From Gallionella sp. (GTDB lineage: Bacteria > Pseudomonadota > Gammaproteobacteria > Burkholderiales > Gallionellaceae), in the NCBI GenBank assembly GCA_030700315.1, contig JAUYJO010000006.1, positions 1 to 64,000 of the forward strand: a stretch of DNA of 64,000 bases, written 5' to 3'. A program made the translations under genes and the position numbers. The notes under the pieces were generated by a model that did not search any database, was not told where the DNA came from, and was given only the letters and a program-made list of their open reading frames with translations. Shown here piece by piece: positions 1 through 64,000 of this stretch. Position 1 is the first letter of the stretch, and each line of letters starts with the position of its first letter.

Positions 1-178
1 ATTGACGCCGCGCTCCAAAACCTTACAATCCCCATAAGCACCGCTCTCCACAGGTTCAGTCCAACGAGGTTTATCCGCCGCCGGCAGGTTGGCGCGTTGA
101 ATAGGCTTGGGAGGGGCGGCGGATAAACGCTATTCGTTCGATCCTTGCCTATTCGGTTGCTTGCCTAAACGATCTTCT

Positions 179-262
179 GTAGGGCGGATGAGCGTAGCGT
201 TATCCGCCGTATGGGTAGCCATGCGGCGGATAACGGCCTGTGGCCTCATCCGCCCTACGAAG
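179..262. repeat. Palindromic GTAGGGCGGATGAGCG...CATCCGCCCTAC repeat, copy 1 (copy 2 at about 57918)
   Basis: About 80 bp core identical to 57919-58000; ends are inverted complements. Confidence 0.9.
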
Positions 263-405
263 ACTATTTTGGCCTCCATGAATTCGCAACCATTTTGGCA
301 ACAAACCGGATGGGCAAGGTTCGATCCGCCCGGCATGTTTTTGGGACGGCGTGTAGAATCCGCCCTCGTGTGTCATCGAATCAAAAAAACCGACAACACC
401 AACCT

Positions 406-2310
406 TCAATCGCGGCGCAAAGCAAGCCCATGCATCAGCCTGCCCGACAAGTAATAAGCGGCAATTGCGGCAAAACGCAGCCACACGCCCACAACGACCA
501 AGCCCATCAATAATCCGGGGTACTGGCGCCGGAAAAATTTTCGGTAGAAACGTATCATTCCCTTGTGCTTGTTCCACTCGACAAAGATAGGTCTGGACTT
601 GCTGCAATAACCCTTGTAATGCACCATACGCGCATCCGGCACGAAAAGAATTTTCCAGTTTTTTTGGCGGAATCTCATGCACCAGTCCAAATCTTCGCAG
701 TGCATGAAGTAGCCTTCATCCAGCAGGCCGACCTCTTCCAGCGCCTCGCGCCGGGCCAGCATGCATGCACCGGATATGGCTTCCACCTCGACAGGATGAT
801 CGGGCAACGGTTGCTGGTGCAACATGAAATCGGAAAATAATTTGGGGTAGCGGTTGCCCAGCGCGCTGAATCCAAACGCCTTGACGAATGAGCGCCACGG
901 CGTCGGAACAGCACGCCTGTCTCCGCTCTGCTCGGTGCCGTCTGGATCGGTAAGCAATCCGCCGACCATACCGATATCGTTGGCGCTATGCACCGCAGCG
1001 AGGAGAGCCGTAATCGCACCCGCTTGCAGGACACAATCCGGATTAAGGAAAAGGATATGCTCGCCATCCGCGATTTGTGCGCCCTGGTTGCAGGCTACCG
1101 CAAAACCAAGATTGCGTTCGTTGCAAATTAAGCGCACCGCCGGAAAAGCATCGCGCAACGCGGCCATGCTGCTGTCGGCAGAGGCGTTGTCTACCACGAT
1201 GATTTGTTCGGCCTGCTGCTGCGCCGACGCGACGCAATCCAGCAATATTTTGCCGGCGTTGTAATTCACAATCACCACTGAAGTATTGCAGTTTGCAGCA
1301 ACGGTATCTGAACGCCTCTCCAGATAGCTTATACCGGACAAATAGTCGCGCGATTTATACCAGTCTGCCGTTGCCTGTAGCCCCTGCCGCAAAGTGAACG
1401 CCGGTTGCCAGCCCAACTCCTGGCGAATCAGATCGTCATTGATGCACAGTGAACCCAATAAACGCTCGATTGAATCTGGCCTGCCAAATAATTTGCCCAA
1501 CCCGCGCAATAACATCTCGGGCAGAGGGAACAATCCTGAAGACTTGCCCAGCCCTGCGGCTATCTGCCGCACCAACTCCGCAATTGAAACATCTGCGCCG
1601 TCGCGCACCAGATAGGTTTTTCCGGCTGCGGCGGGATGCCTCGCGCAGGCGATCAGAACATCGACCAGATTGCCCAGATAAATCAGGCTGCGCTTGTTAT
1701 GCACACCCGCCAGCGGCAGGGGAATGCCTTTGTCTACCGCCGCCATCAGGCTAACGAAATTCCCTTTCACGCCGGGGCCGTATACCAGGGGCGGACGCAG
1801 GATGACCACTTCCAGGCCGGTTTGCTGCGCCACGTCATGCAAGGCCTGTTCGGCATGCCATTTCGACACGGCATAAGGGTCCTGCGGATCGGGCGGGTCG
1901 GATTCGACAAAGGGTTGGGCTTCGCTGGTTTGTTCCCCGTTGACCTTGATGGAACTGACATAAACGAACCGCCTCACTCCGGCTGCCGCCGCCTGACGCG
2001 CCAGATTGGCCGTGCCTTGCGTATTGACCCTGAGAAACTCCGCCAGCGGGTCGGCGGCCGTATCTTCCATCACATGCACCCGCGCCGCGAGGTGGATGAC
2101 CACATCCACCTCGCGCAGCGCGTCCGCCCAATTCGTTTCGCCATCAATCGCGCCTACGGATAGCGTTTCTACCGCGACGGACAATGCACAAGGGGCGCGC
2201 ACAGCCGCCCTGACTTGCCATCCCTGGCGCAGCATTTCCTTACACAATAACTGGCCAATAAAACCATTGGCACCTGTCACCAGCGCTGTTTTTTTCGTGG
2301 ATCGGCTCAT
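406..2310 (-). CDS. Fusion protein: N-terminal NAD-dependent sugar epimerase/dehydratase (SDR) and C-terminal family 2 glycosyltransferase
   Basis: N-term ALVTGANGFIGQLLCKEM Rossmann motif and YAVSKWHAE (YxxxK); C-term SVVIVNYNAGKILLDCVAS / IIVVDNASADSS GT2 motifs in one 634-aa ORF. Confidence 0.85.
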   Translation of the reverse strand: MSRSTKKTALVTGANGFIGQLLCKEMLRQGWQVRAAVRAPCALSVAVETLSVGAIDGETNWADALREVDVVIHLAARVHVMEDTAADPLAEFLRVNTQGTANLARQAAAAGVRRFVYVSSIKVNGEQTSEAQPFVESDPPDPQDPYAVSKWHAEQALHDVAQQTGLEVVILRPPLVYGPGVKGNFVSLMAAVDKGIPLPLAGVHNKRSLIYLGNLVDVLIACARHPAAAGKTYLVRDGADVSIAELVRQIAAGLGKSSGLFPLPEMLLRGLGKLFGRPDSIERLLGSLCINDDLIRQELGWQPAFTLRQGLQATADWYKSRDYLSGISYLERRSDTVAANCNTSVVIVNYNAGKILLDCVASAQQQAEQIIVVDNASADSSMAALRDAFPAVRLICNERNLGFAVACNQGAQIADGEHILFLNPDCVLQAGAITALLAAVHSANDIGMVGGLLTDPDGTEQSGDRRAVPTPWRSFVKAFGFSALGNRYPKLFSDFMLHQQPLPDHPVEVEAISGACMLARREALEEVGLLDEGYFMHCEDLDWCMRFRQKNWKILFVPDARMVHYKGYCSKSRPIFVEWNKHKGMIRFYRKFFRRQYPGLLMGLVVVGVWLRFAAIAAYYLSGRLMHGLALRRD

Positions 2311-3251
2311 CTGATCAATTCGTATAATCTGATAGGTATCTTCAGCGCCAACAATAGGGCATTGGTGTACAGTCCATTCTCTCTACACGCACTGATGATT
2401 TCCCGGTTCAGTTTTAGCCGTGCCCGGTATCCGCTATTGCTTACCCCGCCAGAGCGCATGACAACGCTAACCTTGTCGAGAAATTTCCAGGAAATTTTCT
2501 GTTTGAGGCACAATCTGACCAGCATCTCAAAATCGGCTGCAATGCGGTAGCGGGTATTGTATGGGCCAGCACTTTCAAGGCATGATCTCTTGCAGTAAAA
2601 CGTTGGGTGCGCGGGCATAACGCCTATCCGCAACAACCCTGCGCCGAGCTTTTTAACCCGATATTTCCGCAAGATTTTATTCATGTCCACTTGGCTGACG
2701 ATATTCAGGCCAGAGAAAATCGCATCCACATTCATCGCACAAAATCTGTCCGCATACTCCTGCATGATTTCCTGCCCGGCGAACTGATCATCCGCATTCA
2801 ACATGCCGATATATGCGCCTGAAGCAAGGGCTATCCCTTTATTCATCGCATCATATATCCCGCCATCTTTTCCGCTGACCCAATAATCGATGGCATGCTC
2901 ATACTGCTTCAAAATTTCGACTGTTCCATCATTGGAACCTCCATCGACGATGATATATTCAATGTTGTTGTAGGCTTGGTTGATAACGCTTTGAATGGTG
3001 CCCTCAACAGTTAACGCACCATTGAACACGACCGTGATGACCGTAATAAGCGGCTTGTTTGGAAGTGAGCTTTTATAGATCCCTCTGGTGCGCAACCCGC
3101 CCTCGCGGCCCTTATCGGCTGGCAATTTGAGCTGGAAATGCAACTTGCAATCCGGCTCATGGTATAGCTCGGGCGGCGTATCGGACACCCGTTGCGTAGT
3201 CGAATAACGCACGTCCAGGCAACGCGTCTCCACCGGCCAACTTTGATTCAT
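2307..3251 (-). CDS. Glycosyltransferase family 2
   Basis: PLITVITVVFNGALTVEGTIQSVINQAYNNIEYIIVDGGSNDGT motif; adjacent to other EPS genes. Confidence 0.85.
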   Translation of the reverse strand: MNQSWPVETRCLDVRYSTTQRVSDTPPELYHEPDCKLHFQLKLPADKGREGGLRTRGIYKSSLPNKPLITVITVVFNGALTVEGTIQSVINQAYNNIEYIIVDGGSNDGTVEILKQYEHAIDYWVSGKDGGIYDAMNKGIALASGAYIGMLNADDQFAGQEIMQEYADRFCAMNVDAIFSGLNIVSQVDMNKILRKYRVKKLGAGLLRIGVMPAHPTFYCKRSCLESAGPYNTRYRIAADFEMLVRLCLKQKISWKFLDKVSVVMRSGGVSNSGYRARLKLNREIISACRENGLYTNALLLALKIPIRLYELIR

Positions 3252-4342
3252 GGTTTCCACTCTTTTTCTTGCCAGATTTTTTCATAGAAAGATCGGGTTT
3301 CCAGGTAGCAGGTTTCCCACGAAAAGCGCTTGGCCTGCGCATATCCCTTGCCGATCCTGTCGCTCCGGAACGCTGCATTCTCCAGCTTCAGGATTTGATC
3401 CGCAAACGCATCTTGACGGATATCGTCAACCAGCACACCGGCATCGCCGCAAGCCTCCGGAATAGCGGATACATTTGCCGCTATCACCGGACATCCCGCC
3501 GCCATCGCTTCTATTATCGGGATACCAAACCCCTCGTAGCTGGATGGATAAAGCAAGGCGTGCGCACAGTTATAAAACAAATTAAGACGCTTATTATCAA
3601 CCGCCGGCAAGTGTATGTGCCTGCCCTGAAGAAGTTTCTGCGACAGCTCTGCTTCGCCTGGCTTAAGTTCACCGCCGCCCACACTCACCAGCCAATAATT
3701 CGGCAACGCTGCCAGCGACTCCAGTGCAAGGCAAAAGTTCTTATAGGAGTCGCGAGCGCCCACGAAAAGCACGAAAGGTGTATCCAAAAGAACAGGCGGC
3801 AAAAGCTGCCGGTCTGCTGGCTCCAGTGGTTTATAGAGTTCCGAAGCGCCCAGGTGGATGACATGTATCTTGCTTTCGGGAGTCTCAGGGTAAAACCCCA
3901 ACAGGTCGCGCTTGGTGCTTTCAGATATGCAAATAATGCCGTTCGCCGCCCTTACCGCAGTTTTTTTTTGCATGGAATGCGCCCATCTTGGGACACCCCG
4001 GCGAAATCGCTCATAGGTAAAGTCATATACCGTGACAACATTGGTTGCGCGGACAAGCTGCGGTCGCCGGTAGTAGCTTGAGTGATAAAGAAATTGCCCG
4101 CCCCCGACCGCAGGATAGGCGAGATAACGCGACAACGATGGGGGCAACGGCCTATCGTCAATCAACATTACCGGGTCAAAATCAAGTTTCTTCCGGAAGA
4201 TATTTGACATGGCACAGGGATTCTCGACCATTTTAATTGAGAGCCTGTCCCTTGTCATTCGCCTGAGAAGTTCATACCAATAGACGGATATACCCCCGGT
4301 ACGCTGAAGCGAAAAAATGATGTTGTCCAAAACAAGATTCAT
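3248..4342 (-). CDS. Glycosyltransferase family 1 (GT4-like)
   Basis: FVGARDSYKNFCLALES, SSYEGFGIPIIEAMAAGCPVIAANVSAIPEACGDAG motif. Confidence 0.85.
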   Translation of the reverse strand: MNLVLDNIIFSLQRTGGISVYWYELLRRMTRDRLSIKMVENPCAMSNIFRKKLDFDPVMLIDDRPLPPSLSRYLAYPAVGGGQFLYHSSYYRRPQLVRATNVVTVYDFTYERFRRGVPRWAHSMQKKTAVRAANGIICISESTKRDLLGFYPETPESKIHVIHLGASELYKPLEPADRQLLPPVLLDTPFVLFVGARDSYKNFCLALESLAALPNYWLVSVGGGELKPGEAELSQKLLQGRHIHLPAVDNKRLNLFYNCAHALLYPSSYEGFGIPIIEAMAAGCPVIAANVSAIPEACGDAGVLVDDIRQDAFADQILKLENAAFRSDRIGKGYAQAKRFSWETCYLETRSFYEKIWQEKEWKP

Positions 4343-4504
4343 GCTTGCGGCGAAAAGCTTACCGGCTTTGAGCGGGAATTTTTCCCCGCTCAACCCCAAT
4401 CATGAACCGAACGGCATCCGGCGTAAATTTTTCAGCCTTCCATCCCAACATGCGCCCGCCAAGTATTTGGTAGTTAAACCCAAATAATCCATTAGAAAAA
4501 ACTG

Positions 4505-4631
4505 CGTCATACCGGCGCACGCCGGTATCCAGATGACTACAAATTCCCCACGTAAGTGGGACAACACCTTGGTTTTGTCCGCTTTGCGGAGCATTTTCTA
4601 TTGCTGGATACCGGCCTGTGCCGGTATGACG
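4505..4631. repeat. Inverted repeat pair CGTCATACCGGC...GCCGGTATCC / GGATACCGGC...GCCGGTATGACG
   Basis: Terminal inverted repeats read directly. Confidence 0.75.
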
Positions 4632-4663
4632 GCCTAATGGGTTATTTGAGTTAAATGCGATCC

Positions 4664-5476
4664 TCATTCGCCGGCCTTATTGATTTTATGGTCAGGATTT
4701 ATTAGCGCGTAATGATCCGGCAGCGTTCGCGATGGCATCCTGTATTTCACAAAAAGCGCTATCGGATAGGCCAGGCGCCCGGTTAATAAATTAAATCGCC
4801 GCTGATTGACAGGCTGATCGGTGAGCATGTGAATACCGTGCGCCGAATAAAATTTCAGCCTCAGCTGTTCTGCAATACACAGCATCGTTTGCGGTTGATA
4901 AAACGAAATATGCTGGCCTGTATCGAAAGCGTAGTACCACCAATCAGCAGCCGGAGGGATGCCCTCATAAAGCTGGGTAGAAAAAATGAGTGTGCGCGAC
5001 CCATAATTTTTCATCGCTTCAGTGATAAACACGAGCGGGTCATGAACGTGCTCCACAACTTCGAAAGCGGTCAATGCGTTGAAAGGAGCCGTTGCCTTGT
5101 CCGCCTCAAACCCCCTCGCGAACAAATTCTGGCAGTATTTGTCACTCCAATGGAAATCGAACCCGATATCCCGCATTAGCCGCGTCATCATGCCGTATCC
5201 GCCAGCCACATCCAGATAGGCACCCTTAGCATCAAGTTCGAAATAAAGCAGCGCCGCCAACCGGGCCGCAATGGAAATATTCCTCTGAACCAGCCCCGTG
5301 TCGGATATGGCAATCGCATCGCTATACGCCTCATCCAGCCAATAGGGTTCTTCAGTTTGCAACAAACCGCATCTGGGGCAGCGGTAGTAAGAGACTTGGT
5401 ATTTCCGCAACAATGTTGCCGAAAACGCAAGATCCATTGATGAATTGCATACTGGGCACTGCGGCATATCAGACAC
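4664..5476 (-). CDS. Class I SAM-dependent methyltransferase with N-terminal zinc-ribbon-like CPVC/CPRC cysteines
   Basis: CPVCNSSMDLAF...YRCPRCGLLQ and GAYLDVAGGYGMMTRLM SAM motif. Confidence 0.75.
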   Translation of the reverse strand: MSDMPQCPVCNSSMDLAFSATLLRKYQVSYYRCPRCGLLQTEEPYWLDEAYSDAIAISDTGLVQRNISIAARLAALLYFELDAKGAYLDVAGGYGMMTRLMRDIGFDFHWSDKYCQNLFARGFEADKATAPFNALTAFEVVEHVHDPLVFITEAMKNYGSRTLIFSTQLYEGIPPAADWWYYAFDTGQHISFYQPQTMLCIAEQLRLKFYSAHGIHMLTDQPVNQRRFNLLTGRLAYPIALFVKYRMPSRTLPDHYALINPDHKINKAGE

Positions 5477-5501
5477 GCGATCCCGATAGAAGCAGCGCCT
5501 T

Positions 5502-5627
5502 TAACGTGAAACTCGCGCAGCGATTCGTTCGCCTCCTCGCCCGCTTGCGGGAGAGGATTGAGGTGAGGGAAACGGGCATAACAAGTTTCATAATCAGGTG
5601 TGGCACACTTGCCATGCCCGTTAGCAT
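5502..5627. repeat. Direct repeat flanking the flippase gene, copy 1 (TTAACGTGAAACTCGCGCAGCGATTCG...GCCATGCCCGTTAG)
   Basis: Near-identical to 6987-7109, same orientation. Confidence 0.85.
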
Positions 5628-6976
5628 AATTTCCGCCAGCTCTTGCGGTAAAAAATAAAGAACAATGATTTGGTTTTCATCCAGAACATGCCGCGTGTTT
5701 TATTATGAATAAAGTCGAAAATATAGGCTGCCACAACGAGCGAAATTACAGTTGCTATTGCAGCACCTTCAATTCCATACGCCGGAATCATGACATAGTT
5801 CAAACATAACTTGACCATCACACCGAGCAATGCCATCCGGAATGCAAGGCGTTGAAGATTTTCGTTCAAGTACCATTGCCCGCTTGCAACCCCGAGGAAA
5901 ACAAAAATGCCGCCCCAGATATGTATTGAAAGCACCCCTGCGGCCTGTGTGTAATTCGCGCCAAATAGCAAGGTGATGACCCATTCCGAAAAAAAAGTCA
6001 TGGGCACTGCGATTGCCAGCGATATTCCCACCATGAGATTGTAAAGTTGCTGCATTCGCCGGATATATAAGGCCTCATCGAGCTGTTTAGCCGCAATGAC
6101 AGATGGAAATACAGAGCTGACTATTGCCACGGGTATGAAATACCATACTTCGCTAATCCTTGCTGCAGCAGAATACAATCCAACTTCCTTATCCCCCAAC
6201 ATTTGCCCGAGCATAATCTGATCGATGCGCATGTAAATCATGATCGCGAGACCCGATAATATCAGCGGCCAGCCATCTTTCAATAATGCAACCGCTACAT
6301 CTGCCCGAAAGCGCCATTCCCGGATGTCTTGATGATTAACGCGATAAGCGACCAGAAGAAATATTGATGAAAGCACGGTTTCAGCCGATCCGGCCCAGAC
6401 AAAAGCAATGAGCGGCGCGTCATTAAGCAGGAGTATGATTTTCGCAATCGTCGCTATGGCAAATGCACCGTTCACCGCAAGGACGGTAAATTTCGACTGC
6501 ACTTTTGCCTGAAAATTAAGGTCGATGACGTTAAATGATAGAAAGACATAACCTGCTGCCGAGATCGCCACCAGCAATAACGTGAACATTTCACCGCTAC
6601 GCGCCAAGGAAATAGCGGCGATGGCCATTATCAGCGCGCACACACTGCCGATAATTCTTAATGCGAATGCGCTGCCCAATATTTCATTTTTTCGGGCGGG
6701 ATTCTTTACCAATTCCCGCACCACAACGCCATCCAAACCCAGTGCGGCAAAGGCCCCGAACAGTGCGGCGAATGCGATGGCAAAATTCCACAACCCGTAT
6801 TGCACCGGGCCCAAATAACGTGCAATCCAGACACTCACAATCAGCCCCACGCCCATGCGCAGAATTTTGTCGGCGAAGAGCCAGCCCGTATTGCCGATGA
6901 TCGCCTGGAGACCGCGACGGCTTTCAAGCCTTGTACGGATAATTCCGGGAAGATATTTTACCCAAGAGGCATTCAT
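5621..6976 (-). CDS. Polysaccharide flippase / O-antigen transporter (Wzx/MATE-like)
   Basis: Polytopic protein GWLFADKILRMGVGLIVSVWIARYLGPVQYGLWNFAIAFA; ORF extends to 7069 but the repeat covers that extension. Confidence 0.85.
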   Translation of the reverse strand: MNASWVKYLPGIIRTRLESRRGLQAIIGNTGWLFADKILRMGVGLIVSVWIARYLGPVQYGLWNFAIAFAALFGAFAALGLDGVVVRELVKNPARKNEILGSAFALRIIGSVCALIMAIAAISLARSGEMFTLLLVAISAAGYVFLSFNVIDLNFQAKVQSKFTVLAVNGAFAIATIAKIILLLNDAPLIAFVWAGSAETVLSSIFLLVAYRVNHQDIREWRFRADVAVALLKDGWPLILSGLAIMIYMRIDQIMLGQMLGDKEVGLYSAAARISEVWYFIPVAIVSSVFPSVIAAKQLDEALYIRRMQQLYNLMVGISLAIAVPMTFFSEWVITLLFGANYTQAAGVLSIHIWGGIFVFLGVASGQWYLNENLQRLAFRMALLGVMVKLCLNYVMIPAYGIEGAAIATVISLVVAAYIFDFIHNKTRGMFWMKTKSLFFIFYRKSWRKLC

Positions 6977-6986
6977 TGCTGTCTGG

Positions 6987-7109
6987 TTAACGTGAAACTC
7001 GCGCAGCGATTCGTTCGCCTCCTCTCCCGCTTGCGGGAGAGGATTGAGGAGAGGGAACGGGCATGGCAAGTTTCATTATATGGGGTGGCTACTCGCCATG
7101 CCCGTTAGT
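6987..7109. repeat. Direct repeat flanking the flippase gene, copy 2
   Basis: Same orientation and sequence family as 5502-5627. Confidence 0.85.
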
Positions 7110-7151
7110 CGTTGACAAGCAGATCGCAGATGCAAGCCTTAATGGCGATTT

Positions 7152-8114
7152 TCATGGTTTTCCTTCAAGGTAATCCTGGTAGGCGCTCGCAACGCCGTCA
7201 CGCAGCTTTGTGCTTGCCTGCCACCCCATTTGTCTCAACTTGCCCACATCCAGCAACTTGCGCATCGTGCCATCCGGCTTGGAAGCGTCAAAAGCAAGTA
7301 TTCCGGTAAATCCAACCACCTCCCTGACCAGTTCGGCCAATTCACGGATGCTCAGGTCTTCGCCGCAACCCACGTTCACCAGCGGCGGCTGTGTTTCGCT
7401 GAACAGCGCCTGCAGCTTTTCCTCGGGTTGTTCCAGCAAATAGAGGCATGCCTCCGCCATATCGTCGCTGTAAATAAACTCGCGCCTCGGCGTGCCTGTG
7501 CCCCAGACCACCATTTGTTGGTCGCCGCGCTGTTTTGCTTCATGCATCTTGCGTATCAGTGCGGGCAGGACATGGGAGTTGGCCAGGTCATAGTTGTCGC
7601 CCGGTCCATAAGAATTGGTCGGCATGGCGGCGACGTATTTCGTGCCGTACTGGCGGTTGTATGACCAGCACATTTCGACGCCGGCAATCTTGGCCAGCGC
7701 ATAAGGCCGGTTGGTCGGCTCCAGCGGGCCGGTCAACAGATATTCTTCCTTGATGGGTTGAGGGCAGTCCCTGGGGTAAATACAGGATGAACCCAGGAAT
7801 AACAGGCGCTTGACATTGTTACGCCAAGCCTCATCGATGACGTTGGTCTGGATCGCCAGATTCTGCCGGATGAATTCCGCCGGATAGGCGTTGTTTGCGT
7901 GAATGCCGCCGACTTTTGCTGCGGCAAGCAGGACATACTCAGGCTTCTCTTCGACAAACAGGGCACGCACGGCAGCCTGCTCGGTCAGATCCAGTTCGGA
8001 GTGGGTGCGGGTGACGAGATTATGATAGCCCTTGGTTTGCAATTGCCGCATCAGAGCGGAACCAACCAGGCCGCGATGGCCAGCAACGTAAATTTTTGAG
8101 TCCTTATTCATCAC
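7152..8114 (-). CDS. fcl: GDP-L-fucose synthase
   Basis: [56 protein letters not shown]. Confidence 0.92.
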
Positions 8115-8243
8115 TTGCTCCTGTGCTTGTTGTGTCTGTCGTAAGGCCGGATGGGCTTCATATGTCGGCGCGTTTCCGCATCAATTGGAGAATGACAGCG
8201 GCCAAAACCGCAATCCGAAAGCCACGCAAAATCTGGCCATCAC

Positions 8244-8588
8244 TCATAAACTATTCTCCAACAAGCCTTTTTGTTCCGCCTCAAGCTTCAACTCCTCGAT
8301 CTCGGTGCGCAGCCGCTCGTATTCATGCATTTTGATTTGCAAAAACTCCACCGTCATGCGCGCCTTTTGTTCGACGCCTTGCGGGGTAAGCAAATAGGCA
8401 TACGCCAGTTTGTTGCCGCTGTTGCGAAAATTATTTACTTTCAAGCAGCCCTTTTCGATCAGCGCGTTAAGGCAGAAATTGACTTTGCCGAGACTGACGC
8501 CCAAGCGTTTCGCCAAATCTCTTTGGGAAAGGCCGGGGTTGTTTTCCAATGTTTTGAGCAGGCTGTAACTGGTGGTATCGTCGAACAT
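8244..8588 (-). CDS. MarR-family EPS-associated transcriptional regulator
   Basis: MFDDTTSYSLLKTLENNPGLSQRDLAKRLGVSLGKVNFCLNALIEKGCLKVNNF (wHTH); located at the edge of an EPS locus. Confidence 0.8.
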   Translation of the reverse strand: MFDDTTSYSLLKTLENNPGLSQRDLAKRLGVSLGKVNFCLNALIEKGCLKVNNFRNSGNKLAYAYLLTPQGVEQKARMTVEFLQIKMHEYERLRTEIEELKLEAEQKGLLENSL

Positions 8589-8732
8589 GAATGTGCGTTC
8601 AGCGGATGAACAGGCCGCATTACAACAGCCACGCCCCTTGGCTGTCAAGATCGTAACTGTTAGCCAAAACAATCATGCTTCGCGGCATGAAGCTGAAGAG
8701 GCCGCGAGGATAAGTTTGGTGGGGATGGTTCA

Positions 8733-10163
8733 TCAGCCAGCCCGATGTGCCAGTGCCTGCAACACCGCCTTGAGCAACTGCCAGCAGCGCGCGACAGATT
8801 CGATTTCCACCCGCTCGCCGGGCGCGTGCGCGCCGCGTATATCCGGGCCAAAGGAGATCATCATGTCCAGATGCGGGTGGCTGGCGGCGAGCAGGCCGCA
8901 TTCCAGCCCGGCGTGGATCACCTGCAGCGAGGCGGGCGGGCCGAATTGTTCGGCGTAAACCTGCTGGCACAACACCAGCAAATCGGAAGCGGGATTCGGC
9001 GTCCAGCCCGGATACGCGCCGCCCTTTTCTGCTTGAAATCCATAGGCTGAAGCATGCGCCGCCAGCTTATCGGCCAGCACATCGGCTCGTGCGTCGTGCA
9101 GCGAGCGCACCTTGAAGGTGGCTTTGCACACGCCCTGTTGCAGCGCGAGCACGCCGAGATTGGATGAGGTATCGGTCACGCCGGGGAAATCCGCACTGAC
9201 CTGTGCGACACCATTCGCGGCAATATCAAGGAAAGCGAACAAGCGATCGCGCTCCGCCATTGCCATTGCCATTGCTGTGCAAGAAAAATCGGACCCAGCA
9301 TGCGCAACAAGTGTATCGGGTAGCGTGTCGTAATGCTTGCACACAAACAACACCTTCGCATCAACTTCAGCGAAGCGCTGCCGCCATGCCTCATGCCGAT
9401 GCCGCACCCACTCATCGATATTCGACGCCATCACAACGGGCAACGCGCAAATCGCGCAGCGCCTCCGCCAGCAGCTTGATGGCATTACCGCGCCCAAGAT
9501 GGATATCGATGCCGGAATGGCCGCCGCGCAACCCGGACACTTCAAAGCGCAGCAGCGCATAGTCCGGCGGCACATCTTCCTGCGCGTAATCGTGGCGCAC
9601 CTCCACATCTACGCCGCCCGCGCAGCCGAGATAGAAATGCCCCCATTCCTCGGTATCCAAGTTGATCAGCGTCTTGCCCTGCAAGGTGCCGGGCACCAGT
9701 CCACGCGCACCGTCCATGCCAGACTCCTCGTTGACGGTGAGCAGCACCTCCAGCGGCGGATGGATCAGGCCAGTCTCTTCCAGCGCGGCCAGCGCGAGCG
9801 CGACGCCGATGCCGTCGTCGCGCCCAGCGTGGTGTCCTCCGCCACCACCCAGCCCTCGCGCACCTGCGCGTTGATCGGGTCGCGTTCAAAGTCATGCACA
9901 GTGCCGGCATTGGCCTGGCACACCATGTCGAGATGGCCCTGCAGGGTCACGCCGGGCAGCGCCTCGCAACCGGGGCTGGCGCTCTTCCTCAGAATCAGGT
10001 TGCCCACGGCATCGACGCTGGCCTCGATGCCGCGCGCCCGCGCCCAAGCGGTCAGATGTTCGATCAGCGCCGCCTCGTGCAGCGAGGAACGCGGTATCGC
10101 GCACAGCGCCGCGAAGTGCGCCCAGACCGAGTGTGGTTGCAGATTATCCAGATTGCCGGCCAT
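8733..10163 (-). pseudogene. pepD: Aminoacyl-histidine dipeptidase (PepD) homologue split over three frames
   Basis: MAGNLDNLQPHSVWAHFAALCAIPRSSLHE...GHLDMVCQAN...EDTTLGA | ...[15 protein letters not shown]...[21 protein letters not shown] | ...SSNLGVL...IHAGLECGLL; frame changes near 9820 and 9420. Confidence 0.8.
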
Positions 10164-10311
10164 TAAAATTTCCTGCGATACGTATTGAATTCGACATGCC
10201 CGCTCATTTCTGTTTTTATCCATCATGAACAGAGCGCAGTTTAAAACAATTTGAAACTCCATTTCCGTTGCAAGCTTCCGAAAATCACCACGATTCTGCT
10301 ACAGTCACGCC

Positions 10312-11028
10312 ATGAGCAAACTAACCCTGGACCGCATCCTGCAATCGCAGGGCTTTGGCACCCGCAAGTGGTGCAGTGAATTGATCGCCGATGGCGAAGT
10401 GAGCCTCGGCGATAAAGCCGTTCGGGACAGCCGCATCGCGTTTGAGACCGATGGCCTTGAGTTCGCCGTCTACGGCGAAGTGTGGACTTACCGCGAGCAT
10501 GTCTATATCGCGTTGAACAAGCCGGCCAATTTCGAATGCTCGCGCAAGGCCAGCCACCACCCCGGCGTGCTGACCCTCCTGCCGGAGCAATTCGCCCGGC
10601 GCGACGTGCAGCCGGTCGGTCGCCTCGATCACGACACCACCGGCCTGCTGCTGATGTCGGATGACGGGCCGTTCATCCACAAACAGTCTTCGCCCAAACA
10701 TCATGTGCCCAAGGTCTATGTCGCCACCACGCAGGAACCGGTCACGCCGGAACTGGTCGCGCAATTGCTGGCCGGTGTGAAACTGCACGACGAGCCGGGA
10801 TCGCTGGCGGCGGTGACCTGCCGCAAGGTCGATATCCATCAACTTGAGATCGTGCTGGAGCAGGGCAAATACCATCAGGTCAAACGCATGCTGGCCGCCG
10901 CCGAGAACCACTGCGTCGCGCTGCGCCGCACGCAGATCGGCCTGCTGAAACTCGATGAGCTGGGGCTGGCCGAGGGCGCATGGTGTTATCTCGATGCGGC
11001 GCAACTGGCGCTGCTGAAGCCGGGCTGA
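10312..11028 (+). CDS. rsuA: 16S rRNA pseudouridine(516) synthase
   Basis: LTLDRILQSQGFGTRKWCSELI S4-like start, VGRLDHDTTGLLLMSDDG motif. Confidence 0.9.
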   Translation: MSKLTLDRILQSQGFGTRKWCSELIADGEVSLGDKAVRDSRIAFETDGLEFAVYGEVWTYREHVYIALNKPANFECSRKASHHPGVLTLLPEQFARRDVQPVGRLDHDTTGLLLMSDDGPFIHKQSSPKHHVPKVYVATTQEPVTPELVAQLLAGVKLHDEPGSLAAVTCRKVDIHQLEIVLEQGKYHQVKRMLAAAENHCVALRRTQIGLLKLDELGLAEGAWCYLDAAQLALLKPG

Positions 11029-11047
11029 TATTCCCGACGTGCCTGGC

Positions 11048-11196
11048 TGTGGGTGCAATCTAAAGTGGTAGTGCGACCCAAAAACCCAACCCCTCCCGGC
11101 CTCCCCTTATCAGGGGAGGAGCATTGCTCTCCCCCTGACAAGGGGGAGCTGGAGGGGGTTAGGTTTTTGAGTTGCACCTTTACTTTCAAATGCACT
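11048..11196. repeat. Long imperfect palindrome (AAAGTGG..CGACCC..CCCTCC..AGGGGGTT..), copy 1
   Basis: Opposed arms around two GGGGAG/CTCCCC stems; related to 49266-49432. Confidence 0.65.
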
Positions 11197-11270
11197 CCGC
11201 GCCGTTTTATAGAAGACGAGCGCAAGCCGTCCGGAGTAAAATCCGCCTCCGTTCACAAAGCCCAGCTAAA

Positions 11271-12164
11271 ATGTCCATCCAGTGGTTCCCCGGTCACATG
11301 ACCTCGGCGCGCAAGAAGGCCGCCGAGACCATGGAGTTCATCGATGTCGTCATCGAAGTGCTGGATGCGCGCGCGCCCGAAGCGAGCCGCAACCCGATGA
11401 TCCGCGAGCTGCGCGAGCACCGCAAGCGTCCCTGCCTGATGATACTCAACAAGGCGGATCTCGCCGATCCTGCCATCACCCAAGCCTGGCTCGATTTCTA
11501 CAACAAAAAACTGGGCGTCAAGGCGGTGGCCTTGAGTTGCAAGAGCGCCAGCGAAGCCGCCAAAGTGCCCAAATTGTGCCAGCCGCTCGCGCCGCATCGC
11601 GACAGCAATTTCAAGCCGCTGCGCATGATGATCATGGGCATTCCCAACGTCGGCAAATCCACGCTGATGAACATGCTGCTCAAGCGCCGCGTCGCCAATG
11701 TTGGCGACGAGCCCGCCGTAACCAAATCGCAGCAGTGCCACAGCCTGAACGAACGCATGACGCTCACCGACTCGCCCGGCTTGATGTGGCCGAAGATCGA
11801 ACATCATAGCGACGGCCTGATGCTTGCGGCAATCCACGCCATCGGCCGCAACGCCGTCATCGAAGAAGAAATCGCCGAATATCTCGCCACCGTCCTGCTG
11901 GCGCGCTACCCCGCGCAACTCGCCGAACGCTTCAAGCTGGATACGGCGAATATGGACGGTGTCGGCGTGATCGAAGCCGTCGCCCAAAAGCGCGGCTGCC
12001 TGCTGAAAGGCCGGGGCGGCGAGGCGGATCTGGAGAAAGCGTCGATGATCCTGCTGACGGAATATCGCGCCGGCAAACTGGGGCGCATCAGTCTCGAGAC
12101 GCCCGAATCGCGCGCGACGATGCTCCTGAGGTCGCAAAATAACCCGAGCACGCAAAGCAAATAG
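11271..12164 (+). CDS. Ribosome biogenesis GTPase YlqF/RbgA family
   Basis: MSIQWFPGHMTSARKKAAETMEFIDVVIEVLDARAPEASRNP, NKADL, MGIPNVGKSTLMN, circularly permuted G motifs. Confidence 0.92.
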   Translation: MSIQWFPGHMTSARKKAAETMEFIDVVIEVLDARAPEASRNPMIRELREHRKRPCLMILNKADLADPAITQAWLDFYNKKLGVKAVALSCKSASEAAKVPKLCQPLAPHRDSNFKPLRMMIMGIPNVGKSTLMNMLLKRRVANVGDEPAVTKSQQCHSLNERMTLTDSPGLMWPKIEHHSDGLMLAAIHAIGRNAVIEEEIAEYLATVLLARYPAQLAERFKLDTANMDGVGVIEAVAQKRGCLLKGRGGEADLEKASMILLTEYRAGKLGRISLETPESRATMLLRSQNNPSTQSK

Positions 12165-13412
12165 ATGGTCTGCCCCGCTGCCCCGAGCTGGCCGGTCATT
12201 CACTGGAACGAGTCAGGCGAAGAAAAATCCGCCCGCTGGCGCTCGGAAAGCGGTACACCTGCGCCGCAAAAAGTGGTAGTCGCCGATGATCGTATGAACG
12301 CCGATGCAGCCTACCGCCTGGCCTGCGAGGGAACCGCGCTGCTGTGGCGGGGCGATTTTCACAACGCGCGCCAATTGCTGCAAGCGATGGCGCGGCGCGC
12401 GGATGAAAAACCGCGCAAGCGCAAAAACAAGGAAGCCGCTGCCACCCCTGTCGAAGCCTTTCATCTGCATCGTCAGGCGCAGTCGCAACGCGCCCGCACG
12501 CTGTGCATGCTGCTGCTCCCGTTCGCTGCCGACCACAGCATGCCCCTGCGCCGCGCGCCCGATGTGCGCGCGGCGTGCATGGATGCATACGGCGCAGCGG
12601 CAGAACCCTATGTCGCCTCGCTGCGCGGACTGCAGGGGCTGATCGGCGCATACGAGTGGCGCAAAAATGGCGTGGGGATTGCGGCGCTGGGTGCGCGCAT
12701 CCACCCGCATTACGGCGTATTTGCTCCGATACGCGGCGAATACATCGGGCTGGTGAGCGAGGCGCCGTTACCCGAACTGGCGGGTATACCCGCTTCCCTC
12801 ACCCCAACCCTCTCCCGCCAGCGTGAGAGGGGGCAAACGAATCGCTGCGCGAATTCTTTGTTATCTGCGTCCCGATCCGTCGCCTTCGACATTGGCACCG
12901 GCACCGGCGTGCTCGCTGCCGTGCTGGCGCGCCGTGGCATCAAACGCATCATCGCCACCGATCAGGATCAGCGCGCCCTCGCCTGTGCGCGCGAAAATCT
13001 GGTGCGACTGGGATTCGATGCGCAAGTCGAAGTCGTGCAAGCCGATCTTTTCCCCGCAGGCCGCGCCGCACTGGTGGTATGCAATCCGCCGTGGGTTCCG
13101 GCACGCCCCAGCTCGCCGCTGGAGCATGCCATATTCGACCCGGATAGCCGCATGTTGCGCGGCTTCCTCAGCGGCCTGGCCGCGCATCTGGAGACGGGCG
13201 GCGAAGGCTGGCTGATTCTCTCCGATCTTGCCGAGCATCTGGGCCTGCGCACGCGCGCCGAGCTGCTGGCCATGATCGATGCGGCCGGCTTGAAGGTATT
13301 GGGAAAAACAGATGTGAAGCCGCATCACCCGCGCGCCAGCGATACCAGCGACCCGCTGCATGCGGCGCGCGCCGCAGAACTCACTTCGCTGTGGCGGTTG
13401 GCGGCGAAGTAG
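12165..13412 (+). CDS. Methyltransferase (PrmC/RsmC-like class I SAM); true start may be 12295
   Basis: VAFDIGTGTGVLAAVLARRG, ALVVCNPPWVP (NPPW motif). Confidence 0.8.
   Translation: MVCPAAPSWPVIHWNESGEEKSARWRSESGTPAPQKVVVADDRMNADAAYRLACEGTALLWRGDFHNARQLLQAMARRADEKPRKRKNKEAAATPVEAFHLHRQAQSQRARTLCMLLLPFAADHSMPLRRAPDVRAACMDAYGAAAEPYVASLRGLQGLIGAYEWRKNGVGIAALGARIHPHYGVFAPIRGEYIGLVSEAPLPELAGIPASLTPTLSRQRERGQTNRCANSLLSASRSVAFDIGTGTGVLAAVLARRGIKRIIATDQDQRALACARENLVRLGFDAQVEVVQADLFPAGRAALVVCNPPWVPARPSSPLEHAIFDPDSRMLRGFLSGLAAHLETGGEGWLILSDLAEHLGLRTRAELLAMIDAAGLKVLGKTDVKPHHPRASDTSDPLHAARAAELTSLWRLAAK
12787..12860. repeat. Inverted-orientation copy of the 5502/6987 repeat lying in frame inside the methyltransferase ORF
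   Basis: CTTCCCTCACCCCAACCCTCTCCCGCCAGCGTGAGAGGGGGCAAACGAATCGCTGCGCGAA matches the reverse complement of the 5.5-kb repeat. Confidence 0.8.
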
Positions 13413-13461
13413 CGACCTTCAAACCACATTGCAACCAACTTATTTTATTTATTGAATTAGT

Positions 13462-13538
<77 letters not shown>

Positions 13539-13569
13539 CTCTGCAAGACCTGTCGGCCTTGTCAAAAAA

Positions 13570-14532
13570 CTAAAATTGCCGCGTGGCAGCAACGTGCGAC
13601 AATTCTATCAAATATTGCTTGTATTTAGAATCGGCCAATGAGGCGATGGCCGCACTGGCCAACTCCGCTTCGCGCATGGCCTGCTGGCGGGTAAAATCCA
13701 GCGCGCCGGTTGCGTGAATAATTTCCAGCACTTCGGCAAATTTTCCCACATCGCCTTGCTCGATTGCGCCGCGCACCACGCTCACCTGCTGCGGCGTACC
13801 GTGTTGCATGGCGTAGATAAGCGGCAGCGTGGGTTTGCCTTCGGCGAGGTCGTCGCCGAGATGTTTGCCGGTCTGCTGCTCATCGGCCGAATAGTCCAGC
13901 ACATCGTCGATCAACTGGAACGCGGTGCCGAGGTGCATGCCGTATTTTGCCGCAGCGTCTTCGTCGGCAGCGGAAGCCTTGCCCAGAATCGCGCCGAGGC
14001 GCATTGCCGCCTCGAACAGCTTGGCAGTCTTGCAGTGGATCACGCGCATGTAGTTGGCGGCGTCCACATCCGCGTCGTGGCAGTTGAGCAGTTGCAACAC
14101 CTCGCCCTCGGCGATGGTGTTGGTGGCGTCGGCCAGTGTTTGCATCACGCGCATCTCGCCTACCGCGACCATCATCTGGAAGGCGCGTGAATATAGAAAA
14201 TCGCCGACCAGCACGCTGGCAGAATTGCCAAACAGCGCATTGGCCGTCTCACGCCCACGGCGCAAAGCGGATTCATCCACCACATCGTCGTGCAACAGGG
14301 TGGCGGTATGAATAAATTCCACTACCGCCGCTAGGTCGTGATGGTATTTTCCCCGATAGCCGAATGCCTCGGCGGACAGCACCACCAAGGCCGGACGCAA
14401 CCGCTTGCCGCCGCTGTTGATGATGTATTCGCCGACCTGATTGATCAGCAGCACTTCCGAATGCAGCCGGGTGCGTATCACCTGATCCACCGCAGCGATG
14501 TCAGCCGCGAGCAATTGCTTGAGGTTTTCCAA
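13570..14532 (-). CDS. ispB: Octaprenyl diphosphate synthase (polyprenyl synthetase)
   Basis: GGKRLRPALVVLSAEA, LLHDDVVDESALRRG, LIDDVLDY (DDxxD motifs). Confidence 0.92.
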   Translation of the reverse strand: MENLKQLLAADIAAVDQVIRTRLHSEVLLINQVGEYIINSGGKRLRPALVVLSAEAFGYRGKYHHDLAAVVEFIHTATLLHDDVVDESALRRGRETANALFGNSASVLVGDFLYSRAFQMMVAVGEMRVMQTLADATNTIAEGEVLQLLNCHDADVDAANYMRVIHCKTAKLFEAAMRLGAILGKASAADEDAAAKYGMHLGTAFQLIDDVLDYSADEQQTGKHLGDDLAEGKPTLPLIYAMQHGTPQQVSVVRGAIEQGDVGKFAEVLEIIHATGALDFTRQQAMREAELASAAIASLADSKYKQYLIELSHVAATRQF

Positions 14533-14771
14533 AAATGCCTTCTATTCTGATTTGTTGTGCTACCGGACTTTGCTACTAAAGGAGCTGTTAATTAACTACT
14601 GTTACAGTTTTGGCTTATCAAAACAAGTTAACAAGCGACTAAACGAGTTGTTAAAACAAACTGCGCTAGCGGTAAATGTTACAGTTAATTTTTAACGACT
14701 CCTAACAGGCATGGCAATTATGCCGCCGCTGATAATGAAACATTTCGAAAAATTGCTTTGCGTTTACTCCG

Positions 14772-15012
14772 AGCAACAGCTCAGGTCGAAAAAAACTCCC
14801 GCGCCAGATACTAACGTCCAACCACCCCCTGCGCGTCGAGCGCTTCGCTTCCCCCTTTGCAAAAGGGGGGCTGAGGGGGACTTGAAGTGCGCCGCTCTCT
14901 CGTCACCTGCTGCAAATCCCCCCTGCCCCCCTTTTTCAAAGGGGGGGTCTCACCCCTCCCAGCCTTCCTCATATAGTGGAGGAAGGAGAAAACAGCCACA
15001 CTTGAGTAGTTA
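14772..15012. repeat. Larger element with GTAACTACTCAG-like termini (degenerate ends) enclosing a CCCCCTTT/AAAGGGGG palindrome
   Basis: GAGCAACAGCTCAGGTCG...CACTTGAGTAGTTAG; shares the ACTCCCGCGCCAGATACTAACGTCCA core with 62075-62140. Confidence 0.65.
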
Positions 15013-15055
15013 GGGAAGCAGAAATTACAAATGTACCCGTTTGAAGTGCCTTACC

Positions 15056-15110
15056 GTAGGAGCGGCTTTAGCCGCGATGCCTTTGAATTCGCGGCTAAAG
15101 CCGCCCCTAC
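15056..15110. repeat. REP-like palindrome GTAGGAGCGGCTTTAGCCGCG...CGCGGCTAAAGCCGCCCCTAC
   Basis: Near-perfect hairpin. Confidence 0.85.
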
Positions 15111-15206
15111 AGCAACTCCCTGAGTCGCGCCACTTTTTATAAATGGTATTTTGGTAATTTCACGCTCCCTCACCAGCTATGCGCAGGCTATTGTGACACC
15201 TCTGCG

Positions 15207-16379
15207 TCACTGTTTGAATACAAAAGACCTCTCCCCGCCTTCGTCTTTTTTGACCTTGCAGATAACGGGGTGTTTGACCGGCATGTTTTCCGAGGTGAAA
15301 CTTGTTTTGCCGGTTACGCCCTCACAATCCTTGCGATTGATTAAGGCCTCTCTGACCAGCAAGGTATCAGTCGAACCTGCTTCCTTGATCGCTTCAGCAA
15401 CCAGCATGAAAGTGTCATACGCCAAAGCGGCAAAGCGGTCTGGCTTGCCTTCCCCAAAATCTTTTATAAATTCATCCATTTTGGCCGATTTGTTATCAGC
15501 AAAAAAAGTTGTGTAGGCAAGTGTTTCGTTTACCGCATCCCCGCCCTGCAAATACTCTTCTGAATAAAGATCTTCGCCACCGATGAGGGGGAGGGGTAGC
15601 CCGGCTTTTTTCAACTCCTGTGCAAGCAACACGGCTTCTGTAGCACCTCCCGTATAGACCACTCCATGCAGGGTATCTGGGCTTTTCTTTATCGCCGCAA
15701 TCACGGCTTCTATGTTGCGCCCCCCCGCAAAGGGGTCGTAGGTGTCGGCTTCAAGCTTGATCACGCCGTTATGTTTAGCCAGCGCCTTCTTGAACAGCGA
15801 GCTTAATTCCAGAGAAAATTCATTATCAGCAGCCGTGACCAATGCGTAATTAACGCCCAACTCTTTAATGGAGTATTTGATTAAATCCTCCGTTGCGGTC
15901 TCATCGGGAACGGCAGTGCGAAACACGAACGGGCCGCTGGCCTTGAGATGCCTCCTTGAGCCAACTGAAATAAACAGGGTTTTGGAATCGTTAACCAAAT
16001 GAATAGGCGAAAAAGTGGATGACCCTGTAGGCGCAGCCAGGATTGCGATGGCTCTCTGGCTGATAAGATCTTTCACGATTTTATTGGCCATCCCTATATC
16101 GCTTTGATCATCGAAGTGGAGCACTTTGATCTCTTTTCCCGCTATGCCACCCTGGGCATTGAATCGCTTGGCCGCCGCCAAAGCTCCGGCCACTACACTC
16201 TTGCCGTAGGCTGCTTCGTCACCTGTTTCAGGCCCGACTATGCCTATGATCAAAGGCCTTTCATCTTTTACTATTTCTGGCGTCTTTGCTGCCTCTTTTT
16301 TATCCGAGCAACCGGAGAGCAGAGCCATCACCATGACCACGATAACCATCAGGCCGATTTTGTTATGGGGTGTTTTCAT
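15207..16379 (-). CDS. Branched-chain amino acid type ABC transporter substrate-binding lipoprotein (LivK-like)
   Basis: Lipobox LLSGCS; RPLIIGIVGPETGDEAAYGKSVVAGALAAAKRFNAQGGIAGKEIKVLHFDDQ. Confidence 0.85.
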   Translation of the reverse strand: MKTPHNKIGLMVIVVMVMALLSGCSDKKEAAKTPEIVKDERPLIIGIVGPETGDEAAYGKSVVAGALAAAKRFNAQGGIAGKEIKVLHFDDQSDIGMANKIVKDLISQRAIAILAAPTGSSTFSPIHLVNDSKTLFISVGSRRHLKASGPFVFRTAVPDETATEDLIKYSIKELGVNYALVTAADNEFSLELSSLFKKALAKHNGVIKLEADTYDPFAGGRNIEAVIAAIKKSPDTLHGVVYTGGATEAVLLAQELKKAGLPLPLIGGEDLYSEEYLQGGDAVNETLAYTTFFADNKSAKMDEFIKDFGEGKPDRFAALAYDTFMLVAEAIKEAGSTDTLLVREALINRKDCEGVTGKTSFTSENMPVKHPVICKVKKDEGGERSFVFKQ

Positions 16380-16476
16380 AGGAGTATATTGATTCGGTCA
16401 TTATTAAAAATGGGTGCATCGACTTACCAAACTCCAAGCCGGACAAGCCGGAATAAAAAATATTGCTCGGAATAAT

Positions 16477-17439
16477 TCACCCGCCCACGTCCACTTCCTG
16501 CAACTTATCCATATTTAAAAGTAGGGTTTCGACTAGCCCCTCTTCGACATCAAAGACTTTTTTCGCCCGATCAACCTTGGCAAAATATCCTCTTTTCGCA
16601 CGATCCTTGTTGCCGATAGTGAGTATATAGGGCTTCTCTATTTTTTCTTGATGTATGGTCAACTGCAACATCGGTGCAGCCAGACCATAGGGCGCAAGAT
16701 CAGCCGGGCTTTCATCGACAAAGGCCTTTATTTCGCCATTTTTTATCGCGTACAGATATTCCAGCACCTTTGCCATGGAGGCTATCCCCGGCGCGGGTTC
16801 AAGCATATTCCATTTTGACTGATTCTGCACCACCACCACCCGGCCCGCACCCTTTTTGGCTATTTCAAGCCGGCTCAATTTGGTCGGATCGAAATCCAGA
16901 ATGGTCTTGTCGCGCAAGGCATAGGCATCCTGGCTCACCTCTTTCTTGAGGTCCGAGTGTACGCGGTACACCTCCGGCCTTCCCTTGAACATGACATACG
17001 CCATATTATTGGTCGGGCCTCTTTCGCCGAAAACAATAACCGTTTCCCCGTTGGCAGACTTCAAGCCCATTTCGACCTCGGGATCGCCCAAGCCCAGCTC
17101 GACTAATTTGGCTTGGTCAACCTTGTCGAACAGTACCGCATCTTTCCTGGAGGTGACGACGTTGGTCAAGAGCTTTTCTATCGCTTTGACATCCCCCTTG
17201 GCGCTTAATGGCTGAACCAGCTTCCACTCGTCTTTTTCCCGAACCACCTTGATTTGGCGGTTTTCTTTAAGATAATTTATCCAGAATTCCGAGATATCCT
17301 TCACTGCCGTGGGCAGCAGTTTCAGTTGCTCTTCTTTCAACTGCTTGATTGTTTCCTCCTTCTTGTCGAAGAAGAAGAACGCACCGCTCAGCGCGATCAG
17401 CACGATAAACCAGAAAAGGGTCTTTTTAGTAAAGTTCAC
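16477..17439 (-). CDS. DUF4340-like protein
   Basis: N-terminal TM plus KDEWKLVQPLSAKGDVKAIEKLLTNVVTSRKDAV pattern, adjacent to GldG-like gene. Confidence 0.65.
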   Translation of the reverse strand: MNFTKKTLFWFIVLIALSGAFFFFDKKEETIKQLKEEQLKLLPTAVKDISEFWINYLKENRQIKVVREKDEWKLVQPLSAKGDVKAIEKLLTNVVTSRKDAVLFDKVDQAKLVELGLGDPEVEMGLKSANGETVIVFGERGPTNNMAYVMFKGRPEVYRVHSDLKKEVSQDAYALRDKTILDFDPTKLSRLEIAKKGAGRVVVVQNQSKWNMLEPAPGIASMAKVLEYLYAIKNGEIKAFVDESPADLAPYGLAAPMLQLTIHQEKIEKPYILTIGNKDRAKRGYFAKVDRAKKVFDVEEGLVETLLLNMDKLQEVDVGG

Positions 17440-19052
17440 GCGCCCCGCCTTCTTCTGGCGGTTACACCCAGCCCTGCCACCAACAGCAGCGAAGGCACTA
17501 TCACGACGGAAAGCCAGAAAACGATTTTTCCCTGAACCGCAGTCAGCAGCAGGGGGGTCAGCCCCGGTTCTTTTTTCCTGATCGAGATCAAAGTGTGTTC
17601 CTCTGCCAGCCAGTTAAGCATGTTCAGGAGGAAATCCTTGTTCCCCGCCTTCATGAATTTGTTGCTGGCAAAGTCAGAATCGCCCACGACCATGACCTTC
17701 CCCCATGTTTTCATGCTGTCGTCCTGCTCTCCGCCTGTTTCACCGCCCTTGGATTCACCGCCCTTGGCCTTATCGTCCTTGGCTTTATTGCCCCCAAGGT
17801 TCACTTCCACTGCGGTGACGGCCACCACACTGATGGGTCCGCGTTTGTGCTTGTCCGGGTTAAATTCTTCGTCTTCCTTGGTCAATTTCTTGAGATCGCT
17901 GGTCACTGTCCAGCTCTTGTCGCTGGTTTTGGCAATATCCCAACTTCCCTTGGCGGGCTCTTCTTTTATATGTACCGAACGTGCAAACGGGAAAAACGTG
18001 AACTGCTCAAATTCACGGGTGACGGGATGCTCCTTATGGTATTGCACCACCACGGGTATCGCGATATTGCTGCCAGAAACCTGGCTCATCTTATCGAAAA
18101 TGAGATCGTTCGCCAGCTCGAAACCGAACTCGCCCAGGTAGCTCGTGATTTTTGCCAACCCACCGCTGGGGTCAACCATGAACATGACGCGCCCGCCGTT
18201 TTTGACGAATGCCGTTATCTTGTCCAGCTCGGCTTGCAAATAGTCCGTTTCCGGGCCGCTCACCACCAGTACGGAGGCATCATCCGGCACTTTTTCCGCG
18301 CTGACTAACAGCAGGTCGCGCACCTGATGGTTTTCCCTTTCGATCGCCTCCTTGACATACGAATAACCGTCGTCTTCCTTGTTATCGATATTTTTCTCGC
18401 CGTGCCCGGTGACAAAGTAAAAAACTTTGACATCCTTGCTGACCAGTTTAAGCAGTGAGTTGGTCAGCTTGTTCTCGGACTCGGTGCCGATAATTTCCTG
18501 CTTGTTGCCATACTTCAATACCGTAGTCCGGTAGGACGTAATCCCGTACTTTGCCGTTTCGATCGGATCCCTGTCCGGGTCTACAAAGCGAAAGCTGAAT
18601 TTTGGCGAGTGATAGGCGTATTCACCCAGCAGATCGGACATCGCCTGCCTCGTCCTCTCGTCACTGCGGTAGAAAGCGATGGCCTCAACATCCTCGTTCA
18701 GGGACTTTAATATCTTGACCGTGTGGTCGGAGAGGGTATATCTGTTGTCCTGCGTCAAATCGACCCGCACCTTGTATTTGACCGACATGCCCGCGATAAG
18801 GCCAATGATCACGGTAAACACGGCGGTCATAATCGCCGTATTCAAGGCGTACTTGGTGGAACGCTTGGTAATGAATTCTCTGATTTCCGGAAAACAAAGA
18901 TAGAAAAACAGCAGCAATACCAGAAGCCCCACCCAAATCAACGCCAAAGGCAAGTTGCTCATTTCGCCGGTTATCGCATAAACCAGCCCCCCTGCCGCCA
19001 ACAGAACAATGGACAGCAAACCCAATGGCACGAACAATCCTTTAGCCTTCAT
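17436..19052 (-). CDS. GldG-like ABC-type auxiliary component
   Basis: RVDLTQDNRYTLSDHTVKILKSLNEDVEAIAFYRSD..., FYFVTGHGEKNID, TM at both ends. Confidence 0.75.
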   Translation of the reverse strand: MKAKGLFVPLGLLSIVLLAAGGLVYAITGEMSNLPLALIWVGLLVLLLFFYLCFPEIREFITKRSTKYALNTAIMTAVFTVIIGLIAGMSVKYKVRVDLTQDNRYTLSDHTVKILKSLNEDVEAIAFYRSDERTRQAMSDLLGEYAYHSPKFSFRFVDPDRDPIETAKYGITSYRTTVLKYGNKQEIIGTESENKLTNSLLKLVSKDVKVFYFVTGHGEKNIDNKEDDGYSYVKEAIERENHQVRDLLLVSAEKVPDDASVLVVSGPETDYLQAELDKITAFVKNGGRVMFMVDPSGGLAKITSYLGEFGFELANDLIFDKMSQVSGSNIAIPVVVQYHKEHPVTREFEQFTFFPFARSVHIKEEPAKGSWDIAKTSDKSWTVTSDLKKLTKEDEEFNPDKHKRGPISVVAVTAVEVNLGGNKAKDDKAKGGESKGGETGGEQDDSMKTWGKVMVVGDSDFASNKFMKAGNKDFLLNMLNWLAEEHTLISIRKKEPGLTPLLLTAVQGKIVFWLSVVIVPSLLLVAGLGVTARRRRGA

Positions 19053-19834
19053 TATCTCCACCTCTTCGTTTCCAGACTTCTCAGAGTCAGGAACAGGAAT
19101 AGCACGATGAAACAGAGGTAATAAATAATGTCCGTCGAATCCACAACCCCCTTCGACATGCTTTCTATATGTTCGTTAATCGAAAGATAGCCCAGAAATT
19201 TGCCCATCCCGGCAGAGACCAGTTGGACGGAATAACTCAAAAACCAGAAAAAGAATAACATGCCAAAGGATGTTGAAGCGGCAACAATCTGGTTTTCCGT
19301 CAACGACGAAGTAAAAATCCCCAGAGAGATGGCGGAGGCACCCAGCAGGACAAGGCCCAGGTAGCCCGTCCAGATGGGCACGACCTCCGGCTCGCCAAAA
19401 ACCACGAGAAGGATAGGGTAGATGGCCGTCAGCAATATCATGGTGAACATGACAACGAGGCAGGCCAGATATTTACCCAGCACAACGTCAACATCATTGA
19501 CCGGGAAGGTCAGAAGCAACTCGATCGTGCCGGTCTTTTTCTCTTCGGCCAGGAGCCTCATGGTCAACAGCGGCGTCATCAGCAACAAAATAATGCCGAT
19601 GGTTCCGAACAACGGCCTGATCACCGTTTCATTGATATTCAATAATTGATATTGCTTGGCCAGCATGGGATCCGTCTGCGCCTGATAACTGACGATCGAA
19701 AAGGTGGCAACCAGGTTGTAGAAAAAATAACCCGTCATCAGCAAAAACATGATGATGACGATATAAACCGTGAACGAGCTGAAATAGGATTTCAGTTCAC
19801 GGTTGAGGATAAGGCTGACATTCCTGATATTCAT
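19052..19834 (-). CDS. ABC-2 type permease (GldF-like)
   Basis: NVSLILNRELKSYFSSFTVYIVIIMFLLMTGYFFYN; TPLLTMRLLAEEKKTGTIELLLTFPVNDVDVVLGKYLA. Confidence 0.8.
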   Translation of the reverse strand: MNIRNVSLILNRELKSYFSSFTVYIVIIMFLLMTGYFFYNLVATFSIVSYQAQTDPMLAKQYQLLNINETVIRPLFGTIGIILLLMTPLLTMRLLAEEKKTGTIELLLTFPVNDVDVVLGKYLACLVVMFTMILLTAIYPILLVVFGEPEVVPIWTGYLGLVLLGASAISLGIFTSSLTENQIVAASTSFGMLFFFWFLSYSVQLVSAGMGKFLGYLSINEHIESMSKGVVDSTDIIYYLCFIVLFLFLTLRSLETKRWR

Positions 19835-20763
19835 GCCGCCTCCTTGGTGATCAACTTGATGAATATATCTTCCAGGCTCACTTCCAGAAGACGCATTTCC
19901 ACAAGCTCCCATTTATTTCTTTCAATCATGGCCTGGATGCCCAGCCTTCCCTGTTTTTCATCGTCAAACACAACAATAAATCCATGGGTCTCGCCCGAGG
20001 CCGACTCCAGCTCAACCCCCTTGAGGCCGCTCACGCGAGCAAGCTCCTGCTCAATCGCCTGCGCATTACCGTTGATGCGCAACAACATCCGCTGCGCACT
20101 TTCAGTTGCCAAGTTCTCCGGGCGGTCTTCTGCCACCACTTTGCCCTTGTTGATAATAATCACCCTGCCACAAAGAATGCTGACTTCCGGGAGAATATGG
20201 GTGCTGAGAATTACGGTGTGCCTGCCCGCCAATTCCTTGATCAGGCTTCTGATCTCTTTGATCTGCTTGGGATCAAGGCCTACCGTAGGCTCGTCAAGAA
20301 TCAATACCTCCGGGTCATTGACCAATGCCTGAGCAATGCCGACTCTTTGCCTGTACCCGCCGGATATCGTGTTGATCAATTTGTTGGAAACGTCGCTGAG
20401 ACCGCAGTCATCCATGACCTTGGCGGCTTTACGGTTGACCTCCTTGGCCGGCGTCCCCTTGATGGCCGCCACAAAACGCAGGTAGTCGCTCACCTTCATG
20501 TCTTCATAGAGCGGGACTCTCTGCGGGAGATAACCTATCCTTCTACGCACGTTCAAAGAATCTTCGAAACAATTGTAGCCTGCCACCATGGCTTTCCCTC
20601 TGGTGGGCGGGAAAAAACAGGTCAAAATGCGCATTACCGTGGTTTTCCCCGCCCCGTTGGGCCCGAGAAACCCCAGTATTTCACCCTTCTCAACACTGAA
20701 GCTGATATTGTCAACGGCGCGGAACTCGCCGTATTCCTTGGTTAAATTTTCGACTTCAATCAT
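19831..20763 (-). CDS. ABC transporter ATP-binding protein (GldA-like)
   Basis: GFLGPNGAGKTTVMRIL Walker A, SGGYRQRVGIAQALV signature, VLILDEPTVGLDP Walker B. Confidence 0.92.
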   Translation of the reverse strand: MIEVENLTKEYGEFRAVDNISFSVEKGEILGFLGPNGAGKTTVMRILTCFFPPTRGKAMVAGYNCFEDSLNVRRRIGYLPQRVPLYEDMKVSDYLRFVAAIKGTPAKEVNRKAAKVMDDCGLSDVSNKLINTISGGYRQRVGIAQALVNDPEVLILDEPTVGLDPKQIKEIRSLIKELAGRHTVILSTHILPEVSILCGRVIIINKGKVVAEDRPENLATESAQRMLLRINGNAQAIEQELARVSGLKGVELESASGETHGFIVVFDDEKQGRLGIQAMIERNKWELVEMRLLEVSLEDIFIKLITKEAA

Positions 20764-21099
20764 TGGATTTGCTTTATCAATTGCCAATTGGCAATGATAG
20801 CAGTAATTGATTTTTTGGCGCAACACTGTTTATCCATCACCGCACGCCTGTTTATATATCGGGGTGTCACTGGTTACCCCGCAGGCGAGATATAAAGACA
20901 AACAAAGCGCCGCACGGCTCTCAAGTTAAATAACTTACTGAATAATTGCAGACTTTTCTTGTTTTTCGTGGATAAATAGAGGTTTGCATGGCCAAATATT
21001 TTTTGAACCAATTTTAGGGTGTGCTATCATAAACCCGCGCAATAAAGGTGCCACCATATACATTTGAGGTCATAACTCACTTTTAAAGGGATTTATTTT

Positions 21100-21831
21100 A
21101 TGAAGAATCGATTCATGGGGAGCAAGGCAGCTCTTGGGCTTGCGACTATTCTGATGGCAGGAATGTCGAGCATCGGCACAAGCGCGGCAGCGGATCACCC
21201 CGCAGAAAAGAAGCAACCTTCGGCGAAAAAGGAAGGCGCGAAAAATTATGACGAAATGATCGTCATACCTGCTGGGAAGTTCATCTTTGGAAGACCCGGA
21301 TCGACCAAGGAAATCAATTTGCCCGCCTTTGCAATTGACAAGTACGAAGTTACCAACAAACAGTTCTCCAGGTTCAATTTGGATCACAAATATGGTAAAG
21401 GCGGGGACAATTACCCCGCAACCATGGTTGCTCTCGTCGAAGCCAGCGATCACTGTGCAGCCCTCGACAAGAGGCTTCCCACCGAGCAGGAATGGGAAAA
21501 AGCCGCACGGGGCACCGATGGCAAAATTTATCCGTGGGGAAACGAATTCGACAAGGTGCTGTGCATAACCAAGGAAAGTGTCGAAGAGGGTAAAGAGCCG
21601 TTTGTTGCGCCAGTTGGATCTTGCGAAAAAGGCAACAGCCCTTATGGCGTCGCCGATATGGCGGGCAATGTATGGGAATGGACCTCCAGCTTCGAAGATA
21701 AATATAGCATTCTCAAGGGTGGATCGTTTTTTGAGGGCAGAAATTATTCCACAAGTTACAACAACCTTCTCAGCATTCCCGCTGATGCAAAAGACTATGT
21801 CGGGTTTCGTTGTGTCAAAGACATTAAATAA
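21100..21831 (+). CDS. SUMF1/FGE-sulfatase domain protein, exported
   Basis: Signal peptide; YEVTNKQFSRF, RLPTEQEWEKAARG, YPWGNEFD, GNVWEWTSS, GFRCVKD. Confidence 0.88.
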   Translation: MKNRFMGSKAALGLATILMAGMSSIGTSAAADHPAEKKQPSAKKEGAKNYDEMIVIPAGKFIFGRPGSTKEINLPAFAIDKYEVTNKQFSRFNLDHKYGKGGDNYPATMVALVEASDHCAALDKRLPTEQEWEKAARGTDGKIYPWGNEFDKVLCITKESVEEGKEPFVAPVGSCEKGNSPYGVADMAGNVWEWTSSFEDKYSILKGGSFFEGRNYSTSYNNLLSIPADAKDYVGFRCVKDIK

Positions 21832-21977
21832 CAAGGGCTGGTTTGGGGCATATAAACTGCTGCGCTCAATGTAAAAAGTTGACGTGGCAGTTCATTCACC
21901 CGTGTGCCCTTGCCATGGGCTCCCCGGGCGTCGATTGATAGCCGCCCCTCCATTACGTTGCAAGCTTTCATGCATAA

Positions 21978-22006
21978 CGGCAGCCCCTATCGGATAGGGG
22001 CTGCCG
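21978..22006. other. Perfect 12-bp stem-loop CGGCAGCCCCTA-TCGGA-TAGGGGCTGCCG
   Basis: Read directly; no T-tract follows, so not called a terminator. Confidence 0.8.
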
Positions 22007-22024
22007 CACATAATCCAGTGATTT

Positions 22025-23218
22025 ATGAAAATTAAACAATCGCATTGGCATCACTATTTTGGGGGGATTGCGCTTCTTCTCCTGATTGTTCAAGTTCTTT
22101 CCGGTTCGGTTTTGACGTTATTTTATGAACCCGACCTGAAGGAAGCCTACGCCAGCGTGCAATACCTCTACAACGAGCTCAGCCTGGTTGCCTGGATCAG
22201 GGACACACACCGCTGGGCCGCGCTGTTCTTGATGATTGCGGTAATCATGCATTTCATAAGGGGCTTTTTAAGGAAAGATTACCTTAACCGTGACAGCAAG
22301 ACGTTATGGCTGACCGGTATTCTTCTCTACCTGCCCATGCTGGGATTTTTGTTTACCGGAGTCATCTTGCCGTGGGAATGGAGAGGCTATTGGTTCATGG
22401 AGATGATCCCCAATTACGTGGGCGAGATCCCGCTGATCGGGCCGTCTTTAAGTGATTTTCTCATCAATGCCTTCACCCTTAATCGAGCGTTGGTCGTGCA
22501 TATTTGCATTCTGCCTGCCATCACGTTAGTGCTGTTGGGCATACACACCTTTACCCGGGTTATAAAAAGAGCGGGCGGGCTCACGCTGTATGTTATGGAA
22601 CATAGCCTGCTCACCCTGCCGTTTTTGGTGGCTATTGCCATATTGGCCTATGCCCTGCCGATGCCGTCCCAGGATCCTGCCATCATACCCATGCCCCTGG
22701 AAGGCGAAAACCTGCCAACGGCCGAGTGGTTCATCCTCATATTCTATGTACCCTATTTGTATTTCAAAGGGTTCATGGCGACCTTGCTCGGTTTCTATAT
22801 ACCATTAGTTATTTTTCTGGCTTTGGCGATTTTTCCTTATTTCCTCAAGGGGAGAAAAACCAAGAGTGTCGAAAATATTACGCTCAAAGACCATGCCCCC
22901 GAAAAAACCCATACCGTGGAAAAAAAGAGCGCATTCGCGAAATTCATGGCACCGCTGCGCAGACTCCTGGGGGCAAGGACTTATGCAAAAACGTTGGCTT
23001 TTTTAACTGTTTTGCTGGCAGCAACGGCTTTGTTCGCCCCACTTTTTGTTGTTTCCCATGAATCTCCCACCTATGGCTGCAATTCATGCCACAACCCGTC
23101 TATGGGAGACAGACTGGGACTGCCTCCCGATTCGTTTAAGGATAGGGTAAAGAACCCCAATCTCAAAGATAATACTTTTATGGTAGAGCACTGGTTTTAT
23201 CCGCAAGTGGTCTGGTAG
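22025..23218 (+). CDS. Cytochrome b (b6 N-terminal and subunit-IV-like parts fused) with C-terminal CxxCH motif
   Basis: TM helices with HRWAALFLMIAVIMHFIRG; ILPWEWRGYWF; C-term YGCNSCHNPSMGDRLGLPPDSF. Confidence 0.82.
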   Translation: MKIKQSHWHHYFGGIALLLLIVQVLSGSVLTLFYEPDLKEAYASVQYLYNELSLVAWIRDTHRWAALFLMIAVIMHFIRGFLRKDYLNRDSKTLWLTGILLYLPMLGFLFTGVILPWEWRGYWFMEMIPNYVGEIPLIGPSLSDFLINAFTLNRALVVHICILPAITLVLLGIHTFTRVIKRAGGLTLYVMEHSLLTLPFLVAIAILAYALPMPSQDPAIIPMPLEGENLPTAEWFILIFYVPYLYFKGFMATLLGFYIPLVIFLALAIFPYFLKGRKTKSVENITLKDHAPEKTHTVEKKSAFAKFMAPLRRLLGARTYAKTLAFLTVLLAATALFAPLFVVSHESPTYGCNSCHNPSMGDRLGLPPDSFKDRVKNPNLKDNTFMVEHWFYPQVVW

Positions 23219-23308
23219 GAAAAGCAAGGGCCGCGCGACATACCGCAACGCTAACGGCACATATCAATTTTAATAAGCTGCAGATGAACGTGTTTTCAAT
23301 GAACAATA

Positions 23309-23422
23309 AACCCAGATAGTTCATTAGCTATTGGGGTATTGCAAAATCAATGGGTTGTAGGTCGGGTTTTAACACGACATGTCGGGCTAAAGCCCGACCT
23401 ACGTCCAAATGGATTATCTGGG
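23309..23422. repeat. AACCCAGATAGTTCATTAGC...GGATTATCTGGG element, copy 1
   Basis: Same sequence at 47828, 53926 and 59582; internal GTAGGTCGGGTTTTAACACGACATGTCGGGCTAAAGCCCGACCTAC palindrome. Confidence 0.9.
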
Positions 23423-23437
23423 ATAGAGGAGAGTGCT

Positions 23438-23971
23438 TTGATTCTGAAGCGTAATACAAATTTTGTTGGTCGCATTTTGCTGCTGCTCGCCTTTGCGATA
23501 GCGGGTTGCAGCCCCATGGGTGGCACCAGCACCCTACCCGAGGATGGCCCTGAAACCGTCACCAAACGGTTCTATGAATTAATCTCGGCCGCGAAAATGG
23601 AAGGGGGCTCCACGACCGCCAGTGAAGCGTTCAAGCTGGTCGATACCAAGCTTTCCAATATGAACGTGAACCAGTTCCTGGAAGTCATCAAGCGCTATCC
23701 GGAAAAATTTGTCGTGGAAGTAGGCAAAACCGAGATCAAAGGAACCCAAGCCCTGGTTTCCATCAGCTACAAGATGCCCTCCAGCTTTGGCGGCGAATAT
23801 ACGGTGCGTGAAATATTGCCTCTTAATATCGACCCGGTTACCAATACCTGGAAGGTCGACTTTACCGGCGACACTTACGGCATGCAAAAGGATGAGGCCA
23901 TAGCGGCAAGCAAGGCGGAAGCCTCCCCACCGAGCGAACCAGACAAATCGACACCACCAGGAGCCAAATAA
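23438..23971 (+). CDS. Exported lipoprotein, DUF4878-like; TTG start preferred because the upstream ORF extension is repeat sequence
   Basis: Lipobox AIAGCS; GPETVTKRFYELISAAKMEGG; extension 23339-23437 is translated repeat. Confidence 0.6.
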   Translation: MILKRNTNFVGRILLLLAFAIAGCSPMGGTSTLPEDGPETVTKRFYELISAAKMEGGSTTASEAFKLVDTKLSNMNVNQFLEVIKRYPEKFVVEVGKTEIKGTQALVSISYKMPSSFGGEYTVREILPLNIDPVTNTWKVDFTGDTYGMQKDEAIAASKAEASPPSEPDKSTPPGAK

Positions 23972-24594
23972 TGTCTAATGCCGTCAAAGTTGCAGAGTGG
24001 ATCAAGGAGCGCATCCGCTTAAAAAAAGGCAAGCCGATACCCGCGCATGTCAATTTCTTTTATTGCTTTGGCGGCATCTCGCTGTTCCTTATCCTCCTGC
24101 AGTTGGCCTCCGGCGTATTCATGCTTTTTTTCTATACGCCCGAGCCTGACAAGGCGCTGTTAAGCATCGCACATTTAAGCAATGAGGTCACCTTGGGGTG
24201 GCTGTTCAGAAACATGCACCGCTGGTCCTCCACACTGTTGCTTGCGACGGTGTTTTCCCACATGGTCATCGTGTTCTACTTGAAAGCCTTCCAGAACCCC
24301 AGGCAATTGACCTGGATGTCCGGCGTATTCCAGTTGCTCACGGTATTTTTGCTGGTGGTCACCGGGCTGATTCTTCCCTGGGATTGGAGGTCATACTGGT
24401 CTTTCGCGATCTGGATGGATTACATCGGTACATGGACGGTTGGCGGCGAATCCTTACAGAATATGCTGCTGGACACCTTCACTCTGAATGCGGCCTATTT
24501 TATCCACATCCTGATCATTCCGTTAATTCTCGCGGTTTCCCTGTCTTTCCATTTCAAAATGGTCAGGCGGCACGGAATATCGGAGCCACTGTAA
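23971..24594 (+). CDS. Cytochrome b6 N-terminal-type subunit
   Basis: FYCFGGISLFLILLQLASGVFMLFFYTPEPDKA, NMHRWSSTLLLATVFSHMVIVF, LPWDWRSYWS. Confidence 0.88.
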   Translation: MSNAVKVAEWIKERIRLKKGKPIPAHVNFFYCFGGISLFLILLQLASGVFMLFFYTPEPDKALLSIAHLSNEVTLGWLFRNMHRWSSTLLLATVFSHMVIVFYLKAFQNPRQLTWMSGVFQLLTVFLLVVTGLILPWDWRSYWSFAIWMDYIGTWTVGGESLQNMLLDTFTLNAAYFIHILIIPLILAVSLSFHFKMVRRHGISEPL

Positions 24595-24616
24595 GTTCAA
24601 GCGGGGTAACTGAATC

Positions 24617-25297
24617 ATGGCGAACCAAGAGATAGAAATCATCATGGAGCCCAAATACGCTCCTCCTTATCCGCAGTCGTTCTATGCTTTCTGGCCGAAG
24701 CACGCGATCAAGGCAGGGACGCTGATATCCCTCATATTGCTGGGATTGTTATTGCTGGCCTTTTTCATCAGGGTGCCGATGGATCCCAACATGCCACCCA
24801 TGCCCGATGAGGGCGCCTATGTGCCCGCGCCTGAGTGGTATCTGTTCTTTCTGTTTCAACCCTTTTGGTATTTGGCGGGGGATAACGCGAAATGGTTGCC
24901 GATCGGGACGTTTTGGCTCCCGCTTCTGGTTGTGGTTTTTCTATTTCTGATACCCTTTATCTTTCGCAAACGCAAAGACTCACGCGCCGGAATCAAGGCA
25001 GCCACTCTGCTGTCGGCTGCCGTTTATGCCGTGCTTGTATGGGCAGTTCCCGTGGGAGCCGTGGTTGCCAGCGGCGCTCCCGCCAAAACCCTGGGTTGCC
25101 CGTCTTGCCACAATCCCATGATGGGCGAGCGGCAGGCGTTGCCTCCCGCCAATATGGGTGAGTACTACAGGGTCGAACGCCAGCGCCAGGTCAATCTGGG
25201 CGGTTATAACATGGGTAGCGACGACCACGCTGGCGGATCGTACAAGGATGCAAACTGGCAACTGCGCCATTTTTATGAGCCCACAATGACCTGGTAA
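24617..25297 (+). CDS. Subunit-IV-like cytochrome b C-terminal protein with CxxCH tail
   Basis: PEWYLFFLFQPFWYLAG; C-term LGCPSCHNPMMGERQALPPANM. Confidence 0.85.
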   Translation: MANQEIEIIMEPKYAPPYPQSFYAFWPKHAIKAGTLISLILLGLLLLAFFIRVPMDPNMPPMPDEGAYVPAPEWYLFFLFQPFWYLAGDNAKWLPIGTFWLPLLVVVFLFLIPFIFRKRKDSRAGIKAATLLSAAVYAVLVWAVPVGAVVASGAPAKTLGCPSCHNPMMGERQALPPANMGEYYRVERQRQVNLGGYNMGSDDHAGGSYKDANWQLRHFYEPTMTW

Positions 25298-25304
25298 CCC
25301 ATGT

Positions 25305-26624
25305 TTGGTAACGATAAATATGTTTTCAATGAGCGCGCCCTTTAATCTTTCTCTGCAAAAAACCGGTTTCGGCCTGATGTTGTGTGCAGCCTTGCTGGGC
25401 GGTGGGTCAGCTTGCGCACAGGATCAACACGACCATGGCAATACCCAAACCCCGGCTATGCCCACAGACCCCATGAGCGGCCACGGCCATGGCGATCACC
25501 AGACCCATTCAACAACCACGACCCCCATCAAGGAAGTGCCGTTACCCGAAGGACTCAGTTCGGCGCAGTCGATGGCAATAGACTCGACCGGACGACTCTG
25601 GTTTACCGAAAAAGTCGGCAAAAACCTGACCATGTATGACCCGGATAAAAAAGAGTTTTCGACCTACCCGCTCCCTGTCTCATGGGGGAAGATGGGCTTT
25701 TCAAACATGACGCTGGGACCCGATGGAGACATCTGGTTTACCGTGACGCGCTGGGTTGAGGGTGCGGAAGAGCCCAATATTCTGGGCAGGTTTTCGCCGG
25801 CGGACGGATATTTTACAAAATATGCCATTCCGCACAATTCAATTCCCGAAGAATTGGTCGTCGATGCACAAGGCACGATATGGTTTTTTGCCTCCAATAA
25901 AAACTATCTCTATCGCGTCGATCCGAAGACTTTCGCCCTCAAAGGATATCCCATTCCGACCGCCAACGGTAACCCCAAGAGCTTGGCTGCCGATCCAAGA
26001 GGCCATATCTGGTTTGTCGAATCCAACGCCAATAAACTCGGAGAATTTATTCCGGAGCAGGGAGTATTCAATGAATATGAAGTGCTCACGCAATTTGCCA
26101 ACCTGGGAAAAATCTCCATCGACAAGAATGGAAAAATATGGTTTGTGGAAGTCACCGCAAACCGGATCGGAGTATTTTCACCCGAGCAGAAACGCTTTGA
26201 TGAAGCCATCATCCCCACCCCCAGCAGCACACCCGTTGCACTGGTAAACGATGACAAGGGGAACGTCTGGTTTCTGGAATACAAAGGCAACAAGGTTGGC
26301 GTCTTCAATCCGGAGCAGGCGACCTTCCATGAATTCGATATTCCCAGCTTCGGCAGCTTACCGGCAGACATGGCGATAGATCGCAAACGCTCTCTGCTCT
26401 GGTTCACCCAGAGCGCCACAGAAGCAAAGACGCTGGGGATGCTGTCCATCGACGAAGCGTTGGCGAAAATAGACCAACAAAGCAAAGCCCCGCTACCGGC
26501 TCCCGAGAAAAAAGCCTCCGAAGGCAGCATGACTCAATGGCTGGTTGCTTTCGCCGCAATTATTGGTATCGCCATGCTGGGCGTGAGGTTAACCAGGAGA
26601 GCTCGCAAAGGCGGCGCTTCATAA
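25305..26624 (+). CDS. Vgb/virginiamycin B lyase-like beta-propeller protein with C-terminal TM anchor
   Basis: Repeated D..G.(I/L)WF(T/V)E..N.(I/V/L)G.F.P modules; C-terminal WLVAFAAIIGIAMLGVRLTRRARK. Confidence 0.82.
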   Translation: MVTINMFSMSAPFNLSLQKTGFGLMLCAALLGGGSACAQDQHDHGNTQTPAMPTDPMSGHGHGDHQTHSTTTTPIKEVPLPEGLSSAQSMAIDSTGRLWFTEKVGKNLTMYDPDKKEFSTYPLPVSWGKMGFSNMTLGPDGDIWFTVTRWVEGAEEPNILGRFSPADGYFTKYAIPHNSIPEELVVDAQGTIWFFASNKNYLYRVDPKTFALKGYPIPTANGNPKSLAADPRGHIWFVESNANKLGEFIPEQGVFNEYEVLTQFANLGKISIDKNGKIWFVEVTANRIGVFSPEQKRFDEAIIPTPSSTPVALVNDDKGNVWFLEYKGNKVGVFNPEQATFHEFDIPSFGSLPADMAIDRKRSLLWFTQSATEAKTLGMLSIDEALAKIDQQSKAPLPAPEKKASEGSMTQWLVAFAAIIGIAMLGVRLTRRARKGGAS

Positions 26625-26814
26625 ACTCAACTTGCAGGTTTTTTGCTGCACATGTACCCCATCAAAATGGGGAAACTTTCGCGGCTTTAATGTATCTGTA
26701 AACCAATACTTAACTGAGTGTCAGCCTTGGCTTGGTTGCTCTCCTTCCGGCTTGGCTCTTCTTCCTGCAACCATGCACTCGTGCCTTCACACTATTTCAA
26801 ACAAGGATAATGCG

Positions 26815-27804
26815 GTGAAAAAAGTAGCTTTTTTTTGGATAATTTTCAGCAGTTTTTTATGCTCTTCCTCATGGGGCGCCGATGTCTTTCGATCTTTCAA
26901 AATACCCACAGAATTTACCTTGCCGACAAGAATTGCCATCGACAAAACAGATACCGTTTGGTTTATTGCGTCAAACTTTCATAAAATCGGGCGGTTTCAG
27001 CCGGCCCGGGGTATTTTTTCCGAGCACGACATCCCCACCCCAAAAAGTGTTCCCTCGGACATAACTATCAGCAACACCGGCAAACTATGGCTTACCGAGT
27101 CCGACTCAAACCAGCTCGGCGTTCTCGATCCTGTCTCGCTGACGTTCAAGGAATACGATATCCCCACGATATCCAGCAATCCCGGAAGAATTGCGTCCGA
27201 CCTCAACGGGAATATCTGGTTTACCGAATTTTATGGCAATAAAATTGGTATGTTCGACCCTCGCAAAGAGACTTTCCGTGAATATCCGGTGCCTACGCCC
27301 GATAGCCGCCCGTCCGGTATTACCGTGGATAAAAAGGGCATAGTGTGGTTCCTGGAATCCGAGGGCAATAAACTGGCCCGGTTAAACCCCAAAGATGGGG
27401 CGATTCAAGAGTTCAAATTACCCGAATCGCACGAAACCCCCCGAGACTTGATTATAGACCGCGCGGGGATGCTCTGGTTTGGCGGCCACATAGGGCGAAA
27501 TTTGATGGTATTTAACCCCGCGACAAAAAAATTCAAATCCTTTTTCTTGCCCAATAACGGCGCAATTGAAAGCTTGGCCGTGGGGATGAATGGCAAGATA
27601 TACTGCACCCTCCTGACAAGCGGCAAAATCGCCGTATTTGACACGGCAACCCACGCGTTTCTGGAACTGGACGTGGGCGTGGGCAAGAGCAAACCCAATG
27701 GCATCAGCGCTGATTCAAAGGGAGATATCTGGTTTACTGATACGGATAAAAATACCCTGATCAAATTGGATGCTCGTATGGCCGCCAAACTGTGGGTAAA
27801 ATAA
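26815..27804 (+). CDS. Vgb/virginiamycin B lyase-like beta-propeller, secreted (GTG start proposed)
   Basis: VKKVAFFWIIFSSFLCSSSWGA signal; repeated NIWFTEFYGNKIGMFDP modules. Confidence 0.8.
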   Translation: MKKVAFFWIIFSSFLCSSSWGADVFRSFKIPTEFTLPTRIAIDKTDTVWFIASNFHKIGRFQPARGIFSEHDIPTPKSVPSDITISNTGKLWLTESDSNQLGVLDPVSLTFKEYDIPTISSNPGRIASDLNGNIWFTEFYGNKIGMFDPRKETFREYPVPTPDSRPSGITVDKKGIVWFLESEGNKLARLNPKDGAIQEFKLPESHETPRDLIIDRAGMLWFGGHIGRNLMVFNPATKKFKSFFLPNNGAIESLAVGMNGKIYCTLLTSGKIAVFDTATHAFLELDVGVGKSKPNGISADSKGDIWFTDTDKNTLIKLDARMAAKLWVK

Positions 27805-27859
27805 TACCGGCAGAGTGCTGGAAATTGATCGATAGCTTGCTGTCAACGATAGGTAGAAT

Positions 27860-28381
27860 ATGAAAAAATATGGGTGGGCGGTGGGTTTATTTATTTTTGT
27901 AATCGTTGCTGCGGTTGGCGCAGTGGCTATTCCTAACCCGTTAAGTGCGCAGATACTGACCGAAGCCAAGTACCGTGGCTATCTCCCCTATACCACTGAC
28001 GAGGCTATTACCCTTGCCTACCAACGCTGCACCACCTGCCACCCCGCTGACAAAATGCTCAAATACTGCTCTCGCTGCGGCCCGCCCTTTATTGTCGTTT
28101 CTCAATCCATGAAAAAATACACGGAATTGATGAACGAGAAAGGCGGCAACTTTAAGCCGTTCTCCGATGCGGAGACAGTTGCAATTACACAGGTCTGGAA
28201 CGGCTTGGTCGGAAATTGGGAGCCGGATTGGGGCACGAAAGACATCAAGAAGCTCTTGCAGGGCGATCAGGCGCTGATTCGTTTGGCTGAAACGCCCGTA
28301 GCGCAAAGACCCATAGAAGTGGCGCTAAAAAACAAGCAAGCGCCAGGTTCGCATAAAGAGGACAGGAAAACCGTTCCCTAA
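27860..28381 (+). CDS. Membrane-anchored mono-heme c-type cytochrome-like protein
   Basis: N-terminal TM; RCTTCHPADKM (CxxCH). Confidence 0.75.
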   Translation: MKKYGWAVGLFIFVIVAAVGAVAIPNPLSAQILTEAKYRGYLPYTTDEAITLAYQRCTTCHPADKMLKYCSRCGPPFIVVSQSMKKYTELMNEKGGNFKPFSDAETVAITQVWNGLVGNWEPDWGTKDIKKLLQGDQALIRLAETPVAQRPIEVALKNKQAPGSHKEDRKTVP

Positions 28382-28398
28382 TTTTTTCTCTGTTTTTT

Positions 28399-28650
28399 TC
28401 AGGTAAGCAATTTTTCCAGAATTTTTGCGTAATAGTACTGGCGCAGATTTTGCCTGGCCATCAGCAGAATCAACAGCACCAACACAAAATGGATGCCGGG
28501 CGCAAAATCGGGCTGTGTGGCGAACTGCCAAGCGTAATACAGTGCCAAACCCAGCCCCGCGATCACGCTTGTAATCGAGAGCGCCAGGAAGAGTTTTTTG
28601 CGCTTGATGGCTCGCCTGGCAAAACAAAGTTCTGAATCAGTCATGCTCAT
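28399..28650 (-). CDS. Small two-TM membrane protein of unknown function
   Basis: MSMTDSELCFARRAIKRKKLFLALSITSVIAGLGLALYYAW... Confidence 0.5.
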   Translation of the reverse strand: MSMTDSELCFARRAIKRKKLFLALSITSVIAGLGLALYYAWQFATQPDFAPGIHFVLVLLILLMARQNLRQYYYAKILEKLLT

Positions 28651-28674
28651 ATATGCGCACTCGATCGGTTCTGT

Positions 28675-28731
28675 GTAGGAGCGCAATTTATTGCGCGACA
28701 GTCAAAATCGCGCAATAAATTGCGCTCCTAC
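28675..28731. repeat. REP-like hairpin GTAGGAGCGCAATTTATTGCGCG...CGCGCAATAAATTGCGCTCCTAC
   Basis: Near-perfect long inverted repeat. Confidence 0.9.
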
Positions 28732-28753
28732 AACGGCGTTCCCCACTAATGGA

Positions 28754-29209
28754 TTATTTGGCTTTGTATTTACACATACAGATACTGTTCCTGACATATT
28801 GAACAATTTGTTTTATCTCTGCATCGGTAAAAGTTTCTTTCCAGCTCGGCATAGCCTCGGAAAACCCCACCGCAGCGCCGCCCGATTTGACAACTTTAAA
28901 AAGAAACTCATCAGTGCGCGCCGATAGCAGTTGTGCATCGCTCAAATTACGGGCCTTTAACCCTTCACCTAGCGTGTCTGCCAAAGGGCCATCCCCTTTC
29001 CCGGTATCCCCATGGCAGGGCGAACAATTTCCAATATAGTTGTCCTTGCCAGCATCACCAGTGTACGTTCCAGTATTGACCGGGTCTATCTCTATATGGG
29101 AACGATTCCTATCTTTCTTTAACGGTTCCGCCGCAAATCCTGCACCGGCAAAAACCATGATGCTCAAGCCCAGAGCTATGGATATTATCCTCACTCGCAA
29201 GTTTTTCAT
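28754..29209 (-). CDS. Mono-heme cytochrome c
   Basis: Signal peptide; NCSPCHGDTGKGDGPLA; C-terminal MPSWK...IVQYVR. Confidence 0.88.
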   Translation of the reverse strand: MKNLRVRIISIALGLSIMVFAGAGFAAEPLKKDRNRSHIEIDPVNTGTYTGDAGKDNYIGNCSPCHGDTGKGDGPLADTLGEGLKARNLSDAQLLSARTDEFLFKVVKSGGAAVGFSEAMPSWKETFTDAEIKQIVQYVRNSICMCKYKAK

Positions 29210-29357
29210 TTGCCCTCCTTACTTTTCAAACACTCAGCCTTCGGATCAGATTACAGTGGTTTTTAAAGCGTTGCTCATTCTATAACTATATGTAGCTTGC
29301 ACTCATCCAACCCATTACACACCCACACACTTGCAAACGCGCCTCCGCTTACCAGCA

Positions 29358-30817
29358 CTATTCAAGAGCCGCATCCATTGATTCCAGCGAATAGGCAGTT
29401 TTTGTGCCTGACTGCTGCGCTTCCTCGCGCCGCTTTCTTTCAACGGATGGCCAGCATTGCGCTCCCAAGATACGATCCGCCACGGCATGTCCACACACCA
29501 GGCGATCACGCACCGACACCCCGCCCCGGTAGTTGGCCTCGAGGTGAAGGCTGGGAATATGTTGCAAGCGCGCCGTGATTGCCTGCATGCGCGCCTGGTA
29601 GGCGCCGTGATACGCTGGCAGCGCCTCGCAGTGCCTGTCGATGCGCACCATCTCCGGGTCAGATTTTAAATCCATGAGCGGGCGTAGTGTTCTGAATGTC
29701 TCATCGACAAGGCGTCCGTCGTCCCAATCCGCCACCTTGGGAGCGCGCGCGCCACCGAGATAAGAGGTCAGCAGGACTTTACCCGGAGGTGCCCGATCAG
29801 GAAACAGGGCGCTCATCCACAGATTGCCCGTCAGGGTTCCGCTTTCTCCTTTGGGCGCGAGGAATCCGGTGCCATCCAGCGGATGTCCCACGGCGTCGCG
29901 CGCCATCCCGGCATGCACGACATTCACCGGTGCGTAACCAATGCCACGCAACAATTCCGCCAACTCCTTGTCCAGCGGATTGACCAGTGCAGCAGCAGCA
30001 GGTGCGGGCGTTGCCACAATCACATGGCAGGCTGACACGGTGCGCTGCCCGTGCGGCGTTGCCGCTACAGCTTGCCAGCCCTCCCGCTCGCGCACCAGCT
30101 CTTGCGCGGTATGGCCGGTGCGCAAATTGATTCCGGGAGCCTGTGCCAGCGCCTCCACCAAAGTAGCCATGCCGCCACGAAAGGAGAACGTGTCGGTAGC
30201 GCTGGCCGTGCTGCGGCGTAATACACGGTTAACCAGCACTCCCGCTCCGATGCTGCCGTAGCGCTGCTCCAAAGCCATCAGGCGCGGCAAAACGGCAGCG
30301 GCACTGGCCTGATCCGCATCTGCGGCCAGCGTCCCGGCAACGAAAGGCTCCATGGCTTTTTCCAGCACTTCGCGGCCAAGACGGCGCGTGATGAATTCGC
30401 TGACCGATTCTTCGCTCCGCCCGCTGGAGAAGATGAACGGTTCGGCCAGCAGGCGCAATTTGCCGCGCAGGCTCCACAAGGGTGAAACCACCATGGAGCC
30501 CAAACGCATGGGCAGCGCTTTCAGTCGCCCCTTGTGCAACAGGTAACGGCGCGCCTCGGCGCCAGGCAAGCGGGCGGTTTTTGCCGATTCCAGTCCGGCC
30601 TCGCGCATCAGCTCCGCCACTTCGGGGCGGAAATTCAACACCATGGATGCGGCGCGTTCGGTGAGATAGCCGTCCTGCCGGGTGCTCATGATCTTGCCGC
30701 CCGAGCGCTCGCCGGCCTCCCATACCTCGACCGAAAGACCGCTGCGCGCCAGCCACCAGGCGGAAGCCAAGCCTGAAATACCGCCACCGATAATGAGTAC
30801 GTCAACTTTATTCATCG
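29358..30817 (-). CDS. hemG: Protoporphyrinogen oxidase (HemG/HemY-type flavoprotein)
   Basis: MNKVDVLIIGGGISGLASAWWLARSGLSVEVWEAGERSGGKIMS FAD motif; PPO-like VSEFITRRLGREVLEKAMEPFVAGTLAAD. Confidence 0.85.
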
Positions 30818-30851
30818 CTATGCTGCTGACTTGTGTTTTATCCAATCTGGC

Positions 30852-30954
30852 GTAGCTGCTCAGGTCAAACGATTTGCTCACAGAACAACCACAACGCCAG
30901 TTCCTTACCCATGGAAGCGGGGAAGGTGAAAAATTGCCGCACCTGAGTAGTTGC
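30852..30954. repeat. GTAACTACTCAG-type ITR element (degenerate left end)
   Basis: GTAGCTGCTCAGGTC...GCACCTGAGTAGTTGC; shares CACAACGCCAGTTCCTTACCC with 47239 and 50895. Confidence 0.75.
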
Positions 30955-30968
30955 AATCGGGCGGAATT

Positions 30969-33035
30969 TTACTTGTTTGCCTTGAGTTGCGCCTTCATTT
31001 TTTCGAGCAAATCCTGACCCAGCAGATCGCCGGGATTTTCCCGTGCCGCAACAAAATTTTTGATGGTATCAAAACGCTTGTCGGCTTCGGGATTGCCCTT
31101 GAGGCGCGGCACGCGATCGCGCGCAATCTCGTAGGCATCGAAGCTCAATTCCTGCATTCCGAACCCCTTCATGCGCTGCACCGCGCGCATCATGGCGTTA
31201 TTGCGGAAGCGCGTCAGGTCGCTGGAAGTAATGCGCGCCAAACCTTCCTTGCGCGCGTTGAATTCGGCGGCTTTCTTGATTCCCGCCCGGTTGAAATCGG
31301 GCGCGGACAGCACGCGCGCCAAAGCATCTGCGTCCCATTCCACTCCGCCGGTCAGTTGTGCAATGGCTGCCTCGACGTCCGCTCTCTCAACGGTGGCGGC
31401 GCGGCGCTTTTGGGTGAAGCTTTCAGCGGCGCCCTCCAGAGCAGGCTCAACAAACATGCGCACCTGTGGCGCTTTTTCGGCTAGGAAGACCGTAAGCAAC
31501 TGGTCGGATTCATCCGTCCATGAAAAACTGCGACCGGGTGGCTGTTCCGATTCCAGCCTGTCCAACAGCTTGATATTGACTTCCAGTCTGCCCTCGGAAC
31601 GCGCGACATCTTCGGCAATCGCGCGTATCCCTTCCTGCAGGAAAGCGGGCATGGCCGCAAGGCGCTCGCGCGCCTGCTCGCTCCACGGCAACGTGGCAGC
31701 AGAAGCCTGGCCTGCCGCCGATGATGCGGCTTGCAGGTTTGCGTCTCCTGCTGCGCCAGATTTCATATCGGGTCGCGGCGGCCCGCCATTGCCGAAGCGT
31801 TTGGCGGACAAAGTTGCCAAATGCTCTTCCGTCACCACATGCAAGCCAAGATCATGCACATAACTTTCAGCGCGTTTCTTGACCATCTTGCGCAGGAAGG
31901 AGGGAACACGCGACAGGCGCTTCCCCGCCTCTTCACTCCAGGACAGCGTTTCAGTTTGCTCGGCCAGCGGCTCGATGACGGCGGCTCCCTCGGGTACATA
32001 AACGCACCAGGGATCGGTATCCATCAGGCTGTCGCCGAGGGCGAGGGGTCGCGCGCGGCAACCGCCGCACAATTTCCTGAATTCGCAACTGCCGCACTTG
32101 CCTTGCAGTTTGGGATTACGTAGCGCCTGAAAGGTGGGTGATTGATTCCAGATATCCCAGAATTTTTTATCGCGGATGTTGCCTTCTTCATCGGGAATAT
32201 ACGGGCAGGCCGTCACGCCGCCTTCCGGGGTGATGCGGCAATAATGGATGCCGGCCAGACAACCGCCGCCCTCGTATCCGGCGGCACGGGTGAGCGTCGA
32301 TTGCGGGTTGCGCTGATAGGCGATGCGCTTGTAATGGGGGGCGCAGCGGGCGCGGATCAGCAAATCCCTGCTCTGCTCCTGCGCCGCCACCAATTGGTTG
32401 AGCACCCGCTCATAAGTGATGGGGCTGATGTCCGACATGGATTCACCGCGACCGGTACACACCAGGAAGAACACGTTCAGCACCCGCGCCCCGGAAGCCC
32501 GGGCAAAATCTATCATGCCCGGCACTTCGTCGGCATTGGATTCGGTGACGGAGAAATGGATCTGGAAGGGCAAGCCGTGGCGCTTGCAGGCCTCGATGCC
32601 CTGCATGGTTTTCTCCCACGCGCCTGACAACCCGCGGAAGGCATCGTGTTTTTCGGGGTCGAGAGAATCGACACTTATCCCGGCACCCATCGCGCCGGCA
32701 GCCTTCAACGATTGCACGCGCCTGTCGGTGAGCGCCACGCCGTTTGTCCCCACCACTATCGCAAGGCCGCGTCCGGTACCATGCGCTACCAGCTCCTCCA
32801 AGTCGCCACGCATCATCGGTTCACCGCCGGTGAGCACGACCATGGTTTCAGTGCTGCGTGTCGCAATCTCATCCAGCAGGCCGCACACCTCTTCCGTAGT
32901 CAGCTCATTTTTATCGCCGTGCCTCATGGTTTCCGCATCCATGTAGCAATGGGCACAGGCGAGATTACAGCGCTTGGTCAGGTTGATGGCGAGCAGAAAC
33001 AGGCCGTTTGCATCGGCGGTGCGAGATACATCCAT
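30969..33035 (-). CDS. Radical SAM/SPASM protein of the NirJ/AhbD-like haem biosynthesis group, with C-terminal PCP_red-like repeats
   Basis: TKRCNLACAHCYMDAE; YCRITPEGGVTACPYIP...GKCGSCEFRKLCGGCRARPLALGD; WSEEAGKRLSRVPSFLRKMVKKRAE and WSEQARERLAAMPAFLQEGIRAIAED repeats; ATG overlaps upstream stop (TAATG). Confidence 0.82.
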   Translation of the reverse strand: MDVSRTADANGLFLLAINLTKRCNLACAHCYMDAETMRHGDKNELTTEEVCGLLDEIATRSTETMVVLTGGEPMMRGDLEELVAHGTGRGLAIVVGTNGVALTDRRVQSLKAAGAMGAGISVDSLDPEKHDAFRGLSGAWEKTMQGIEACKRHGLPFQIHFSVTESNADEVPGMIDFARASGARVLNVFFLVCTGRGESMSDISPITYERVLNQLVAAQEQSRDLLIRARCAPHYKRIAYQRNPQSTLTRAAGYEGGGCLAGIHYCRITPEGGVTACPYIPDEEGNIRDKKFWDIWNQSPTFQALRNPKLQGKCGSCEFRKLCGGCRARPLALGDSLMDTDPWCVYVPEGAAVIEPLAEQTETLSWSEEAGKRLSRVPSFLRKMVKKRAESYVHDLGLHVVTEEHLATLSAKRFGNGGPPRPDMKSGAAGDANLQAASSAAGQASAATLPWSEQARERLAAMPAFLQEGIRAIAEDVARSEGRLEVNIKLLDRLESEQPPGRSFSWTDESDQLLTVFLAEKAPQVRMFVEPALEGAAESFTQKRRAATVERADVEAAIAQLTGGVEWDADALARVLSAPDFNRAGIKKAAEFNARKEGLARITSSDLTRFRNNAMMRAVQRMKGFGMQELSFDAYEIARDRVPRLKGNPEADKRFDTIKNFVAARENPGDLLGQDLLEKMKAQLKANK

Positions 33036-34855
33036 TATTGGCTCGCGTCTTGAGGGTTCCCGTCCTGGGAGTTCTGGGCTTTTTTGCCGAAACCAAACGG
33101 GCAACCGCCCTTGGCAGCCGGCTCGCTTTTTCCCATCATGGTTTTTTCCATTTCGCCGCGCGCCTGCTTGAGGCCGTTTTCTGCCACGTCCAGAGTGACT
33201 TCGGCGTGGCCATTTTGCCGGGCAAAATTCTCGATGCTCTGCTTGCACCGGTCGCGCATGAAACCCTCAGGCACCCGCATCAGGCGCGCCAGCGCGGCGG
33301 CCTGCCAATGAATTTCGGGTGAACCGGGCAGCCCCGCCGCCGCGGGCTGGGCGCTATCCGGCGCTTCGGCGTCGAGGAACGGTTTAATGTGCTTGGCTTC
33401 AACTGCGTCGCACTTTTCCTGACGCGCTTTCTTCTCGGCGCGCATACTGAGGTTGCCGCGCACCGAGAGGTCTTCGACGGTGCGCAACAGCGCAACCGCC
33501 TCGTCTGACCAGCGCATGACCTCTTCCGCCGCTGGCTTGCGCTTCAATTCTCCCGCATCGTAAGCCGCGACGATTTCCCCCATAGCCTGCTCCGCATGGT
33601 TCGGCATGAGCTGCGCAGTCGCTTCGTCCACAATCTTCTGGGTGATGACGGTGTGGCCATGTTCCTGCGCGTAGCGCATGATGGCCATGCGCGCCATATT
33701 GCGCACAAAGGAAGGCACCCGATCCATCCGTGCTTCGGCTTCATGGGTCCAGGAGGTAGTGACGCCGGACACAACGTCGATTTTGGGCTGGTATTCGCGC
33801 ATGCTGAGTAAAATGGCGCAGTCCACATTTTCCAGTAAATGCTCGCTATTGCCGCCGATGTCGAGCTCATCATCGGCATGGATGCCCAGCTTGCCGACGA
33901 TCAGCAAGGAGGGTTTGATTTTCTTGACATACCTCTCGATGGCGTCGTGAGGCTTGCCATCCAGCAGCTCGGTTTCTATTTCAACGCCAAAATCCCCGGC
34001 GATGGATCGGGCAACGGCCAAGTGACCATCATAGATTTTTGCCAATCCCGAATCGATGATCTCTTCGTGCAGCTTTTCCTGATCCTTGAATTTGAATACC
34101 TTACCTGCCTCTTCGGACAGCACGCCTGCAATCCGGTTAAAGGCAACATAATGGTAATAGGGGTCAAAGGCGGCAATGACCTTGACCGGAATCTGCCAGC
34201 TTTTGCTTAACGCCAGCCCGGTGAGCAAGCCACCGTAAGACTTGGCTGAGCCGTCCACCGCGACAACTATCGGGCCTTTCTTGATCGCGCGCTCGGGTTC
34301 CTTGATGACCAGCGTATCGATGGCCGAACGCCGCGCCACCCGCCGGCACACGGTGCCCAGCCGGCTCCCTTTTATTGAGCCCAGCCCCAAGGCTCCCATA
34401 ATGAGTAAATCGTAATTGCCTGAATTGGTTTCCCGCGTAAGCTCGCGGTAATTTTTACCTTCAAGCGAGCTGCGCTTGAAGTCGATGCCAAGCCGTTCGC
34501 ATTCGTTGGCGGCCTGGTCGAGATAAGAGTCGGTGATGATCGACAAGCCGCGCGTGATCAGGTCGTCATGCACATCCCGCTGGCGCTCCAGTTCCTGTTC
34601 TTGCCGGAACTGTTCGGGCAGGCCGCCTTCCATCTGGCGAAAGCGCATGTCATGCAGCTTGGCGGCATAGACATGGCTGCCGGTAATCACTGGTGTATCC
34701 ACCAGATCCGCCAATTCGGTGGCGCTCTGCATGGCGGCATTGGCATGGTCGGAAGAATCCAGCGCCACCAGGATACGTTGATACAAACGGGTGTCTAGCG
34801 ATGGGTGAAACTCTTCGGCAACGGCCAAAGAAACTTGGGACGTCATGTGATGCAC
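33035..34855 (-). CDS. Tandem universal stress protein (UspA) domains with C-terminal PCP_red-like repeats
   Basis: YQRILVALDSSDHANAAMQSATELA; GPIVVAVDGSAKSYGGLLTGLAL; WTHEAEARMDRVPSFVRNMARMAIMRYAQEHG. Confidence 0.8.
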   Translation of the reverse strand: MHHMTSQVSLAVAEEFHPSLDTRLYQRILVALDSSDHANAAMQSATELADLVDTPVITGSHVYAAKLHDMRFRQMEGGLPEQFRQEQELERQRDVHDDLITRGLSIITDSYLDQAANECERLGIDFKRSSLEGKNYRELTRETNSGNYDLLIMGALGLGSIKGSRLGTVCRRVARRSAIDTLVIKEPERAIKKGPIVVAVDGSAKSYGGLLTGLALSKSWQIPVKVIAAFDPYYHYVAFNRIAGVLSEEAGKVFKFKDQEKLHEEIIDSGLAKIYDGHLAVARSIAGDFGVEIETELLDGKPHDAIERYVKKIKPSLLIVGKLGIHADDELDIGGNSEHLLENVDCAILLSMREYQPKIDVVSGVTTSWTHEAEARMDRVPSFVRNMARMAIMRYAQEHGHTVITQKIVDEATAQLMPNHAEQAMGEIVAAYDAGELKRKPAAEEVMRWSDEAVALLRTVEDLSVRGNLSMRAEKKARQEKCDAVEAKHIKPFLDAEAPDSAQPAAAGLPGSPEIHWQAAALARLMRVPEGFMRDRCKQSIENFARQNGHAEVTLDVAENGLKQARGEMEKTMMGKSEPAAKGGCPFGFGKKAQNSQDGNPQDASQ

Positions 34856-35087
34856 CTCTTTGCTTTAATCTTTGGGAACACTAGATACGCAGAATCGCGA
34901 ATTATAGGTCAAATTCGGATGCCTGATATTTGAACAAGAGCATTATTTCTGCCGCCACAAAACAAGAGAGGTATATCCCTGGAATTTCTTCCGCAGGATA
35001 TACCTCGCCCAAACTATCTATTACAGGTTCAGTATTTCAGGCCTACTTGCACACCCAGATATTCAGGTGATTCGGCATAGCGCACCC

Positions 35088-36053
35088 TTAATTTTTGACC
35101 TTAAGTGGAACTGCACTCGCGTCAAGCCTGTTTCCGCCAGAGACATACCCGCCGCCGACCAGCTCGGTACCAGGAGCGCGCCCGGTCATTTCGGATTCAA
35201 TCGTCTCTTGGATATCCTTGAATTCCGCGCTCTTCGAAGCATTGAGCGCATCTACATCACCCTTGATCGGCTTGAAGGTAGATTTAGGGTTAAGGTATGC
35301 TTCCACGCTGGTGGGTGGCGGTACATCCTGCATCGCGCGGATAAAGGCGATGACGTTCCAGATGTCCTGATCCTGCAGCACGTTACCCCAATTAGGCATG
35401 GACGAAGACAGCGATACCTGCTCGCCGCCACCCTTGATCACCGCAAACAACTCAAGGTTGGTCTTCTTGTTCATGTAATCGCCACGGGTCAGTGTTCTCG
35501 GGCGTGGGTTCAACTCGGAAGCGCTGGGGCCGTCACCGTGCATCAACCAGCCGTGGCAGGCGATACAGTAGGAGTAGTAATAAGTCTTACCATGATTCGG
35601 GTCAGCACCGGCAACCAGCGTTGCGCCAAATTTGGGCGACCAGTTGTTGGTCCACTGATCGTACACGCTTTTATCGGTCACGCCATCCGACGAAGGCGCT
35701 TTTACGCGATCCCACAATTCTGTCTTGAGACCGCCTTTGGTTTCTCCGCCATAACCGCTGTCCGTCTTGAAAGTTTTGGTGTCGGAGTTGCTGCGCTTGC
35801 CTACACCCGTCAAGTAATCGAACGGTGCAATACCATAGGTACTACCGCCTTTACCTTGCTCCATGTCATCGCCTTCTTTCAGAAACGCGGCGGATGCTTT
35901 TTTCGCTTCTTCTTCAGTTACGGTAGGGCACACCACCTTCTGCCCACCGGCGGTACAGCGCTTCTCCGGCGCGGCAAAAGATGACGCACTTCCCCACATC
36001 ATGCCCAAACTCGTCACTGCGATCAGGCCTATTTTCAACTTGGCATTCTTCAT
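35088..36053 (-). CDS. Exported mono-heme cytochrome c
   Basis: Signal peptide; YSYCIACHGWLMHGDGPSA; SMPNWGNVLQDQDIWNVIAFI. Confidence 0.88.
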   Translation of the reverse strand: MKNAKLKIGLIAVTSLGMMWGSASSFAAPEKRCTAGGQKVVCPTVTEEEAKKASAAFLKEGDDMEQGKGGSTYGIAPFDYLTGVGKRSNSDTKTFKTDSGYGGETKGGLKTELWDRVKAPSSDGVTDKSVYDQWTNNWSPKFGATLVAGADPNHGKTYYYSYCIACHGWLMHGDGPSASELNPRPRTLTRGDYMNKKTNLELFAVIKGGGEQVSLSSSMPNWGNVLQDQDIWNVIAFIRAMQDVPPPTSVEAYLNPKSTFKPIKGDVDALNASKSAEFKDIQETIESEMTGRAPGTELVGGGYVSGGNRLDASAVPLKVKN

Positions 36054-36132
36054 TTTTTATTTCTCCCTCTTTAGACCACCCCCGCGAGGGGGTGACCGGT
36101 TATTCATCCGTATCTTGGGTGCAAAGAGTCGA

Positions 36133-37890
36133 TTACAGACCCTTCACACGCTCCGCTACAGTAAGCTGACCCTCTTCCAACAAGCCTGGCAGATGCTGCG
36201 CCTTGTCATAGTCACCCACAGCCAGGTTGGAAGCGCCTTTTTTGGGATCGTCAACAAAGAACGCTGCTCTCATTTCCAGATGCAACGGTCCGCAGAAGTG
36301 CGTACAGAAGATTTCATATTCGCCAGCAATATCCGCCGTGAACTCATGCACTGAAGTCACGCCGCGCGGCAGATCCATGTTGGACCGCTGACCATAAGGG
36401 CCATAGATCGTCAAACCCATCGTGACGTCAGGATTCTTGGTGATACCGGCCGCCTTGTCGATGTTGGTAGCGAACAGCCGCACCTTGTCGCCCTTGTTCA
36501 CCCTGACCTGACGGGGGATGTAACCGTAGCTGAAGGCCTTCATGTGAATTTCCTTCACGCCATCAACCAGCTTGACACCCGGCGGTGTGGTTTCCTTGGG
36601 AATAAAGTAGCGCTTCGAAAATGCACGATGCGGAGGATCCAACAGATCGGTTCTGCCATTGATCAAACCGCCCTGCTCTGCCTGGCCCTTGGTCCAATCT
36701 TTGACCAGATAAGCCATCAGTCCCTTGGCGTTATGCGGCTCGCCGTCCACCGGCATGATCTTCAGAGTCTTGCCGTAGGTGGGGCTCTTTTCCCGCGCAT
36801 CCCACATCTCGAAGTTGACCGGGAAGACAATACCCGTTGGGCTGAACAGGCCGGTTGAGAACTTGTTCAACGCCATCACGTAGGAGTTATCCGGACTGAT
36901 GGAAATATGCCCGGTTCTATAGTGGGTCGGAATCTCGTCAACCACTTCAAGTTTTTTCAGGTCAATCTTCACGTTAGCATCAGCCACGAAACAGCTCTCG
37001 TAGGCGTACTTGGAAGTCAGGCCATCCGGGCTATCTATGCCAGCCCGGTAGGAACCGCCGTCCTTGTTATACACGTCCATGACCGAATGCAGAGGACCCG
37101 CGCAAGTCGGCAATACTTTCTTGACCGCCAATTTCTGGGTATCGATGATGGTCATGGTCGCCGAGAGCTTGTCGCTCACCAGCACCAGCGTACTTTCAGG
37201 GATGACGTCGGTGCCGTGCGGATTTTTGCCTACCGGGATTTCCTTGATCAGCTTGAAAGGGCTGGTGGAAAACACACCCACGGTGGAATGGTAATAGTTA
37301 CCCGCGAAAACATACTTGCCATCCCTGCTGGCGTCGATATAGTCCGGCGCGCTCGGTGAAGGACCCCAGTCAATCACTTCGGTCTTGCCGGTCTTGATCT
37401 CGACTTTGGCCATCTTGCCGCTATACTCACCCGTTCCAAACAGGTGCTTGCCATCGGTGCTCATTGCAATATGGTGAACGCCAAACGGGAAAGGCAGAGC
37501 AATGACTCTGGCCAAATAGCCGGTTTGAATATCGAACTCGCAAATCGTGTTGGCGCCCTTGTCGTTCAGGTAAACGTATTTGCCGTCCGGCGTACCGTTC
37601 TTGTTACCCTTGTTGCTGCCGCCGAAGGAAATTTCGTGCGTGTCCACGCCGCAATCAACGTGGCGATAGGTTTTGAAACTGGGAATACCGATGATCGCCA
37701 TCTTGCCGTCCACACCGCCGGACGAGTACAGGATCATCGGGTCGATGGTCGGCGTATCCTTGCCATCCGGAACCGCAACCTGCCACCCCGGTATGACCTG
37801 CGATTTATCCGCAGCCGCATTCGCTGTGCTAGCCATCAAGCAACTCATTGAAAGAGCGCTCATCATTAAAAATTTCGTTTTGTTTTGCAT
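36133..37890 (-). CDS. Divergent nitrous-oxide reductase (NosZ)-like protein with C-terminal CuA cupredoxin domain, Sec signal
   Basis: CuA motif FCTHFCGPLHLEM; NosZ-like blocks DGKYVYLNDKGANT, FGVHHIAMS, KNPHGTDV, AGPLHSV, HYRTGH, LNKFS, GEPHNA; VDTHEISF where NosZ has the HH motif. Confidence 0.82.
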   Translation of the reverse strand: MQNKTKFLMMSALSMSCLMASTANAAADKSQVIPGWQVAVPDGKDTPTIDPMILYSSGGVDGKMAIIGIPSFKTYRHVDCGVDTHEISFGGSNKGNKNGTPDGKYVYLNDKGANTICEFDIQTGYLARVIALPFPFGVHHIAMSTDGKHLFGTGEYSGKMAKVEIKTGKTEVIDWGPSPSAPDYIDASRDGKYVFAGNYYHSTVGVFSTSPFKLIKEIPVGKNPHGTDVIPESTLVLVSDKLSATMTIIDTQKLAVKKVLPTCAGPLHSVMDVYNKDGGSYRAGIDSPDGLTSKYAYESCFVADANVKIDLKKLEVVDEIPTHYRTGHISISPDNSYVMALNKFSTGLFSPTGIVFPVNFEMWDAREKSPTYGKTLKIMPVDGEPHNAKGLMAYLVKDWTKGQAEQGGLINGRTDLLDPPHRAFSKRYFIPKETTPPGVKLVDGVKEIHMKAFSYGYIPRQVRVNKGDKVRLFATNIDKAAGITKNPDVTMGLTIYGPYGQRSNMDLPRGVTSVHEFTADIAGEYEIFCTHFCGPLHLEMRAAFFVDDPKKGASNLAVGDYDKAQHLPGLLEEGQLTVAERVKGL

Positions 37891-38059
37891 TATTACTCCC
37901 CTTGTTCGCAACTGCTTAATTAATAGGATAGCGTAATGTTTACGCCGACCTTCAAACCAACACATTTACTAGCTACCACTACGATTGCTCTTACTCAACA
38001 CTGTACTGCATTCACTCAACACTGCCACGCTTCACCCTAAACCTTGCCACGCTCAACCC

Positions 38060-38092
38060 TGCGACATATTGTCGCTGCGGCATTTTGTCGCA
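38060..38092. promoter_or_regulatory. Candidate operator: GCGACA-TAT-TGTCGC inverted repeat plus a further TTTTGTCGCA half-site upstream of the NosZ-like gene
   Basis: Read directly from sequence; function inferred from position. Confidence 0.4.
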
Positions 38093-38246
38093 TCATGCCC
38101 AAAATGAATACCATCGTCAAGAGAGAGGTGAAAAAAAATTTACGTTAATGCGGGGTACAAAGAAAAAATGGCGATGTTTTGCACATAACGTGATGAACGG
38201 GGCGGAAGCGAAGCACATGCCGAGCGGCAGTTTCTCATCAGCCCCC

Positions 38247-38480
38247 TCACTGCGCTCCACTGCCTCCAGCCTGAATGCCCTGCCCGTCAGAAGCCTGCTT
38301 CCCGCTGCGAACCGCACCTACGGCGAACACGCAAGCCCCAAATAAAATGAGAAAAATGAATTTTTCATAAGCGGGCAACCCGCCGCGCAGGTTCAGCAAA
38401 ATATCCAGCACTCCCAAAGCCATGATGATAAAACCGAACAACTTGGTCTTTACACCGCGCCTGACGTATTCATTTTCCAT
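38247..38480 (-). CDS. Small two-TM membrane protein
   Basis: MENEYVRRGVKTKLFGFIIMALGVLDILLNLRGG... Confidence 0.5.
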   Translation of the reverse strand: MENEYVRRGVKTKLFGFIIMALGVLDILLNLRGGLPAYEKFIFLILFGACVFAVGAVRSGKQASDGQGIQAGGSGAQ

Positions 38481-38738
38481 AGCACACCCCTTGCGGATAA
38501 ACAGGTTGCGAGTTTTTTGGCAATGCCGCTCGCCCAACTTCGCCGCCGCGATTATTTCACTGTAAACAAATAAGTGACGTAATCACCTTTTTCTTGTACT
38601 GACTGCATCCTGCCAGATGCGCCTCTCAAAATCAAACACCGCCATTCCGTCCCCTCGACAAGCCTAGGACAGGCTCAGGTCTTATCTATAAACTGGACAC
38701 CGGCTTCGCTGGCGTAATAATTTGAGAGGCTCCCTGAA

Positions 38739-40271
38739 TCAGGCAGCAGTTTTCCTGGCAGCGCTACGCGACCACCACAACAGTCCCGCCACAAACAGTC
38801 CCGCGACCAGCAGCGCCAGAACCAGAGGCTTGGAACCGGTAGCCGGCTTCAACAACAGCCAATACCAGGTAGTCATGGTGTGCTTCGAGCCTTTCTCACT
38901 ATTATTGCTGCCATCCCAAGCGGCAAAAGCAACCGGGATGAACTTGCCCTCAATAAACTGAATATCCTTCTCGGGTGCGGAAGTAGTGAGCGGCCTGGTT
39001 ATCAGCGCCTTCCAGGTACCATCGCTATAAATCGCCTTGGCCTTGAGCCCGACCCCGGCCGCCTCGCGCTTCTCAATCGACTTGAAGCCTTTGCTAGTCA
39101 TCAGGCCGAGTGTTTCTGCCGCCTCAGTAGTGCCGCTCTTCCAGTGCCAGATGTTGACCGGATGCGCCTCATCTCCCATGCCGAAATAAGGTTTTTGCAT
39201 TTCCTTGGGAATCACGACGGGCAGTTGCACCGCGACGCCGTCTTCCGCAATCGGCGCATCGGCCAGCTTACCTGCGCTATCATCCCCCGGAATGCTCTTG
39301 GTGCGGTCATCCCACTCCAGCAGCATCGCAATCGACTTGTCGTTATACATCGCGCGCACCGTAATGGAGTCATTGGAAGGCGTGAAATAACGCTCCTCGC
39401 CGATGATTTGCGGAACCAGGGCGAAAGTGGTCGGGGTAGACTTTTCCCAGCGCTCATCTTCCGGCGTGGCGGGCAATTCGCCCTCCACCATGTCCGCCTT
39501 GACCACGGTGTTTTCCGCATTAACCAGTTTATCGGTCTTGGCCAACGATGCCACATAGTTGGCCACATGCCAAATTTCTTCGGTCGAGAGCTTCTTTTTG
39601 CTCGCCGGATCGATGAAGGAGGGCATCGCAGTACCGGGGATGCCGGTAGAAACCCGCGTAAATATGTCCTTCGGATCATTGCTGCCACGGAAAGTCCAAG
39701 GCTTGGTCAGATTGCGCGGCCAGGTACGCTCGCCGTTATCCCCTTTGAGCCGCTTGCTGGCGCTGCCCTTGCCCGACTTGCCATGACATTCCACGCAGCG
39801 ATCGCCATCCTCGAACAACTTCTTGCCCTTCTCGATGCTTTCGGCAGAACTTTTGACCTGCGAGCCGAAGTCGACCTGCTTGGCGGGAGGCTTGTCAAAG
39901 CCGGCGAAGGTTTTGACATAAGCCACCAAGTCCCACATATCCTGCTCGTTCAGCAAGTCGCTCCAACCCGGCATGGCGGTGCCCGGCATACCATCGCGTA
40001 TCATGCGATAGACGTCGTCATCATTCGGCGTCATGTCTTCAAAACCGGATGTTTTGATCTTGTAGTTGCCGGAAGTAAAATCCCGTGGCGGCGGGTTGAG
40101 GCGGTCTTGGGCCGCACCGTCACCCGCACCCTCCGCGCCGTGACACCAGGTGCAGCGTTTGTCATAGATTATCTTGCCCTTGTCGGCTGCCCCCGGTTTC
40201 GCCGAGGCCGACCCCGCCATAAACAGCGCGGCACAGAAGGTTAGGAAAGCCAGTTTTTTTACAGAACTCAT
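38739..40271 (-). CDS. Di-heme cytochrome c fused to an ethylbenzene-dehydrogenase-gamma/NxrC-like haem-binding domain, C-terminal TM anchor
   Basis: CTWCHGAEGAGDG and CVECHGKSGKGS; ...ITVRAMYNDKSIAMLLEWDDRTKS...; C-term LALLVAGLFVAGLLWW. Confidence 0.8.
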   Translation of the reverse strand: MSSVKKLAFLTFCAALFMAGSASAKPGAADKGKIIYDKRCTWCHGAEGAGDGAAQDRLNPPPRDFTSGNYKIKTSGFEDMTPNDDDVYRMIRDGMPGTAMPGWSDLLNEQDMWDLVAYVKTFAGFDKPPAKQVDFGSQVKSSAESIEKGKKLFEDGDRCVECHGKSGKGSASKRLKGDNGERTWPRNLTKPWTFRGSNDPKDIFTRVSTGIPGTAMPSFIDPASKKKLSTEEIWHVANYVASLAKTDKLVNAENTVVKADMVEGELPATPEDERWEKSTPTTFALVPQIIGEERYFTPSNDSITVRAMYNDKSIAMLLEWDDRTKSIPGDDSAGKLADAPIAEDGVAVQLPVVIPKEMQKPYFGMGDEAHPVNIWHWKSGTTEAAETLGLMTSKGFKSIEKREAAGVGLKAKAIYSDGTWKALITRPLTTSAPEKDIQFIEGKFIPVAFAAWDGSNNSEKGSKHTMTTWYWLLLKPATGSKPLVLALLVAGLFVAGLLWWSRSAARKTAA

Positions 40272-40290
40272 AATTATTCCCAATCGCAGA

Positions 40291-41073
40291 TTATTCATTT
40301 GCCCACGACCTTGGCCGTCTGCCCGTGTAGTCATACAGGTACAGGATAACTTTCCATATCTCATCCTCGGTCAGGAAATCCTGCCAGATGGGCATGGATG
40401 AAATCCACGGCGCTGCCTCAGCAGGCAAGCCCGGGCCGCCGGTGGCAATACGCCAGAACAGGAAGGATTCCTGCAACTGCGCGATGGTGCCCACGTCCTG
40501 GAAGTTGAGCGGCGTGGGGTTCAACCCCGATGCGTAAGGTCCCTTGCCATCCAGTTTATCGCCGTGGCAATACTGGCAATTCTGGATGTAAACATTACCG
40601 CCCGCTTTGACCAGCTCGGCAAACTTCGCCGGATATTCCTTCTCGAATTTGCGATAAGGGTTCTCCAGTGTAGCCAGGTTGAAGCTCTTGCCATACGCCT
40701 TGAACTTGCTGGGCGGCGCGGGGTGGATGGTACGCAACTCCACCGGAGCCTCGAAGCTGGGCATCAGGCTCGAGTAGGTATAGTAACCGGCCAGCAGCGG
40801 CACAATCACAAACACCACATTGCGCACCATTTTCCTGGAGGGATCCTCGACCAATGCTTTGATGGGGCCCACCAGCTCCTGTGCCCCTTCCTCGGTAAAG
40901 GTAAATACCATCACCACCCCGGCCACCACGAACACCATATACATGGTGAGCAGGCTCTTGGGGATCAACTGTCCCAGAATCACGTCGAAAACCAGGATGA
41001 AGCTGAAAAACACCCCCAGTATAACCAGGGCGAGTTGCAACAAACGGGGAATGCGTCTTTTCTGTGTTGTCAT
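40291..41073 (-). CDS. Membrane-anchored mono-heme cytochrome c (N-terminal TM helices)
   Basis: IQNCQYCHGDKLDGKGPYASGLNPTPLNF; N-terminal hydrophobic helices. Confidence 0.85.
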   Translation of the reverse strand: MTTQKRRIPRLLQLALVILGVFFSFILVFDVILGQLIPKSLLTMYMVFVVAGVVMVFTFTEEGAQELVGPIKALVEDPSRKMVRNVVFVIVPLLAGYYTYSSLMPSFEAPVELRTIHPAPPSKFKAYGKSFNLATLENPYRKFEKEYPAKFAELVKAGGNVYIQNCQYCHGDKLDGKGPYASGLNPTPLNFQDVGTIAQLQESFLFWRIATGGPGLPAEAAPWISSMPIWQDFLTEDEIWKVILYLYDYTGRRPRSWANE

Positions 41074-41075
41074 GA

Positions 41076-41885
41076 TTATTTCAACCCTGCCATATAATTA
41101 ACCAGCAACTCAAGCTCTTGCGCTTTCAATTGCTCTCCATAGGTCTTGGGCATCATGCCCCCGGCAAATCCTTTTGCAATAACCGCATCGGGATCGAGTA
41201 CCGCCTGGCGCAAATATTCCTTGCTCTGCTTGGCACCAATCTTGGTAAGATCCGGCCCCAACGCGCCAGTCTGATCCAGAATCTTATGGCACATACCGCA
41301 GGTGTACTTGGCGATGACCTCTTCAGCCGTTTTTAGCGGAGCAGCTTCCTCTGCCTTCGGCGCCTCCTCACCTGCGGCGGGCATGGCTGGAATGGCGACC
41401 GTCACTTCGGCACCGCCCGAGTCCTGGAGATAAGCGATAACAGCGGCGAGTTCGGCCTCGTTCAGACCGATCCCGCCACCCGTCACATCCGGCATCGGGC
41501 TTTCGGTATCGTTGGTTCCCGCTTTACCGAATCCAGAAACTACATAGGCCGAAGGCTTAACCATCGCCTCGTGGATATACTCCTCGACCGTTTTTGCCGT
41601 GCCCTTGTAACGGGCATCTTTCATGTGCTCTTCTGCCTTCGCACCGATCGTGTCGAGCATTGGCGCCCGGCCCATCGAGTTATGGCACAGCGTACACGTC
41701 CCCTTGCCGTTATATATCTTGCCGCCCAGCGCGATGAACTGATCCATGGTCATCGCACCGAGATCCAGCTTCTCCTCTACGGGGGGCGGCGCGGGTTTAA
41801 TCGTCGGGATGCCGAAATTCGAATACCCCCAGAATGCGCCCACCATCAAGATGCTGAAAATGGAAACCTTAAGAAAATTGGTCAT
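41076..41885 (-). CDS. Di-heme cytochrome c
   Basis: GTCTLCHNSMGRAP and YTCGMCHKILDQTGALGPDLTKIG. Confidence 0.88.
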   Translation of the reverse strand: MTNFLKVSIFSILMVGAFWGYSNFGIPTIKPAPPPVEEKLDLGAMTMDQFIALGGKIYNGKGTCTLCHNSMGRAPMLDTIGAKAEEHMKDARYKGTAKTVEEYIHEAMVKPSAYVVSGFGKAGTNDTESPMPDVTGGGIGLNEAELAAVIAYLQDSGGAEVTVAIPAMPAAGEEAPKAEEAAPLKTAEEVIAKYTCGMCHKILDQTGALGPDLTKIGAKQSKEYLRQAVLDPDAVIAKGFAGGMMPKTYGEQLKAQELELLVNYMAGLK

Positions 41886-43807
41886 GCTTGTTCCTTCCAA
41901 TAACCTTTTGCAACCACATGTTTGCCGCTGATCGTGCTCAGCCAGAACACAAAGATGACCATGGCCATGAATATGAGCGTACCTGTCGACACAATGTTGG
42001 CCGCATAACCCAGATCCGGCGTAAAGGCATCCGGAGAGTTATCGCGGAACACGTTGGACACGTGCCAGTGCTGGCGGATCGCGGAACGGACGTAGCCCAT
42101 CAGCCCCATCAGCCAGGTGAAGGACACCGCCAACAGAAATAGCGCGTACTGCGAACGGTTGGGCATGCGCCCCCAATGCAGCGGCGCCACTTCTTTCGCC
42201 CCCTTGTACATGAACGAGTCGAGCACCACGCTGAGAATGATGACAACCAACGTCGTCAGAACCTGCGGTATGGAAGCCGCAACCTTGTACACCGTATTGG
42301 TGAAGTAGCCGTAATAGATACCCAGTACCATAATGTTGATGGCAGCCGTGACAAACAGGGCGATCTGCGCCGCATTGCCCGCTTTTACCCAGGATACAGT
42401 GGCAATTTTATTGGCGCGCCGGTAGTACACGAAGCTCAGGAAGGTTCCCAGCAGCAGGAAATTCACCGCCGTGTTTTTGGCCGGCATGATGCCCAGCACC
42501 CCCAGATATTGATGGTAGGGTCCACCGAGGCTCTTGAGCTCGGAATTGGTCAGCACCAGCGTGTGCGGCGTAAACCACACCAGGAAAGCCGCCACCAGGA
42601 CAATGGCGATATATTTGATCTTGGGGTTGTAGCGATAAGCGCCTTCACTGCGCCCTATGCCGCACCAGAGATAATAGTTGGCCGACAGGAACAGGGCGCC
42701 GATCAACACGGCCTGGATGATGAACAGCCAGGCAAACGCGCCGCCCATCAGGGTGATGCCCATTTGCTGGCTATAGGCATATATTTCTGCGGTGAGATAG
42801 TAGCCGGCGAAAGGCAGCGGCAACAGCGCCGCTATCGCGATGAAGTTGGCGTTGTAACCCATCCAGTCATAATGGGCACGTTCATCCTTGTTCTTGGCGC
42901 TGAGGAATTTGAAGGCAGCATAGGCGCCCACAATCGAGCCGCCATAGGCCACGTTCGCGACCACCCGGTGAATATTGATCGGGTTCCACAGGAAATTGTG
43001 AATCGCAGCCCAAGTATCGCCATGGAACACGCCCGCCGGATCCAGCCCCGCAGGGCTCATCATGAAGGTTGTCCAGGCATTGGCCAGGAACATCAGCAAG
43101 CAACCGACCGCATTGAGCAGCAAGCCGAAAGTCAGGTGTACCCACTTTTTGTTGCCGCCCTGGAGCCAGTGCCAGCCATAATAATAAACATACAAGACCG
43201 CGCTCTCGGCAAAGAACAGCAGCGCATACGCCCACATGCTTTCCTTGAAGACCAAGGCCATATATTTAAACAAGTCCGGATAGAACAGGATCAGGCCGAA
43301 AGACAGCAAGCCGCCCAGAAGCGCGGTAAGCGAATAGGCGGTGATACTGACCTTGATGAACTCGTAGGCCATGTTGTCATAGCGCTCATCCCGGGTCGCC
43401 ATGCCGATGGCCTCGATGATGAACACGAACATCGGCACCGCCACCACAAACGCACCGAACCACAGGTGCAACTGGGCCACCAGCCACACTGCCACCCGTG
43501 AATTCACCCCTTGAATCTTGGGGTAATCCGCTTCGGTCAATTTTGGCACGGGGACGGAAATCTCCGCCGCCGCAGCTGGAGCGGCGTCTGTTTTGGCAGC
43601 AGCGGCATCTACAGGTGCCGCTGCGGATGCTGCAGCAGGCGCTGCAGGTGTCTCAGCAGGTGCAGTCGCGACCGCTGCAGCAGGGGCCGCTGCGGACGCT
43701 GCTGCCTCGGATGCGCTCGCGGCAGGCGTGAAGGCAGGCAGCATAAACATGGCAAAAACCGCCAATAAAAATGCCCCGCCGATTAATCTTATATTTCTTG
43801 TTAGCAA
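41882..43807 (-). CDS. Cytochrome bd-like oxidase subunit I homologue (CydA superfamily, divergent) with Ala/Pro-rich N-terminal segment
   Basis: Polytopic; VAQLHLWFGAFVVAVPMF, LFFAESAVLYVYYYGWHWL, WNPINIHRVVANVAYGGSIVGAYAAFKFL resemble CydA blocks. Confidence 0.78.
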   Translation of the reverse strand: MLTRNIRLIGGAFLLAVFAMFMLPAFTPAASASEAAASAAAPAAAVATAPAETPAAPAAASAAAPVDAAAAKTDAAPAAAAEISVPVPKLTEADYPKIQGVNSRVAVWLVAQLHLWFGAFVVAVPMFVFIIEAIGMATRDERYDNMAYEFIKVSITAYSLTALLGGLLSFGLILFYPDLFKYMALVFKESMWAYALLFFAESAVLYVYYYGWHWLQGGNKKWVHLTFGLLLNAVGCLLMFLANAWTTFMMSPAGLDPAGVFHGDTWAAIHNFLWNPINIHRVVANVAYGGSIVGAYAAFKFLSAKNKDERAHYDWMGYNANFIAIAALLPLPFAGYYLTAEIYAYSQQMGITLMGGAFAWLFIIQAVLIGALFLSANYYLWCGIGRSEGAYRYNPKIKYIAIVLVAAFLVWFTPHTLVLTNSELKSLGGPYHQYLGVLGIMPAKNTAVNFLLLGTFLSFVYYRRANKIATVSWVKAGNAAQIALFVTAAINIMVLGIYYGYFTNTVYKVAASIPQVLTTLVVIILSVVLDSFMYKGAKEVAPLHWGRMPNRSQYALFLLAVSFTWLMGLMGYVRSAIRQHWHVSNVFRDNSPDAFTPDLGYAANIVSTGTLIFMAMVIFVFWLSTISGKHVVAKGYWKEQA

Positions 43808-43927
43808 GATTTACTCCCGATTTTTTTCGATATACCGTATTAGTAAAGGATCATCCCGTCCCAGGCACGCTTGCTTGCTAGCACCTTAACCAGGAAAGCG
43901 TCTCATCAAGCGATGGAAACCAATCTC

Positions 43928-44044
43928 TTAATGGTTAAACGTCAGCGTCAACCCTTGAAGATGCATCATGGCGAAATCCAAGCCAAAAAATACGGCACCA
44001 AAGACAATAAATGCGCCAACGAATGGTAAAAAATAATCTTTCAT
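43928..44044 (-). CDS. Single-TM microprotein, 38 aa: MKDYFLPFVGAFIVFGAVFFGLDFAMMHLQGLTLTFNH
   Basis: Translated by hand; GGGGGC ribosome-binding-like site upstream; not in the ORF track. Confidence 0.65.
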   Translation of the reverse strand: MKDYFLPFVGAFIVFGAVFFGLDFAMMHLQGLTLTFNH

Positions 44045-44048
44045 GTCG

Positions 44049-44174
44049 TTACGCCCCCAAAAACCACACAAAGAAAACAATCAATGCAATCAGGGTCGAC
44101 ACAAAAAAAGCCGGCCCCGCCCAGGGATACTTCGATGTCCCACACTCCTCTGTACTGCATTTATCTGCGCTCAT
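44049..44174 (-). CDS. Single-TM microprotein, 41 aa: MSADKCSTEECGTSKYPWAGPAFFVSTLIALIVFFVWFLGA
   Basis: Translated by hand; GAGAGGGG RBS about 7 bp upstream; not in the ORF track. Confidence 0.68.
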   Translation of the reverse strand: MSADKCSTEECGTSKYPWAGPAFFVSTLIALIVFFVWFLGA

Positions 44175-44226
44175 ATTCCAACCCCTCTCTAAGCGGTTTA
44201 TCTGCTTGTTACGGACGCACAACAAC

Positions 44227-44253
44227 TCCGAAAGGGGATAGCCCCCTTTCGGA
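44227..44253. other. Intra-operon stem-loop TCCGAAAGGGG-ATAG-CCCCCTTTCGGA
   Basis: Read directly; lies between microprotein ORFs. Confidence 0.75.
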
Positions 44254-44267
44254 TTCCGTCATACTGG

Positions 44268-44393
44268 CTACAAGACAAAGTAATACATGATCAGGCAACT
44301 GAAGATGACGTTCACCATCATCCCGGAAAAAATAAGCCCGTCAGCAAGATATTTTTTGTTCAGGTATTTTCTCATTCCGGTCTCGCGCCCCAT
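44268..44393 (-). CDS. Single-TM microprotein, 41 aa: MGRETGMRKYLNKKYLADGLIFSGMMVNVIFSCLIMYYFVL
   Basis: Translated by hand; starts 3 bp after the upstream cytochrome c stop; not in the ORF track. Confidence 0.6.
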   Translation of the reverse strand: MGRETGMRKYLNKKYLADGLIFSGMMVNVIFSCLIMYYFVL

Positions 44394-44396
44394 GCC

Positions 44397-44747
44397 TTAT
44401 TTGGCCATTTTACGGATGTAGGCAAGCAAGCCATCCACATCCGCCGCGCTGAGAGTTGCCCCCCAAGGCGGCATCAAGGGCGACTTGCTGATGGAGGGGC
44501 CGCCATCCCTGATGACTGTCTTGATGTCCTCATCGGTGCGCTTCGCCATATCTTCCTTGTTGGTGAAATTGCGCGGATCGGTGGCGAAATCCTTGGTGAC
44601 GTTGATACCCTTGCCATCACCTGCAGTCCCGTGGCACTGGGCGCAATAAAAATCAAACACCTCTTTTGTATCTGCCGCTTGCGCTGAGCCCGCTGCACCC
44701 AGAACCAAGCCAAATACCGTAGCTGCTACTATTACAAATCTCGACAT
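44397..44747 (-). CDS. Mono-heme cytochrome c
   Basis: Signal peptide; DFYCAQCHGTAGDGKGINVTKDF. Confidence 0.88.
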   Translation of the reverse strand: MSRFVIVAATVFGLVLGAAGSAQAADTKEVFDFYCAQCHGTAGDGKGINVTKDFATDPRNFTNKEDMAKRTDEDIKTVIRDGGPSISKSPLMPPWGATLSAADVDGLLAYIRKMAK

Positions 44748-44771
44748 GAGTTTATCCTCCATTCGTTCGCA

Positions 44772-45425
44772 TTACTCGAAAGAAGCCACATAAGCAGCCA
44801 CGTTCTCCAGGTCTTTCGGATTAAGCACGCTGCCAAAGTCCGGCATATCCCGAACCGGTTTGAATGCTTTGATGTTTGCCATATAGGCGTAAATCCAGTC
44901 AGGATTCAAGCGCTTGCTGGCTCCAACCAAGGAAGGTCCGCTCTTCCCGCCGCGTACTGCGCCCTTATCCGAGTATTCGTGACATCCGCTACACGGCATT
45001 TTTTTGGCGAAAATATTCTTGCCCTGAACATTGCTCTTAGCCTTGATCACGCCCGCTTTGACATCCTTCGAGGTCAACCCCATCAGGAATTCCGAAACTG
45101 CAGCCGCATCTCCAGCAGACATCTTGGGGTGATCACCCGCATTTTTGTCGGTGAGCGAGTTATATTTCATCGGGCGAATCGGCTTGGGAGCCTGCAGCCA
45201 CGCCGTGAGCCAATCCTTCTGGAATTTGCTGCCGGCGTAAAATAGTTCCGGCCCCTTCTTTGCCAATTGATCCGCTATCGTTTTTTCTTTTGCTGGACCA
45301 TCGGTGTAATGGCAACTGGCGCAACTCTTCTTAAAAATCGCATCTCCACCAGCCGCGTAGCTGGGCGCTGTCATTGTGACCAGCAAAGCCGCCCCAAGGG
45401 AAACGGTGACTGCGAGCAATCTCAT
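44772..45425 (-). CDS. Di-heme cytochrome c
   Basis: KSCASCHYTDGPAKE and MPCSGCHEYSDKGAVRGGKSGPSL. Confidence 0.88.
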   Translation of the reverse strand: MRLLAVTVSLGAALLVTMTAPSYAAGGDAIFKKSCASCHYTDGPAKEKTIADQLAKKGPELFYAGSKFQKDWLTAWLQAPKPIRPMKYNSLTDKNAGDHPKMSAGDAAAVSEFLMGLTSKDVKAGVIKAKSNVQGKNIFAKKMPCSGCHEYSDKGAVRGGKSGPSLVGASKRLNPDWIYAYMANIKAFKPVRDMPDFGSVLNPKDLENVAAYVASFE

Positions 45426-45730
45426 GTCATAACTCCTTTCGATTTTTTACTTCTGTGGGTTTGATAATAAAGGCGAACTGATACGCATTATTATTATTTT
45501 GTTTTTTATTATTTTTAAGTACAAGCCAGCAACAGCCTGCACGGCACAACTCATACACCACACCAGATGTCTGGGTGTCGTATACGGCTACCCATGCAGC
45601 TTTATAGCTCCTTTTGGATGGCGGGCGAAATATAGCACACCAACTTTTGTTGTCAACGCCAAAATAATCCAAGCAATTAACTCAAGTATAAGTTATTGAG
45701 ATTTAGAGCCGCTCCACGATAATAGAGCAA

Positions 45731-47209
45731 TCAATCGATGATCTTGACGCGTTGCCCCGCCTGCAGTTCGCCGCCCGGGTATTGCGCGTTGATCAGGCGC
45801 AGGTAGCTTTCCGCCGACTTGCCGAGCGGCGAGTTTTGCGCGAGCCTGGCGTAGGTATCGCCCTGCCGCGCAGTGATGATGCGGATGCCGAGCGGCTTGA
45901 CCAGCTTGCGTTCGGCTGCGGTAATTGCATGGAAGCTGCGCACCGTATCAAAAATTTGATTGCGGTGCGCATTCAGGCCGCCGCGCGTCTTGGCCTGCGC
46001 TTGCAGGATGTAGGCGCTTTTATTGTGGTAGATCACACCGCCCATCACGTTAGGCAATTCGAAAGTCGCGGCGGGCAGGCCGTCGAGATCAAGGCGCTGA
46101 ATATTCGCGCTTGAACCGACCAGACGGCGCGCGTATTCAACCGGGGTGCCGCGCGGTTTCTGATCCATTTTCATTTGCAGCATGGCCTCGCCGCCGGGGC
46201 TGACGGCAACCAGCGCTTCGGGTTGGTTATGCACCTGCCAGGTTTCCGGGAGTTGCAGCGCAATGCCCAGCTCTCCGTGGTAAAAACGGTTGTTGCGCAC
46301 CACACCCTGATCGGTATTATCGTTGAACACCAAGCCGTCGATGGCAGCGAGAAATTCGCTGCGGCCTTCAAATGGCGAGGCGGGCGCCAGCTTGTCCGCC
46401 TCACCGACCACCTGCTTCAGGCGCGTGTCGTTGTCCGGATGCGTGGAGAACAGGCCGGAGTAGCGACGCGGCTCGCGCCCTTCCTGCTTGGCCAGCTCCG
46501 CATCCTTCAATTCCTGGTTTTTCAATACCCCGAGAACCTTGATGATGGCTTGCGGGTCGTAATCGGAACGCGCCAGATATTGCGCGCCCAAACGGTCGGC
46601 TTCGAGTTCATGCTCACGCCCGTAGCCGGACAGCAACGCGCCGCCGAGGATATTGGCCAGATTTTGCCCAATATCGGTGCCGAGTTCCGGCACGAAGATC
46701 GAAGCGACCGCCAGCCCGATATTCGCGGCTTGTGCGGCGCTTTGCTGGCGCACGCCGTGGCGTGACGTGACATGGCCAATTTCATGCCCCACCACGGCGG
46801 CCAATTCCGCCTCGCTGTTGAGATAGGCCATGATGCCGCGCGTGACATAGACATAGCCACCGGGCAGCGCGAAGGCATTGATTTCGGGAGAATCCAGTAC
46901 GGCAAAGTGATATTGCAGGTTGGGGCGATGACTATTTTTTGCGAGCTTCTGGCCGACGCGGTTGACGTAATCCTGCAACACCTTTGATTCGTAAACCTGG
47001 TATTGCTTGCCGATCACCTCCTCGTTGTATTGGCGTCCGAGGGCGATTTCCTGGCTTTCCGACATCATCACAAAATCGCTTTGTCCGGTCACCGGATTCG
47101 GCGCGCAGCCGGCCAGCGGCAAAATGGCCAAGACAAGGGCAATAGTCAAAAGTCGCATGTCAGCTCCTGTTCGATATTGTAGTATCGGATGGCATTGTCG
47201 CCGATCCAA
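45731..47209 (-). CDS. M48-family metalloprotease (BepA-like) with LysM-like C-terminus
   Basis: VVGHEIGHVTSRHGV (HExxH), ELEADRLGAQYL; lipobox LAGCA; C-term ARQGDTYARLAQNSPLGKSAESYLRLINAQYPGGELQAGQRVKIID. Confidence 0.88.
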   Translation of the reverse strand: MDRRQCHPILQYRTGADMRLLTIALVLAILPLAGCAPNPVTGQSDFVMMSESQEIALGRQYNEEVIGKQYQVYESKVLQDYVNRVGQKLAKNSHRPNLQYHFAVLDSPEINAFALPGGYVYVTRGIMAYLNSEAELAAVVGHEIGHVTSRHGVRQQSAAQAANIGLAVASIFVPELGTDIGQNLANILGGALLSGYGREHELEADRLGAQYLARSDYDPQAIIKVLGVLKNQELKDAELAKQEGREPRRYSGLFSTHPDNDTRLKQVVGEADKLAPASPFEGRSEFLAAIDGLVFNDNTDQGVVRNNRFYHGELGIALQLPETWQVHNQPEALVAVSPGGEAMLQMKMDQKPRGTPVEYARRLVGSSANIQRLDLDGLPAATFELPNVMGGVIYHNKSAYILQAQAKTRGGLNAHRNQIFDTVRSFHAITAAERKLVKPLGIRIITARQGDTYARLAQNSPLGKSAESYLRLINAQYPGGELQAGQRVKIID

Positions 47210-47211
47210 AT

Positions 47212-47239
47212 AAAAAAGGCAGCAAAGCTGCCTTTTTTG
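47212..47239 (-). terminator. Rho-independent terminator downstream of rpmE (bidirectional in form)
   Basis: AAAAAAGGCAGCAAAGCTGCCTTTTTTG hairpin with A/T tracts. Confidence 0.85.
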
Positions 47240-47340
47240 TAACTACTCAGATCAAAGTCGTATGCTTGAAAATAACTACAACGCCAGTCCCTTCCCCCTG
47301 CAAGGGGGAAGGAGAAAAGCGGCAGTACCTGAGTAGTTAC
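47239..47340. repeat. ITR element GTAACTACTCAG...ACCTGAGTAGTTAC, long-core variant
   Basis: About 102 bp; termini GTAACTACTCAGAT / TACCTGAGTAGTTAC. Confidence 0.88.
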
Positions 47341-47370
47341 CCTTTTTTATTAAACCGTTGCGCAAGGTTT

Positions 47371-47586
47371 CTACGCAGCAGCTTTGGTGCCGTATTTCTG
47401 GCGGAATTTATCGATACGCCCAGCGGTATCGACAATCTTCTGTGTACCGGTATAGAACGGGTGACATTCGGAGCAAACTTCGACCTTCAGTTCCGGCTTG
47501 CTCATAACTGACTTAGTCTTGAAGCTGTTGCCGCAACTGCACGTCACGGTGATTTCCTGGTAATTCGGGTGAATATCTGCTTTCAT
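47371..47586 (-). CDS. rpmE: 50S ribosomal protein L31
   Basis: [28 protein letters not shown]...[30 protein letters not shown]. Confidence 0.96.
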
Positions 47587-47827
47587 TTTTTTTCCTTGCG
47601 ATGGGATCGGTGCGGCGGGTGTACGCACTCACGGGGCGCGCATTATCCATAAAAAGATGGGGTTGCGCAAATTTTTATAGGCTCGCCCGGGTTAGAGGGA
47701 TTACATGGCATAGCCGGGCGCTAGTCGTGATGGCTCGTATCACATAAACTCCGCATGTTGATTGGCTCTAACGGGCAGGGCAGAGCCCCGCATTTTGGCT
47801 CCGGCTCGTCCGGCTCAGGTTGAATTG

Positions 47828-47958
47828 AACCCAGATAGTTCATTAGCTCTTGAGGCATTAGCTCTTGAGGCATTGCAAAATCAATAGGTTGTAGGTCGGG
47901 TTTTAACCCGACATGTCGGGCTGAAGCCCGACCTACGTCCAAATGGATTATCTGGGTT
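47828..47958. repeat. AACCCAGATA...TATCTGGGTT element, copy 2 with internal TAGCTCTTGAGGCAT duplication
   Basis: Perfect terminal AACCCAGATA/TATCTGGGTT inverted repeat. Confidence 0.92.
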
Positions 47959-47974
47959 GAACAGGGAATGAAAT

Positions 47975-49228
47975 ATGCATAGATTGAGCCGCAATGATTA
48001 CCGGACGCTGGTGTTAGCCGCGCTGGGCGGTGCGCTGGAGTTTTACGACTTCATCATTTTCGTGTTTTTCGCGGTAGTGATCGGGCAGCTATTCTTTCCG
48101 CCCGACATGCCGGACTGGCTGCGCCAGTTGCAGACCTTCGGTATTTTTGCGGCAGGTTATCTGGCGCGCCCGCTGGGCGGTATCGTGATGGCGCACTTCG
48201 GCGATATGCTGGGGCGCAAGCGCATGTTCATGCTGAGCATTTTCCTGATGTCCGTGCCGACGCTGGCGATCGGGCTGCTGCCGACTTATGCCGTCATCGG
48301 CATCTGGGCGCCGCTGCTGTTGCTTGCCCTGCGTATTTTGCAAGGCGCGGCAATCGGCGGTGAAATTCCCGGCGCCTGGGTATTCGTCTCCGAGCACGTG
48401 CCGCCGCGCCATGTCGGCTTTGCCTGCGGCACGCTGACCGCCGGGCTGACCGGCGGAATCCTGCTCGGCTCGCTGGTGGCGACGGCGGTCAACAAGCTGT
48501 ATGCGCCCGCCGAATTGCTCGCGGAAGGCTGGCGCGTGCCGTTCATCATCGGTGGTGTCTTTGGCTTGCTGTCCGTCTGGCTGCGCCAGTGGCTGCATGA
48601 AACACCGGTATTCAAGGAGATGCAGGCGCGCCAGGCGCTGGCGGACGAATTGCCGCTGAAAACGGTGTTGCGCGAACACCGCCCCGCCGTGATCCTGACC
48701 ATGCTGATGACCTGGCTGCTGTCCGCAGCGGTGGTGGTGATGATATTGATGACCCCGACGCTGGTGCAAAAACTCTATGGCATTTCAGCCGCCACCGCCT
48801 TGCAGGCGAACAGTATCGCGACCTTGTTCCTGAGTTTGGGCTGCGTGGCCTTCGGTGCGCTGGCTGACCGTTACGGCGCGGGGCGGGTACTGATGGCCGG
48901 CTGCACGATGTTGGGCGCCACTTCGGCGCTGTTCTACCAGCAGATGTCGGTCGCGCCGCAGAACATCAATGGAATGTATGCCCTGTGCGGTTTTTTTGTC
49001 GGCGTGATCGGCGTGGTGCCCAGTGTTGCCGTCCAGGCTTTCCCGCCAAGGGTGCGTTTTTCCGGATTGTCGTTTTCCTACAATGTGGCTTATGCGGTGT
49101 TCGGCGGACTCACTCCGGTGATAGTGAGCCTGATGCTGCCGCTCGATCCTTTAGCGCCGGCGCATTACGTGGTAGCGTTGAGTGCGATGGGCGTGATGAT
49201 CGGGATGTATTTGTGGCGGCGCGGGTAA
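47975..49228 (+). CDS. MFS transporter, metabolite:H+ symporter (MHS)-like
   Basis: ALEFYDFIIFVFFAVVIGQLFFPPD; ARPLGGIVMAHFGDMLGRKRMFM. Confidence 0.88.
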   Translation: MHRLSRNDYRTLVLAALGGALEFYDFIIFVFFAVVIGQLFFPPDMPDWLRQLQTFGIFAAGYLARPLGGIVMAHFGDMLGRKRMFMLSIFLMSVPTLAIGLLPTYAVIGIWAPLLLLALRILQGAAIGGEIPGAWVFVSEHVPPRHVGFACGTLTAGLTGGILLGSLVATAVNKLYAPAELLAEGWRVPFIIGGVFGLLSVWLRQWLHETPVFKEMQARQALADELPLKTVLREHRPAVILTMLMTWLLSAAVVVMILMTPTLVQKLYGISAATALQANSIATLFLSLGCVAFGALADRYGAGRVLMAGCTMLGATSALFYQQMSVAPQNINGMYALCGFFVGVIGVVPSVAVQAFPPRVRFSGLSFSYNVAYAVFGGLTPVIVSLMLPLDPLAPAHYVVALSAMGVMIGMYLWRRG

Positions 49229-49265
49229 CGTGCTATCGGCATCGACACGAGATGCGCAGATCGCT

Positions 49266-49432
49266 GTGGGTGCGCTCGAAAGTGGTATGCGACCCCAAGA
49301 ACAAACCCCCTCCAGCTCCCCCTTGTCAGGGGGAGAGCCATGCTCCTCCCCTGACAAGCCTGTCCTGAGCGTAGTCGAAGGGGGGAGGCTGAGAGGGGTT
49401 TGGGGTTGTTCACCACTTTCAAAAGCACCCAT
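49266..49432. repeat. Long imperfect palindrome, copy 2 of the 11.0-kb family
   Basis: AAAGTGGTATGCGACCCCAAGAACAAACCCCCTCC...GGGGTTTGGGGTTGTTCACCACTTT. Confidence 0.65.
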
Positions 49433-49561
49433 AGCGATCCACGTCAAAATTCAGCTTCCGTTAAGGCTATAATGCGCCCCGCAAGGATGAAGCAAGCAAC
49501 CCATGGTCATTTCGATGACGGCGGCAAACGCACCGGATTCAAGTTACAGGATCGCCCACCC

Positions 49562-50398
49562 ATGAACACGGCAAGATACCTTAAAATTTTCACCCTTATC
49601 CCTATCCTCGCGATCCTCAACTCAGGTTGCGGCGGTGACGGCGGTAATACGCTGAAATCTGGCGCGCCTACGGAAAACCTGTCGATAGGCCGCATGAAAG
49701 TGGCCATCATGCCGGAGTATGACGATCCGAGCGTGCTGGCTATTTATGACGGCAAATTTGAAGAGGTTCCAACTTATCCCATCAAGACCAGTTTCCTCAT
49801 CCCCAAGGGCTCGGTCATCAGCGACGCTTGCAGCCTATCGCATGAGGGGCAGCATTTTTGCCAGCTCTACCGGACAGTCAACCGGGGCGACCACGACGAA
49901 GTGAGCCTGCTGCTGCCCTATCCGAATTTTTATCTCAGCTTCCATACGCCACGGCTGGACATCGAAACAGAGAAAAAGGAATGGACCTATTTGATCAAGT
50001 CCAATCACCCGGTCAAAACTCTGGAAGTTGATATTCAGCAACCCTTGCGCAGCACTGATTTCAACGTGACGCCGCCGGGCAGCGCTATCCATTCGGGAAC
50101 AAGCGACGCGATCAGCGTCATTAAAGGGTTCAACCATTTCGTCTACAAGTTTGAGGGCATTGCCAAAGGCCAGGAAAACGCATTTAAAATCGCCTACCTG
50201 AAAAGCGACCCCAATCCATCGGTCGATATCAAGTACACCGCCATGCGCACCCCGCAGACGCAGAGCGCGCCTTATGAAGCCCAGAGGAGTATTAAGACGA
50301 TCATTTACGCGTTCTTCGGGGCGGGTGTGTTGTGCATTGCGGCGGTAGCTTTCTGGTTCATCCGTTCGCGCAATAAAAAACGTGCCAAATCAACATGA
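49562..50398 (+). CDS. Exported lipoprotein of unknown function with C-terminal TM
   Basis: Lipobox ILNSGCG; C-term IIYAFFGAGVLCIAAVAFWFIRSRNKK; first gene of Cu/cyt-c maturation cluster. Confidence 0.6.
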   Translation: MNTARYLKIFTLIPILAILNSGCGGDGGNTLKSGAPTENLSIGRMKVAIMPEYDDPSVLAIYDGKFEEVPTYPIKTSFLIPKGSVISDACSLSHEGQHFCQLYRTVNRGDHDEVSLLLPYPNFYLSFHTPRLDIETEKKEWTYLIKSNHPVKTLEVDIQQPLRSTDFNVTPPGSAIHSGTSDAISVIKGFNHFVYKFEGIAKGQENAFKIAYLKSDPNPSVDIKYTAMRTPQTQSAPYEAQRSIKTIIYAFFGAGVLCIAAVAFWFIRSRNKKRAKST

Positions 50399-50841
50399 AT
50401 ACGCGACTTAACCTGCGCCAGGTATTGCTGTCCTTGTGTTTATGCATGGCAGTTGCTTATGCCGCCGCCCCATCCCCTGCCTTTGCGCTGACGGTCAACG
50501 AAGTGGCCAAGGATCTCGCCTGCCCCTGCGAATGCCCGCTCATCCTGGAGGACTGCAACATGACCTGCGGCCTGGAATGGAAGAACGAGGTCGGCGAAAT
50601 GATCAGCAAGGGCATGACCAAGCAGCAGATCATGGATTATTTCATCGGCAAATATGGCGACGATGCCCGCATTACCCCCACGCAGCGAATTCAGGGCAAG
50701 GTTTACCAATACACGCGAAGCTTTGATACTTCGGATTGGGTATTGCTGTGGGCCGGATTGATTACATGGATATTACTGATGTTTTTTGGCATCTACATCG
50801 GCGTTAAGAAGTTGTTTTTTAATAAACCTGCAAAAGAGTAA
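50395..50841 (+). CDS. CcmH/CycL-like cytochrome c biogenesis protein
   Basis: VNEVAKDLACPCECPLILEDCNMTCGLEWKNEVGEMISKGMTKQQIMDYFIGKYGD. Confidence 0.78.
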   Translation: MNTRLNLRQVLLSLCLCMAVAYAAAPSPAFALTVNEVAKDLACPCECPLILEDCNMTCGLEWKNEVGEMISKGMTKQQIMDYFIGKYGDDARITPTQRIQGKVYQYTRSFDTSDWVLLWAGLITWILLMFFGIYIGVKKLFFNKPAKE

Positions 50842-50894
50842 ATTTCTGCTCAGCCTGCCAATCAATTCATTTGTAGCCAATGACAAGTTAAATC

Positions 50895-51091
50895 GTAACT
50901 ACTCAGATCGAAGTAGTATGCTCGAAAATAGCCACAACGCCAGTCCCTTCCCCATGTAAGGGGGAAGGTTAGGATGGGGGTGGGAGGGTGGAATCATCGC
51001 AAAGTGTCTTTGATACCCCACCTTTCTACCCCCATCCCTGCCTTCCCCCTGCAAGGGGGAAGGAGAAAAGCGGCAGCACCTGAGTAGTTGC
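50895..51091. repeat. ITR element GTAACTACTCAG...CCTGAGTAGTTGC with enlarged nested palindromic core
   Basis: Outer sequence as 47239-47340; core holds CCTTCCCC..GGGGGAAGG..CCCCATCC..CCTTCCCC. Confidence 0.85.
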
Positions 51092-51167
51092 CAGAATTTC
51101 CATAAAACAAAGGCCATGCCGTTACCGGGAAAGCGTCCCCGTCTTCGGTCGGCATGCAAAGTGAAAC

Positions 51168-52010
51168 ATGAAATCATCAGCAAAGTCCTTACTTATCAGC
51201 CTTGCCGTATTTTTGTTGCTATGCGTAGCCGCACTTTTTGCCGTATTCCTGTACCTGACCGAACAAGGCCCGGGCGATGCGATCCATGGGCTCAATAACG
51301 CGGCGAGACTGACCCTGTACAAGTATGGCATGGTCGATAAATTGTTTTCCGGCGAAATCAAACGCCTCTATCTGGATACCTGCACCCGGAAATGCCACGG
51401 CAAAGATGTCATCGAAAAAAACCCCAGAACCGCAGCGGAATGGGAAGCGGTAATGACGCGCATGAAGGCATCTGACCGGGCGGGAATAACGGATCGCCAC
51501 GCCGAGACCATCACGCGTTACCTGCAAAGCAATTTCTTGAGCAATGTGCCCACCGTCCTTCCCGAGAAGACCATGAAGTTCGTCAAGCTCCATTTGTGGA
51601 GAAGCGATTTCGGAGAAAGTGACCTGTTTCTGGATTTGATTTATATTCCCTACGAGCATCGCAAGCTGCTGCCCTATCTGGGGGTGCGTAGCGCACCGAC
51701 AGATGATCGAGCCGCTTTTTTTGTCGTTTATGTCAATACTCATCAAGGATCGGTCCCGCCATGGGATTTTTCGCAACTGGTGACGCTGCACGTCAATAAC
51801 GGCATCGGGCAAAGCGCAAACGCCTGGAAAGTGCTTTATGAGGACGGCCAGCGCCACCATAATCAAGGCGTTCTCGTTTTTCCCAATATTGACACCGACC
51901 AAGCGACTGACATGGAAATTAAAATGCGCCTGCCGGGGCTGGGAATGAGAACTTTCCAATGGAAACTGCCCATACCCGCTTTATCTGAAGGAGACCCTGT
52001 TGAACACTAA
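51168..52010 (+). CDS. Cytochrome c-like protein with non-canonical CX3CH (CTRKCH) motif
   Basis: LYLDTCTRKCHGKDVIEKNPRTAAEWEAVMTRMKASDRAGITDRHAETITRYLQSNFL. Confidence 0.65.
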   Translation: MKSSAKSLLISLAVFLLLCVAALFAVFLYLTEQGPGDAIHGLNNAARLTLYKYGMVDKLFSGEIKRLYLDTCTRKCHGKDVIEKNPRTAAEWEAVMTRMKASDRAGITDRHAETITRYLQSNFLSNVPTVLPEKTMKFVKLHLWRSDFGESDLFLDLIYIPYEHRKLLPYLGVRSAPTDDRAAFFVVYVNTHQGSVPPWDFSQLVTLHVNNGIGQSANAWKVLYEDGQRHHNQGVLVFPNIDTDQATDMEIKMRLPGLGMRTFQWKLPIPALSEGDPVEH

Positions 52011-52527
52011 AACCTACAAACTGCTCATTATTCTCGCCGGCGCAGGCTTGGTGCTTGCCCTTGCCGTCGCCGCTGCTCTGATTACGCGTGGAAATTCGGA
52101 AACCGCCCCCGCCGATAAAAAGGAACAAGCCCCCCATTTCACGCTCGCGCTCCTCGAAGGCAAAAGCTTCCAGTTCAGCGAATATAAAGGAAAGCCCGTC
52201 CTGATCAATTTCTTTGCCTCCTGGTGCTTGCCCTGCCGGGAAGAAATGCCCGTCCTGGTAAAAATTGCCCGTGAATATGGCCCCAAAGGCGTGGTGTTCC
52301 TGGGAATCGCCGTCGACGATACCGAGGAGAAGATGAAGGATTTCATAGTAAAATACGAGGTCAATTTTCCGGTAGGGCTGGATAAAACGGCAGAGGTTCA
52401 AAAATCCTTTGGCTTGTATGGCATACCCACCACTTACTTCATTGACAAGCAAGGCGTTATCAATTACTTCCACTCCGGCGCCGTAACCGAGGAATTACTG
52501 AAACATGAACTCGATAAGCTGCTTTAA
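52000..52527 (+). CDS. TlpA/ResA-like thiol-disulfide oxidoreductase (TTG start)
   Basis: LINFFASWCLPCREEMPVLVKIAREYG. Confidence 0.85.
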   Translation: MNTKTYKLLIILAGAGLVLALAVAAALITRGNSETAPADKKEQAPHFTLALLEGKSFQFSEYKGKPVLINFFASWCLPCREEMPVLVKIAREYGPKGVVFLGIAVDDTEEKMKDFIVKYEVNFPVGLDKTAEVQKSFGLYGIPTTYFIDKQGVINYFHSGAVTEELLKHELDKLL

Positions 52528-53017
52528 GAATTTCTGTGCAGTTTTTTTCCTCACGGCCTTGCTCTCCGGTTGCGGCGAGGAGAGCAAGCCCTTGCTTCAG
52601 GTCGGCGCAAAGGCCGCGCCCTTCACCCTTGAATTGATCGGCGGCAAGCAAAGCCAACTGGAGCAATATGCCGGAAAAGGGTTGGTCATCACCTTCATGT
52701 CCTCCTGGTGTCCCTGTTCCAACCAATCCATGCCGTTCATGAAGCAGGCTTACGAGAAACACAGTAACGGCGAGGTGGCATTTTTGATGATCGGCGTTCA
52801 GGATTCCCGGTCAAAATTTGAAAAATTTGTCGAAAAATGGCAAGCCCCCTTCCCGGCCGGCTATGACAAGGGCGACAAAATTGCCAATAACTATGGCGTA
52901 AGCTCGCCGCCGACCACTTTTTTTATCGACAAAAACGGGGTTGTGAAGCGCGCTTTCTATGGAAACATCGCGGAAAAACCGCAAGAATTCCAGCGATGGA
53001 TTGAGGAGATCATTTAA
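52505..53017 (+). CDS. Thioredoxin-like lipoprotein with CPC instead of CxxC
   Basis: Lipobox LLSGCG; VITFMSSWCPCSNQSMPFMKQAY. Confidence 0.75.
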   Translation: MNSISCFKNFCAVFFLTALLSGCGEESKPLLQVGAKAAPFTLELIGGKQSQLEQYAGKGLVITFMSSWCPCSNQSMPFMKQAYEKHSNGEVAFLMIGVQDSRSKFEKFVEKWQAPFPAGYDKGDKIANNYGVSSPPTTFFIDKNGVVKRAFYGNIAEKPQEFQRWIEEII

Positions 53018-53721
53018 TGTCTATAGGAGGCACCGACGCATTGTGGGGAGGGTTTTCCGCGTTTTTTTCGATCTGGCAGGTTTGCATCCTGCAAATCAGC
53101 CCCTTCTTTATCGCCTTTATTGTCGGCATTTACTTCGCAACACCAGGCAAGAATGCCGCTCCAGAAATTCGCCGCTGGGCACTGCTTCCCTGCATCGCTT
53201 ACGGGATTGGCTTCACGGTTTTTTATTCCCTGCTCATCGCATCCGCATTGGATATCAGTCGGCCTCTCATTCATAGCCTCAGCACGTTGCGGGTAGTTTC
53301 CGGCGTATTTTTCCTGCTGGTGGGCCTGTATATTTTGCTGATGAACCGCCTGCCCATTCTGGTCAAACTGCACCGGCCTCTAACGGTAAACATCCTGGCC
53401 CTGTTTATCGGAATAACGCTCGCCATCATCTATTCCCCGTGCATCACTCCGATGCTCTCCGATATCATGGGGCTGGCATCCCAGCGGAGCACTGCGGTTG
53501 AAGGCTGGTATCTGGCGTTTTTTTACGGGCTCGGAACCACCATCGCCCTGTGCCTGACGGCGATTGCGCTGATCCTGTTGGCCCGAAAGCAGAAAGCCGT
53601 CATGCGCAACGCAGTGTTGATAAAAAACCTTTGCGCCACAATTTTGTTTATCCTTGCCGCCATGAACATGACCGGCCTGATGCGGCACTACAAGGCGTTT
53701 GTTCTCGGGTTTGTGCTGTGA
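53017..53721 (+). CDS. CcdA/DsbD-TM-like membrane protein
   Basis: Polytopic; TLAIIYSPCITPMLSDIMGLAS; context of Trx-like genes. Confidence 0.7.
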   Translation: MSIGGTDALWGGFSAFFSIWQVCILQISPFFIAFIVGIYFATPGKNAAPEIRRWALLPCIAYGIGFTVFYSLLIASALDISRPLIHSLSTLRVVSGVFFLLVGLYILLMNRLPILVKLHRPLTVNILALFIGITLAIIYSPCITPMLSDIMGLASQRSTAVEGWYLAFFYGLGTTIALCLTAIALILLARKQKAVMRNAVLIKNLCATILFILAAMNMTGLMRHYKAFVLGFVL

Positions 53722-53936
53722 TCGCGCCACCCAAGGGAATAAAGAAGCAGGTGCTCGGCGGCATGCTGGTCTGCCTGGGCGCCGTCACCGCGCTATTGGC
53801 AAAAGTGATTGGTTTTGAGCTGGATATTTTTTATGTGATTATCAGCGCGGTCGGGGTAGGCTTATTTCTGTATGGCACCCTGCAAAAAAACCAGCAAGAA
53901 TTAACCGGCGGCGATGAGCCGCTTCAACCCAGATAG
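53718..53936 (+). CDS. Small two-TM protein (GTG start overlapping the CcdA-like stop)
   Basis: VIAPPKGIKKQVLGGMLVCLGAVTALLAKVIGFELDIFYVIISAVGVGLFLYGTLQ; stop codon provided by the downstream repeat. Confidence 0.6.
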   Translation: MIAPPKGIKKQVLGGMLVCLGAVTALLAKVIGFELDIFYVIISAVGVGLFLYGTLQKNQQELTGGDEPLQPR

Positions 53937-54041
53937 TTCATTAGCTCTTGAGACATTGCAAAATCAATGGGTTGTAGGTCGGGTTTTAACCCGACATGTC
54001 GGGCTGAAGCCCGACCTACGTCCAAATGGATTATCTGGGTT
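53926..54041. repeat. AACCCAGATA...TATCTGGGTT element, copy 3 (inside the operon)
   Basis: Perfect terminal inverted repeat. Confidence 0.92.
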
Positions 54042-54060
54042 CAAACCAAAAGGGCAACAA

Positions 54061-54765
54061 ATGAATAAACAGCGTGGGGCTCTGAACAGAAAGAGCCTGG
54101 CCATTCTGCTGATCGTGGCGGTGGCCATCGCCGTGGCTGCCGCCGCCTTTATCGGCGCGCGACCGGGCAAAGAACCCGCCGTCAAACCCCCCGAGGAGAT
54201 CGAGGACTACCTCTTCTGGGAAGCGAAGAAATTGACGGATTTCAAATTGATCGGCGGTGGCAACCAAACACTGGGCCCGGATGACCTGAAGGGGAAATGG
54301 AGTTTTATTTTCTTCGGCTACATACACTGCCCCGATGTCTGCCCGCTCACCATGGGGGTATTGGGGAAAACATTCAATCTCATCGAAAAAGACCCGGCAG
54401 CTTATCAGGAGATACAAGGCATTTTTATTTCAGTTGATCCGAAACGCGATACGCCTGAGCTGGTCAAAGAATACGCTTCCTATTTCAGCAGCAAAATCAT
54501 CGGCGTCACCGGTGACAACGCGCAACTGGAAGCGTTTTCCCGGCAGATGAGCGCCCTGTACACCATCCATCCCAAGGAAGCCCAAGCATCCGGGGAAGCC
54601 CAGGCCTCCGGGGACGACTACCAGGTGACGCACAACTCGACCGTCTTTCTCGTCGACCCGCAGGGCAGACTGTATGGCCGGTTTCCACCCCCCCAGCTTC
54701 CCCAGGAAATTGCCGGGGTGTTTTTGAAAATTCGCACGTTCTACAATGAAAGGGTAAAAAAATGA
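54061..54765 (+). CDS. SCO1/SenC/PrrC-like copper chaperone
   Basis: FIFFGYIHCPDVCPLTMGVLGKTFNLIEKD...ISVDPKRDTPELVKEYAS. Confidence 0.92.
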   Translation: MNKQRGALNRKSLAILLIVAVAIAVAAAAFIGARPGKEPAVKPPEEIEDYLFWEAKKLTDFKLIGGGNQTLGPDDLKGKWSFIFFGYIHCPDVCPLTMGVLGKTFNLIEKDPAAYQEIQGIFISVDPKRDTPELVKEYASYFSSKIIGVTGDNAQLEAFSRQMSALYTIHPKEAQASGEAQASGDDYQVTHNSTVFLVDPQGRLYGRFPPPQLPQEIAGVFLKIRTFYNERVKK

Positions 54766-55259
54766 TCAAGATTTTTTCACAAGTACTGGCCGCGCTGACG
54801 CTCGGTTTCCTCGCCTCAAATGTCTGGGCAAACGGCGATATCCAGGTCAAGGATGCCTGGGTGCAGGCCGCGCCGCCCGGCGTCAAGGTAATGGCCGCTT
54901 ATCTGGAAATCAAAAACAACGGCAAGCAGCAGCAAGTGCTCACCGGCGTTTCCAGTCCCGCCTTTGGCAAAATCGAAATTCACCGCAGCGTGATCCAGGG
55001 GAACGTGGCGCGCATGGATCATCTGAAAGAGTTGACCATTCCAGCCAACGCCTCGGTATTGCTGCAACAAGGCGGCTTACACCTCATGCTGATGGATGTG
55101 AAAAAACCCCTCGCCAGCGGCGACCAAGTTCCCTTGGCCTTCATTTTCGGCAATGGCGAAAAAATTGCAGCGACCGCAATCGTCCGCTCCGGCAAAATGG
55201 AAGGTATGGGAGAGGGCGGGACTATGGATCATTCCGGGCATGGCGGGCATAAGCATTAA
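54762..55259 (+). CDS. PCu(A)C copper chaperone
   Basis: VKDAWVQAAPPGVKVMAAYLEIKNNG...KIEIHRS...ARMDHLKELTIPA...GLHLMLMDVKKPL; His/Met tail. Confidence 0.9.
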   Translation: MIKIFSQVLAALTLGFLASNVWANGDIQVKDAWVQAAPPGVKVMAAYLEIKNNGKQQQVLTGVSSPAFGKIEIHRSVIQGNVARMDHLKELTIPANASVLLQQGGLHLMLMDVKKPLASGDQVPLAFIFGNGEKIAATAIVRSGKMEGMGEGGTMDHSGHGGHKH

Positions 55260-55377
55260 CCGTAGAGCTGGACGAGCCGTAACCAAAAACGTAGGTCGGG
55301 CTTTGCCCGACATGGTGGGCGGAGCCCACCCTACGGTTTCGTTGAAAAAATCTCGTCACGTTTTGACATGATTTAAC

Positions 55378-55914
55378 TTGCAAATGACTAAGGAAGCAAT
55401 GCTAAAACCTGAACCCCAACCCCGCCGTTTTCTGCTCGCGCTGCTGCTGGGCAGTTTTTTGTTTATGCTGGGATGCAACGGCAACACGACAGAGCCCAAA
55501 GGCGCAATAGAAAATGCGCCCGATTTCAATGTGGCGCTCTTTGAAGGCGGCGAATTTCAGTTAAGCGCGCAAAAAGGCAACGTGGTCGTAATCAATTTTT
55601 TCGCCTCATGGTGCGTCTCCTGCGGCGAAGAAACGCCTCACATTGAAAAAGTATTCCGCGAATATGCCTCTCAGCCGGTAGCGTTCCTGGGCATTGCCGT
55701 CGATGATACGGAAAAAAAGGCAAAAGAATTCATGAAGAAATCGGGCCTGACCATACCTGCGGGACTGGATCGGACCGGAAAAATCAAAGACGCCTACGGC
55801 CTGTACGGCATGCCCACCACGTTCTTTATCGACAAGAACGGCAAGATCAGCTATTTCCACGCGGGTGTCGTTACGGAAGAATTGCTCAGACATGAAATTG
55901 GCAAGCTGCTTTGA
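55378..55914 (+). CDS. TlpA-like thiol-disulfide oxidoreductase lipoprotein
   Basis: Lipobox MLGCN; INFFASWCVSCGEETPHIEKVF. Confidence 0.85.
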   Translation: MQMTKEAMLKPEPQPRRFLLALLLGSFLFMLGCNGNTTEPKGAIENAPDFNVALFEGGEFQLSAQKGNVVVINFFASWCVSCGEETPHIEKVFREYASQPVAFLGIAVDDTEKKAKEFMKKSGLTIPAGLDRTGKIKDAYGLYGMPTTFFIDKNGKISYFHAGVVTEELLRHEIGKLL

Positions 55915-55996
55915 CCCTGCAAGCGAGAAGGAGCAAAACGACCGCATCCGGGTAGGTGCTAATTTATTTCAATTCCCGATCAATAGAGCATTATCG

Positions 55997-56064
55997 TAGG
56001 GCGTGTTCTACCCGCCGGATAAAGATGTCGGGCGAAGCCCGACCTACGGATTATTTTTCTATTG
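55997..56064. repeat. CGTAGGGCGGGTTCTACCCGCCGGATAAAGATGTCGGGC...CCTACGGATTATTTT element, copy 1
   Basis: Same sequence at 62005 and inverted at 56922. Confidence 0.88.
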
Positions 56065-56092
56065 AATGAAAAATGGAATTAGAGCTGCGCGC

Positions 56093-56845
56093 CTACTGTG
56101 GATCGTTTTTCAAACGTTGCATGTTGGTCACATAGCGTTGCAGCAACACGCTGGAAACATTGTCTAGATTCTTGAATTCGCAGCCCACGCGCCGGATCGT
56201 TTGGCCTGGCTTGGGAGACATTGAAACCACGCTTTTCACCATGAGCGTGACGTTGATCTTGCCCACTTCCGGCAAGTCGATCTGGCAGCCGGCATAAGTC
56301 TGCCCTATCACAAACTCGATGGCCTCTTCCGCATACGACAACCTGACCCCGCCGCCGCTGATGTCCATGATGGGCACCTCTATTTTCCCCGCCTCCACCT
56401 GGCCGGCAGGGGTAACGCAACGCAGGTGTTCGGAAAGCGGGATCGAGAGCCGGAAATACTCGCGTCGCTGAATGCGGCAAAGGTGGGCCGGAAACGGCAT
56501 GTAAAAAGCGGGATAATTCTGGTGCGCGAGCTCGCGGATGGCGCCGACCGAAAATTGAATCTTGACGTGGTTATGCACACTGACCAAAGTGAGGCGCTTG
56601 CTTTCGGCGATGCGCCGGTTTTTGGCCGCATCTGTGCCCTGCTCCACCCAAAACCCCTTCTCGCCGACATCCAGCACCGAAGTCATGATGAAATCCTTGA
56701 TGCCATCGTAATACAGCGCGACACGCGCCCCGTCTTCCGCGATACCGCGCAACAAGGACTGAATCTGGCGCGCGGAAGAAATGCGGCATTCACTCTCCTG
56801 GCGATCAGAAAGTCTTTCTACGGTAAGTGGAACGTTTTCTTGCAT
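56093..56845 (-). CDS. YcgR/PilZ-domain flagellar brake-like protein, paralogue A
   Basis: RIQRREYFRLSIPLSEHLRC; MDISGGGVRLSY (PilZ RxxxR and D/NxSxxG motifs). Confidence 0.85.
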   Translation of the reverse strand: MQENVPLTVERLSDRQESECRISSARQIQSLLRGIAEDGARVALYYDGIKDFIMTSVLDVGEKGFWVEQGTDAAKNRRIAESKRLTLVSVHNHVKIQFSVGAIRELAHQNYPAFYMPFPAHLCRIQRREYFRLSIPLSEHLRCVTPAGQVEAGKIEVPIMDISGGGVRLSYAEEAIEFVIGQTYAGCQIDLPEVGKINVTLMVKSVVSMSPKPGQTIRRVGCEFKNLDNVSSVLLQRYVTNMQRLKNDPQ

Positions 56846-56921
56846 GATAAATCTAGGTGCGTCTCCGGTGTGCTGGTTATCTGCAAATATTTTTAACTCA
56901 AATTGTCTATTAGACCGTCAA

Positions 56922-56988
56922 TAGGAAAACAATCCGTAGGTCGGGCTCCGCCCGACATCTTTATCCGGCGGGTAGAACCCGCCCTACG
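56922..56988. repeat. Inverted copy of the 55997 element
   Basis: Reverse complement matches. Confidence 0.88.
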
Positions 56989-57027
56989 ATTGTGACTAAT
57001 CCGCATTCCACAAGAGTAAACCCCCAC

Positions 57028-57780
57028 TCACGCGGCAGCCCTCAAGCGCTGTACCTTGGTCACATAGCGTTGCAGCAAAATTCCGGAAGAGATATCGACA
57101 TTCTTGAACTCGCACCCCACCCGATGGATCGTTTGCCCGTTCTGCGCGGATATCGTAACCAGATTTTTAACCTCCAGCGTCGCGCTGATCTTGCCCGTTT
57201 CCGGCAAATTGATCTGGCAATTCTCATAAACCTGCCCCAGCACAAACTCGATATCGTCCGCAGTGTAAAACAGCCTCACCCCGCCGCCGCTGATATCCAT
57301 CACCGGCACATCGAACAGCCCGCTCACCTGCGGCTGCGCAATGGGAATCACACAAGTCAGGCGCTCGGAAGGGAACAGCGAGAGCCGGTAATATTCGCGG
57401 CGTTGAATACGGTAGAGGATGGCCGGAAAAGGCAGGTAAAAAGCCGGGTAGCCCTGGTGCGTCACCGCGCGGATACTATCGACCACAAATTGAATCTTCA
57501 CCTGGTTATGCGCACCGACCAGAGTGAGGCGCTGGCTTTCCGCAATGCGCCGGTTTTTGGGCGCATCCACGCCCTGCTCCACCCACAACCCTTTATCGCC
57601 GACATCCAGCAGCGACGTCATGATGAATTCCTTCACGCCATCATAATACAGCGCGGCAAGCGCCCCGATTTCCGACATATCGCGCAACAAAGACTGTATT
57701 TGCTGCGGGGAAGTTACGCGGCATTCGCTCTCCTGCTCGCCGGCAAGTCTTTCGATGGTTAACGGGATATTTTCGTGCAT
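57028..57780 (-). CDS. YcgR/PilZ-domain flagellar brake-like protein, paralogue B
   Basis: RIQRREYYRLSLFPSERLTC; MDISGGGVRLFY; full-length similarity to 56093-56845. Confidence 0.85.
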   Translation of the reverse strand: MHENIPLTIERLAGEQESECRVTSPQQIQSLLRDMSEIGALAALYYDGVKEFIMTSLLDVGDKGLWVEQGVDAPKNRRIAESQRLTLVGAHNQVKIQFVVDSIRAVTHQGYPAFYLPFPAILYRIQRREYYRLSLFPSERLTCVIPIAQPQVSGLFDVPVMDISGGGVRLFYTADDIEFVLGQVYENCQINLPETGKISATLEVKNLVTISAQNGQTIHRVGCEFKNVDISSGILLQRYVTKVQRLRAAA

Positions 57781-57917
57781 TAACTAAACTTCAATTCAGA
57801 ATGTCATGCCGGACGGCGGTTTTTCGCGGTCTGGCTCCAGGGTAATGAGGGTCGGCGCGCATGATAACAAAATCCGTCGCACCTGATAAGCAAAAGGAAG
57901 CTTGCCAAAACAGTCTT

Positions 57918-58000
57918 CGTAGGGCGGATGAGCGTAGCGTTATCCGCCGTATGGGTAGCCATGCGGCGGATAACGGCCTGTGGCCTCATCCGCCCTACAG
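57918..58000. repeat. GTAGGGCGGATGAGCG...CATCCGCCCTAC palindrome, copy 2
   Basis: Core identical to 179-262. Confidence 0.9.
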
Positions 58001-58051
58001 AAGATCTTTTGGCCTCCATGAATTCGAGCCATTTGGGCAACAAACAGGACG

Positions 58052-58372
58052 CTACCGTCTTGCCGGAGGCAGGACAGCGGGCGTTTCCGCATGTTCCAGC
58101 TTATACAGCCAGGCCAGCAGTTCGGCGACAGCGAGATAAAGTTGCGGCGGGATTTCCTGGTCGAGTTCCACCTGCATCAACAGCCCGACCAGATCTTCGG
58201 ACTCATGCACGTAGACATTGTTTTGCCGGGCGCGCTCGATGATCGCCTGCGCCATCATGCCGCGCCCTTTGGCGACCACCTGCGGCGCGCCGCCCTGGCT
58301 CTTTCCGCCTTGGCCCTTGCCATAGGTCAAGGCGACGGCGACCTGTTGCGGCGAAAGATTGCTGGATTTCAC
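58052..58372 (-). CDS. FhlB-like (FlhB C-terminal-domain homologue)
   Basis: VAVALTYGKGQ...APQVVAKGRGMMAQAIIERARQNNVYVHESEDLVGLLMQVELDQEIPPQLYLAVAELLAWLY. Confidence 0.88.
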   Translation of the reverse strand: MKSSNLSPQQVAVALTYGKGQGGKSQGGAPQVVAKGRGMMAQAIIERARQNNVYVHESEDLVGLLMQVELDQEIPPQLYLAVAELLAWLYKLEHAETPAVLPPARR

Positions 58373-59469
58373 GGTTTTTCCACCACGGCGGTGACCAGCG
58401 GGATACCCGCGTCGGCCAGCGAATTCTTCAGCCTGGGCAAGGCGCTATGGAACAAGTGCGCGGTCGCCGGCTCCGTTGCGCGCAACATCACCCGCAGCCC
58501 GCTCTCGGCGAACACCAGGCGCGCATGGACGCCGCCCAGACTGGGCAAGGTCAGCTCCATCTCGGTGCTCCACTGGCGCTCATCCTGCTGCCGCGCCTGG
58601 TGTTCCGGCTGCCCCCGAATTTCCCACTGCATCTGCTGGCCGGGCCAGACCTGCCCCATCCACACCAGATGATGCTGCTCCAGCGTGTGCAACTGCTGCT
58701 GCACCATATGCACCAGCTCCTTCGCGATCGGCTGGGCGGCATCGCCGCCGGGCTTGGCTTGCGTCGCTTGGTTAGGCTGCATGGCGGTCTTCTCGGTCGC
58801 AGCTTGTTCGGTGGCGGGCTTGAGCGCCCCGGCGACATTCGCCTGCGCCTGCGCGGCGGCGTTTTTACCGGGTGCGACATACTGCCCGTCCGGCAACTGC
58901 GCGCCCTTCCCGGTCAACAAATTCTGCGGCTCCTCGCGCAACTGGTTGATGCTGCGCTCGCCGCGTATCCACTGCGCCTGGTGCGATTCGTAAAACAGGC
59001 CGCTCTTGCCCAGCGTCTCGCGCAGCGCCCCGGCCAGCACCTTGGTATCCGGCATCTGCTGCCCCGTCTCCCAGACCGCCTTGTTGCCGGACTGCTGGAC
59101 AATCGGCCGCTCGATCGGTCGCTCCGCCAGATTGGAAAGCATGCGCGCAGTCGAACCGATTTGCTCGGGAGTGGAAAGCGGATTGGTCGAAGCGACAATG
59201 CCGAAAGTAATGCGCGGCTGCAGCGAAAGTACTTCCAGCTTGATCGTATCGCCCGCCTTGATATTGCCGGGCAAGCGCATCTGCAAGGTCTGCCCGGCAA
59301 CCTGCACCTTGAACAAACCCTCGCTGAGTTTTTCCTGAACCGAACCCTGCAACTGCTGCCCGGGCTCAAGATTGGTGACAGGCTTGGGTGTCTCCGCAGT
59401 CAGCGCGACCGGAGGCCTTCCGGTATTGGAAAGGATTTGCAGCGCGCTGATTACATTAGCGGGTAACAT
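58369..59469 (-). CDS. fliK: Flagellar hook-length control protein-like
   Basis: C-terminal WSTEMELTLPSLGGVHARLVFAESGLRVMLRA; Gln/Ala-rich middle; next to fhlB-like gene. Confidence 0.8.
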   Translation of the reverse strand: MLPANVISALQILSNTGRPPVALTAETPKPVTNLEPGQQLQGSVQEKLSEGLFKVQVAGQTLQMRLPGNIKAGDTIKLEVLSLQPRITFGIVASTNPLSTPEQIGSTARMLSNLAERPIERPIVQQSGNKAVWETGQQMPDTKVLAGALRETLGKSGLFYESHQAQWIRGERSINQLREEPQNLLTGKGAQLPDGQYVAPGKNAAAQAQANVAGALKPATEQAATEKTAMQPNQATQAKPGGDAAQPIAKELVHMVQQQLHTLEQHHLVWMGQVWPGQQMQWEIRGQPEHQARQQDERQWSTEMELTLPSLGGVHARLVFAESGLRVMLRATEPATAHLFHSALPRLKNSLADAGIPLVTAVVEKP

Positions 59470-59492
59470 CGTATGGCGATCGCCCAGTTAAG

Positions 59493-59550
59493 GTGAAACA
59501 ACACCCAATCACCCTCCGCTTCGCTCCCCCCCCTTTTTCAAAGGGGGTCT
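59493..59550. repeat. GTGAAACAACACCCAATC.CCCTCCGCTTCGCTCC.CCCCCTTTTTCAAAGGGGG repeat, copy 1
   Basis: Near-identical to 60648-60704. Confidence 0.88.
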
Positions 59551-59581
59551 AGTGAGGATTTACTTTTAGTTTCACCATTCA

Positions 59582-59720
59582 ACCCAGATAATCTATTAGC
59601 TCTTGAGGCATTGCAAAATAAATGGGTTGTAGGTCGGGTTTTAACCCGACCGCTTCGGCAGGCTCAGGACAGGCATGTCGGGCTGAAGCCCGACCTACGT
59701 CCAAATGAATTATCTGGGTT
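59582..59720. repeat. AACCCAGATA...TATCTGGGTT element, copy 4 with an internal CGCTTCGGCAGGCTCAGGACAGGC insert
   Basis: Perfect terminal inverted repeat. Confidence 0.9.
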
Positions 59721-59760
59721 CAAAGCAGCTCATCCCCTGCAGGTTACTTTTGAAACAACA

Positions 59761-59880
59761 GCAGCCCGGATGGAGCCCTTCGACAGACTCAGGACAGGCT
59801 GCACGAAATCCGGGGAACCGCTGGGCGCGCCCGAAAAATCCCCGGATTCCATTGCATTCCGTCCGGGCTACGCTTGCTAC
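59761..59880. repeat. AGCCCGGATG.AGCCCTTCGACAG.CTCAGGACAGGCTGCACGAAATCCGGGGAA...CCGGGCTACGC repeat, copy 1
   Basis: Near-identical to 60736-60850. Confidence 0.88.
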
Positions 59881-60296
59881 AGACACGACATCCCCAGCGT
59901 CTGCGCCGCTTTATTCAATCTGCTATCAAAGCAGGCAAAGAGCACCGGCGTTTGAGCAATATGGCCAACCTCAAAAGCTGCGGCGAGCTGAATGCTGTCG
60001 TAGCCGCGCAGCGCAAAGGTATCCGCATACTCTCCAGCCAACTCCACCAATGGCTGGTCGACTTCCAGTACGACAAAGCGCGGCCAGTCTGTAGCCAGCG
60101 CAGTTTTGGCGTGCTCGATAAGCGCGGCATCATCCGGCACTTCCCGCGCCCGCCTGGACAAGGCTGCATGAGCCTCAGTCCAAGCGATGCGGCATACTGC
60201 AACAGCCTCCGCTTCGGACACACGCAATTTCATCGCTTCACTTCCCACCTCGACAACGTACAACTTCAGCAACGCGGAAGTGTCGCAAAACAAAAT
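59877..60296 (-). CDS. PIN-domain toxin (VapC-like); start in the ATGA overlap with the antitoxin (about 60299)
   Basis: MILFCDTSALLKLYVVEVGSE...WTEAHAALSRR...FALRGYDSIQLAAA...ACFDSRLNKAAQTLG. Confidence 0.88.
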   Translation of the reverse strand: MLFCDTSALLKLYVVEVGSEAMKLRVSEAEAVAVCRIAWTEAHAALSRRAREVPDDAALIEHAKTALATDWPRFVVLEVDQPLVELAGEYADTFALRGYDSIQLAAAFEVGHIAQTPVLFACFDSRLNKAAQTLGMSCL

Positions 60297-60559
60297 CATC
60301 CGCGATCTTCCATCACCATTGCAGAAACCGTCTTGCCACGCTGCTGCAACGTAATCATCGCACCCTCCGGTTTGCCGCCTTGCCAAGTTGCAACACCTGC
60401 AGCCAGCAAGCGAGCCACACCCGTACTCCCAGTCACCGGCACACCCACGATCCGCGCCACCACCTTGTGATGTGAAGTCAGCTCAACCAACAGCCCGGAC
60501 TGCGCCTTTCTGACATACTGCGACAAATGAGACTTGAATTCCTGCATAGACACCTGCAT
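60296..60559 (-). CDS. Phd/YefM-type antitoxin
   Basis: MQVSMQEFKSHLSQYVRKAQSGLLVELTSHHKVVARIVG; overlaps the PIN toxin start. Confidence 0.85.
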   Translation of the reverse strand: MQVSMQEFKSHLSQYVRKAQSGLLVELTSHHKVVARIVGVPVTGSTGVARLLAAGVATWQGGKPEGAMITLQQRGKTVSAMVMEDRG

Positions 60560-60647
60560 TTGCGACCCTTTTTATTTAAAAAACGAGCAAATTGTGTCCT
60601 GTTTGATCGGATAGATCAACAAAAGAAATTGATGTCACGCCAATAAC

Positions 60648-60704
60648 GTGAAACAACACCCAATCCCCCTCCGCTTCGCTCCACCCCCTTTTTCAAAGGG
60701 GGTT
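60648..60704. repeat. GTGAAACAACACCCAATC repeat, copy 2
   Basis: See 59493. Confidence 0.88.
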
Positions 60705-60735
60705 TTTCCTCACTTTGAAAAAAGATGCTAGGTAG

Positions 60736-60850
60736 TAGCCCGGATGAAGCCCTTCGACAGGCTCAGGACAGGCTGCACGAAATCCGGGGAATCGCTGGGC
60801 GCGCCCGAAAAAGCCCCGTATTCCATTGCATTCCATCCGGGCTACGCTTG
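60736..60850. repeat. AGCCCGGATGAAGCCCTTCGACAGGCTCAGG...CCGGGCTACGC repeat, copy 2
   Basis: See 59761. Confidence 0.88.
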
Positions 60851-60854
60851 CTGC

Positions 60855-61172
60855 TCAAAACCCCTGAAACAGAAAGTCCAGCGCGTTGTTGATAATCACC
60901 TGTTCGCTGGCCAGCGATTGCACCGGTTGCTTGAGCAGGCGCAAGGGCACTGCGGCCAACTTGGGCGTTTCCAGCAGGCAGTCGATACCTTCGATCATGA
61001 AAACAGGTGTCAAGCGCATCGGAATCTGGCTGGCATGAAACCGGTCGCGGCGACGCAAGGGTACGACTACCCGGGTTTCCAGACCATGCAGCAAATCACT
61101 TTGCACATCCAGCAAAAAAGGCACATCGGCGGCATGAGTGCCACTATTACGAAAAACATCAAAGCGCGCCAT
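60855..61172 (-). CDS. ccdB: CcdB-family toxin
   Basis: MARFDVFRNSGTHAADVPFLLDVQSDLLHGLETRVVVPL...RLTPVFMIEG. Confidence 0.88.
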   Translation of the reverse strand: MARFDVFRNSGTHAADVPFLLDVQSDLLHGLETRVVVPLRRRDRFHASQIPMRLTPVFMIEGIDCLLETPKLAAVPLRLLKQPVQSLASEQVIINNALDFLFQGF

Positions 61173-61173
61173 G

Positions 61174-61413
61174 TCAGAATGAGCGCCAAGCCTCAAGCGG
61201 CAGCCCCTCACGAGACACATCTGCATTATAGACTGCGATAAATTCAGCATTTTCGGACTGCCAGCGCCGCTCCTGTTCACTCTTAACCAATTCGCGCAAA
61301 AACCGGTCGCAAGCAAGAGAAATATTGATCCCCAAAGCCTTCGCCTCGTTCAACACATCGGCGGAAAGGGTGATATTGGTGGCTTTTTTAGGAGCAGTGG
61401 CAATATTGGACAT
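61174..61413 (-). CDS. ccdA: CcdA-family antitoxin
   Basis: ATNITLSADVLNEAKALGINISLACDRFLRELVKSEQERRWQSENAEFIAVYN. Confidence 0.88.
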   Translation of the reverse strand: MSNIATAPKKATNITLSADVLNEAKALGINISLACDRFLRELVKSEQERRWQSENAEFIAVYNADVSREGLPLEAWRSF

Positions 61414-61481
61414 AAAGGCCTCATGATGATGTTTTCTTTATATGCGCATACTATCACAACATGATTTATTTTCGTTGTTAG

Positions 61482-61862
61482 CTATTTAACCCTGGCGTGC
61501 GGAATATTCGGACTGCTTGGATTGACCACAATACTTTGCCGGCTGGGCGACAAAAGCAGATCCATATCCTCCATCTGTACCGCGCCAAGAAGAGCCTCAT
61601 CCCCCAGCACCAGCGCGCCGACAAAACATATCCTGTTCTCGAACGACACCTTCACGGGGCCCACATACGGGACATTCATCGAGCGGCCATCCGCCACGGT
61701 AACCTCGCGCAAAGATTCCGTCTGCAAATCGAGCTGCAAAGCAATGTGCTCGGGCAAGCACAACATAAGCGCGCCGGTATCAGCAAGCGCCCTGATGCTC
61801 ATCGGTCGGAGTTCAGGTTTGCGCGGGTTACTTAGCTCAATACTGGCAAAAATGTGCCCCAT
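61482..61862 (-). CDS. Clan AA aspartic protease (retropepsin-like) domain protein
   Basis: IRALADTGALMLCLPEHIALQLDL (DTGA active-site-like motif). Confidence 0.75.
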   Translation of the reverse strand: MGHIFASIELSNPRKPELRPMSIRALADTGALMLCLPEHIALQLDLQTESLREVTVADGRSMNVPYVGPVKVSFENRICFVGALVLGDEALLGAVQMEDMDLLLSPSRQSIVVNPSSPNIPHARVK

Positions 61863-62004
61863 AGCCGCCCTTCCTTTCAGTGAACCCTCGGCATATTGAT
61901 ATACCCATATGCCGAGCATAAAAGGGGCTCACCTTCATGGCACTCGGTTAAGGGATTATGGCTCTGTCATGATCGAGTGGTTTATGGCCACGGCACGATA
62001 TAAC

Positions 62005-62072
62005 CGTAGGGCGGGTTCTACCCGCCGGATAAAGATGTCGGGCGGAGCCCGACCTACGGATTATTTTCCTAT
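62005..62072. repeat. CGTAGGGCGGGTTCTACCCGCC element, copy 3
   Basis: See 55997. Confidence 0.88.
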
Positions 62073-62074
62073 TG

Positions 62075-62140
62075 GTAACTACTCAGGTTGGAAAAACTCC
62101 CCCGCCAGATACCAACGTCCAGCCGCGCCTGAGTAGTTAC
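62075..62140. repeat. Short ITR element GTAACTACTCAGG...CCTGAGTAGTTAC (66 bp)
   Basis: Perfect GTAACTACTCAGG/CCTGAGTAGTTAC termini. Confidence 0.9.
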
Positions 62141-62185
62141 CATGAAAGTATGTGAAAGGCCTTCGCACACTTAGGGAACACAAAC

Positions 62186-62509
62186 CTACCCCCCATAAAC
62201 CCGCTGCAATTTTTGCTCCTGGCGGTTGCTTTGCATGATGCGCTGCAACTGGCCCATCCACGCCACGGTGCGGCTGCGGATATCGGCGTCGTGTTCGAGG
62301 ATTTTCTTGATGATCTGCGCCTTGCGCTGGCGGGCTGGCTCGTCCAGCGTGGCTGCCGCATCCGCGCGCTTCATCGCGGCGACATAGCGGCTGCACTGCT
62401 GCTCGAGATCAATCAGATGATCCCACTCGCCTTGTTCTGCCGCCTCGCGCATCTGCGCGGTCAGCGTGGACAGCGACTCGTAATTTTTGATGACTTCATG
62501 GCTGCCCAT
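62186..62509 (-). CDS. fliT: Flagellar chaperone FliT-like
   Basis: NYESLSTLTAQMREAAEQGEWDHLIDLEQQCSRYV; downstream of fliS. Confidence 0.8.
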   Translation of the reverse strand: MGSHEVIKNYESLSTLTAQMREAAEQGEWDHLIDLEQQCSRYVAAMKRADAAATLDEPARQRKAQIIKKILEHDADIRSRTVAWMGQLQRIMQSNRQEQKLQRVYGG

Positions 62510-62511
62510 TT

Positions 62512-63222
62512 TTATACCCTCCCGTATAGCGATTGCACCTTATTTGCCATACGTTGTTGCTGCGGCGGCAAGGACGGCGGCGCATCGGCCACCCTGGCCG
62601 GAGCGGCTGCCATAGCGGCTACTGGCTTGGGTTGCGGTGCGGCAACGGGTGCGGCGGATGCTGCTTTAGTTTGGGGCGGCACGGCTGCAACAGGTGTCGG
62701 TTTAGCCTGGGGTTGCATCGGCGCAGCCTTTGGCTGCATCTGATTGGCGGCAACTGGCGCCGCATAAACCTGCGACTGTTTGGCGGGTGGCGCTACGACT
62801 TCAGCGGCCTGCGCTGCTGCGGCGGCGGCCGCTGCTGCACCGGGACGAATGCTTTCCCACGCACCTTTCAAATCGTTCAACAGGCGCGCCACTTCATCCA
62901 ACGCACCCATGTCGTTGTTCAAGTTGGCGGACAGCAGGCGGCTGCCCATATAGGTGTACAGCGACGACAGATTTTCCGCCAATTCGCCGCCCACCTTCTT
63001 ATCCAGACTGGCGTTCAAGCCTTCGTCGATGATGGTAATCGCCTTGGAAATCGCCGCGCCCTTGGCGGGAATATCCTTGCGCATCATGCCGCTCTTGGCG
63101 CTGGCGATGGCCAACAATGCGCCCTGATACAACATCGCAATCAGCTTGTGCGGGTCGGCGCCCAGCGCGCCGGATTCGACACCAATTTTGTTGTAGGCTT
63201 TGCTGGCTAGGGTTGCGTTCAT
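62512..63222 (-). CDS. fliS: Flagellar export chaperone FliS with long Ala/Pro-rich C-terminal extension
   Basis: AYNKIGVESGALGADPHKLIAMLYQGALLAIASAKSGM...SRLLSANLNND. Confidence 0.92.
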   Translation of the reverse strand: MNATLASKAYNKIGVESGALGADPHKLIAMLYQGALLAIASAKSGMMRKDIPAKGAAISKAITIIDEGLNASLDKKVGGELAENLSSLYTYMGSRLLSANLNNDMGALDEVARLLNDLKGAWESIRPGAAAAAAAAAQAAEVVAPPAKQSQVYAAPVAANQMQPKAAPMQPQAKPTPVAAVPPQTKAASAAPVAAPQPKPVAAMAAAPARVADAPPSLPPQQQRMANKVQSLYGRV

Positions 63223-63239
63223 GATAATCCTCCGTTCGT

Positions 63240-64000
63240 TCAATTATTGTTGCTGATTTGCGCGAGTTGCTGCGTTAAATAAACGCTGGTGTTATTCATA
63301 CTGTTCAGCAAGGAATCCAGCGAGGTAAATTGGGCGCGATAGCGTTTTTCCACCGACAGCAAGCGGGTTTCCATCTCGGCGGCGCGCTGCTTGATGTCGG
63401 CAATCGTCCTGCCGATACCATCGGTGCGGTTGGCCAGTATGCCGTTGCTGGCCAACGCCGAAGTCGTAAAAGTATTCAGCTTGGTCAGCAAGCCATTATC
63501 GGAAGAAAACAAAAGGGCAATATCGTTAAAATTATCCTTCATTGCCGTATCGAGTTTGGTTTGATCCAACTTCAGTGTGCCATCTTTCTGGAAAGACACA
63601 CCAACATCGGAAATCGTATTCAACGCCCCGGACGTACCGCTCACTGCCGAACCCAGTAGGTTGCGCAACTGTGATTGCACGCTTCGTATTGTGGAATCGC
63701 CTTGCAACGTCGCCCCTTTTTGGGAGGTTACATCATAAGAAGTTTCGGTTTTTAATATCCCCGCCAGATCGTTATAGGCCTTCACCAGGCTGGCCACCGA
63801 AGTGCTGATCGAGGAAGTATCGCGCGCCACGGTCAGCTTGACCGGCGTGTCAATTTCGGTTTCCTTGAGCAGATTGAGCGTGACACCATGGATCACATCG
63901 GAAACCGAATTGGACTCCTTGCTGATCAGCAGCCCGTTCACCCTGAAATTGGCGTTGCTTGCCGTCACGGTTTCGGCCAGGTTTTGCCCGCCATCTACCC
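63240..64000 (-). CDS. fliD: Flagellar cap protein FliD, C-terminal part (gene continues past window end)
   Basis: NFRVNGLLISKESNSVSDVIHGVTLNLLKETEIDTPVKLTVARD; C-term MNNTSVYLTQQLAQISNNN. Confidence 0.9.
   Translation of the reverse strand, partial: VDGGQNLAETVTASNANFRVNGLLISKESNSVSDVIHGVTLNLLKETEIDTPVKLTVARDTSSISTSVASLVKAYNDLAGILKTETSYDVTSQKGATLQGDSTIRSVQSQLRNLLGSAVSGTSGALNTISDVGVSFQKDGTLKLDQTKLDTAMKDNFNDIALLFSSDNGLLTKLNTFTTSALASNGILANRTDGIGRTIADIKQRAAEMETRLLSVEKRYRAQFTSLDSLLNSMNNTSVYLTQQLAQISNNN

Follow-up and report, generated by a model that had tools for sequence, protein, structure and literature searches.

The gene at positions 36133..37890 (minus strand) of the window, i.e., the entire analyzed stretch of 64,000 nucleotides from a Gallionella sp. 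contig, encodes a member of the clade III (lactonase-type) nitrous oxide reductase family (L-NosZ), distinct from clades I and II. This identification is based on a 750-bit match to the NF052460 model, on columns invariant in 28 relatives, and on pairwise mapping to canonical NosZ. With a probability of roughly 0.7, we interpret the product as a periplasmic clade III N2O reductase, for which sequence comparisons predict a rearranged copper site with seven histidines, a methionine (Met491) in the CuA site, and maturation independent of NosD and NosL. A broader and more tentative proposal, whose chances we place slightly below even, is that at least the proteobacterial branch of clade III shares the rearranged CuZ site (H130 replaced by glutamate and a histidine following H178), the methionine-containing CuA site, and NosD/NosL-free maturation relying on a dedicated gene module. 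If true, a catalytic, N2O-reducing copper cluster would be reached by a second route, through this site and module. Enzymes of the NosZ type are the principal biological sink known for N2O, a potent greenhouse gas.

Identification and phylogeny of the L-NosZ protein

The L-NosZ open reading frame is intact, starting with ATG at 37890 and ending with a stop codon at 36133; it encodes a product of 585 amino acids, and a good ribosome-binding site (AAGGGGAGT) is located immediately upstream of the ATG. The protein matches the NCBIfam model NF052460 (L-NosZ, "clade III lactonase-type nitrous-oxide reductase") with 750.4 bits against a cut-off of 700 and covers model positions 1-480 of 480, whereas its scores with the clade II model TIGR04246 (152 bits) and the clade I model TIGR04244 (92.5 bits) are well under the cut-off of 625 used in both. 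The Tat signal is absent; the N-terminus (MQNKTKFLMMSALSMSCLMASTANA/A) reads as Sec-like and has no twin arginine, in agreement with the Sec-type signal proposed earlier from the sequence. The architecture comprises a seven-bladed YNCE/lactonase-like propeller and a C-terminal CuA domain; among Pfam models, YNCE and Lactonase score above the cut-off and Cupredoxin_1 is weak (20.1, cut-off 27). Together with the score above the curated cut-off over the full model, the Sec signal, the lactonase-like propeller, and the CuA domain conform to clade III L-NosZ, and no feature of the protein excludes membership. NosZ chains in the PDB match the protein in HMMER searches with E-values down to 3e-17, and the top PDB matches found by Foldseek are all NosZ; the model used in the latter search (AlphaFold2, 28-row alignment, pLDDT 65) is of low confidence and served for the fold alone.

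Scanning of genome contigs yielded 32 L-NosZ loci, mainly from Gallionellaceae/Nitrosomonadales and other Pseudomonadota, but also from Nitrospirota and one deltaproteobacterium. In a tree of 28 L-NosZ and five canonical NosZ proteins, all 28 form one clade with 100/100 support, apart from the five canonical sequences; the window protein is nested among Gallionellales/Nitrosomonadales sequences, which places it outside clade II. No relatives were found in the viral contigs searched, and the plasmid search returned canonical-type matches only, at ~25% identity. Two contigs labelled as Candidatus Moraniibacteriota and Thiothrix (L027 and L028) carry L-NosZ clusters 90-91% identical to Gallionellales-type ones and are probably mis-binned.

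The clade III family was published by He et al. (2025, Nature 646:152), with N2O reduction described, as far as that work is cited in PMC13122619 and PMC13274427, and the window protein is a new member of it. An earlier paper had presented the same family in Nitrospirota class 9FT-COMBO-42-15 as NosZ-like proteins with a lactonase-type propeller, leaving their function open, and found a Nitrospirota L-NosZ gene transcribed along with denitrification genes (PMC11033732). Our locus L057 is contig nzgw271 from that study, and its protein is 63% identical to the window protein. Three features presented below may be new: the E86/H140/M491 pattern, which is invariant, the strict split in NosD occurrence, and the gene module. 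A pangenome of iron-oxidizing Gallionellaceae contained no nosZ, from which it was concluded that these bacteria are unable to denitrify to N2 (PMC10734462); this claim needs revision for the members of the group carrying clade III NosZ, an enzyme missed by classical gene searches.

Residues of the copper sites

The motifs GVDTHEISF, FGVHHI, NPHG, GPLH, HYRTGH, GEPH, and FCTHFCGPLHLEM were all located in the open reading frame, including the altered first motif and the other motifs to which the sequence-only reading had drawn attention. The protein thus resembles canonical clade I/II NosZ in its CuA domain, in the NPHG, GPLH, HYxxGH, and EPH motifs, and in the NosZ fold as its best PDB match. 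It differs from them in the changes from DTHH to DTHE, from HG to HH, and from DLTHGF to DVTMG in the CuA site, in the lack of NosD, and in forming a separate clade.

The first CuZ motif, D-[T/L]-H-E, occupies invariant columns in 28/28 L-NosZ sequences (GVDTHE as compared with canonical GDTHH), and in all 28 a glutamate (Glu86 in the window protein) stands at the place of P. stutzeri H130, the second histidine of the CuZ pair. The glycine following H178 in canonical NosZ is replaced by a histidine (His140), again invariant in the 28 sequences. Pairwise alignment gave the equivalences H85 = H129, E86 = H130, and H139 = H178, with His140 as a new residue, and motif comparison added H225 (H326), H268 (H382), H328 (H433), and H386 (H494). 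Among the seven histidines of canonical NosZ (H129, H130, H178, H326, H382, H433, and H494), six are therefore matched by motif and the H130 place is not, so the canonical arrangement is not reproduced exactly; the candidate CuZ ligands of L-NosZ are again seven (H85, H139, H140, H225, H268, H328, and H386), one of them relocated.

The mapping of E86 to H130 is based on motif agreement and pairwise alignment. In alignments with clade I and clade II NosZ, D-x-H-E lies over D-T-H-H and V-H-H-I over F-H-G-I, and in that of the L051 protein with a clade II NosZ the alignment continues, with LHEPVFSGT over THHPAISET. Six of the twelve pairwise alignments pair D-x-H-E with DTHH, four stop short of this stretch, and two place it elsewhere, while the profile-profile alignment set GVDTH on an upstream loop and not on GDTHH.

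In P. stutzeri NosZ, single replacement of six of the seven CuZ histidines abolishes metalation, and in the H382A variant an inactive [3Cu:2S] center remains (PMC11573801). Given the effect of these six replacements, the cluster should not survive a plain loss of H130, and it is therefore simplest to assume that H140 compensates, i.e., that His140 may replace the missing H130 equivalent as a candidate CuZ ligand. The sequence-only reading had proposed that at least one CuZ ligand is replaced and that the protein may be a diverged N2O reductase whose copper cluster is modified. The replacement of the H130-equivalent histidine by Glu86 bears out the first point at the level of the residue, but loss of a ligand is not established, since the new invariant histidine beside the H178 equivalent may compensate for it. 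The second point fits clade III membership and the exchange of histidine for glutamate, which could mean a cluster different from canonical CuZ, but the altered motif is a trait of the whole family (28/28) and not a peculiarity of this protein. Alternatively, the enzyme might be an N2O reductase holding its cluster by six histidines and the carboxylate of Glu86, with an altered cluster edge and changed O2 or pH tolerance. The invariance of Glu86 and its location exactly at the H130 position speak for such a ligand, but we consider it improbable because His140, invariant and immediately adjacent to the H178 equivalent, is a simpler substitute, and we know of no case of carboxylate ligation of CuZ.

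The CuA motif was described as recognizable in the sequence-only reading, which holds for its C-terminal half, where C529, C533, H537, and M540 are canonical, but that reading overlooked the upstream CuA histidine (P. stutzeri H583, in DLTHGF), which is replaced by Met491 (in DVTMG) and is a methionine in all 28 L-NosZ proteins. When the protein is aligned by HMMER with PDB chains carrying the H583F, W, A, or Y replacement, the position mutated in those chains coincides with the methionine of DVTMG. In P. stutzeri, H583 serves as a mobile CuA ligand, swinging in and out, and has been proposed as an electron-transfer gate (PMC11573801).

The loss of two canonical ligands (the H130 and H583 equivalents) would also be expected of a degenerate, inactive paralogue hitchhiking in a cytochrome cluster. 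We regard this explanation as very improbable: dN/dS between the window L-NosZ and five relatives is 0.08-0.11, which means purifying selection and indicates a functional gene, the remaining ligands are strictly invariant across Pseudomonadota, Nitrospirota, and a deltaproteobacterium, and L-NosZ is present in a single copy in its own genome (95% complete), in which no canonical NosZ was found. On the basis of the same dN/dS values and the motif invariance in 28 sequences, a pseudogene and a one-off mutation were rejected as well.

Absence of NosD and NosL

NosD and NosL belong to the canonical CuZ assembly. Neither NosD (TIGR04247) nor NosL was found in the genome of the window organism (95% complete) or in its L-NosZ-carrying genus mates, two of which are 99% complete, and both are present in the genus mates with canonical NosZ (G005 and G010). 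In these two genus mates, the NosZ encoded together with NosD and NosL is of the canonical clade I type (L015 and L014, respectively); one genus therefore contains both NosZ types in different species.

Across the genomes compared, NosD scores above the cut-off in 4/4 with canonical NosZ (G005, G010, G736, and G743; in the last two on the same contig as canonical nosZ) and in 0/23 with L-NosZ alone, a split to be read as a pattern and not as 27 independent trials because the comparison involves related genomes, many of them incomplete. NosL was found in two of 12 L-NosZ genomes, both from Nitrospirota. Weak NosD matches in Nitrospirota and deltaproteobacterial genomes (63-93 bits) were rejected as NosD because their neighbors are unrelated genes. 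This includes the nzgw271 genome, for which nosDFLYX has been reported in the MAG (PMC11033732), whereas here NosD reached only 74 bits against a cut-off of 300 and the match adjoins unrelated genes.

Owing to the fixed ligand changes and the absence of NosD, it can be tested what an N2O-reducing copper cluster truly requires of the classical assembly route.

Gene neighborhood

The genes downstream of L-NosZ in loci of gamma-, alpha-, and deltaproteobacteria and of Nitrospirota encode a lipoprotein, a cytochrome b, a PetD-like heme c protein, and two Vgb-like propellers, to which several loci add c-type cytochromes as well as a GldA/F/G-like ABC transporter; in L042, an SCO1 copper chaperone is encoded upstream of L-NosZ. 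The genes of this module occupy 16.5-28.4 kb in the window, some of them on the opposite strand. Those on the plus strand encode the small lipoprotein (23339..23971), whose homologue is directly 3' of L-NosZ in L042, L051, L055, and L057; a PetB-like cytochrome b (23971..24594; Pfam Cytochrome_B), located close to L-NosZ in loci from gamma-, alpha-, and deltaproteobacteria and Nitrospirota; a PetD-like membrane protein with one CxxCH heme site (24617..25297), which has no Pfam match and is assigned by syntenic homologues after cytochrome b beside L-NosZ elsewhere; two Vgb-like beta-propeller proteins (25305..26624 and 26632..27804; Pfam Vgb_lyase), both conserved in the module; and a small c-type cytochrome-like protein (27860..28381) with a heme-type CxxCH, no Pfam match, and homologues in 8/32 loci.

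The minus strand carries the genes of a GldA-like ABC ATPase (19831..20826; NCBIfam GldA with 320 bits, below the cut-off), which comes after the L-NosZ module in L042, L044, L048, L053, and L055, a GldF-like ABC-2 permease (19052..19912), also in the module neighborhood, a GldG-like ABC auxiliary protein (17436..19061; Pfam ABC_transp_aux, NCBIfam GldG), and a DUF4340 protein following GldG (16477..17439; Pfam DUF4340, three loci). The product of 21100-21831 resembles by eye the formylglycine-generating enzyme (FGE-sulfatase) family, and its homologues occur near L-NosZ in L040 and L046.

L-NosZ itself belongs to a second block containing c-type cytochromes and a CydA-like protein, which is conserved in Gallionellaceae, Casimicrobiaceae, Sedimenticola, and a deltaproteobacterium. 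All its genes are on the minus strand, with products assigned by Pfam. They comprise a c-type cytochrome (35088..36053; Cytochrome_CBB3), which is the commonest L-NosZ neighbor, with a homologue in 27/32 loci, in most of them either directly next to L-NosZ or within its cluster; a diheme cytochrome c with an EB_dh domain (38739..40364; 10/32 loci); a membrane-anchored cytochrome c (40291..41073); a further cytochrome c (41076..41900; 8/32 loci); a membrane protein similar to cytochrome bd subunit I (CydA) (41882..43807; Cyt_bd_oxida_I, 8/32 loci); and another diheme cytochrome c (44772..45425; 7/32 loci). The CydA-like protein, encoded amid several c-type cytochromes and without a recognized CydB, is possibly a cytochrome bd-like oxidase of the OR-N type.

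The region between the module and L-NosZ (29358-34855) encodes a HemY-type protoporphyrinogen oxidase, a radical SAM protein near NirJ2/AhbD with PCP_red domains, and a universal-stress/PCP_red protein. It is conserved next to L-NosZ in 14-15 of the 32 loci and looks like a tetrapyrrole or heme modification unit.

Proposed function

From these data, we infer the following scheme for the reaction, the roles of the ligands, the path of the electrons, and maturation, the supply of electrons by cytochromes and the contribution of the ABC transporter being deduced from synteny. The C-terminal CuA domain, with Met491 in place of the canonical gating histidine, would receive electrons from a c-type cytochrome, itself probably supplied by the cytochrome b/PetD-c complex of the module. 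From CuA, electrons would reach the copper cluster in the seven-bladed propeller, where N2O would be reduced to N2. The cluster is probably kept by the seven candidate histidines listed above, with Glu86 as the partner of H85 and the seventh histidine moved to H140. Maturation would proceed via proteins of the module (the GldAFG-like ABC transporter, the Vgb-like propellers, and the lipoprotein) and not via NosD/NosL.

Since NosD is missing and one ligand is changed, the main rival to an N2O reductase whose copper site is rearranged is an enzyme of the NosZ fold with a different substrate or cluster, i.e., with a sulfide-free or smaller copper site, on the pattern of thiocyanate dehydrogenase, and c-type cytochromes carrying electrons in or away. 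Such an enzyme would be compatible with glutamate at the H130 position in all 28 proteins, with the absence of NosD from 23/23 genomes having L-NosZ only, and with the strong co-occurrence with c-type cytochromes and the CydA-like protein. We nevertheless regard it as unlikely, although less so than glutamate ligation, because the CuA domain and all other CuZ histidine motifs are kept, a histidine that may compensate is present at position 140, the family is described as N2O-reducing (He et al., 2025, as conveyed by PMC13122619), and the genome of the window organism, like most of the other genomes with L-NosZ that were tested, encodes NirS-type cytochrome d1 proteins. The co-occurrence with NirS-type proteins fits a role of the preferred N2O reductase in denitrification. 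Thiocyanate dehydrogenase is a NosZ-related copper-binding propeller enzyme with a trinuclear copper site and without a CuA domain. The window L-NosZ differs from it in possessing the CuA Cys/His/Met motif.

Contig C103 of genome G000 encodes, near a CuA-type subunit (L005), two divergent heme-copper oxidase subunit I proteins (L090 and L091), which show weak or no NCBIfam matches and are candidates for unusual nitric oxide reductases.
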